Positions 1-38,552 of a DNA stretch of 38,552 nucleotides are shown here, one piece after another; position 1 is the stretch's first letter, and each line of letters opens with the position of its first letter. The notes beneath the pieces were generated by a model. That model worked only from the letters and a program-made list of their open reading frames with translations, searched no databases and was not told the DNA's origin. Origin of the DNA: Bacteroidaceae bacterium (lineage in GTDB: Bacteria > Bacteroidota > Bacteroidia > Bacteroidales > Bacteroidaceae). The translations under genes were made by a program, and so were the position numbers. The stretch is from positions 1-38,552 of the forward strand of contig JAFXTO010000062.1 in NCBI GenBank assembly GCA_017535725.1. Direction: 5' to 3'.

Positions 1-132
1 AAAACTTAAACCAGCCCACATCAAGCAGCCGCAGATGGCAAACTGCCACCTGTATTCCTTTGTTTTGTCATACATGCAGAATTATTAACTTGAGATGCCC
101 TCAAGAGGGTGTTTCGCAATAAATATTTTCGA
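1..132. other. Left-edge segment with no assignable gene
   Basis: The 132 bases before the first GH26 start contain no ORF I can assign. One frame is open from base 2 to a TAA at 86-88 and another from base 3 to a stop near 123. Either could be the tail of an upstream gene, but neither peptide is recognisable. A small inverted repeat (CCCT-CAAG-AGGG, 99-110) has no T-tract after it. No clear TAnnTTTG promoter is visible, so the GH26 gene may be read through from upstream. Confidence 0.4.
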
Positions 133-1236
133 ATGAAAAGACTGACATTTCTTCTGTTTTCGCTTGCATTTTCCTGCTTCCAACTACTTGCACAGGAAGT
201 CATTCGCCAACAATTGTTGAACCGCCTCCAGGAGATTCAAAAACGCGGCATCATGTTCGGCCATCAGGACGACCCGTTCTATGGGCTCGGATGGAACGAC
301 AGAGCAGTAGCTGGTGGGCATTCCGACATTCTGGCCACCAGTGCCGACTATCCCGCCGTAATGGGCTTTGAACTGGGGGGCATAGAAGTGGGTGATGAAA
401 AAAGCCTCGACAGCGTGCCTTTCACCCGAATCCGCGAAGAACTTTTGGCTCATGTAGGACGCGGTGGTATTGCTACGGTCTCATGGCATCCCCGCAACCC
501 GCTGACGGGCGGCACCGCATGGGACAACAAGAATACGGACGTTGTACATAGCATCCTTCCCGGCGGTAGCCAGCACCAAAAGTTCATCGTGTGGATGAAA
601 CGCCTCTCTGCTTTCCTCCAGTCGCTGAAAGACGAACAGGGCAATGCCGTACCTTTCATCTTCCGTCCATGGCATGAAAACAGCGGCGCGTGGTTCTGGT
701 GGGGAAAGACCATCTGCACCACAGAACAGTACAAAGCACTATGGTGCACACTTCAAGACCATCTGCTGGCCGACGGCCTCACGAACATCGTCTGGAGCTG
801 GAGTCCCAACTATGGCCTGAAGGATGACGACTTCGACACCTACCCCGGCCACGAGCGTGTAGATATTATTGGCCTCGATGCATACCAGCAGCCCAACGGC
901 GAAGAAGCCTTCATTAGCACACTCAACAAAGACCTCAGCCGCGTCTGCGAGCTCGCCAAAGAGGGCAAACGGTTGGTAGCACTCACCGAATGCGGCTATC
1001 AAAACGTGCCCGATTCGACGTGGTGGACGCGCGTACTCAAACCACAGATAGAGAAATATCCTCTCTGTTACTTCCTCGTCTGGCGCAATGCCGACCATCG
1101 CCAATACTTTGCACCATCGCCCATCACCAAGGATGCACCAGATTTCCGCAAGATGGTGAAGGACGAGCGAATATTGATGTTGAAAGACATTAGCCCCTCT
1201 CCGACTCTCCCCGTGGGGGCGAGGTTTGAAAAATGA
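133..1236 (+). CDS. GH26 endo-beta-1,4-mannanase, type a
   Basis: This is a secreted glycoside hydrolase of family 26, predicted to cleave beta-1,4-mannosidic bonds in mannan backbones. The ATG at 133 is preferred over 109 because the signal peptide starts there (MKRLTFLLF, ending near LLAQ). The acid/base is E182 in [14 protein letters not shown] and the nucleophile is E286 in ALTECG, placed as the family requires. It is clearly homologous, over nearly its whole length, to the C-terminal half of the GH27-GH26 fusion at 14976. Unlike that homologue, which stops right after KDISK, it ends with about 13 extra residues encoded by a C-rich hairpin sequence at 1195-1227. The next GH26 begins 24 bp downstream. 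Exact substrate preference is not determined by sequence. Confidence 0.93.
   Translation: MKRLTFLLFSLAFSCFQLLAQEVIRQQLLNRLQEIQKRGIMFGHQDDPFYGLGWNDRAVAGGHSDILATSADYPAVMGFELGGIEVGDEKSLDSVPFTRIREELLAHVGRGGIATVSWHPRNPLTGGTAWDNKNTDVVHSILPGGSQHQKFIVWMKRLSAFLQSLKDEQGNAVPFIFRPWHENSGAWFWWGKTICTTEQYKALWCTLQDHLLADGLTNIVWSWSPNYGLKDDDFDTYPGHERVDIIGLDAYQQPNGEEAFISTLNKDLSRVCELAKEGKRLVALTECGYQNVPDSTWWTRVLKPQIEKYPLCYFLVWRNADHRQYFAPSPITKDAPDFRKMVKDERILMLKDISPSPTLPVGARFEK
1195..1227 (+). repeat. C-rich hairpin repeat extending the GH26 C-terminus
   Basis: The segment contains CTC-T-CCCC-GTG-GGGG-C-GAG, an imperfect stem, in a pyrimidine-rich context. The paralogous gene at 17213 lacks it: both genes share the codons for KDIS, then this copy continues for about 33 bp before stopping. 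I infer an inserted dispersed element that moved the stop codon. Confidence 0.5.
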
Positions 1237-1260
1237 AAAGTGAAATATATACTAACTAAT

Positions 1261-2460
1261 ATGAAACGCCTGTTCCTCTTTTTATCTTTCTATTTTCAAT
1301 TCATAATAATCAGTTCTCAATTTTCAATTGGCGAAGCCTTTGCTCAGGATACTTCCCAGCGTTCCCCTGAAGCCGAGGCGCTGCTGCAATGCTTCCGCGA
1401 AATCTACGGTGAGAAGATTATTTCCGGATGCACGGCAAACGTTAACTGGAACATCAACGAAGCCAAGTGGGTGAATCAGCACACGGGCAAATGGCCCGCC
1501 ATCAACTTCTTTGACTTTATTCACTTACCTTTCTCACCAAGCAGTTGGATTGACTACACCAATGTCACGGAGGTCGTTAATTGGCACAAAGCGGGCGGAA
1601 TCGTTGGTTGCATGTGGCACTGGAATATGCCAACGAATGACGGTCAGGACTGGACCTGCACGCCTGGCTCTGGCGATAAAGAAACCAGTTTTGATGTCAA
1701 GAAGATTTTCGAACCGGAGTCGGATGAATACAAGCAGATGATAAAGGACATCGACAAAGTGGCCTCCACCCTCAAGAAACTCAAGCAACGCAAAATACCT
1801 GTGCTGTGGCGTCCCTTGCACGAGGCTGGCGGTATGTGGTTCTGGTGGGGACTTGATGCAGAAGCCTGCAACGAACTTTGGCGCGTGATGTACGACCGGC
1901 TCACCAACCACCATGGGCTCAACAACCTCATTTGGGTGTGGACATCGGCTGCTGCATGGAATAAGCCCTACAGCGATGGCTACTATTGGTACCCAGGCGA
2001 CGATTATGTGGATATTGTGGGCATTGATGTTTATAACGAAAGTGCTGCAAGCAATATCCGCACAAAGTGTTTCAATATGCTGAAAAAGAAATCTCCGGAC
2101 AAGCTCGTAGCTCTCACAGAGTGTGGCAACGTTGCCAAAATCAGTGCGCAATGGCGCGGCGGAAGCAAATGGTTGTACTTTGCACCATGGTATGATTACG
2201 AGCGAACCAACAAGCCCGATAGTCAGAATTTTATCAGTACAGAGCACAACCACGCCAACGCAGCCTGGTGGGAGGATGCCTTTGCTCAGGACTATGTCCT
2301 CTCTCGCGATGACTTCAAGCAACTGCTGACGGGTGTGCAGGCCCCGCAGGCCGCGCCTCGCGCAGTGCCCTCCGGCACTTTCGACCTCATGGGGCGTCCT
2401 TGGACGGAAAACAGACGCGGTCTATCTATCAGCAACGGCAAAAAATATATCAGAAGATGA
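1261..2460 (+). CDS. GH26 endo-beta-1,4-mannanase, type b, with C-terminal sorting-like tail
   Basis: A second secreted GH26, distinct in sequence from the first. The acid/base is E188 (WRPLHEAGGMWFWWG) and the nucleophile E287 (ALTECGN). The open frame extends back to a GTG at 1240, but the ATG at 1261 starts the hydrophobic leader and is the better start. The signal peptide ends near EAFAQ. The last ~26 residues (FDLMGRP...GLSISNGKKYIRR) have the form of a short type IX secretion C-terminal tail, which suggests export to the cell surface (inference). The closest relative in the window is the GH26 at 9206, with the same tail type. It probably cuts mannan outside the cell or at its surface, co-transcribed with its neighbours. 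Confidence 0.93.
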   Translation: MKRLFLFLSFYFQFIIISSQFSIGEAFAQDTSQRSPEAEALLQCFREIYGEKIISGCTANVNWNINEAKWVNQHTGKWPAINFFDFIHLPFSPSSWIDYTNVTEVVNWHKAGGIVGCMWHWNMPTNDGQDWTCTPGSGDKETSFDVKKIFEPESDEYKQMIKDIDKVASTLKKLKQRKIPVLWRPLHEAGGMWFWWGLDAEACNELWRVMYDRLTNHHGLNNLIWVWTSAAAWNKPYSDGYYWYPGDDYVDIVGIDVYNESAASNIRTKCFNMLKKKSPDKLVALTECGNVAKISAQWRGGSKWLYFAPWYDYERTNKPDSQNFISTEHNHANAAWWEDAFAQDYVLSRDDFKQLLTGVQAPQAAPRAVPSGTFDLMGRPWTENRRGLSISNGKKYIRR

Positions 2461-2471
2461 TGATGAGACTG

Positions 2472-2479
2472 TACTTTTG
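2472..2479 (+). promoter_or_regulatory. Possible -7 element (TACTTTTG) before GH5
   Basis: TACTTTTG fits the Bacteroidetes -7 consensus TAnnTTTG and lies 22 bp before the ATG at 2502. No TTTG/TTG box is seen 19-21 bp upstream, so it may be a chance match inside the operon. Confidence 0.25.
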
Positions 2480-2501
2480 CAATATCTAACAATAATAAAT
2501 C

Positions 2502-3821
2502 ATGAACCTACAAAACATGAAACGAATAACAGCAATCCACCTCATCACCGTGTTCTTTTTATCTTCTCCATTGTCCATTGTGAATGCACAGACACCTCAG
2601 AAGGCCACTGACATCGCGCCGCTGATGGTTCCCGGATGGAATCTGGGCAACACGCTGGAGGCCGGTCCTTGCACGTGGTTGAGCAACGACTTGGACTGGG
2701 AAACCGGCTGGCAACCCACCAGGACCACGCAGAAGATTATCAACTATGTCCGTGACATGGGCTTCCGCTCCGTGCGAATCCCCTGTTCATGGGACATGCA
2801 CATGACCAGCAAGCATAAGATTAAGACCGTGTGGATGCGCCGTGTCAAACAAGTGGTGGACTATTGCATGAACGCCGACCTCTACGTGATGCTCAACGAC
2901 CACTGGGACAACGGATGGATTGAGGTTGATGGCTTCAAGGACCTTACCGAGGAGAAGATCCAGCAGAAGTGTGAGCTGCAGGCGGACATGTGGACACAGA
3001 TTGCCACGGAGTTTGCCGATTATGACCACCGCTTGCTCTTTGCCAGCATGAACGAACCCAACGCCGAAGACGATGCCATCACCTCGGATGCCCTGAAGCG
3101 TTATCATCAAGCTTTTGTGGATGCCGTGCGTGCCACGGGAGGTCGCAACGCCGAGCGCGTCTTGGTGGTGCAGGCACCGTCAACTAATATTGATTATGGT
3201 TGCACCGTCAACGTGCTGCCCGAGGATCCCACGCCCGACCGTCTGATGTTTGAGGTGCATTTCTACGGCCCCTACAACTTTGTGATGATGACAGAGGATG
3301 CAGACTGGGGCTATATGGCATACTACTGGGGCAAGAACAATCACCTGGCGGGTTCTAACCACAACGCCACATGGGGCGAGGAAGCATGGGTGCAGCAGGA
3401 GTTGCGTAAGATGCGCACTAAATACACCAGCAAGGGCATTCCTGTAATCATCGGCGAATACGGTGCCATCTATCGCACTATGCCCGAGGGAGAGAGTCAG
3501 GAAAAGCACGATGCTTCCTACCGCGACTGGTACAAGGCCGTGACGCGCTATGCCATCAACAACGGTTGCGTGCCCATGGTGTGGGACACCAACGGCAGCA
3601 ATTCCGTCATCAACCGCACCAACTGCACCATTGGTTGCCAGTTCTCCTACAACGGAATCATGGAAGGCCTCGAAGCTGGCAAGTGGCCCTTCACCACAGA
3701 CATCGATGAGATTGGAAACGGCCAAATAGTAAATAGTAAATGTTACAACCTGATTGGTCAGCCTGTTAGTGACAGCTACAAAGGGATTGTCATCATGAAT
3801 GGCAAGAAGGTCGTGAGATAA
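2502..3821 (+). CDS. GH5 endo-glycanase (mannanase or related)
   Basis: A secreted family 5 glycoside hydrolase. The N-terminal barrel motif VPGWNLGNTLEAG resembles subfamily GH5_4. The acid/base is the Glu of FASMNEPNAEDD (E185) and the nucleophile the Glu of VIIGEYGAI (E319). Two starts are possible: ATG 2502, or ATG 2517 that begins MKRITAIHL, the more typical signal-peptide start. The leader ends near IVNAQ. The C-terminus (CYNLIGQP...GIVIMNGKKVVR) is another short sorting-like tail. GH5_4 enzymes act on glucans, xyloglucan or glucomannan; placement between GH26 genes favours glucomannan. Subfamily assignment is from motif memory only. Confidence 0.9.
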   Translation: MNLQNMKRITAIHLITVFFLSSPLSIVNAQTPQKATDIAPLMVPGWNLGNTLEAGPCTWLSNDLDWETGWQPTRTTQKIINYVRDMGFRSVRIPCSWDMHMTSKHKIKTVWMRRVKQVVDYCMNADLYVMLNDHWDNGWIEVDGFKDLTEEKIQQKCELQADMWTQIATEFADYDHRLLFASMNEPNAEDDAITSDALKRYHQAFVDAVRATGGRNAERVLVVQAPSTNIDYGCTVNVLPEDPTPDRLMFEVHFYGPYNFVMMTEDADWGYMAYYWGKNNHLAGSNHNATWGEEAWVQQELRKMRTKYTSKGIPVIIGEYGAIYRTMPEGESQEKHDASYRDWYKAVTRYAINNGCVPMVWDTNGSNSVINRTNCTIGCQFSYNGIMEGLEAGKWPFTTDIDEIGNGQIVNSKCYNLIGQPVSDSYKGIVIMNGKKVVR

Positions 3822-3882
3822 AAGTCACATCATTATTTTAAAAGAAAGAACGGAAATAAGCACCAGAAGAAAGTAAACTGTT

Positions 3883-4518
3883 ATGAAACAACTATTTATA
3901 CTTGTAGCTTTTGGAGGTATGTTGGCTCTGGCAGCCCCAGCCCAGCGACCGTAACAAATCACGATTAGTGCCTATGACACGGGCAAGCAGTTCGACGGCA
4001 TTGGAGCCGTGAATGGCGGCGGTGCAACCTCTGTGTTGCTGCGTGCCTACCCAGAGCCGCAGCGTTCCCAAATCCTCGACTTCGTCTTCCGCCCGAAGTT
4101 CGGAGCCAGCGTGAGCACCATGCTCGTGGAAATTCCCGGCGACGGAAACTCCACTCAGGGCTCCATGCCCACCCATGCCCACTACCGTGGCGATACCAAC
4201 TTCGAACGGGGCTATATGTGGTGGGTGATGACCGAAGCCAAGCGACGCAATCCGCAGTTAGCCATCGACGCCACAGGATGGAGTGCACCTGCCTGGGTGG
4301 GGAATATCTGGTCGCAGGAGATGGCGGACTACATCATCGACATCCGCATAGGGCACGCCGCACGCCTGCTGGTGGACTCCGCACAGACGGTGGCGGAGAT
4401 CTGCTACGACTGCGGCTTCAACACCCTCTCGAACTTCAACCGCCTCTTCCGTCGCCGCAAGGGATGCTCCCCCAAGGAGTTCCGCGAGGACTACCAGAAG
4501 AAGAAAGTGTTCATCTGA
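3883..4518 (+). pseudogene. Broken chimera: GH59 N-terminus joined to an AraC-regulator C-terminus
   Basis: The reading frame starts at ATG 3883 with a signal peptide (MKQLFILVAFGGMLALA...), hits an in-frame TAA at 3952-3954, and then continues open to 4518. After the stop it encodes the first part of a GH59 galactocerebrosidase-like enzyme (FDGIGAVNGGGATSVLLRAY onward), nearly identical to the intact gene at 10495. At about 4332 it switches, still in frame, to a typical AraC-family helix-turn-helix end (IRIGHAARLLVD...ICYDCGFNTLSNFNRLF...SPKEFRED). The GH59 catalytic residues and the regulator's sensor part are both missing. I read this as a recombination deletion that fused two genes. A function as a truncated regulator fragment cannot be excluded but is unlikely. 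Confidence 0.85.
4001..4332 (+). repeat. High-identity repeat, copy 1 (GH59 segment)
   Basis: By hand count this segment differs from 10607-10938 at about 12 of 332 positions, and about 11 of those differences are silent. Identity falls off upstream of about 4000 and stops abruptly at 4332, the join to the AraC part. Confidence 0.9.
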
Positions 4519-4574
4519 TGCAGCCTGTGTCGGCAATGGTTAATATTGTGTCACGATAGAATAGGAATAACCCG

Positions 4575-4582
4575 TACCTTTG
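4575..4582 (+). promoter_or_regulatory. Probable -7 promoter element (TACCTTTG)
   Basis: TACCTTTG matches TAnnTTTG in the spacer between the chimera and the large surface-protein gene. The nearest TTG upstream (4546-4548) is 26 bp away, longer than the usual 19-21, so the -33 box is weak. The element lies about 50 bp before the likely start at 4633. Confidence 0.5.
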
Positions 4583-4632
4583 CAGCGAAAATCGTTCAAA
4601 ATTTAGGTTTAACCATTCAAATTATGTGTCAA

Positions 4633-7600
4633 ATGAAAAGAATCTTTACCTGTTTACTGATGGTCCTGATGACCCTCGGTGCAAATGCAAAAGTTGATGT
4701 GGACTTCTCCTCGCGCTTCATGGAGGGAACCAACGTCATTGACGCCGCCAGCGCATGGGGCTGGCACAGCGTTGATCTTCGCAGCTACGATGTGATGGAC
4801 TACGAATACCTCTACATCAGGTACGAGTCCACCTGCAGCTTCAACCTGATCCTGCAGAATCCCGACTGGCAGAACGCCTACCAGGTCAGCTGCAACGCCA
4901 ACGAGACGGAGGCGTATATAAAGCTGACGCCCCATGCCTACACGGGCTACAGCTGCGTGGTCATCCAGAACCATGCCGAAGGTCAGATTACCGTTGAAAA
5001 AATCTATTTCTGCACGGAGGATGAGTTCTTCAACCCTGCTCCGGAGGACCATGACGAGGCCGTGGAAAACCTCGTCGACATCTACCTGCGCTACCAGCAG
5101 TACGAGGACGGACTGCCCCTGGGCGACGACTATGGCTACTATTCCGAGGAGCTGTACAATGAGTTCGTCAAGGCGCTGGACGTGGTGAACAACCTGGGCG
5201 ACAAGGCCATGCAGGAAATGACCACCGAGGCGCTGAATGCTGCTGCGCAGGCCATCGTGGACGCCTATCGCACGCTGATGGCATCGAAGAAGCAGTACCT
5301 GCCGGAGAATGGATATTATAGGTTCGTGTGCGCGCGCCAGTTCTACACCGAGGACGAGGAGACGGGCGAGACCGCTTTCTTCCAGAAGGCGCTCTACAGC
5401 GGCAACGACGGCATCAACCAGTGGAAGACCCTGGATGCCGCAGACCCCACCTTCCTCTGGACGCTGCAGCGGCAGGAGGACGGCACCTACCTGATGGAAA
5501 ATCCTGCCAACCACCTCTATTTCAGCTCCCCGGAGAAGTGCTCCGAGGCGCAGAAGTTCATCGCCTTCGACCCCGTGCTCAGAACAGACGGAGCCTATGA
5601 GTTCAGCTGGCCTATGAGCACAGAGGAGGATGTCGTGGTCTTCAACTTCAGATTCAGCGACCAGCCGGCCAACAACCAGATGTACATCCACTGCAACTGG
5701 CACGACGGTGGCAAGGGATGGGGAGGCCCCATGACCACCTGGTTCAACACCAACACCGACAGCGGTGCCAGCGAGTGGTTCATCCAGCCCGTCAGCGACG
5801 AGGAAGCACAGGCAATCCTCAACGACAACTCCTTCGTACATGACTTCGTGGTCATGCTCGCCGATGCCAAGGAGAAGGCTATCCTGGCCGACGACATGAT
5901 CAAGACCAAACTCATCACCGAAGCCAGCCAGCTCAGCAGCCCCTACAGCCAGAACGACCTCGGCAGCCGCGACGGCGGCGACCTCAGCTCAGGCGTGCTC
6001 ATCGACGGCGACCTCGGCAGCTTCTGGCACAGCCACTGGGAAGGCGGCAACGTCGAAGCCGGAGTGCACTACCTCCAGGTGGAACTGCCGGAGGCCGTGG
6101 GAGGCTCCCTGGAGTTCGACATCGCGCGACGCCAGAACATCGCCAGCGACCACGTCACCAAGTGGAGCGTCTATGGCAGCGACTCGCCCGACGGCGGCAA
6201 GGACTCCTACGAGTGGATTGCTGACCTCGAGACCCCCTACACGGACTACAGCGAGCAGCCCTCTGTCATGTTCACCATCGAAGACGGCAAGGAATTTGAG
6301 TACCTGCGCTTCTACGCCGAAGCCACCACCAGCGGCCGCGGATACTTCCACGTCAGCGAGCTGCAGCTCTACGCCCTCTCCGCCAATCCCACCAACCAGG
6401 CTGCCACCATGGGCAAGGTGTTCACCGACCTGCAGGCTGCCATTGCCGCTGCCGACCTGGTGGACCAGAACGCCGTCAGCCGTGCTGACTACGAGGCGCT
6501 GAAGGCCGCCTACGACCCCTTCGTCGCGCTCTTCGTGGATCCCACGCCCTTGCGCGAAGCCATCGCCGGAGCAGAGAACATCGTCCGGGTGGCGGAAGTA
6601 GGCAGCAATCCCTGTCAGTGGAGCCAGCAGGCTATAGACGGCTGGAACCAGCTCATGGCAGACGCCAGAGCCTACGACCAGGCAGGCAAGTACACCTCGA
6701 CACAGAGTGAGGACTACATCTCGAAGCTCGCTGCTGCCAACTTCTCGGCAGCTGCCAACCAGCTGAACCCCAACAAGTACTACGCCATCCGCTTTGCCAG
6801 CGAGGAGAAGTACGAGGAGCAGGGATGGAGCACCGGCAATGTGGCGGAGAGCGACTTCGGACCCCTCTTCGACACCTACCTCGCACCGGCTGGGGAGTCC
6901 GACCTGGTTCCCACACCGGCAGGCGACGTACGTCAGGGCTCCTTCATGTTCTTCACCGACTACAAGAATGCCGACATCGCCTTCCGCTTCGTGCCGGCAG
7001 GTGACAACCGCTACATCATCCAGCACAAGGCCAGCGGACTCTTTGTCCAGGTCTACGGCTACGATAGCTGGACGGGTCTGACGCTGAATCCCACCGTCTT
7101 CACCATCGAAGCCGTGGGCAACGGCGAATGCACACTCCACGGCGCAGACTATGCCGGCAACGACCTCTCCTACCTCCACGCACAGCTGCGTGACCACCGC
7201 CTGGTCACCTGGCACGACCACAACGTAGGCAGCAACTCCGGTCTGATCATCGAGGAGGTGGCAGACGTGGAAGGCGAACCTGCACAGCCGCTGGCTGACT
7301 TCCGTACGGGCGAGCTGACAACGATGTGCTATCCCGTGGCCGTGGCTCCCTCGGCAGGCAGCCTCTACACCGTGGCAGGCACCTACGACAAGGACGGGAA
7401 GGTCTTCGTGGCGCTGAACAAGGTTCAGAAGGCTGCGGCAGGACAGCCTGTGGTTTACATCGCCGAAGGCACCTACGACGCAGAGAACGTGGAGGCGCGC
7501 ACCACCGCCACCCTCAACGTGGGCACAGACATCGCCGCCCAGCCCCTGAACGACGGAGCGCTGAAGGGTGTCTATGCCGACACCGACCTGACAGAGGCTG

Positions 7601-7902
7601 CCTTCATCGTCAACGAGAATGCTTTCCAGCCCACCACCGAGGAGGACGCCAAGGTCTGGGCTAACCACGCCTACATCGTGCCGGGTGCCGGAGCTGCAGA
7701 TGCAGACGCCACCTACGACCTCGTGCTCGAAGTGGGAGGCGACCTGACGGGAGTGCAGCAGACGCTGAGCAACGTCGCCCGGAGCGGAAACGTCTACAAT
7801 GCTGCCGGACAGCTCGTCCGTAGGGGGGCCACCCTCAACGAGGTGCAGCAGCTGCCCAGCGGCCTCTACATCCTCAACGGGGTGAAGGTGCTGGTGAAAT
7901 AA
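4633..7902 (+). CDS. Large multidomain surface protein with F5/8-type C domain and FIVAR-like bundles
   Basis: About 1089 residues from ATG 4633 (MKRIFTCLLMVLMTLGANAK signal peptide); ATG 4624 is an alternative. No catalytic domain is recognised. The N-terminal region (~20-140) looks like a beta-sandwich. A FIVAR-like helical segment follows (~172-222), then a beta-rich region that could be a trefoil (~226-390), an F5/8 type C (discoidin-like) domain (~423-586), a second helical segment (~593-706) and a second trefoil-like region (~713-880). The last ~40 residues (VYNAAGQLV...GLYILNGVKVLVK) form a short type IX-like sorting tail. I infer a carbohydrate-binding surface protein of the mannan locus. 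It has its own -7 element and appears more GC-rich than the genes before it. Domain calls other than F5/8 C are tentative. Confidence 0.85.
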   Translation: MKRIFTCLLMVLMTLGANAKVDVDFSSRFMEGTNVIDAASAWGWHSVDLRSYDVMDYEYLYIRYESTCSFNLILQNPDWQNAYQVSCNANETEAYIKLTPHAYTGYSCVVIQNHAEGQITVEKIYFCTEDEFFNPAPEDHDEAVENLVDIYLRYQQYEDGLPLGDDYGYYSEELYNEFVKALDVVNNLGDKAMQEMTTEALNAAAQAIVDAYRTLMASKKQYLPENGYYRFVCARQFYTEDEETGETAFFQKALYSGNDGINQWKTLDAADPTFLWTLQRQEDGTYLMENPANHLYFSSPEKCSEAQKFIAFDPVLRTDGAYEFSWPMSTEEDVVVFNFRFSDQPANNQMYIHCNWHDGGKGWGGPMTTWFNTNTDSGASEWFIQPVSDEEAQAILNDNSFVHDFVVMLADAKEKAILADDMIKTKLITEASQLSSPYSQNDLGSRDGGDLSSGVLIDGDLGSFWHSHWEGGNVEAGVHYLQVELPEAVGGSLEFDIARRQNIASDHVTKWSVYGSDSPDGGKDSYEWIADLETPYTDYSEQPSVMFTIEDGKEFEYLRFYAEATTSGRGYFHVSELQLYALSANPTNQAATMGKVFTDLQAAIAAADLVDQNAVSRADYEALKAAYDPFVALFVDPTPLREAIAGAENIVRVAEVGSNPCQWSQQAIDGWNQLMADARAYDQAGKYTSTQSEDYISKLAAANFSAAANQLNPNKYYAIRFASEEKYEEQGWSTGNVAESDFGPLFDTYLAPAGESDLVPTPAGDVRQGSFMFFTDYKNADIAFRFVPAGDNRYIIQHKASGLFVQVYGYDSWTGLTLNPTVFTIEAVGNGECTLHGADYAGNDLSYLHAQLRDHRLVTWHDHNVGSNSGLIIEEVADVEGEPAQPLADFRTGELTTMCYPVAVAPSAGSLYTVAGTYDKDGKVFVALNKVQKAAAGQPVVYIAEGTYDAENVEARTTATLNVGTDIAAQPLNDGALKGVYADTDLTEAAFIVNENAFQPTTEEDAKVWANHAYIVPGAGAADADATYDLVLEVGGDLTGVQQTLSNVARSGNVYNAAGQLVRRGATLNEVQQLPSGLYILNGVKVLVK

Positions 7903-8066
7903 GTGCTCATTTGAACCTGTAAAAATCCTTACGATATGATGCAGCAGATGCATAATCGTCATCGTCCAGTACGGCGAGTCCTCTCAGGAGGACTTGCCCT
8001 GCTGTTTCCCATTCCCGTAATTACTACTTCAGAGACACAAAATAACTAACGCATAAAACCTGTAGA
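7903..8066 (+). other. Spacer with a small hairpin
   Basis: The 164-bp gap holds a perfect inverted repeat GTCCTC-TCAG-GAGGAC (7978-7993) with no T-run after it. A 37-codon frame (7936-8049) runs through it, but its peptide has no recognisable features. The hairpin could pause or attenuate transcription into the esterase gene; this is speculative. Confidence 0.35.
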
Positions 8067-9146
8067 ATGATGAAACGACTACTCCTATCCGTCTTTTTCC
8101 TGGCAGCAGTTCTTGGCGCACATGCTCAGTTGCGCAGGAACCTGACACCTGCCGACACACTCAAGTCCATAGAACAACTCAGCGATGGCTCCACAGCCTT
8201 CCGCATCTACGCTCCCAAAGCCGAAGCCGTGGCGCTGGGAGGTGACCTGGCTGGCCTGAAAGCTCAGTTCCAAAAGGATGCCGACGGCATCTGGACGGCT
8301 GTCGTCCCCAAAGTTCCTACGGATGCCTATCGCTACCATTTCATCGTCGATGGCGTGCGCGTCATCGACCCCCGCTACCGCTTCTATTCTGAAATCACTC
8401 CGGTGGCAAAGATCACCAACGGCGAGGACATCTTCTGGGCACAGCGCGATGTGCCGCATGGACCTGTTTCGCAAATCTTCTATAAGTCCACCACCACGGG
8501 CAGCACGCGCAGCCTGCATGTATGGCAGCCCGCCGGCAAGGCTGCCAAGGAGCCGCTGCCTGTGCTCTATCTCATTCATGGCGCCGGAGACAACGACGGC
8601 TCCTGGTCCTCTATCGGATGTGCCGGGAATATTCTTGATAATCTCTATAGCGAGGGAAAGATTGCTCCGATGATTGTGGTGATGCCCCATGGAGGCATGG
8701 ACACGGAGAAATTCGTGGATGAGCTCGTCGTAGATATCATGCCGCGCGTGGAAGAGCAGTTCCACATCAAGACGGATGCAGACAACACCGCCCTGGCAGG
8801 ACTCTCGATGGGAGGACTCGAAACCCTCAACACATTCATGGCGCACCCAGAGATGTTCGGATACATCAACGTGATGAGTTCCGGCTGGTTCCGCAGCAAC
8901 GATGCCGACCGGCAGGCCAAGACCGAGCGCCTGCGCCAGATTGCTCCCACCTTGAACAAGACCGCGCACGTGCTGCGTTTCACGATGGGAGGCAGGGAGG
9001 ACTTCGCACACGCCAGCTGTCAGCAGACGCTGAAATGCTTTGACGAGGCTGGAGTGAAATACGAGTACAGCGAAACACCTGGAGGCCACAGCTGGCACGT
9101 CTGGCACTATGACCTGCGCGACTTCGCTCCACGTCTTTTCAAGTAA
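8067..9146 (+). CDS. CE1-like secreted esterase with N-terminal E-set/CBM48-like domain
   Basis: A 359-residue alpha/beta-hydrolase of the esterase D/CE1 type. After a signal peptide (MMKRLLLSVFFLAAVLGAHAQ) comes an immunoglobulin-like domain (~35-115: FRIYAPKAEAVALGGD...YRYHFIVDG), as in many Bacteroidetes feruloyl/acetyl esterases. The catalytic domain shows LYLIHGAGDNDGSW, the nucleophile S247 in GLSMGG and a C-terminal His in GGHSWHVW. The ATG at 8070 is an equal start. The family removes feruloyl or acetyl groups from hemicellulose. In this locus deacetylation of mannan is the natural guess, but ferulate or another ester cannot be excluded. No sorting tail is present. Confidence 0.88.
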   Translation: MMKRLLLSVFFLAAVLGAHAQLRRNLTPADTLKSIEQLSDGSTAFRIYAPKAEAVALGGDLAGLKAQFQKDADGIWTAVVPKVPTDAYRYHFIVDGVRVIDPRYRFYSEITPVAKITNGEDIFWAQRDVPHGPVSQIFYKSTTTGSTRSLHVWQPAGKAAKEPLPVLYLIHGAGDNDGSWSSIGCAGNILDNLYSEGKIAPMIVVMPHGGMDTEKFVDELVVDIMPRVEEQFHIKTDADNTALAGLSMGGLETLNTFMAHPEMFGYINVMSSGWFRSNDADRQAKTERLRQIAPTLNKTAHVLRFTMGGREDFAHASCQQTLKCFDEAGVKYEYSETPGGHSWHVWHYDLRDFAPRLFK

Positions 9147-9205
9147 ACGGAGGATGGAGCAGGTACGAATTTTGGGAAATATTCAAGCAAAAAGACCATA
9201 CACAC

Positions 9206-10402
9206 ATGAGACAGAGACGAATCCTACACTTGCTGTTGCTGCTGCTCTGCGGCAGCGCATCGGCTCAGGACACTCCCCAGCGCTCTGCTGAGGCAGAGGA
9301 GCTGCTGCAGTGCTTCCATCAGATCTTTGGAGAGAAGATACTCTCCGGCGCCACGGCCAACGTGAACTGGAACCTCAACGAAGCCAAGTGGGTACACCAG
9401 CACACGGGCAAGTGGCCTGCCGTGAACTGCTTCGACTACCTGCACCATCCCTTCGCCTCCAAGGGCGGGTGGATTGACTACACCAACGTGACCGAGCTCG
9501 TCAACTGGCACAAGGCTGGCGGAGTCATCGAGATCATGTGGCACTGGAACGTGCCTGCCAACAAGAGCGGGCAGTACTCGTTCTACTGGGGGACGGAGGA
9601 CGACAAGACGACTTTTGATGTCAAGAAAATATTTGACCCTACGTCGAGCGAATATAAGCTAATGATGAAAGATATCAACACCATCGGAGGCTACCTGAAG
9701 CTGCTGAAGACCCGCAAGATTCCCGTGCTATGGCGTCCGCTGCACGAGGCGGGAGGTATGTGGTTCTGGTGGGGGCGCGACCCTGAAGCCTGCAATGAGC
9801 TCTGGAAGGTCATGTACCGCCGGTTCCAGGAACTCGGACTGGACAACCTCATCTGGGTGTGGACGCAGTCGGCGGCATGGGGAAAACCGTACAGCGACGG
9901 CTACCGCTGGTACCCCGGCGACGAGTATGTGGATATCGTCAGCATCGATGTCTACAACAACACCAATGCCTCCAACATCTACAGCACCTGCTTCAACTTC
10001 CTGAAGAAAGCCTCGCCCACCAAGCTGGTGGCTCTGACCGAGTGCGGAAATCTCTCCAAGATCAGTCAGCAGTGGAAGGCGCGCGCGCGCTGGCTGTACT
10101 TCGCGCCCTGGTATGACTATGGTCGCACCAGCAATCCCAACAGCTCGGAATTCAAGAGCAGGGACCACGGCAGCTGCAATGCAGACTGGTGGGACGATGC
10201 CTTCGCCCAGGACTATGTCCTCTCTCGCGAGGACTTCAAGGCGTTGCGACAGGAACTCGTCGGAATCGGCGATCTGCAGGACGACAATTTCGTGACTCTC
10301 AAGCCTGAAGACGATAAGTCCTTCGACCTGAACGGACGCCCCTGGCAGCCGGGACAGAAAGGACTGGTCATCCGTGGAGGTAAGAAATATTTTGCCAGAT
10401 AG
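9206..10402 (+). CDS. GH26 endo-beta-1,4-mannanase, type b paralogue
   Basis: 398 residues, clearly paralogous to the GH26 at 1261. The acid/base is E181 (RPLHEAGGMWFWWG) and the nucleophile E279 (ALTECGN). The signal peptide is a short leucine run (MRQRRILHLLLLLLCGSASAQ), quite unlike its paralogue's. The C-terminus (SFDLNGRP...GLVIRGGKKYFAR) is a short type IX-like tail. It sits 59 bp after the esterase and 92 bp before GH59. Both b-type GH26 genes precede a GH59 gene, with GH5 in between in the first block, which supports block duplication. Confidence 0.93.
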   Translation: MRQRRILHLLLLLLCGSASAQDTPQRSAEAEELLQCFHQIFGEKILSGATANVNWNLNEAKWVHQHTGKWPAVNCFDYLHHPFASKGGWIDYTNVTELVNWHKAGGVIEIMWHWNVPANKSGQYSFYWGTEDDKTTFDVKKIFDPTSSEYKLMMKDINTIGGYLKLLKTRKIPVLWRPLHEAGGMWFWWGRDPEACNELWKVMYRRFQELGLDNLIWVWTQSAAWGKPYSDGYRWYPGDEYVDIVSIDVYNNTNASNIYSTCFNFLKKASPTKLVALTECGNLSKISQQWKARARWLYFAPWYDYGRTSNPNSSEFKSRDHGSCNADWWDDAFAQDYVLSREDFKALRQELVGIGDLQDDNFVTLKPEDDKSFDLNGRPWQPGQKGLVIRGGKKYFAR

Positions 10403-10494
10403 AATCCGCCGCTCAAATAGCATGTCTGGAATGACAACTGCCTCTGAAGTGAACCTAAGATAACATTTGAACTCTATTTAATTAAGGAATACAC

Positions 10495-12531
10495 ATGCAA
10501 AAGTTCTCCCTCATTTCTTTCCTCATGGCTGCCGCCCTTGCCACGAGTGTACAAGCCCAACCCCTGCAAGTCAGTGCCACAGCCTCCGGCAAGGCATTCG
10601 ACGGTATTGGAGCCGTCAACGGCGGCGGTGCAACCTCTGTGTTGCTGCGTGCCTACCCAGAGCCGCAACGTTCCCAAATCCTCGACTTCGTCTTCCGCCC
10701 GAAGTTCGGAGCCAGCGTGAGCACCATGCTCGTGGAAATTCCCGGCGACGGAAACTCCACGCAGGGTTCCATGCCCACCCATGCCCACTACCGTGGCGAC
10801 GCCAACTTCGAGCGAGGCTATATGTGGTGGGTGATGACCGAAGCCAAGCGACGCAATCCGCAATTAGCCATCGACGCCACAGGATGGAGCGCACCTGCTT
10901 GGGTGGGGAATATCTGGTCGCAGGAGATGGCGGACTACTACGTCGACTGGCTCACAGGACTGCGCGAGCACTATGGACTGGAACTCGATGCGCTGGGCTG
11001 CCACAACGAGAAGGGCTACAACTACGACTTCGCCAAACGTCTACGCCGCACGATGAACGAGCGCGGATTCAGGAACGTGAAGCTGCACGGCTTCGACAAC
11101 TGGGGCAAGAACAAGATGGACTTCCTCGCAGAGATGCAGCGCGATCCTGAACTGGCTGCAGCCATCGATGCCGTCAGCGCCCACACCTTCAGCGAGATTC
11201 AGCTCACGCCAGAGCAGCGTGCTGCTGCCGAGGCGCTGGGAAAACCCATCTGGAACAGCGAGGACCACGTCTACCGCAAGGGCTTCGACGTGCTCATCAC
11301 CATCGTTAAGTGCTTCAACGAGAACTATATCATCAGCGGAGCCACACGCGTCATCAACTGGTATGACATTGCTGCCGTCTATCCCTTGGAACCCTATGGC
11401 GTAGACCCTGCCATGATGATTGCCCACGAGCCCTGGAGCGGACACTACACGGTGCGCGAGGCACTTTGGGGTTATGCCCACTACGGTCAGTTCACGCAGT
11501 TAGGATGGCGATATGTCGACTCCGCTTGTCGGAAACTGTCTGGCGGAGGCTCCGTCATCACCATGCGCGATCCTTCAACAGGCGACTACAGCATCATCAT
11601 AGAGACCAAGGAGGCCAAGGCTCCACAGACCCTGAAGTTCGAGGTCGCCAAGGGACTCAGCCGCGCTGACCTCTGCGTCTGGCGCAGCATGCCCGAGCAG
11701 CTGTTCGTGCAGCAGCAGGACATCCATCCCCGTCGCGGTCGTTTCGAAATCACACTCGAGCCTGGGGCTGTCTACTCGCTTTCCACCACGCGCGGACAGC
11801 AGAAGGGTTCCTTCGCCAACGTCCCCGCTTCGCAACCCTTCCCCTTCCCCTATGCTGATGACTTCGAGAAGTACCAGCCAGCCTCTGCTTATGGCTACCT
11901 GCCCAACTATCTCGCGGACATCATCGGTGCCTTCGAACTCACGGAACGCCCTGACCACCAGGGACAGTGCGTGAGGCAGGTGGTGGGCGACCACACCCTC
12001 AGCTGGGCACCCGAATGGCATCACTACACCATCGTGGGCGACTCTGCCTGGCGCGACTATGAGGTCAGTGCCGATGTCTACCTGAACCCACAGGACGAAG
12101 CGGCTGTGATGGGACGTGTCATCGACGTGGGCTCCGGCTACGGCGTGTGGGTCAAGGGCTACTACCTGAAACTCGACGACCAGGGACGCGCCAGCCTCGT
12201 CATGAGCTGCGGCAAGCGCAACAAGCAGGAACTCATCGGCGATGCCGAGCAGCAGGCACTCATCCGTGCACGCAAAGACATGGAAGTGGGTGGGGAATTC
12301 GTGCTCGACAGTGCACAGGTGGAGGGCATCCGCCCCTGCAAGTGGCACAATCTCCGACTGCGCATGCAGGGTTCCACACTCACTGGTTTTGTCGACGGGC
12401 AACAAGTGGTCAGCACCTCCTCAGACCGCTACCATCGCGGTATGGCTGGTTTGATGGCTCCGCTACAGCAGCGTCGCGTCTGCACTCCCTACTTCGACAA
12501 CCTCAAGATCACCCCTCTCAGTGGGCAGTAA
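10495..12531 (+). CDS. GH59 galactocerebrosidase-family enzyme, full length
   Basis: 678 residues with signal peptide (MQKFSLISFLMAAALATSVQAQ). It follows the animal galactosylceramidase (GALC) family along its whole length: FDGIGAVNGGGATS and YPEPQRSQILDF near the start, E172 in CHNEKGYN (acid/base, GALC E182), E256 in IWNSEDHV (nucleophile, GALC E258), EPWSGHY, then the beta-sandwich and C-terminal lectin-like domain ending near YFDNLKI. Known family activity is hydrolysis of beta-galactosides such as galactosylceramide. In a mannan locus with GH27 and GH26 a role on beta-galactosyl side chains is likely (inference). No sorting tail, so probably periplasmic. A damaged second copy lies at 3883. 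Confidence 0.92.
   Translation: MQKFSLISFLMAAALATSVQAQPLQVSATASGKAFDGIGAVNGGGATSVLLRAYPEPQRSQILDFVFRPKFGASVSTMLVEIPGDGNSTQGSMPTHAHYRGDANFERGYMWWVMTEAKRRNPQLAIDATGWSAPAWVGNIWSQEMADYYVDWLTGLREHYGLELDALGCHNEKGYNYDFAKRLRRTMNERGFRNVKLHGFDNWGKNKMDFLAEMQRDPELAAAIDAVSAHTFSEIQLTPEQRAAAEALGKPIWNSEDHVYRKGFDVLITIVKCFNENYIISGATRVINWYDIAAVYPLEPYGVDPAMMIAHEPWSGHYTVREALWGYAHYGQFTQLGWRYVDSACRKLSGGGSVITMRDPSTGDYSIIIETKEAKAPQTLKFEVAKGLSRADLCVWRSMPEQLFVQQQDIHPRRGRFEITLEPGAVYSLSTTRGQQKGSFANVPASQPFPFPYADDFEKYQPASAYGYLPNYLADIIGAFELTERPDHQGQCVRQVVGDHTLSWAPEWHHYTIVGDSAWRDYEVSADVYLNPQDEAAVMGRVIDVGSGYGVWVKGYYLKLDDQGRASLVMSCGKRNKQELIGDAEQQALIRARKDMEVGGEFVLDSAQVEGIRPCKWHNLRLRMQGSTLTGFVDGQQVVSTSSDRYHRGMAGLMAPLQQRRVCTPYFDNLKITPLSGQ
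10607..10938 (+). repeat. High-identity repeat, copy 2 (inside intact GH59)
   Basis: Partner of 4001-4332 within the GH59 coding region, in direct orientation about 6.6 kb away. Recombination between the two would delete the surface-protein, esterase and GH26 genes between them. Confidence 0.9.
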
Positions 12532-12585
12532 CTTAACTGATAAGGCGTAACGATACTTTTTTACCTCCTCAAGAACTCCTTCGAT

Positions 12586-14871
12586 ATGAAACGCTTGCTA
12601 CTGCTATCTGCGTTGCTGCAGGCTCTCTTCATGCCAAGAACCTTCGCTCAGGGAGAAGTCTCCCCGCAGCCCATCGACCGCGAGGCCACAGGTCCTACGC
12701 GGCAGCTCTACCGCTATCTCCGCGACAAGGTGTGGGGCAGGCAGGTGCTGGCCGGTTGTCAGACTCGTTGGGACTACAACACCACGGACGCCGACGTCAT
12801 CCGCGAGCGTGCAGGGAAGTATCCTGCCGTGAATATTTTTGACTTCCAGCACTTCCGCCAGCGCAACCTCAACTACCTGGCTCCGACGGCTAAGCAGTGG
12901 AACGACGCTGGCGGCATCGTGGGCTTCATCTGGCACTGGAGCGTGCCTGTGGATCCGGAACTGACGCCGAAGGACGGCTTCGCCTTTTACACTCCCACGG
13001 GTGCAGAGGGACGTCGCCCGGGCACCCTCTTCTCTGCTCGCAGAGCGGTACAGGAGGGCACGCTGGAGCAGCGCATCATCAACGAGAACCTCGACACCAT
13101 CGTGCGCTATCTCCTCCACTACCAGGAGCAGGGAATCCCCATCCTCTGGCGACCCTTTCACGAGGCAGCAGGCAACTCCAACCGCGGCGGAAAGGCATGG
13201 TTCTGGTGGGGTAATGATGGTGCCGAAGCCTTCAAAAAACTCTACCTCTACGCACAGCGCTACCTCATGCAGCGAGGCGTGCACAACCTCATCTACATCT
13301 GGACCTCGGAACTGGATGACGACGACTGGTACCCCGGCGACGAGTACGTGGACATCGTGGCTCGCGACCAGTACCGCGTGGCTTCGGACCACGGCTCCTT
13401 CAAGCAGCAGTTCGACCTCCTGCGCAGCAAGTATCCCACGAAGATGCTGGCGCTGGCGGAGTGCGACGTGGTTCCCTCGGCAGCTGCCATGGAGCAGGAC
13501 GAGGCACGTTGGCTCTTCGTGGCGCCGTGGACTACACCTTTCGTCTTCAGCCGTCAGAACGACGATGCCTTCTGGAAGCAGTTCCTGGGCGAGAAGCTCA
13601 TCCTGACGCGCGACGAGGTCAACCGCGCAGGCACCTGCAGGCTGGACATTGACCACGCCAACGGCATCTACGCCAAGGGCGAGCGTGCCGTGGTCACCTG
13701 CCATGCAGAGGAAGTGCCGCTGGACTCCGTGCGCGTGCGTGTTTACCTCAACAATATGCTCAACCGCGAGTTCAGCCTGATGCCTGCCAGCCACACCTTC
13801 ACAGCGCTGGAACTGGCGCTGGACAGCACGTGTGCCGTCAGCGTGGAGCTGCAGGAACGCCATGGCAAACCCGCCTCCATCGGCTATGTCGTGGCTCCGG
13901 AGGGCTTCCGTGCGGGCTACGAGGAGCCGGCAGACCTGATGCAGTACTGGGCAGACCAGAAGCGACAGCTGAAGGCGCTGCCCATGCAGGTGAAGACCAC
14001 GCCGCTGGCTGTTCCCGCTCAGTACCAAGGAAAGTACGTCTGCCAGGACCTGGAAATCAACTGCCTGGGACCTGCACCCGTGCGTGGCTACATGGCCAAA
14101 CCCGTGGGTGCAAAGAAGAAGTCGCTGCCCATCGTCATCCTCTGCCGCGCTGCAGGCGTCAGTGGCTACTGGTGCCGCTGCCAGGTGGGCGAGTGTGTGG
14201 GTAATGCTGCCCTGGGCGGAGGAGCCCTCAGCCTGGACCTGAACGCCCACGGTATGCTCAACGGGCAGACGGACGACTACTACCGCATGCTGGAGAACGG
14301 TCTCCTGCACAACTACTGGGAGCACAACGCTGCCGACCGCGAGACCTATTATTTCCGCGGCATGTACCTGCGCCTGCTGCGTGCCATCGAGTACATGGCG
14401 AGCCAGCCCGAGTGGGACGGCAAGCGCATCATCGTCATCGGCGAGAGCCAGGGCGGAGGACAGGCCATGGCAGCTGCCGGGCTGGACGAGCGCGTCTCTG
14501 CCGTCTGCGTCCACGTGCCTGCCATGCAGGATCTGGGCGGAGCGCGTGCGGGCCGACGCAGCGGCTGGCCTCAGCCCATCGAGAACCACCCGCAGCTGGA
14601 TGCCTCCATGCTGGATGCCACGCTGCCTTACTTCGACGGAGCCCTGCTCATCCGCCACTCGCGCGCAGAGATTTTCTGCGAGATGGGGCTCATCGACACC
14701 ACCTGTCCGCCTGCCAGCGTATGGGCATCACTCAACGCCGCTCCGGGCAAGAAGACTGTCAACTGTGTGCCCTATCGCACCCACGCCTGGCCATCGAACG
14801 AAGAGCATCCCTCCTGGCGAAATGATTACCTCCAGCCCCGTCTGGACTTCATTGAAAACTACCTGAAATAA
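12586..14871 (+). CDS. GH26-CE7 fusion: mannanase joined to acetyl esterase
   Basis: 761 residues with signal peptide (MKRLLLLSALLQALFMPRTFAQ). Residues ~35-345 are a GH26 domain with acid/base E193 (WRPFHEAAGNSNRGGKAWFWWG) and nucleophile E292 (LALAECD). A beta-sandwich linker (~350-450) follows, then a CE7 acetyl esterase domain (~455-761). The CE7 triad is visible: S621 in GESQGGG, D704 in GLIDTTCPP and H733 in YRTHAWP. CE7 enzymes remove acetyl groups from xylo-oligosaccharides and similar sugars. Paired with GH26 it should deacetylate and cut acetylated glucomannan fragments. No C-terminal sorting tail, which suggests the periplasm. The GH26 part is a third, divergent type. Confidence 0.9.
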   Translation: MKRLLLLSALLQALFMPRTFAQGEVSPQPIDREATGPTRQLYRYLRDKVWGRQVLAGCQTRWDYNTTDADVIRERAGKYPAVNIFDFQHFRQRNLNYLAPTAKQWNDAGGIVGFIWHWSVPVDPELTPKDGFAFYTPTGAEGRRPGTLFSARRAVQEGTLEQRIINENLDTIVRYLLHYQEQGIPILWRPFHEAAGNSNRGGKAWFWWGNDGAEAFKKLYLYAQRYLMQRGVHNLIYIWTSELDDDDWYPGDEYVDIVARDQYRVASDHGSFKQQFDLLRSKYPTKMLALAECDVVPSAAAMEQDEARWLFVAPWTTPFVFSRQNDDAFWKQFLGEKLILTRDEVNRAGTCRLDIDHANGIYAKGERAVVTCHAEEVPLDSVRVRVYLNNMLNREFSLMPASHTFTALELALDSTCAVSVELQERHGKPASIGYVVAPEGFRAGYEEPADLMQYWADQKRQLKALPMQVKTTPLAVPAQYQGKYVCQDLEINCLGPAPVRGYMAKPVGAKKKSLPIVILCRAAGVSGYWCRCQVGECVGNAALGGGALSLDLNAHGMLNGQTDDYYRMLENGLLHNYWEHNAADRETYYFRGMYLRLLRAIEYMASQPEWDGKRIIVIGESQGGGQAMAAAGLDERVSAVCVHVPAMQDLGGARAGRRSGWPQPIENHPQLDASMLDATLPYFDGALLIRHSRAEIFCEMGLIDTTCPPASVWASLNAAPGKKTVNCVPYRTHAWPSNEEHPSWRNDYLQPRLDFIENYLK

Positions 14872-14975
14872 GTTCTTAAGAAAGATTATACCTTATGAAA
14901 CATTAACGATTCATGCACCTGCTGATATTCTTACACCAAGAACAAGAAGAACAACAATAAAAATCATCTTCAAAA

Positions 14976-17213
14976 ATGAAAAAGATTCTATGTATCCTTC
15001 TCTGCGTCGTTGCCTGCCAAGGCCTGATGGCGCAGAAATGGGAAAAGATCGGAGACCGACCACAAATGGGATGGAATACCTGGAACAAGTTTGCCGGAAA
15101 CATCAACGAGGAACTCGTGCGGGGAATCGCCGACGCCCTCGTGGAGACTGGCATGCGCGATGCCGGCTACACCTATATCAACCTCGACGACTGCTGGCAC
15201 GGACAACGCGATGCCGAAGGATTCATCCAGGCTGATCCTAAGCGCTTTCCAAGCGGTATCAAGGCACTGGCGGACTACGTCCATGCCAAAGGCCTGAAGC
15301 TGGGTATCTACAGCGACTGCGGCACGGAAACGTGTGCTGGCAAACCCGGAAGCCTCGGACACGAGTATCAGGATGCACTCCAATATGCCCGCTGGGAGGT
15401 GGACTACCTGAAGGAGGACTGGTGCAACACTACGAATATCAACGCCCGCGGAGCCTACAAACTGATGAGTGATGCCCTGCGTGCTTCCGGACGACCCATC
15501 TTCCTGAGTATGTGCGAGTGGGGCAGCAACAAGCCTTGGGAGTGGGCTGCAGAAATCGGTCACAGCTGGCGCATAGGTCCTGACATCTGGTGCAACTTCG
15601 ATTCCACACGTGTGCATCCACAGGGATTCACGGACATCGGTGTCATGCAGTGCATTCGTCTCTGCGAGCCGCTGCGTAAGTACGCCGGTCCCGGTCATTG
15701 GAACGACCCCGATATGCTGGAGGTGGGTAATGGCATGACGGTGAACGAAGACCGTGCCCACTTCGCCATGTGGTGCATGATGGCGTCGCCACTCATCCTG
15801 GGCAACGACCTCCGTGCCATGAGCGAGGAGACCAAGGCAATCCTCATGAACCGAGAGATGATAGCCGTAGACCAAGACGAGCTGGGAGTGCAGGGACTGC
15901 GCTATGCTACCGAGCAGGGGCTGGAATTCTGGTTCAAACCCCTGAAAGGCGGAGACTGGGCGTTCACCATCCTCAACCCCACCAAGGCGCCCGTCAGCTA
16001 TGACCTCAACTGGCAGCACTTCAACCTCATCGACATGGAGGTGAGTCGTCTGGGCACTTATTTCGACCAGGTGACCTATGCCGTTCGCAACCTCTGGACA
16101 CACGCCAACGAGGGTCGCACGCTGACCACCGACAAGGTGTGGCGTACGCTGACGGTACCTGCTCGCGATGTCATTTCCTATCGCCTCTCGCCCGTTGCCA
16201 AGAATACTGCCACCACGGCTCAGCTGCTGCGTCAACGCCTGCAACGACTTCAGAAGCGTGGCATCATGTTCGGACATCAGGACGATCCCTTTTATGGCTT
16301 AGGCTGGAGCTATGAAGCGGGTCGCAGCGATGTGCGCGACCTCGTGGGTGACTATCCGGCAGTAATGGGCTTCGAGCTCGGAGGCATCGAGTTGGGCGAC
16401 GAGAAGAATCTCGATAGCGTGCCTTTCAACCTGATGCGTCAGGAGATGATTGCCCAGTCCCGAAGAGGCGGCATCGTCACCATCTCCTGGCATCCCCGCA
16501 ATCCTCTGACGGGAGGCACGGCATGGGTCAACAACGAGGAGCGCAGCAAGAACACAGTCGCTGCCGTGCTGTCTGGAGGCAAGGTGCATGGAGTGTTCCA
16601 GATTTGGCTGGGACGTCTCACCAGCTTCCTGGCATCGCTGAAGGACGAGCAGGGACATCAGATTCCCATCATCTTCCGCCCCTGGCACGAGAACAGCGGA
16701 GCGTGGTTCTGGTGGGGACGCGGGCTGTGCTCCAGCGAGGAGTACCGTGCCCTCTGGAATATGACGCAGGACTTCGTAGTAAAGGCCCTGCCCTATAACA
16801 TTCTCTGGAGCTGGAGTCCCAACTATGGTTTCGAACCGGACGAACTCGATACCTATCCTGGCGATGAACGCGTGGACATCATCGGACTCGATGCCTACCA
16901 GCAACGGGGAGGCGAGGAGGCATTCATCAGCCAGCTGAACAAGGACCTCACTACGCTCTGCAACATGGCAAAGAAGAGCGGAAGACTTGTGGCTCTCACA
17001 GAATGCGGATTCCTGAACATCCCGGATCCCACGTGGTGGACGCGTGTGCTGAAGCCGCAGATTCAGAAATTCCCCATCAGCTACTTCCTCGTCTGGCGCA
17101 ACGCCGACCGCAGGCAGTACTTCGCTCCGGCGAAGGACACCAAGGATGCAGAAGACTTCTGCAAGATGGTGAAAGACAAGAGAATACTCATGCTGAAAGA
17201 CATTAGCAAGTAA
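14976..17213 (+). CDS. GH27-GH26 fusion: alpha-galactosidase joined to mannanase
   Basis: 745 residues. The leader [20 protein letters not shown] could be cut by signal peptidase I after MAQ, or could be a lipoprotein signal at VVAC. Residues ~21-405 are GH27 alpha-galactosidase ([12 protein letters not shown], nucleophile D148 in YLKEDWCN, acid/base D203 in [22 protein letters not shown]). Residues ~412-745 are GH26 type a with acid/base E572 ([14 protein letters not shown]) and nucleophile E676 (ALTECG). There is almost no linker. One protein can thus remove alpha-1,6-galactose and cut the uncovered backbone. The GH26 half is homologous to the stand-alone enzyme at 133. The GH130 gene follows at once. 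Confidence 0.93.
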
Positions 17214-17238
17214 GTTAAAAGTGAAAAACAAGCATCAC

Positions 17239-18417
17239 ATGAATAGCCAAGCATTTACAGAAAGAATAAAGGAAATACGTGCACACCACGAGCAGCTGCT
17301 GACGCGCACCAACGAGCCACTGACATGGGGGAACGGCATCTATGAGAAATACCAACATCCCATCCTCACCGCGGAACACACACCCTTGGAATGGCGCTAC
17401 GACTTCTCGGAGCAGGACAACCCCTACCTGATGCAGCGCATTATGATGAATGCCGTGCTGAATGCCGGAGCCATCAAACTCAATGGACGCTACCTATTGG
17501 TATGTCGTGTCGAAGGCGCTGATCGCAAGAGTTTCTTTGCCGTGGCAGAGTCGCCCAACGGAGTGGACAACTTCCGATTCTGGGACGAGCCCATCACCTT
17601 GCCCGAAGACAGCATCCCTGCCACTAACGTCTACGACATGAGACTCACCCAGCACCAGGATGGATGGATCTACGGCGTCTTCTGCGCTGAGCGCCACGAT
17701 GACTCGCAGCCCGGCAACCTCAGCGCCGCCACAGCTACAGCAGGAATTGCCCGCACCAAAGACCTCATCACCTGGCAACGACTGCCAGACCTTCAGAGCA
17801 AGAGCCAGCAGCGCAATGTTGTGCTGCATCCAGAGTTCGTGGAAGGCAAATATGCCCTCTACACCCGCCCGCAGGACGGTTTCATCGACACCGGAAGCGG
17901 GGGTGGCATTGGTTGGACACTGGTGGATGACATCACCCACGCCGAGGTGAAGGAGGAAATCATTATCAATCCGCGACACTATCACACCATTCAGGAGGTG
18001 AAGAACGGTGAGGGTCCAGCTCCTCTGAAGACCGCAAAGGGTTGGCTCCATCTGGCTCACGGCGTACGCGGCACGGCCGATGGACTCCGCTATGTCCTTT
18101 ATATGTATATGACAGCTCTCGACGACCCAACCCACGTCATTGCACAGCCCGGCGGTTGGTTCCTTGTCCCCGAGGGGCAGGAATATGTGGGCGACGTGAT
18201 GAACGTAGCTTTCTCCAACGGATGGATTGCTGATGACGACGGTCGGGTACTCATCTACTACGCCACCGCAGACACCCGCCTCCATGTGGCCGTCAGTTCC
18301 ATCGACCGCCTCATCGACTACTGCATGAACACCCCAGAGGACGGACTCAGCACCGCCGCCAGCGTGGAAACAATACAGAGGCTCGTCCGCAAGAATCGAG
18401 GACACATTGTCATCTGA
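17239..18417 (+). CDS. GH130 mannosyl phosphorylase (probable 4-O-beta-mannosylglucose phosphorylase)
   Basis: 392 residues with no signal peptide, so cytoplasmic. The family catalyses phosphorolysis of beta-mannosides to mannose-1-phosphate. The length and motifs ([48 protein letters not shown]) fit subfamily GH130_1, which acts on mannosylglucose from glucomannan or from epimerised mannobiose. The likely proton donor is D133 in VYDMRL. A GTG at 17221 is in frame, but ATG 17239 gives the usual N-terminus. It is the last gene of the mannan locus and ends just before a hairpin. No mannobiose epimerase or transporter is seen in the window. Confidence 0.92.
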
Positions 18418-18425
18418 CGGATTAA

Positions 18426-18497
18426 CATAAGTAGGTGTTCAATAATACATAAGTAGGTGTTCAATAATACAAAAACTGATTATGAACACCTACTTAT
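18426..18497. terminator. Hairpin with tandemly duplicated 5' arm between convergent genes
   Basis: A 22-bp unit is repeated exactly at 18426-18447 and 18448-18469. A 15-nt sequence at 18483-18497 (TGAACACCTACTTAT) is the perfect reverse complement of part of both copies. Either copy can form a 15-bp stem with it, giving loops of about 19 or 41 nt. The structure lies in the 93-bp gap between GH130 (+) and the M60 gene (-), where a bidirectional terminator is expected. The T-tract is weak. Confidence 0.65.
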
Positions 18498-18510
18498 TAT
18501 TATCTATGCC

Positions 18511-21500
18511 TTATTTCACAATGAACTTACGTCCGTTTCGGATGTAAACGGTGTTGGGCTTCAGGGCTGTGACTCTGCGGCCAAAGAGGTCATAGACGGG
18601 TGCCGCCGTGGAGGTTGCCAGCTGCGGTTCTGTGCGAGGAGCCTGCACGGGGGTGAGGTCGTAATCATCGAGGTCGCCAATGAGGGTACCGTACTCTGCC
18701 CAGTCCGAGGCCTTGTAGTCCGACAGGGCACTCTTATAGACATGGATTCTGGGCTTGCTGGAGAAGAGGTACGACGAGACGGTGGGCGGCGTCATGGGCT
18801 TGACGTAAACGTCCTTGACGTCAGAGTCGTAGAAGGCCCCCTTCGCCAGTGTCTTCACCTTCTCTCCGATGATGACCCGTGCCAGGTGTTTGCAGTAGGC
18901 AAAGGCATCTTCGCCAACCGTTGTCACACCGTCTGGAATGGTGATGTCCTTCAGTCCCGAGTTGGAGAACGCACAGCTCTGGATGCGTGTGATGCTCTTC
19001 GGCAACTGGATGGCGATGAGCTGCTTGCATCCGTAGAAGAGGTGGTCGCCGATGGCGTTGTTCGCTGTCTTATAGTTCTCGTAGTATGCAGTTCCACCAC
19101 TCTTGATGGTGGCGTCGGAGATGTCAATGGAAGCCAGATTGCTATCGCTGATTAGCTTACGCATATATTTGAAGTCCGAGCCATTGATGCTGCCGCCGAC
19201 GGTAGCCTTGATGACCAGTTCCGAGAGCGAGTCTGCCAGTGTGCCAGCCTTGTCGAGATAGACGTATTCAGCACCCTCGCCGGCTTTCTCGACCTCGCGC
19301 AACGTGCCGCCGGCATCCATGGAATAGATGGTGAAGTCCGGATTCACGCAGGTGGGGATGCAGAAATTGAAGGCATTGGCGGCATACACCATCTTGTTCT
19401 CGCTGTCGAGCATGATGAATCCCACGCCTCCCGTGCCTTCCAATGCGAAGAGGGAGTCGGCCTGTAGGTAGGTGTAGCTGCCGGGCTCCGAGCTTCCGGG
19501 CAGGTAGCTGGTGAACTGTCCGAGGTCGCCGTACTGTCCAACCTTCTCCGAGTCGCGCCGTTTCTTGCCTCCTGTCGTCAGGAAGTCGGTCGTCAGCACG
19601 TAGTCGGCGCGGTCTTCTATAAAGAGAATCTCGCGGTTCTTGACGGGGTACTTGGCGATTTCGGCCAGTGTCTTGTCGATATCGGTCTTGCGGACTGTCA
19701 TCTTGTGGGCGCCGTAGTCCTCGATAGCGTAATTGGTCATCGGGATGAAGAATCCCCAGGCGGTGAAGAAGTCCGTGAGGTCTTCCTGTGCCACCTCACA
19801 CACCTTGCGCACAAACTTCAGCGAGCTTACATTGCCGCCGCCCCAGCATTTGATGGGGTCATCGCGTAGGGCCTTGAAGAGGTTCGGGTAGAAGGAGGTG
19901 TTCTTCTGGGCGAGGTGGTAGTAGAGGTACAGCTGCCAGTACATCCTCAGCTGGCTGTCGACGCCGCGGATGAAGAACGGGGTGTTGGTGGCGAACTCAC
20001 CCATCACATCGGAAAGCGACGAGCCCACAGAAGTGACGAGACCGTCGTGGAAACGGATGTAGTTGGAGAAGAGGTTGTTCGAGGCCTCGGTGCCGCCCTC
20101 AAGGTTGATGGCCCCCTGGTTGTTGTGGCCGCACTCGTGGGCCGAGCACCAGTCATCCATTTCCCAACGGACGACGAAGGAATTGCGGATGCAGTCCACG
20201 GAGTTGTAGCTGGTGCGGTAGGGCGTGGAGTTTGCGTAGCCAGCATCGCCCGAAGCGCCCTCGATGGCGAAGTTCGGATTGTTGTAGTAGGTAGGATAGA
20301 TATCCTCGCCGCCCGTCAGGTAGAAGGGAGCTCCGGCGCGCTCGCCGTTAGCCACCTGTGCGGTGTAACCCATCAGTTCCTTCTGCCACACGGTGAGGCT
20401 GTCGAACCAGCAGATACTCTGGTCTATCGACTTGGGCCACACGGTCTTGTAGGTCGATTTCTTGAAGTTGAAGAGTGCCCGGCCACCCTTGATGGTGAAG
20501 AGCGTGTGGGTGGCAGCTTTCAGCAGAGCCTGGTAGTCGGTGTCGCTGTGGCGGGCCACGTCGTAGTATCCGTTGACGACTCCTCCCTCGATGTGGATTT
20601 TCAAGCTGGGCCACTCACTGAGCATCTTCGTCTTGGACTTGGTGTCGGCTGTGTAGAGGATATAGTAGAGAGCGTTGGTCAATCCGTCGACGACGTTCAG
20701 TCCCTTCTTCAGCTTCGTGCCCGTTTTGGGGTTGGAGACGAGGTCGTTCTCCACGCATCCGGCAATATAGAGGGTAGCGTCTGCTGGCACGTCGTCATCG
20801 ACGAATACGTAGAGCGATTCGAGCCCGCTGCAGTAAATGCCCGTGGGGTTACCCATATAGGAACCGCCGGTGCTCTTCATTTGCGTGTTCCAGTAGGAGG
20901 CGTCGCTGTAGGCGGGGTAGCTGTGGATGCGAAAATCCTTCTCGTAGGCGGCCCACTGGTCGTTCTTCACCTTCACGGCAATCTCTGTCATGTACTCAGG
21001 CATTCCAGCCTCGGTCATGGCGGCCGTCAGGGCCTCATCGCTCATAGCCTGGTAATCAGCCTTCAGTTGGGTGCAGGCCGCGTCTTCGAAGAAGTCGCTA
21101 CAGAGCCTGTTGACCACGTCGCTCTCGTCCTCTTCCATTGGATAGGTGTCTTCCAACTTGCCTCTGAGGGTGTACTGTTTCCAGTCCGAATCCTTGTAGT
21201 CGGCCAGTGCGTCGGAGTACACATATACCGTGGGGCTCGGAGAGTCGCTGAAGAGGTAGGCAGGAACATTGGGAGGCGACATAGGTTTCACGTAAGCTTT
21301 CGAAACGGGAGAACTCCAGAACACGCCTTGATCCATCTTCGCCACCCGCTTGCCAATGACCACCGTCGTCAGCGAGCTGCAGTAGGCAAAGGCGTCGCCG
21401 CCCAGTCGCGAGACGCTGTTGGGAATGTCCACTTTCTTGATACCAGTCCTGGAAAAGGCATTGCTCAGGATGGCAGTAATGCTGGTTGGCAACTCGATGA

Positions 21501-21858
21501 CTTTCAGCTTTGTGAGGTCATGGAACATGTAGACTCCGATGACATCGTTCTCCGTCTTGTTGTCATCATAGTAAGCCACACCGCCCTTCACAATCTTCAC
21601 TTCCGACAAGTCCAGCGATGTCACTCCGCCGCTTGTAATCAGTTCTCGCAGGTATTTGATGTCGGTGCCGTTGATACTGCCCGTCACCTTCAGTTCGCTT
21701 TCGCTGGTGGGCAGCAGGGTGGAGAGCGTTCCTGCCTGTTCCACATTCACTTCGCTGCCGGCCTGGGCGGTGGTGGCACAGCAGCAGATGACGAATAGAA
21801 CAAGGGTTCTCAGCAGAACCTTCGTTCCTTTTCTGTTATTCAAGGTAAAAGTTTTCAT
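18511..21858 (-). CDS. M60-like (enhancin) metallopeptidase flanked by duplicated LRR modules
   Basis: 1115 residues with a signal peptide ending near AQA. The peptidase core carries the zinc motif H574-E-C-G-H578 followed by E591 in GGTEASNN, as in M60-type glycoprotein (mucin) peptidases of Bacteroidetes. On each side lies a similar ~180-residue BspA-like LRR_5 module: ~55-235 (SINGTDIKYLRELI...GGDAFAYCSSL) and ~880-1060 (SINGSDFKYMRKLI...GEDAFAYCKHL). The C-terminus (PVYDLFGRRV...YIRNGRKFIVK) is a type IX-like tail. It is probably a surface enzyme attacking O-glycosylated proteins. It follows the CE12 gene after 182 bp that hold a hairpin and an octamer array reaching almost to its start codon. 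Confidence 0.88.
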   Translation of the reverse strand: MKTFTLNNRKGTKVLLRTLVLFVICCCATTAQAGSEVNVEQAGTLSTLLPTSESELKVTGSINGTDIKYLRELITSGGVTSLDLSEVKIVKGGVAYYDDNKTENDVIGVYMFHDLTKLKVIELPTSITAILSNAFSRTGIKKVDIPNSVSRLGGDAFAYCSSLTTVVIGKRVAKMDQGVFWSSPVSKAYVKPMSPPNVPAYLFSDSPSPTVYVYSDALADYKDSDWKQYTLRGKLEDTYPMEEDESDVVNRLCSDFFEDAACTQLKADYQAMSDEALTAAMTEAGMPEYMTEIAVKVKNDQWAAYEKDFRIHSYPAYSDASYWNTQMKSTGGSYMGNPTGIYCSGLESLYVFVDDDVPADATLYIAGCVENDLVSNPKTGTKLKKGLNVVDGLTNALYYILYTADTKSKTKMLSEWPSLKIHIEGGVVNGYYDVARHSDTDYQALLKAATHTLFTIKGGRALFNFKKSTYKTVWPKSIDQSICWFDSLTVWQKELMGYTAQVANGERAGAPFYLTGGEDIYPTYYNNPNFAIEGASGDAGYANSTPYRTSYNSVDCIRNSFVVRWEMDDWCSAHECGHNNQGAINLEGGTEASNNLFSNYIRFHDGLVTSVGSSLSDVMGEFATNTPFFIRGVDSQLRMYWQLYLYYHLAQKNTSFYPNLFKALRDDPIKCWGGGNVSSLKFVRKVCEVAQEDLTDFFTAWGFFIPMTNYAIEDYGAHKMTVRKTDIDKTLAEIAKYPVKNREILFIEDRADYVLTTDFLTTGGKKRRDSEKVGQYGDLGQFTSYLPGSSEPGSYTYLQADSLFALEGTGGVGFIMLDSENKMVYAANAFNFCIPTCVNPDFTIYSMDAGGTLREVEKAGEGAEYVYLDKAGTLADSLSELVIKATVGGSINGSDFKYMRKLISDSNLASIDISDATIKSGGTAYYENYKTANNAIGDHLFYGCKQLIAIQLPKSITRIQSCAFSNSGLKDITIPDGVTTVGEDAFAYCKHLARVIIGEKVKTLAKGAFYDSDVKDVYVKPMTPPTVSSYLFSSKPRIHVYKSALSDYKASDWAEYGTLIGDLDDYDLTPVQAPRTEPQLATSTAAPVYDLFGRRVTALKPNTVYIRNGRKFIVK

Positions 21859-21863
21859 TGTTA

Positions 21864-21970
21864 GTTGGTGAGTTATTTGAGTTGGTGAGTTTGGGAGTTG
21901 ATGAGTTTTTTGAGTTGGTGAGTTTTTGAAGTTGATGAGTTTGGGAGTTGGTGAGTTTGGGAGTTAAAGG
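21864..21970 (-). repeat. Degenerate octamer array before the M60 gene
   Basis: On the + strand the stretch divides into about 12 consecutive units starting GTT (mainly GTTGGTGA, GTTTGGGA, GTTGATGA), nine of 8 bp and three of 9 bp, followed by GTTAAAGG. In the coding (-) direction it ends 5 nt before the M60 start codon. Confidence 0.85.
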
Positions 21971-21975
21971 GGGGA

Positions 21976-22009
21976 GAGGGCTCGACGGACGAACCGTCGA
22001 GAACGGGGA
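21976..22009 (-). repeat. 34-nt hairpin repeat, intergenic copy
   Basis: It contains the perfect 8-bp stem CTCGACGG/CCGTCGAG (21981-22001, 5-nt loop). Read on the - strand it matches 31221-31254 at 32 of 34 positions. It lies between the CE12 stop and the M60 octamer array and could stop or pause transcription. Confidence 0.8.
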
Positions 22010-22040
22010 AATAATATAGTAGAGATAGGAGTTGTTTCCA

Positions 22041-23324
22041 TCAGTTACCATCTGGCTTGGTGATGTCAACCTTTGGAGCCGAAGGCCAGTGGAAAGCTTT
22101 GGGGTCGTCGGGGTGCGCCGGGTCGAAAGTAGGGAAGGCTGGGTCAATAGCATTCCGCAGCGAGGCTGCAAAGTCGGCATCGAGCTGACGGATGCCACAG
22201 ACCACCATCTTGGCGACCTCATAGGCACCGTATGGGTTGAAATGTGTATTGTCCGCCAATGCCTTGTCCTGACCTGGATAGGTGCCTGCAGGATAGTGGA
22301 CGAGTGCTTGTTTACTGCCTTCAACACCCAACGCCTCGAAGAAGGTACGAGTCATGTCGTGCAACTCGATGACAGGTACGTGCTCGCGAGCTGCCACAGC
22401 GCGCATGGCATCAGGATACTCGCCGTGGGTCTCAACAATATGGCCTTCGGAGTCGAAGTTGCGGCGCTGGGTGGGAGTGACAAAGACGATGCGACCACCT
22501 GCAGCGCGCACGCGGTCGATGAATATCTTGAGGTTATGGGCGAAGTTGTACCACGCGCCGTCACCCACTCCATGTTCCTTCTGGTCGTTGTGGCCGAACT
22601 CCACAAAGACGTAATCCTCTGGGCGCAAGGTGGAGAGGATCTTGTCGAAGCGGCGCTGACCGATGAAGCTGGAGGCGGCAAGACCGCTTTCGGCATGATT
22701 GCTGACAGCCACGCGGTCACCCAACCAACGCGGAATCATCTGTCCCCAGCTGGCGTAGGGTTCCATTTCCTGGTCGACGACGGTAGAGTTGCCGATAAGG
22801 TAGAGGGTAGTCGCAGTAGTGTCTAGTTCGATAGTGATGGAGCGCACGGCAGGTGCAGCGCCAGCGAACTCGAGGGTGAGGCGGTCGTCCCAGTTCAAAT
22901 AGGTGCGCTCGCGGGGTTTGATGGATACTTCGCGGGTATCGTCGATACGCGGGGAACGTTTGTTGACGAGGAAGGTAAAGGTCTGGAAGTCACCTTTCGC
23001 AGTCTGGGTTTCCTCCAGAAGGAGGCGGCGACTCTCAGCGCGCACGGTGGTGGAGGCGGCACGGCGACGGGAACCGAGAGTGACGCATACACGGTAGTTG
23101 CCGTCGGGAACACAGACCGAGAAATAGAAGGGGACGGGCACGGCACGGCGGGAGTCAAAGTCTGACTGACGGGTGGAGAGGTCGTAGCCGAAGCCCGTGG
23201 CAGAGGAGTAGTCGGGCTGGGGGGAGGTGAGGTCGAAGGAGACCTTAGTAGGAGTACTCTGGGCAGCGAGGAGAAGGGAGAGGGCTAACGCCCACAGAGA
23301 TGAGCAAAGTCGCAATACTGACAT
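22041..23324 (-). CDS. SGNH/GDSL esterase, CE12-like (rhamnogalacturonan acetylesterase family)
   Basis: 427 residues with a signal peptide (MSVLRLCSSLWALALSLLLAAQ). An N-terminal beta-sandwich (~25-165) precedes the SGNH domain. Its blocks are LYLIGNSTVVDQ (S180 nucleophile, with Asn in place of the usual Asp of GDS), the Gly in ESGLAASSF, FGHNDQ, and DNTHFNPYGA with the catalytic Asp-His pair. CE12 members remove acetyl groups from rhamnogalacturonan or xylan. The start overlaps the 3' end of the AddB-like gene by 40 nt, which suggests translational coupling. No other Met is available near the signal peptide. The actual acetylated substrate is unknown. Confidence 0.87.
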   Translation of the reverse strand: MSVLRLCSSLWALALSLLLAAQSTPTKVSFDLTSPQPDYSSATGFGYDLSTRQSDFDSRRAVPVPFYFSVCVPDGNYRVCVTLGSRRRAASTTVRAESRRLLLEETQTAKGDFQTFTFLVNKRSPRIDDTREVSIKPRERTYLNWDDRLTLEFAGAAPAVRSITIELDTTATTLYLIGNSTVVDQEMEPYASWGQMIPRWLGDRVAVSNHAESGLAASSFIGQRRFDKILSTLRPEDYVFVEFGHNDQKEHGVGDGAWYNFAHNLKIFIDRVRAAGGRIVFVTPTQRRNFDSEGHIVETHGEYPDAMRAVAAREHVPVIELHDMTRTFFEALGVEGSKQALVHYPAGTYPGQDKALADNTHFNPYGAYEVAKMVVCGIRQLDADFAASLRNAIDPAFPTFDPAHPDDPKAFHWPSAPKVDITKPDGN

Positions 23325-26116
23325 GGGTCGGTCTGAGTGGTTTGGGTGAAAGGTTTTTGGGAATCAAAGATTTCGGCAATCACATCGGTGAGGTGATAGA
23401 GGAAGTCCTCCTGAAGGGGGCGGACATCGTTCAGCTGCTTGCGGGCAAGACGCAGCTTAGGACTGTAGTCCTCGGATCCAGCCTTGTGGACGAAGAAGAG
23501 ACACGGGGTTACAAGACGTTGCTTCTGGCTTGCTTGGATGATGGCATAGAGGATGGTCTGGAAGTAGTAGTGCTCCTTCTGGGATGTATTGACAAAGAGG
23601 CGGGGTAACTCGGTCACGGCAGAGGGGGTGCCACCTGTCTTGTAGTCCACCACGCGCAGGACCTGGGCTCCGTCCATGTCCTTGTCCGGTACTTCATCCA
23701 AGCGGTCGATGATGCCTCCGGTGCGCACCTTGACGTCTCCAGCTTCCAAGACCATCTCACACCATTGCTCGAGTCCAATGATGTTGAATGGTGTCAGCTT
23801 GCGGTCGTGGCGCAGGAGTTGCAGGAGATAAGACTGGATGACCCTGACAGCAATGACGAGTATTCCGCTGTAATCTTCTTCTTTATCCTTGAAGTAGACC
23901 TCACGGAACGCCTGACGGATGATTGGTTCGAGGGCCTGGCCTTTTTGTTGAGTGAAGCGGTCGATGTCCTCCGCCCGAACAACAGGGCCGGCAGAAGTCA
24001 ATTGCCTGTAAACCAGTTCCGCCGACTTGTGGAAGACCTCGCCGAAGAGACCGGCGTCGAGGCCGTCGTCTGGATCGCGTGGGACTTCGAGCTTCTGCAC
24101 ATATCGATAGTAGAAGCGGAGCGGACAGGTCGTGTAGGTGTTGATAGCCGTGGGCGAGAGAATGCGTGCCTTTTCGCCGGGTTTCTGGGAGTTGATATCG
24201 AAAGTCTTATGCAGTAAATCCATGACTTCGGGGGACTTCTCCATACGAATGGGCTGGCACGTGGCGACCTTGGTGGAAGCCTGCAGGCGCAGGGCACGGA
24301 TGGGGAAGTCCGTCTCTGCCAAGAGCTGACGAAGGAAGCGCGAAGGCTCGTTCTGGCGGACACCCGAATTACTCTCGTTGTAGACGAAGGTGACGTGGCT
24401 GGCACGTTGGATGAGCCGATAGAAATAATAAGCGTAGACTGCCACCTTGTGGCGAATGGTGGTGAGTCCGAAGGCCTGACGCAAGTTGTAGGGAATGAGG
24501 CTGGTGTCTGCTACAGCCTTCGGCAGGAATCCTTCACCTACACTGAGCAGCAACAGATGGTCGAAGTCCAGTGCGCGCGTTTCCAATACCCCCATGACCT
24601 GCATTCCAACAGCCGGTTCGCCGTGGAAAGGAACACTCTGTGCCTGCAAGAGGGTGCGCAGGAGGCGACGCAGCGTGAAGTCGCTGACGGACAGCGATGC
24701 CGAGGGTGCATTCATCAGGTCGCGCAGACGCGAAAGAGCCGTGAATGTGCGGAAGAGCGCTTCGACGTAAAGCTGTCGGTAGATTTGCGGAATGTCCGCC
24801 CCGGCGTCGTCCGAGAGATGAGGAATGATTGCGCTGAGACAGTTCAGCAGGTAGGTGAGCAACTCGGATCCAGAACCTGCGGGATGATTCCACACACTCT
24901 CCTCCACGAAATGGGCAAAGGGATGGCGCTGCACCGTCCTCAGGAAGGCCTCGCGGAAACGTCCGCGAGCAGGGTCATAGCCTTCGGTCTGCAAGTTCAC
25001 GAGGGAAGTGACGAAGCTGAATACAGGGGTATCGGCCAGGGGAAAGCCCATCGTGATATTGACGGCCTTGGGAGTGCCCTCGGATGGAATACTATGAAGC
25101 ACGGGCTGAAGCAGCTGTTCGTTGCAGAGAACGACGGCCGTACGGTTCTCACGCGAGGTGAGGTGCTCGTCCAGCCACTGAGGTATGAAACGCGCCTGCG
25201 CATTCTCGCTGGTGGCACAGACGAGTTCCAACTGCTTGGGCTGTCGGAGGTTATTGAAGTTGTCGGCAGACAGCTCGTTGCCATAGCGTTGAAGGTTCTG
25301 TCGCAGGAAATGACCCGCCTCGTGGTTGTTCTCGAAGTAAAAGGTGTCATAATCCCAGAAGAAAAGGGCTTGATGGCGAGCCTGCAACTCATCGAAGAGC
25401 GCCTGTTCCACGTCGTTCAGGACGTTGAATCCCACAAAGGCGTAGATGAGCTGGCGCTGCTGGGCTGTGGCAAAGAGGCGAAGCGACGTGGGTTCGGAGC
25501 CTGACAGTCGCGCCTGCCGCAGTTCTTCGACGACATAGCGTTGAAGCGCGCCTTCGTAGAGAACACCATCTTTCCGCATGGATTCCAAGAGGTCTGAGTA
25601 GATATCACTCATGCGGTTCCAGAGGCGAAGGAACTGCTGCTTGAGCTGGCTGTTCTCTTCGAGCGAGAAATTGCGGAAAAAGGAGCGCAGGGCCTCCTCC
25701 TGCTCTGGAGTGATGTAGCTGTTGTCATCCAGTTCGTGGAGTTCTGCAATGTTACGGAAGAGCTGATGGGCGTCGACCAGGTGCTTATCGACATCGTCGA
25801 AGTCCGACAGCAGGATTTCGCCCCACGTCCAGAAGCGGTCCAGCGGCTGAGGGTCTTCGATATGGCGTGAGTAGGAGGCGTAGAGCCGGCACACAGACTC
25901 TATGGGGTCTGCCTGTGCCAGCGGAGAGGCCTGCTGGAAGAGTTCGCTGATGGTTTGGTAGCGGGGAGCCCAAACAGGAGTGGAGGACTGTTCGGCCAGC
26001 GCCTGATTCAGGAAGAGGCTGGCACGTTTGCCGGGAAAGACGACGACCACGCTACTGAGGTCTGAACCGAATCGCTGCAGGAGCGAACTGGCTACAAGTT
26101 CGAGAAAAGTCTTCAT
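23285..26116 (-). CDS. addB: AddB-like PD-(D/E)XK nuclease, DNA repair
   Basis: 943 residues, a probable partner of the helicase encoded just upstream (6-bp gap). The N-terminal region (FPGKRASLFLNQAL) resembles the degenerate helicase fold of AddB. The C-terminal nuclease shows GLFGEVFHKSAE, RVVDYKTGG and the following FQTILYA helix. Four cysteines typical of the AddB iron-sulfur cluster are present: one in TTCPLRFYY and three in CQYCDFAHLC (CX2CX5C) at the C-terminus. AddAB resects double-strand breaks before RecA-dependent repair. The gene name is given by family and context; annotation pipelines often list it only as a PD-(D/E)XK nuclease. Confidence 0.88.
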   Translation of the reverse strand: MKTFLELVASSLLQRFGSDLSSVVVVFPGKRASLFLNQALAEQSSTPVWAPRYQTISELFQQASPLAQADPIESVCRLYASYSRHIEDPQPLDRFWTWGEILLSDFDDVDKHLVDAHQLFRNIAELHELDDNSYITPEQEEALRSFFRNFSLEENSQLKQQFLRLWNRMSDIYSDLLESMRKDGVLYEGALQRYVVEELRQARLSGSEPTSLRLFATAQQRQLIYAFVGFNVLNDVEQALFDELQARHQALFFWDYDTFYFENNHEAGHFLRQNLQRYGNELSADNFNNLRQPKQLELVCATSENAQARFIPQWLDEHLTSRENRTAVVLCNEQLLQPVLHSIPSEGTPKAVNITMGFPLADTPVFSFVTSLVNLQTEGYDPARGRFREAFLRTVQRHPFAHFVEESVWNHPAGSGSELLTYLLNCLSAIIPHLSDDAGADIPQIYRQLYVEALFRTFTALSRLRDLMNAPSASLSVSDFTLRRLLRTLLQAQSVPFHGEPAVGMQVMGVLETRALDFDHLLLLSVGEGFLPKAVADTSLIPYNLRQAFGLTTIRHKVAVYAYYFYRLIQRASHVTFVYNESNSGVRQNEPSRFLRQLLAETDFPIRALRLQASTKVATCQPIRMEKSPEVMDLLHKTFDINSQKPGEKARILSPTAINTYTTCPLRFYYRYVQKLEVPRDPDDGLDAGLFGEVFHKSAELVYRQLTSAGPVVRAEDIDRFTQQKGQALEPIIRQAFREVYFKDKEEDYSGILVIAVRVIQSYLLQLLRHDRKLTPFNIIGLEQWCEMVLEAGDVKVRTGGIIDRLDEVPDKDMDGAQVLRVVDYKTGGTPSAVTELPRLFVNTSQKEHYYFQTILYAIIQASQKQRLVTPCLFFVHKAGSEDYSPKLRLARKQLNDVRPLQEDFLYHLTDVIAEIFDSQKPFTQTTQTDPCQYCDFAHLCGR

Positions 26117-26122
26117 AGGCGA

Positions 26123-29100
26123 TTAGAAATCAAATGATAGTTGTAACGATTCGGCGTGGGTATTATTCCCTGAGGCGTTTACCCGCTCCACTTTTCCACT
26201 ATATACAAACCAGAGGAATCCTTCCACATGGGCCTGGGGCGACATCGAAGAGAGAAGTTGCATGTAGCCGCGTACCTGCTCATCATATTCCTGACGACGG
26301 ACGCCAAACTTGAAGTCCACGATGACAATACGCAGCCCGTCAGGACTAATCATCACGCGGTCAGGACGATGGACCTGAGGAACTCCGTCCGCATCCAGAC
26401 TGACGATGGAACATTCGTTGAAGAGTTGCCAATGGGGCTGAAACCAGTCTCTGACCAGCGGATTACGCAAGCCTTGTCGCACCCACTTTTCCATATGCGC
26501 ACGAGGAACAGCAACCTCGGTGCCGTCGGCTGCGGTACGGGAAATGAGTCCCTGCCGCTCGAAGTTGTCGAGAACGGCATCCACATCGTCTTCGACACGA
26601 ATACTCTGCAGCACCCGATGGAGCAGCCTTCCTGTCTCGAGGAAACGGCGACGGGTGAGTTCCTCTTCCGGAGGAGCCTCTTCCCCACCCTGTTCGGCCA
26701 TGAAACGAGCCGACTGGTTGCTCTGGCGGAAGGTGACACTGAGGTCGTAGGACTGCATCTCCACCGCCTGCGGCTCAGGATTGGGCGACATTCGGTTCTC
26801 CTCTTCATGCTTGCTGGCGGAGAACTCAGTCACCGGTTGACCTACGTAGTAGATCCCTTCGGCAATGCAAGGAGCCACATTGGATACCACACAGGCGATG
26901 AGGTCGCCCACACTCCTACTGTCGCGGTTGAGGTCCGTGCCGACACACCATATTAAAAGGTTCGCACGCGCACGCGTGAAACCAACGTACAGCGCGTTGA
27001 GTTCATCCATGCGACTGAGCAGATGTGCTTCGGCGTAGTCATTGGCAAAGACTGACTTGGACGTGACTTTGGAGGTCGGGGTGATGGGCAGCAACTGCAT
27101 GGCTGCGTAGGGTTCTTCCGTAGGCGAACACCAGAGTAGGTTGCCCGGATGGTCGCGCTCGAGGTCCCAGGTGCAGAACGGCATCAAAACGGTGTGGAAC
27201 TCCAGTCCCTTGGACTTATGAATCGTCAGAATACGGATTCCATCAACCTCACCGGCAGGTACGGCCTGATTGCACAAGCGCTCGTCCCAGTAGCTTAGGA
27301 AAGACTGGATATCAGCCGATTCGCCTCGCAAGTAATCACTGACGGCATCGAAGAAACCGAAGAGATAGGCTTCCTGACCAGAGAAACGATGGAGGTCCAG
27401 GAGGTTATAGAGTTGTTCGAGCAGTTCGTAGAGAGGAACGAAGCGCAGTTCTGAACGACGTTCTGTCAGCAACTGAACGTCCACTCCGTTCTCTTCCAGG
27501 AAATAGCGAGGCATCGGATTCTCCTCTTCGACCAGGAAGCGCAAGGCGTTGATGAGCAAGACGACGGGCTGACAGGAAGAAAGCAGGAAAGCCTCATCGG
27601 AAATAACGGCAGGCATTTCCGGAATCTCGGCAAAAGCGCGCACGATGGTTTCGCATTCGGAATTGTTGCGCACCAGGATAGCCATCGCTTGATAGGGCAA
27701 GCCGTCGGCATGCAACTGGAGGACAGTCTGACAGAATTCATCGAGGACAACGGGTTCCCAGGCCTCGCGGCTGTGATAGTCCTTGCTACTGAGTACCCTC
27801 ACCCTGACATGTCCAGTATTTTCCTTGGAGCCCGGAGTCTTCTGGGCGACATCGCTGTAGGCAGTAGCGAAGAATCCAGGCAGGTTCAGCAGCGTTTCCT
27901 CCGTGGTGGAAACGCGTTCGAGTTCTTGAACAGCCTTCGTGAAGAAATCATTATTGAAGTCCACAACACGACGCATACTTCTGTAGTTCGTGTCCAGGTT
28001 CTCGACCTGCGGTGCCGGAATCACGTTCTTCTCTATTTGTCCCAGCGTTCGCCAGTCGCCTCCGCGCCACCGATAGATACTCTGCTTGACGTCCCCCACG
28101 ATGAGGTTACGTCCTCCACGCGAGTAGCTTTCGAGCAACAACGTGCGGAAATTCTCCCACTGCAGACGGGAGGTATCCTGGAACTCGTCGATCATCACAT
28201 GGTGCAACAGGGCACCGATTTTCTCGAAGACGAAAGGAGCATCAGAGTCGCCCACCATCCGGTTCAGCAAGATGGGGGTCTTAGCCAAATTGAAGCGGGA
28301 GGTCTCGGCGTTGATTTCCGCCACTTCCCGGTCGATAAAGTCCAGAAGGAAAAGCGGCTTGATATGAGCCAGCACCAGACGCGCACTGTTGTAGGCGCTC
28401 TGTAAATCCTTCAGGTTATCCAGGAACTCCGCAAGGATACCGCTGATGGTGTCTGCCGCATCCATGAGGTCTGAACGGCTCATGTCAGCACGGCGCACCA
28501 TCTTCAGCGGGTCGTCGGCCCATTTCTGCAGGGTTTCCGTAGGTTCCATGGAGGCGACATCCCCTGCTTTCAGCCTTTCAATCATCCCGCCTAATATGCG
28601 CTGGCCATTGGAGAAATCGTCGCAGGATAACCCGCTCTGCGTCAGGGCGTCCTCGATTTGCTGGGCATAACCCTGCAGGGTTGCTACCGCGTCTTGCTCC
28701 TGAGTTTTCAGTTCCTTGATGAAACTGCGCACGAAAGCCCCATCACTGAGCACCTGACGAAGCTGGTCGCCACGTCGAAGGTATTCTTCGTTGAAGATGG
28801 CTCGTCCGAACTCCTTCACCCTGTGGGTGACGTCCCAGCGCTGGTTCATTTCTATCTGATCCCGCACCAGACTCATCAACCAGTCGAGTACCACCGGTTC
28901 GTCCTGCAATCGATAGACGATTCGGTCGACAGCCTTCGAGAGTACTTCGGAATCATTGATTTCCACCTGCAAGTTGGCGGTTAGTCCCAACTCATGGGCC
29001 AGCCCTCTCAGGATAGTCTGGAAGAAGGAATCAATAGTCCCAACGCGGAAGTGACTATAGTCATGCAGAATCTGGTGCAGCGCTTCTCCGCATCGCCTGC

Positions 29101-29383
29101 GGATTTCCGCTTCCTGCGTCGGGGCATCGGGTTCTCCGCGAAGGGAGTCCACGAGTTTGTCGTAATAGACCTGACTCGACGGCAGTCCGTGGGCGATTCC
29201 GAACAACTGGGTGAGAATGCGGTCCTTCATCTCACTCGTGGCCTTGTTCGTGAAGGTGACAGCGAGGATGTGGTTGTACTCATCGCCTCCCGGAGAAAGG
29301 ACGAGTAGTTTGATGTACTCAACAGCAAGAGTAAATGTCTTGCCGGAACCGGCTGACGCTTTATAGACTTTCAGGGGATTCAT
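26123..29383 (-). CDS. addA: AddA-like UvrD/Rep helicase with C-terminal nuclease
   Basis: 1086 residues, superfamily 1 helicase. Walker A is ASAGSGKT (residues 9-16), Walker B MIDEFQDTS, then VGDVKQSIYRWRGG, LTIHKSKGLEF (motif V region) and YVGFTRARANLLIW (motif VI). The C-terminal PD-(D/E)XK nuclease is seen in GRLLHRVLQ, VIVDFKFG and EQVRGYMQLL. This is the AddA/RecB-type architecture for double-strand break processing. It is separated by 6 bp from addB and by 7 bp from the lipoprotein gene upstream, so the three are almost surely co-transcribed. Confidence 0.92.
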   Translation of the reverse strand: MNPLKVYKASAGSGKTFTLAVEYIKLLVLSPGGDEYNHILAVTFTNKATSEMKDRILTQLFGIAHGLPSSQVYYDKLVDSLRGEPDAPTQEAEIRRRCGEALHQILHDYSHFRVGTIDSFFQTILRGLAHELGLTANLQVEINDSEVLSKAVDRIVYRLQDEPVVLDWLMSLVRDQIEMNQRWDVTHRVKEFGRAIFNEEYLRRGDQLRQVLSDGAFVRSFIKELKTQEQDAVATLQGYAQQIEDALTQSGLSCDDFSNGQRILGGMIERLKAGDVASMEPTETLQKWADDPLKMVRRADMSRSDLMDAADTISGILAEFLDNLKDLQSAYNSARLVLAHIKPLFLLDFIDREVAEINAETSRFNLAKTPILLNRMVGDSDAPFVFEKIGALLHHVMIDEFQDTSRLQWENFRTLLLESYSRGGRNLIVGDVKQSIYRWRGGDWRTLGQIEKNVIPAPQVENLDTNYRSMRRVVDFNNDFFTKAVQELERVSTTEETLLNLPGFFATAYSDVAQKTPGSKENTGHVRVRVLSSKDYHSREAWEPVVLDEFCQTVLQLHADGLPYQAMAILVRNNSECETIVRAFAEIPEMPAVISDEAFLLSSCQPVVLLINALRFLVEEENPMPRYFLEENGVDVQLLTERRSELRFVPLYELLEQLYNLLDLHRFSGQEAYLFGFFDAVSDYLRGESADIQSFLSYWDERLCNQAVPAGEVDGIRILTIHKSKGLEFHTVLMPFCTWDLERDHPGNLLWCSPTEEPYAAMQLLPITPTSKVTSKSVFANDYAEAHLLSRMDELNALYVGFTRARANLLIWCVGTDLNRDSRSVGDLIACVVSNVAPCIAEGIYYVGQPVTEFSASKHEEENRMSPNPEPQAVEMQSYDLSVTFRQSNQSARFMAEQGGEEAPPEEELTRRRFLETGRLLHRVLQSIRVEDDVDAVLDNFERQGLISRTAADGTEVAVPRAHMEKWVRQGLRNPLVRDWFQPHWQLFNECSIVSLDADGVPQVHRPDRVMISPDGLRIVIVDFKFGVRRQEYDEQVRGYMQLLSSMSPQAHVEGFLWFVYSGKVERVNASGNNTHAESLQLSFDF

Positions 29384-29390
29384 GTTTATA

Positions 29391-30215
29391 TCAATATTCT
29401 GACAAGTTCATTTGAAGTTGACCATCGTACCTGACAAGGAGGTCTACGACATAGCAACTGGCACCATTGGGCTGGCAGATGGTGACATTGAAATGGAAAC
29501 CTTCGTGGTCTGTAACACCGAATTCTGTGTTGGAGAGGAGGGCTCCTTCAAGAAATGCCTCAGGCACGAGTTCCTGAAAATCAGACTTGATGAAGTCGTG
29601 GGAGAAGAGGCTGTTGCGGCCTTGGAAAACGCTCACGTGGATGATGTTGTCGAAATAGACGTTCTCCGTGGCCAAGCCCTCGTCGGTGTAGGTGGTCTGA
29701 TAGACGCGGTAGCGCGTTGGATTCACCTTAATATATAAATGGTATCGCTCGTTGGAAGGTGAGAAGACCACCGTGTCACGACTGACCTCCTCGTTCATCA
29801 GCAGGGGAGCGTACTCCCTCTGCTCTGCAAAGAAATACAGCGAGTCCAGTGGGCTTTCGGAACGATGAAACGTGATGACCTCTCCTGCTAAGGATTTGTA
29901 GCTCAGGACGTATTCACCCTGCTTGACGATGGGATAGCGGACCGTGTCGGCAGTAAACAGGTACAGGGTGTCCTCGTAGATGGCAAAGCGAACAGGCAAC
30001 ACCGTTGAGTCGGGATAAAAGATGCTATCGCCCTCCACACGACAGACCACGGTCTCCGTCTCGCTGTCCAACCAGATTCCAGACAGAAGACGCATGGCCA
30101 GCGTGTCGGCCTGTGGAGTTAATTCAGCTTCAGAGGACGCAGTGGACGGACCAATGCAGGAGGCCATGGAAAGCACCAAAAAGGAGGTAAGAAAGATGGT
30201 ATAAGATGGCTTCAT
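29391..30215 (-). CDS. DUF4738-type lipoprotein
   Basis: 274 residues. The leader has a lipobox (LSMASC, Cys about residue 19), so it is a predicted lipoprotein. The rest is beta-rich with no catalytic motif I recognise; length and sequence style match the Bacteroidetes DUF4738 family of unknown function. It is the first gene after a consensus promoter and is followed 7 bp later by the AddA-like gene. The link to DNA repair is probably only transcriptional. Confidence 0.8.
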   Translation of the reverse strand: MKPSYTIFLTSFLVLSMASCIGPSTASSEAELTPQADTLAMRLLSGIWLDSETETVVCRVEGDSIFYPDSTVLPVRFAIYEDTLYLFTADTVRYPIVKQGEYVLSYKSLAGEVITFHRSESPLDSLYFFAEQREYAPLLMNEEVSRDTVVFSPSNERYHLYIKVNPTRYRVYQTTYTDEGLATENVYFDNIIHVSVFQGRNSLFSHDFIKSDFQELVPEAFLEGALLSNTEFGVTDHEGFHFNVTICQPNGASCYVVDLLVRYDGQLQMNLSEY

Positions 30216-30282
30216 AGATAAATTTGCGTAAATGGGGACAGAAAAGGGATTATTTCAATCTCGATTCCTTCTTTTTATGGTG

Positions 30283-30313
30283 CAAAAGTAGGAGAATTTG
30301 CCGAAAACTCAAA
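30283..30313 (-). promoter_or_regulatory. Consensus Bacteroidetes promoter for the lipoprotein-addAB operon
   Basis: On the - strand TTTG (30313-30310) is followed after 19 bp by TACTTTTG (30290-30283), matching the primary sigma consensus TTTG-N19/21-TAnnTTTG. It is 68 bp upstream of the lipoprotein start. Confidence 0.72.
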
Positions 30314-30374
30314 GCCAAAGACAAAATAGTTGCTTTTTTTTCTGTTTTTCTTCGCATTTATGGCAAAAAAACTA

Positions 30375-30382
30375 TACCTTTG
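30375..30382 (+). promoter_or_regulatory. -7 element (TACCTTTG) just before the HU/SPOR gene
   Basis: TACCTTTG lies only 6 bp before the ATG at 30389. TTCG at 30351-30354, with a 20-bp spacer, is a one-mismatch -33 box. With the usual start-site distance the transcript would begin at or next to the start codon. The region is divergent from the - strand promoter at 30283. Confidence 0.55.
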
Positions 30383-30388
30383 CCCCCG

Positions 30389-31552
30389 ATGAACGAACTT
30401 TCACGACATATTGAACGCCTTCTTTTGAGCCACGATTGCGTGGTTGTTCCCCAGTTTGGCGGTTTCGTCACAATGGGCACCAGTGCCCAGCGGGAGGAAG
30501 CCGAACAATTGTTCTTTCCACCCATCCGCATCGTGCGTTTCAATCCGGATCTCACGGAAGACGATGGACTGCTAACGTCAACCGTACGGGAGCTTCACCA
30601 TTGCTCTACGAGCGAGGCCAAGCGTCACATCCTGCGCCTGGTGCTCAACTTGCGCCAGCAGTTGCTTTCCGATGGCCAGATGGACTTCGGCTCCATTGGC
30701 GTATTTCAGCAAGACGAGGACGGTCGCGTCAGTTTCTCACCTTGTCAGGCTGGTGTTACCACCCCCTGGCTCTTCGGACTCGATGCGTTTCCTATGTCTA
30801 AATTGACTGTTGCTCAGCGCAATGAGCATCGCAAGGATCCACTTCGCGGTGGCGCATCTCGCGACCAGAGGGATTCCCAGACCATCACGCTCCACATCAG
30901 TAAGCGCGGTCTGAAGAACACCATAGCCGCAGCCGCCATCATCGTGCTCTGCGCCCTCTTCTCGTCGCCATTCAACGAATCCTCGCAGACCTCTAATCAA
31001 GCCTCCATCCTGCCGCCCGAATCCGCTGTAGTGGCCACCCCTCCTTCCACCCCCTCCTCCAGCAACTCCCCCTCCCTCCCCTCCTCTTCCTCCAGCTCCC
31101 TCTCCACCCCTTCCTCCAGCTCCCCCTCCACCTCTTCACCTTCCTCCAGCTCCCTCTCCACCCCTTCCTCCAGCTCCCCCTCCACCCCCTCCGCTCTTGC
31201 GCCATCGGCCCTCCATAATATCCCTGTTCTCGGCGGTTCGTCCGTCGAGCCCTCCTCCTCCTCCACCCCAACCACCGCTCCAGCCACCCCCCAAGCCTCC
31301 CCAGCACCCGAGAGCACCCCCGCTGGCAATTTCTGCATCGTGCTCTCCAGCCATGTGAGCATGAAGAATGCCAACAACTTTGTAAAAACGCTGAGAGAGA
31401 GGGGCTTGACCAAAGCACGAGTGTTTAATAATGGTAGGGTAAACCGCGTCATTATCGACGGTTTCGACACGGAGGCCGAGGCCGTAGCTAAAAACGTGGA
31501 ACTGCACCACGCCAACCGCGAATATGCCTCCAGCTGGGTCATGGCCTTATGA
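30389..31552 (+). CDS. HU-CCDC81/SPOR membrane protein
   Basis: 387 residues. The open frame begins earlier, but ATG 30389 gives the family N-terminus MNELSRHIERLLLSHDCVVVPQ. Two HU-like modules (~1-60 and ~60-115) form the HU-CCDC81 region. One membrane segment (~178-196, IAAAAIIVLCALF) follows, then a Ser/Pro-rich linker (~204-312) and a C-terminal SPOR domain (~314-387). SPOR domains bind denuded peptidoglycan; HU folds often bind DNA. The topology suggests a cytoplasmic HU part and a periplasmic SPOR part. The linker is encoded by tandem repeats and includes an in-frame copy of a hairpin repeat. The stop overlaps the next start (ATGA). Confidence 0.88.
   Translation: MNELSRHIERLLLSHDCVVVPQFGGFVTMGTSAQREEAEQLFFPPIRIVRFNPDLTEDDGLLTSTVRELHHCSTSEAKRHILRLVLNLRQQLLSDGQMDFGSIGVFQQDEDGRVSFSPCQAGVTTPWLFGLDAFPMSKLTVAQRNEHRKDPLRGGASRDQRDSQTITLHISKRGLKNTIAAAAIIVLCALFSSPFNESSQTSNQASILPPESAVVATPPSTPSSSNSPSLPSSSSSSLSTPSSSSPSTSSPSSSSLSTPSSSSPSTPSALAPSALHNIPVLGGSSVEPSSSSTPTTAPATPQASPAPESTPAGNFCIVLSSHVSMKNANNFVKTLRERGLTKARVFNNGRVNRVIIDGFDTEAEAVAKNVELHHANREYASSWVMAL
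31087..31194 (+). repeat. 54-bp tandem repeat in the Ser/Pro linker
   Basis: Two copies of a 54-bp unit (31087-31140 and 31141-31194) each contain two sub-repeats starting TTCCTCCAGCTCCC. The period is 18 codons, so copy-number changes keep the reading frame. Confidence 0.85.
31221..31254 (+). repeat. 34-nt hairpin repeat, copy inside the HU/SPOR coding region
   Basis: It matches the reverse complement of 21976-22009 with two differences. One falls in the stem and leaves a G-U pair, so the RNA hairpin is kept. In frame it encodes part of PVLGGSSVEPS in the linker. Confidence 0.8.
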
Positions 31553-32127
31553 AGAGAGTTCGATGCCCAAAGTGTAACAAACACATCACCTTTGACGAAA
31601 CCCACTATGCGGATGGTCAGACCCTCGTCTTCGAGTGTCCAGACTGTCATCGTCAATTCGGCATCCGCATTGGAGTCTCACAGCTCCTGACCACCCGCAA
31701 GGAAGAGAAACGCAACCCTACCACCCAGGAAGCCGTTGCCGAACAGGACTGCGGCCGACTGCTCGTTGTGGAGAATGTCTTCCACTATCGCCAGGAGTTG
31801 CAACTGCAGCTGGGCGACAACATCATTGGACGCCACGTCCACGGAAGCCAGGCCACCCTCCCGATAGAGACTCGGGACCCCAGCGTAGATACAACCCACT
31901 GCATCATCAACGTCCGACAAGACCGCCAGGGAAATTTCATTTATACCCTGCGCGATGCCAGCACAGACGGAACAGGGACGTTTGTAGCCCTGCGACTGCT
32001 GGCCCCCGGCGAGCGTTTGCGGATTGACGACGGCACAATCATCACCATCGGAGCCACGACACTCATCCTCCGCGCCGCAGGGTGCGAAGACGAAGAGACC
32101 ACGGCCGAAAGCCGACAAACGAAATGA
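31549..32127 (+). CDS. Zinc-ribbon/FHA domain protein
   Basis: 192 residues. An N-terminal zinc ribbon (CPKC...CPDC, residues ~6-35) resembles MJ0042-type fingers. Residues ~95-180 form an FHA domain (IIGRHVHGSQATLP...DPSVDTTHCIINV...DASTDGTGTFV), which binds phosphothreonine peptides. Its ATG overlaps the stop of the HU/SPOR gene by four bases, so the two are translationally coupled and may act together. No kinase is encoded nearby. Partner and role are unknown. Confidence 0.82.
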   Translation: MKRVRCPKCNKHITFDETHYADGQTLVFECPDCHRQFGIRIGVSQLLTTRKEEKRNPTTQEAVAEQDCGRLLVVENVFHYRQELQLQLGDNIIGRHVHGSQATLPIETRDPSVDTTHCIINVRQDRQGNFIYTLRDASTDGTGTFVALRLLAPGERLRIDDGTIITIGATTLILRAAGCEDEETTAESRQTK

Positions 32128-32233
32128 CAGCAAAGAGTGCGGATTTCGCAGGTTTAGGGTGGAAAACGAGGGCGGTTGCAGGATTTTTGTGAAATAATGG
32201 GGCGAAAAGGTCGCGTGCGCGCATACTTTTTAT

Positions 32234-32241
32234 TATCTTTG
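32234..32241 (+). promoter_or_regulatory. Probable -7 element (TATCTTTG) of the his genes
   Basis: TATCTTTG lies 19 bp before the hisH ATG in a 133-bp gap. No clear TTTG box is found at the right spacing. Just upstream (about 32211-32223) is an alternating GC-rich stretch, CGCGTGCGCGCAT. No leader peptide with consecutive His codons was found. Confidence 0.5.
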
Positions 32242-32260
32242 CGCCCAAAATTGTAAAGAA

Positions 32261-32845
32261 ATGAAAGTCGCAATCGTCAAATACAACGCCGGAAACATCT
32301 ATTCCGTCGTCCATTCAATGAAGCGTTTAGGCGTGGAGCCGGTGGTGACGGATGATGTCCCCACACTTCGCTCTGCCGACCGCGTGTTGTTCCCCGGACA
32401 GGGAGAGGCGCGTCAGGCAATTGGATACCTGCGTGAACATGGACTCGACGAGGTCATCCGCTCGCTGACGCAGCCAGTGCTGGGAATCTGCATCGGACAG
32501 CAGCTGATGTGTCGGCACTCCGAGGAGGGAGACACGGACTGTCTGGGAATCTTCCCTGTGGACGTCCTGAAGTTCCGACCCACACGCCACGAGGACAAAG
32601 TGCCTCACATGGGGTGGAATATGATCAATAGTACCGCCGCAGGCAATTTTGTTGACAACTCCTTCGTCTATTTCGTCCACAGCTTCTACGTCCCTGTCTG
32701 CGAATTCACCACTGCAGTGACGGACTACATCGTTCCCTTCAGCGCTGCCCTGCATCGCGACAACTTCTATGCCACCCAATTCCACCCAGAGAAGAGCGGA
32801 GCCGTGGGCGAAGAGATTCTCCGGAAGTTCATAGAAAACCCGTAG
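32261..32845 (+). CDS. hisH: Imidazole glycerol phosphate synthase, glutaminase subunit
   Basis: 194 residues, class I glutamine amidotransferase. It supplies ammonia to HisF in histidine biosynthesis. The nucleophile Cys is in GICIGQQLM, preceded by the PGQGEA oxyanion-strand region, and the His-Glu pair is in FHPEKSG. The ATG at 32261 follows a TATCTTTG element. It is the first of four his genes; hisG, hisD, hisC and hisB are not in the window. Confidence 0.96.
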   Translation: MKVAIVKYNAGNIYSVVHSMKRLGVEPVVTDDVPTLRSADRVLFPGQGEARQAIGYLREHGLDEVIRSLTQPVLGICIGQQLMCRHSEEGDTDCLGIFPVDVLKFRPTRHEDKVPHMGWNMINSTAAGNFVDNSFVYFVHSFYVPVCEFTTAVTDYIVPFSAALHRDNFYATQFHPEKSGAVGEEILRKFIENP

Positions 32846-32860
32846 TGAATCAACATCTCG

Positions 32861-32892
32861 TTTATCTATTAATCTATTAACCCGTTAATCCA
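32861..32892 (+). repeat. Four-unit octamer array before hisA
   Basis: TTTATCTA, TTAATCTA, TTAACCCG and TTAATCCA follow one another without gaps. The array ends 3 nt before the hisA ATG and fills most of the 50-bp hisH-hisA spacer. Confidence 0.8.
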
Positions 32893-32895
32893 CAA

Positions 32896-33636
32896 ATGGA
32901 ATTAGTTCCTGCAATAGATATCATCGACGGTCGCCTGGTGCGCCTGACCAAGGGCGACTATGCGACACAGAAAGTGTATGCCGAAGACCCCGTGGAGGTG
33001 GCTCAGCAGATGGAGGCAATGGGGTTCAGGCGGTTGCATGTCGTAGACCTCGATGGAGCACGCTCCAAGCACGTAGTAAACCTCGATGTGCTGCGCGGTA
33101 TCACGACGAAGACTCGTCTCGTGGTAGACTTCGGCGGAGGCGTCAAGAGTGAAGACGACCTGCGCAAGGTGTTGGATGCGGGCGCACAGATGGTCACAGT
33201 AGGAAGCATCGCCGCTACCAACCGCGAGCTGGTGCTTCAGTGGCTGGAAGAATTCGGAGCAGAACATATAGTACTGGGCGCTGATGTTCGCAACGGACTC
33301 ATCAGCATCAACGGATGGAAAGAGGAGAGTGCGCTACAACTGATGCCCTTCCTCGAAGCATATCTCACAGCAGGCATCCGCCACGTCCTATGCACAGAAA
33401 TCAGCAAGGACGGCATGTTGCAAGGACCCGCCACCCCACTCTACCGCGACATCATGCAGGCCCACCCCGAATGCCGCCTCATCGCTTCGGGAGGAATCAG
33501 CAGCATCGAAGATATCAGACAGCTCGACGAAGCCGGAGTCCCCGCAGTCGTATTCGGAAAAGCAATCTACGAAGGAAGAATAGACCTGAAGGAGCTCATC
33601 CAAGAATTCCCGCAAGATCTCGAAACATCGAAATAA
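32896..33636 (+). CDS. hisA: Phosphoribosylformimino-AICAR-phosphate isomerase
   Basis: 246 residues, TIM-barrel isomerase of histidine biosynthesis (ProFAR to PRFAR). The N-terminal Asp is in VPAIDIIDGRLVRL and the second catalytic Asp in LCTEISKDGMLQGP. LVVDFGGGVKSEDD and ASGGISS are phosphate-binding loops. Its last codons (ETSK and stop) already fall within the octamer array that continues into the spacer to hisF. Confidence 0.96.
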   Translation: MELVPAIDIIDGRLVRLTKGDYATQKVYAEDPVEVAQQMEAMGFRRLHVVDLDGARSKHVVNLDVLRGITTKTRLVVDFGGGVKSEDDLRKVLDAGAQMVTVGSIAATNRELVLQWLEEFGAEHIVLGADVRNGLISINGWKEESALQLMPFLEAYLTAGIRHVLCTEISKDGMLQGPATPLYRDIMQAHPECRLIASGGISSIEDIRQLDEAGVPAVVFGKAIYEGRIDLKELIQEFPQDLETSK

Positions 33637-33732
33637 CGAAACCCCGAAATCTCGAAATAACGATATAACGATATAACGAAATAACGAAATCCCGATTTAT
33701 CGAAATCCCGATATCCCGAATTATCGAAAAAA
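33621..33732 (+). repeat. 14-unit octamer array (CGANNNNN) between hisA and hisF
   Basis: Fourteen units of exactly 8 bp follow each other without a gap, each starting CGA (for example CGAAATAA, CGATATAA, CGAAATCC). Only the last five positions vary. It begins in the hisA 3' end and stops 10 nt before the hisF GTG. Confidence 0.92.
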
Positions 33733-33742
33733 CTCAAAACAA

Positions 33743-34501
33743 GTGTTAGCAAAACGCATCATACCCTGCTTAGACGTCAAGGACGGCGAAACCGTCAAGG
33801 GCACCAACTTCGTGAACCTGCGTTCGGCAGGCGACCCCGTGGAACTGGGCAAACTATATAGCGACCAAGGCGCCGACGAGCTGGCTTTCCTGGACATCAC
33901 CGCTTCGCACGAAGGGCGCAAGACCTTCACCAATATGGTTAGCCGGGTGGCAGCTACCGTGAACATTCCATTCACCGTGGGTGGTGGTATCGGAGAACTC
34001 AAGGACGTTGACCGCCTGCTCAACGCCGGAGCCGACAAGGTGAGCGTGAACAGCGCCGCCCTCCGCCGACCGGAACTGATAGACGAAATCACCAACCACT
34101 TCGGTTCGCAGGTGTGTGTGGTCGCTATCGACGCTCGGCAGGACGAAAGCGGCCGCTGGACCTGCTACCTCAACGGAGGACGAATCCCCACTGACCGTTC
34201 GCTCTTCGAATGGGCACACGAGGCTCAGGAACGTGGAGCAGGAGAAATACTGTTCACCTCCATGAACCACGACGGCGTGAAGGCGGGATTTGCCAACGAA
34301 GCCCTGCGTCGTCTCTCCGATGAACTCTGCATCCCAATCATCGCCTCTGGAGGAGCCGGATGCATGGAACATTTCCGCGACACCTTCCTGCTCGGTCACT
34401 CTGATGCAGCCCTCGCGGCATCCGTCTTTCACTTCGGAGAAATTGGCATACCCGAACTTAAACACTACTTAAAATCAGAAGGTATCACTATTAGACTATG
34501 A
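33743..34501 (+). CDS. hisF: Imidazole glycerol phosphate synthase, cyclase subunit
   Basis: 252 residues, TIM barrel partner of HisH that makes imidazole glycerol phosphate and [20 protein letters not shown] at the start carries the catalytic Asp; [13 protein letters not shown] carries the second. The start is a GTG at 33743, fixed by the conserved N-terminus. It is preceded by the octamer array. The stop overlaps the hisIE start (ATGA). Confidence 0.97.
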
Positions 34502-35154
34502 ATATCGATTTTGACAAGATGGGCGGTCTCGTGCCTGCCATCATCCAAGACGCCGACACACGACAGGTGCTGATGCTCGGTTATATGAACCGCGAAGCTT
34601 ACGAGAAGACCGTGGCAGAAGGCCGCGTGACGTTCTACTCCCGCACTCGCAAATGCCTCTGGACCAAGGGCGAGACAAGCGGCAACTTCCTCACCGTGGT
34701 CAGCATCAAGCTGGACTGCGACCAGGACACCCTGCTTATTCGAGTACAACCCGCAGGACCTGTATGTCATACCGGCACAGACACCTGCTGGGGAGAAACA
34801 AACACCCCGGCAGAAGGCTGTAGTTCCAGCCTGCTGTCCGATGGGAACGATTCTCCCCTCCTCTTCCTCTCCGAGCTGCAGGACTTCATCGAGAAGCGCC
34901 ACCAGGAGATGCCCGAAGGTTCCTACACCACCAGCCTCTTCCGCGACGGACTGAACCGCATGGCACAAAAGGTAGGCGAAGAGGCTTTGGAACTGGTCAT
35001 CGAAGCATGCAACGGCACCGACGAACGCATGATATATGAAGGCTCGGACATGCTTTACCACCTGCTCGTGCTATTGACATCCAAGGGATTACGCATCGAG
35101 GACATGGCACGGGAACTGATAGAGCGCCATCAGCCTGGATGGAAGAAGCATTAA
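34498..35154 (+). CDS. hisIE: Bifunctional phosphoribosyl-AMP cyclohydrolase / phosphoribosyl-ATP pyrophosphatase
   Basis: 218 residues. The N-terminal HisI part (~1-110) shows [29 protein letters not shown] and the zinc-binding cysteines around DCDQDTLL and GTDTCWG. The C-terminal HisE part (~120-218) shows the MazG-like helices with [13 protein letters not shown]. Fusion of the two is usual in Bacteroidetes. It overlaps hisF by four bases. Confidence 0.96.
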
Positions 35155-35156
35155 AC

Positions 35157-35195
35157 GGTCATCGAAAAAACGTTCATCGAGAAACATGGTCATCG
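35157..35195 (+). repeat. Short repeats around the ftsE start codon
   Basis: GGTCATCG at 35157, GTTCATCG at 35172 and GGTCATCG at 35188 alternate with A-rich 7-8-mers. The last copy overlaps the start codon and codons 2-3 of ftsE. Spacing is 15 and 16 nt, so the layout resembles the octamer arrays. Confidence 0.6.
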
Positions 35196-35989
35196 AATAC
35201 AAGGAAGTTGATATCCAGCGAGACGAACAAGTGGTGCTCTACAATGTGAACCTACAGGTTCAAGAGGGCGAGTTCGTCTACCTGACAGGCGTCGTAGGCA
35301 GTGGCAAGTCTTCGCTGCTGAAAACCATCTACGGCGAACTCGACATTCCCACAGGCACCGCCGAAGTGCTGGGCTACAACCTGCGGAGCATCAAGCGCCG
35401 CAAGGTGCCCTGTCTGCGTCGCGAACTGGGCATCGTCTTTCAGGACTTCCGCCTGCTACTCGACTTCAATGTGCGTCAGAACCTGGACTTTGTGCTGAGA
35501 GCCACAGGCTGGAAGGATCGAACCCAACGCGCCAACCGCATCACGGAGGTACTGACCATCGTGGGACTGGCCGACAAGCAGGAAGCTATGCCCTACCAGC
35601 TCTCGGGCGGAGAACAACAAAGGGTGTGCATCGCACGAGCCATCCTCAACCGACCACGGCTCATCCTGGCCGACGAGGCCACGGGCAATCAGGACGCAGA
35701 GTCCGGACGACAGACCCTGCGACTCCTCCACGACCTCTCCAAGCAGGGAACAGCGGTCATCATGGCCACCCACAACACCCAGCTGCCAAAGGAATTTCCT
35801 GGAACGGTCTATGAATGCCGCGACCATCGTCTATTCCGCATCGAGGAGAATCCACAAGACTTGAAAACCGTGTCCGAAGCAGACTCACTGGATGATATCC
35901 CCGTGGCTACCGTAGCCAACAAAGCTACTGTAGAAACGGCAGACTACGAAGAAATAAATAATAACAACACACAACATATCGAAGAATGA
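35186..35989 (+). CDS. ftsE: Cell-division ABC ATPase FtsE
   Basis: 267 residues, ABC-transporter ATPase. Walker A is [11 protein letters not shown]-loop FQDFRLL, signature LSGGEQQR, Walker [13 protein letters not shown] and H-loop ATHN. Length to ~225 and motif style fit FtsE, which with FtsX controls septal peptidoglycan hydrolysis. The last ~40 residues form an extra acidic/Asn-rich tail ([13 protein letters not shown]). No ftsX is adjacent. The stop overlaps lysC by four bases, an arrangement common in Bacteroidales. Confidence 0.92.
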
Positions 35990-37329
35990 AAGTGCTTAAA
36001 TTCGGCGGCACGAGCGTAGGCTCTGCCCAGCGCATGCAGGATGTATGCAAGCTCATCACCAGCGACGGTGAGGCCAAGATCGTGGTCCTCTCGGCCATGA
36101 GCGGAACCACCAACACCCTTGTGGAGATTGCCGACTATCTCTACAAGAAGAATCCCGAGGGGGCCAACAATGTCATCAACCGGCTCGAACAAAGGTATCT
36201 GGCACATATCGAACAGCTATACACCACCGACGAGTGGCGACAGAAGACGGAAGCCTTCCTACAAGAAGAGTTCAACTACCTGCGCTCCTTCACCAAGATT
36301 CTCTTCACCTCCTTCGAGGAAAAGGTCATTCTTGCACAGGGCGAAATCATGTCCACGAACATGCTGAACAACTACCTGCAGGAACAGGGCGTGAAGACCA
36401 TTCTGCTCTCCGCACTCGACATGATTCGCACAGACAAGAACGCCGAACCGGACGTCAACTACATCCGCGAGAAGACACTCATGCAGCTCGAAGCCAACCC
36501 CGGCTACGAAATATATATCACCCAAGGATACATCTGCCGCAACGCCTATGGCGAGATTGACAACTTGCTGCGCGGCGGATCGGACTACACGGCATGTCTC
36601 ATCGGCGCTGCCATCAACGCTGAGGAAATCCAGATTTGGACGGACATCGATGGCATGCACAACAACGACCCGCGCATCGTGGAGGGCACAGAACCCGTGC
36701 GCCAGTTGTACTTCGAGGAAGCTGCCGAGCTCGCATACTTCGGAGCCAAGATTCTGCACCCCACCTGCATACAGCCCGCCAAGTTCGCGGGAGTGCCCGT
36801 GAGACTGCTCAACACCATGGACCCCAAGACACCTGGAACAATCATCAACAACCGCATGCACCGGGGAACCATCAAGGCGGTGGCAGCCAAGGACAATATC
36901 ATCTGCATCGGCATACAGAGCTCACGCATGTTGCTGGCCCACGGATTCCTGCGCAAAGTCTTTGAGATTTTCGAGAGCTACAAGACCAGCATCGATATGA
37001 TTGCCACGTCGGAGGTGGGTGTCAGCGTGACCATCGACAACCGCTCGCACCTCAACGAAATAACAGCCGAACTGAAGAAGTACGGCACCGTGACCGTAGA
37101 AGAAAACATGTGCATCGTATGCGTCGTCGGAGACCTGTCCACACAGAACATCGGATTCGAGACACTGGCCACCGACGCGTTGAAGCAGATTCCCGTGCGT
37201 ATGATCAGCTACGGAGGTTCGCCACACAACATCTCGTTCGTCATCGCAGAAGCCGACAAGAAGCGAACCCTGCAAGCACTGCAGTCCACCCTCTTCACCT
37301 ACAACGGCCACGTGAGGCGTCCATCCTAA
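35986..37329 (+). CDS. lysC: Aspartate kinase
   Basis: 447 residues, monofunctional aspartokinase, first step of lysine/threonine/methionine/DAP synthesis. [12 protein letters not shown], the catalytic-domain motif LLRGGSDYTACLIGAA and WTDIDGMHNNDPRI are present. Two ACT-type regulatory domains follow (~300-447), including MIATSEVGVSVTID, so feedback control by lysine is likely. It is coupled to ftsE by ATGA and followed 15 bp later by lysA. Confidence 0.96.
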   Translation: MKVLKFGGTSVGSAQRMQDVCKLITSDGEAKIVVLSAMSGTTNTLVEIADYLYKKNPEGANNVINRLEQRYLAHIEQLYTTDEWRQKTEAFLQEEFNYLRSFTKILFTSFEEKVILAQGEIMSTNMLNNYLQEQGVKTILLSALDMIRTDKNAEPDVNYIREKTLMQLEANPGYEIYITQGYICRNAYGEIDNLLRGGSDYTACLIGAAINAEEIQIWTDIDGMHNNDPRIVEGTEPVRQLYFEEAAELAYFGAKILHPTCIQPAKFAGVPVRLLNTMDPKTPGTIINNRMHRGTIKAVAAKDNIICIGIQSSRMLLAHGFLRKVFEIFESYKTSIDMIATSEVGVSVTIDNRSHLNEITAELKKYGTVTVEENMCIVCVVGDLSTQNIGFETLATDALKQIPVRMISYGGSPHNISFVIAEADKKRTLQALQSTLFTYNGHVRRPS

Positions 37330-37344
37330 TTTCTCCACAAGAAC

Positions 37345-38552
37345 ATGGCACACACAGATATCCACACAAACATGAAAACACCATTCTACCTCTACGACAC
37401 CGCACTGCTGGCTCGTACACTCAATGCCATACAGGAAGAAACCAGAGGACACGACAACTTCCACGTTCACTATGCCATCAAGGCAAACGCCAATCCTACC
37501 ATACTCCGCCAGATAGCTGCCGAAGGACTGGGCGCAGACTGCGTCAGTGGCGGTGAAATAGAAGCCGCAATGGCTGCCGGATTCCCCGCCCCGAAGATTG
37601 TATTCGCAGGCGTCGGAAAGGCAGACTGGGAAATCCGGCTGGCACTGGAGAAGGAAATCGGCATGTTTAATGTCGAGAGCATCGAGGAACTGCAGGTCAT
37701 CCATGACATCGCCACCGATATGAACAAACGGGCGCGCGTGAGCTTCAGAATCAACCCGGACGTTGGGGCACACACTCATGCACACATCACCACAGGACGT
37801 GCCGAGAACAAATTCGGCATCGACAAGGAGGATATGGTCAAGGTGATTCGGATGGCACAGCAGATGCCGCTCATCGACTTCACAGGGCTGCACTTCCACA
37901 TCGGTTCGCAGTTGCTGGTGATGGATGACTTCGAAGCCCTCTGCCTGCGCATCAACGAGCTGCAGCAGGAGCTGGAGCGCGAAGGCATCTATGCACTAAA
38001 TATCAACGTAGGTGGCGGCTTGGGCATTGACTACGAGCAACCCGACGAGCACCCCATCCCAGACTTCAAGGCCTACTTCAACGTCTTCAAGCGCGGATTA
38101 CAACTGCGCGACGGCCAGCAGCTTCACTTCGAACTCGGTCGAGCCGTGGTCGGGCAGATGGGCTCCCTCATCACCCAAGTCCTCTATGTGAAGCACGGCA
38201 AGCAGAAGCAGTTCGTCATCCTCGATGCCGGCTTCACGGAGCTCATCCGCCCCGCCTTCTACGGCGCCCACCACCACATCCAGAACCTCACCGCCCAAGG
38301 CCTCTCCCTCATCCCCTCCCTCCCCTCCCTCCCCTCTCAAAACACTTCCCCCTCTACCTCCCCCGCCTCCGGAAACACCTCCCCCGCGACCTCCCTCCCC
38401 ACTTCCCCCTCTATCTCCCCCACCTCCGAAAACACCTCCCCCGCGACCTCCCTCCCCACTTCCCCCTCTATCTCCCCCACCTCCGGAAACACCTGCCCCG
38501 CGGCCTCCCTCCCCACTTCCCCCTCTATCTCCCCCACCTCCGAAAACACCTC
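37345..38552 (+). CDS. lysA: Diaminopimelate decarboxylase, 5' part, with internal repeat insertion
   Basis: PLP-dependent enzyme making lysine from meso-DAP; the gene runs off the window. The PLP lysine is K46 in VHYAIKANANP, HIGSQ and the Gly-rich NVGGGLGIDY are present, and FELGRAVVGQMG follows. ATG 37372 is an alternative start. After RPAFYGAHHHIQNLTA, where the family normally soon reaches YDVVGPICESSD, the frame instead enters a Ser/Pro/Thr-rich tandem repeat to the window end. The reading frame is kept throughout. Whether the rest of the enzyme follows cannot be seen. Confidence 0.92.
   Translation, partial: MAHTDIHTNMKTPFYLYDTALLARTLNAIQEETRGHDNFHVHYAIKANANPTILRQIAAEGLGADCVSGGEIEAAMAAGFPAPKIVFAGVGKADWEIRLALEKEIGMFNVESIEELQVIHDIATDMNKRARVSFRINPDVGAHTHAHITTGRAENKFGIDKEDMVKVIRMAQQMPLIDFTGLHFHIGSQLLVMDDFEALCLRINELQQELEREGIYALNINVGGGLGIDYEQPDEHPIPDFKAYFNVFKRGLQLRDGQQLHFELGRAVVGQMGSLITQVLYVKHGKQKQFVILDAGFTELIRPAFYGAHHHIQNLTAQGLSLIPSLPSLPSQNTSPSTSPASGNTSPATSLPTSPSISPTSENTSPATSLPTSPSISPTSGNTCPAASLPTSPSISPTSENT
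38344..38552 (+). repeat. 57-bp minisatellite inside lysA
   Basis: Units begin at 38344, 38401, 38458 and 38515 (the last cut by the window end). Each starts ACTTCCCCCTCTA and spans 19 codons, encoding a T-S-P-S-rich 19-mer. Units differ by few bases. A CCCTCC-rich lead-in starts near 38304. Confidence 0.93.

Follow-up and report, generated by a model that had tools for sequence, protein, structure and literature searches.

Why should the gene for a conserved biosynthetic enzyme run into a tandem array of serine, proline and threonine codons at a point where a short loop is expected? The question is raised by the window, i.e. the whole 38,552-bp stretch of DNA that we analysed, which is the entire contig C72 of a draft Bacteroidaceae genome (G000; 2.9 Mb, 72 contigs, 76% complete). 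C72 stops inside an array in lysA, and both the total copy number and the C-terminus of LysA lie beyond its end. In our opinion, the LysA loop just before GPICESSD is probably a tolerant site where repeats are taken up and multiplied under selection for the reading frame.

The array in lysA

The features at the end of the window are as follows.

37345..38552, + strand: lysA (diaminopimelate decarboxylase), open at the contig end (ORF list, Pfam, TIGR01048)
38312-38336, + strand: 9-bp tandem repeat TCCCCTCCC, 2.8 copies, 100% (TRF), a polypyrimidine lead-in to the 57-bp array
38343..38552, + strand: 57-bp (19-codon) minisatellite of 3.7 copies or more, cut off where the contig ends (TRF, unit comparison)
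38318..38535, - strand (template strand): four G-quadruplex-type motifs (pattern scan; motif match only)

The lysA frame is open from the ATG at 37345 to the window end, 402 codons without a stop. Within it TRF reports 3.7 copies of a 57-bp unit at 38343-38552 with 94% matches and 0% indels, and the score of 378 is the highest of the 16 TRF rows in the window. The units begin at 38343, 38400, 38457 and 38514, the fourth spanning 39 bp, and each full unit adds 19 Ser/Pro/Thr-rich codons in frame. Head-to-tail units of tens of base pairs in an ORF, with a period that is a multiple of three, make this an intragenic minisatellite. The first-pass annotation, which had described an in-frame minisatellite of this unit length with at least 3.7 copies, is thus confirmed by TRF and the open frame; only its start at 38304 was placed slightly early. 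Since all five of the 19 codons that vary between units vary in the encoded amino acid, we see no sign of selection on the sequence of the unit, five sites being too few for proof.

Even truncated, LysA scores 330.4 bits against NCBIfam TIGR01048 (lysA), above the equivalog cut-off of 297.9, and it matches PF02784 and the first 50 of the 95 positions of PF00278. The ORF directly upstream (35986..37329, + strand) is, as we judge from its translation, presumably an aspartate kinase. The coding strand of 38304-38552 is 80% pyrimidine, and four of the five G-quadruplex-type motifs found on both strands of the window (runs of at least three G, spacers of 1-7) sit at the lysA array.

Several known kinds of repeat do not describe the array. 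It is not a phase-variable contingency locus, because 57 is a multiple of three and the array lies inside the gene, so that neither the frame nor any promoter spacing would shift. We also reject a dispersed origin of the unit, as within G000 it was found only in C72 and the 138 other genomes of the genus gave only weak C-rich matches, in two of them. Nor is the array a coding palindrome of the RPE type (see below): a 94-nt stretch of it folds to 0 kcal/mol as DNA, and it is not dispersed.

One loop, many fillings

The genus set comprises 139 genomes, 138 of which match a LysA query, the sole match in some being a weak distant paralogue. We aligned 131 rows, leaving out three fragments (L217-L219) and reading G087 and G162 a second time. 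Compared with the short-loop reference G021, internal insertions of three or more residues are confined to reference positions 316-321, where they reach up to 47 residues (the figure for G000 is approximate, since its LysA is truncated); outside these positions the largest insertion is 2 residues. Measured from RPAxY to GPICES, the loop has 21-68 residues in complete lysA genes. It has 23 residues or fewer in 94 rows, 24-28 in 16 rows and 29 or more in 21 rows, with the open-ended loop of G000 scored as 96. On a tree of the 131 rows built with the loop left out of the alignment, loops of 29+ residues need 15 changes, at least 10 of them forced by starred branches, the tree being a quick one with many weak branches. 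Among loci from named draft genomes the loop could be measured at 79 of 80, and all 19 Prevotella-titled loci have 21 residues. By their titles, the nearest LysA loci come from drafts of gut bacteria, among them ones from the rumen, that are named as Bacteroidales, Bacteroidaceae or Prevotellaceae.

What fills the loop differs from one relative to another. G018, the relative with the highest LysA identity (81%), has a complete lysA with a 68-residue loop of SPSPVG-type tandem repeats and a normal C-terminus; this repeat was found nowhere else in G018 and in none of the six other genomes searched. The loop of G084 holds a near-perfect palindrome of about 96 bp. In the clade of G036, G099, G097, G128, G122 and G005, the loops consist of GGACAACAGAC-like and other simple sequence (the fillings of G128 and G005 were read from translations). 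There the loop changes between otherwise almost identical enzymes, as seen in three pairs with pN of 0.009-0.025; the LysA of G097 and G128, for instance, differ by a pN of 0.011 and yet have loops of 43 and 29 residues. The first-pass annotation offered, as one of two readings, that the enzyme tolerates a long, variable loop, and these relatives, G018 with its different repeat among them, bear it out with complete genes.

In the PDB structure 2qgh about nine residues span the loop site (PDB alignment). Loops of 29+ residues, the two arrays included, are 34% S/T/P and 16% hydrophobic, against 13% and 35% outside the loop in these proteins. Given this composition and the PDB alignments, the loop is likely to be exposed and disordered.

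The rest of the enzyme appears to be held by selection. Over 295 codons, the G000 LysA core has a pN/pS of 0.17-0.24 when set against four relatives; for three pairs of complete relatives about as far apart the range is 0.17-0.25, and for three much closer pairs it is 0.04-0.06. All values are uncorrected, and a ratio of about 0.2 at the larger distance, where synonymous sites are saturated, is a loose guide. Repeat load and loop length go together only weakly. Long-loop genomes (17 samples) average 28.6 arrays per 100 kb and short-loop genomes (29 samples) 18.1 (one-sided p=0.016), and the rank correlation is weak (Spearman 0.27, p=0.065), both from small samples uncorrected for kinship. The long-loop samples of G002, G029 and G127 are poor in repeats, and four individual 20-kb samples taken from other families in the order range from 0 to 25 arrays per 100 kb.

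Beyond the contig end

The other reading offered earlier was that the gene is split at the array. In that case the array would mark a truncated lysA and the cell would be a lysine auxotroph. Indeed, the C-terminal part was not found in the assembly. YDVVGPICESSD is absent from the window, and neither the CESSD motif nor the remaining sheet domain of LysA was found in the assembly. The C-terminus of G018, used as a query without a positive control, gave no match in it. A PF00278 search of G000, whose control was positive in 12 of 14 genomes, returned only the N-terminal half in C72 and an NspC-like paralogue, which we do not accept as a second lysA. A second PF02784 match was likewise rejected as lysA, since we take its 633-codon frame to encode arginine decarboxylase. 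An intact second copy, which the first-pass annotation had named, together with a stop or frameshift soon after the window, as grounds for giving up its reading, was thus not found, in an assembly that is 76% complete, so that this absence is no proof.

However, C72 ends in the array, and what follows lysA elsewhere is present in G000, where it opens another contig. All 11 relatives inspected have a DedA-like gene downstream of lysA, and in 10 of them a glycosyltransferase-like ORF stands between the two (it is short in L062 and L079 and absent from the ORF listing of L064); we gave both names from reading translations. Contig C59 of G000 opens with a heptamer repeat, followed by glycosyltransferase-like and DedA-like genes. 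Because the genes downstream of lysA in relatives begin C59, an assembly gap between C72 and C59 is suggested, and this gap should contain the remainder of the array and some 60 LysA codons. The start of C59 (L222) has no known RNA family at gathering thresholds. Together with the normal constraint on the 295-codon core and with relatives that retain the C-terminus behind equally strange loops, the gap makes a broken lysA unlikely. We prefer a tolerant loop in a gene that probably continues past the contig end and encodes a working enzyme.

Arrays in other genes of the same genome

Other genes of G000 carry similar arrays. TRF on 368 kb (the window and 20 further stretches) found 100 arrays. 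The period is divisible by three in 20 of 21 arrays inside ORFs of at least 150 codons versus 33 of 79 elsewhere (one-sided p=4.8e-6), an enrichment that is partly circular, because a stop-free array with a period of this kind is likelier to sit in an ORF, and that is favoured by our taking only the longest open frames as genes. On the coding strand, 16 of these 20 arrays are pyrimidine-rich (p=0.012). Carriers include an HU/SPOR-domain protein, a GH31 protein, a GH95 protein, a TonB-plug protein, an APH/RapZ-C protein and CutC. Some arrays resemble ordinary protein repeats, e.g. those of a 517-codon ORF in L224. Three arrays deserve a line each.

31046-31192 in ORF 30224-31552, + strand: C-rich in-frame minisatellite with 54/24/30-bp units, between HU-CCDC81 and SPOR domains
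L237 9992-10990, - strand: CutC with about 80 residues of PLPVGA-like repeats
L356 568-1899 (G000): NspC-like paralogue of LysA with an in-frame array of 2.9 copies of a 24-bp unit

The PLPVGA-like array is absent from all 11 relatives whose CutC was read; a CutC match in G084 stands outside this count. The NspC-like paralogue, so named from resemblance, was compared in 16 sequences including that of G000 (L356, L358-L374; two more were unparsed, and three of 20 genomes had no match). Its loop before GGNSCLSGD has 16-97 residues and a second loop has 13-80. These loops hold tandem repeats in G000, G018 and G123 and, as judged by eye, GC-rich inverted sequence in e.g. G162, G119 and G157. In a global profile alignment the first loop falls opposite that of LysA (probability 96.8, E 4e-10); the array of G000 sits in the second loop, not in one homologous to the LysA loop.

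The same observations bear on the suggestion, made in the first-pass annotation, that changes in copy number could tune the amount or stability of LysA, and on the wider reading that such tuning is adaptive. The loop does vary fast between species, and G-quadruplex-type motifs do lie on the template strand of the array. However, a unit of 57 bp cannot switch the frame on and off, and similar arrays in unrelated proteins of G000 suggest a general process rather than one specific to lysA; we found no support for tuning and consider it very unlikely. That the array is collapsed or chimeric is hardly credible. The contig does end at the array, and the last 49 bases of C72 do recur at 38390-38438, which is two units upstream and is what a branch in a repeat graph would produce. 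However, the units bear distinct in-frame substitutions, and separately assembled related species have repeat-filled loops at the same site in complete genes. The copy number may be wrong even if the array is real.

A palindrome family read in frame

The insert in lysA of G084 differs in kind from the array of the window. It folds to -42.5 kcal/mol as DNA (z -7.5) and has at least 87 matches in its own genome, a lower bound, as 40 of 111 candidates were scored; strands were counted apart, so that the sites number roughly half as many. Elsewhere there are 33 matches in G128, 31 in G036, 9 each in G000 and G018, 6 in G142, 3 in G092 and none in G161. Unlike the 57-bp array, the insert is therefore dispersed in the manner of RPE-type palindromes. 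The lysA locus that carries it (L086) has no known RNA family at gathering thresholds.

We fetched 20 further high-ranking copies (L296-L315). Fifteen lie in open frames, defined as frames of at least 450 nt with no stop in the element or in the 60 nt after it, so that the element lies in frame; this in-gene fraction may be biased upward, because the copies were picked by similarity to the lysA copy. For L305 and L313 the minus-strand frame was taken rather than the longest one. The other five copies are not in such frames, two of them being at contig ends. All but one (L296) of the 15 carriers encode a Pfam family. By Pfam, the carriers are a NAD-dependent DNA ligase, a lipoate ligase, a radical SAM protein, a DEAD-box helicase, a ThiF-family protein, GH43, GH20, HPPK, a queuosine synthesis protein, an AAA/UvrD helicase, QueG, a tRNA_Me_trans family protein, an AIRS-type protein and a frame with a subtilase domain. 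In at least six carriers (L297, L300, L303, L306, L307, L310) the domain match spans the palindrome or splits into two stretches; in the HPPK carrier the palindrome stands ahead of the domain. A scan for palindrome-like peptide motifs, which we devised in part from the fetched copies, gave one match each in the samples of G000, G018 and G084 and none in those of the other five groups. Given so few matches, random stretches are not densely populated by such insertions.

We lean, with less assurance than for the LysA loop itself, towards a genus-wide invasion of conserved enzymes by repeats, in which arrays and RPE-like palindromes would repeatedly enter the same loops (that of LysA and the homologous one of NspC), one palindrome family being in frame in about a dozen enzymes of one species.

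A possible route and its relation to known systems

How could such a loop arise? The host genus appears to be one of rumen Bacteroidaceae/Prevotellaceae whose genomes are rich in repeats, both tandem and palindromic. Short stretches of C-rich or palindromic DNA would enter the permissive LysA loop, and slippage or recombination would then expand it in frame-preserving units, of 57 bp in the window. Selection would purge versions that break the frame or destabilise the protein, and the outcome would be an enzyme that is normal apart from a flexible Ser/Pro/Thr-rich loop. Insertion followed by slippage or recombination is what the pattern of sequences suggests to us; intermediate stages did not turn up.

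Parts of this are already known from other bacteria, as far as the excerpts of the sources describe them: in-frame selfish palindromes in Rickettsia and tandem repeats inside genes elsewhere. Rickettsia palindromic elements (RPE) are repeated DNA in ORFs, metabolic genes included, that is read in frame (PMC10969869). The G084 palindrome resembles them well on both counts, whereas the array of the window is tandem, neither palindromic nor dispersed, and the host here belongs to a rumen Bacteroidaceae/Prevotellaceae lineage. Intragenic tandem repeats (VNTRs) of Legionella pneumophila are tandem units within genes (PMC2639597), as is the lysA array; the difference is that here the repeats sit in a single loop of a conserved biosynthetic enzyme, and that the loop has been refilled with other repeats from species to species, as known from one genome per species. 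BrickBuilt of Porphyromonas gingivalis, a minisatellite MITE with a 23-nt unit and inverted-repeat ends, is likewise a minisatellite in a Bacteroidales genome, but according to the excerpt it is always intergenic (PMC4596501), whereas the lysA array is intragenic with a 57-bp unit. The palindromic amphipathic repeat coding sequence is also a palindromic repeat read as protein, in surface repeat proteins (PMC2996958) and not in loops of housekeeping enzymes. Excerpts of the open-licence literature contained no prior report of in-frame palindromes or tandem repeats in loops of conserved Bacteroidota enzymes, which is no proof of absence.

If our reading is true, the LysA loop is a natural insertion-tolerance experiment, repeated across species in near-identical enzymes that differ mainly there. 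In-frame selfish repeats, which the excerpts report for Rickettsia, would extend to a gut lineage, and protein loops would be a normal habitat of selfish DNA outside Rickettsiales. Such repeats would also be a rapid source of new disordered protein segments. Finally, there would be reason for caution with draft genomes, in that contigs break at such loops and the ends of genes, or marker genes, may be hidden there.

Further observations

Two other parts of the window caught our attention. Further tandem repeats with units of the 8- and 16/17-bp type lie at or near gene ends (21863-21965 and 33617-33733, TRF), and positions 1-17231 hold a run of glycosidase-like ORFs with what seem, from the translations, to be near-duplicate segments (e.g. 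4009-4518 versus 10495-12531).

With regard to the genus as a whole, 18 of its 139 genomes combine contamination of at most 5% with completeness above 90%, versus 20 of the 24 same-order genomes listed from other families. Marker genes that carry insertions, or assemblies broken at repeats, may be part of the reason.
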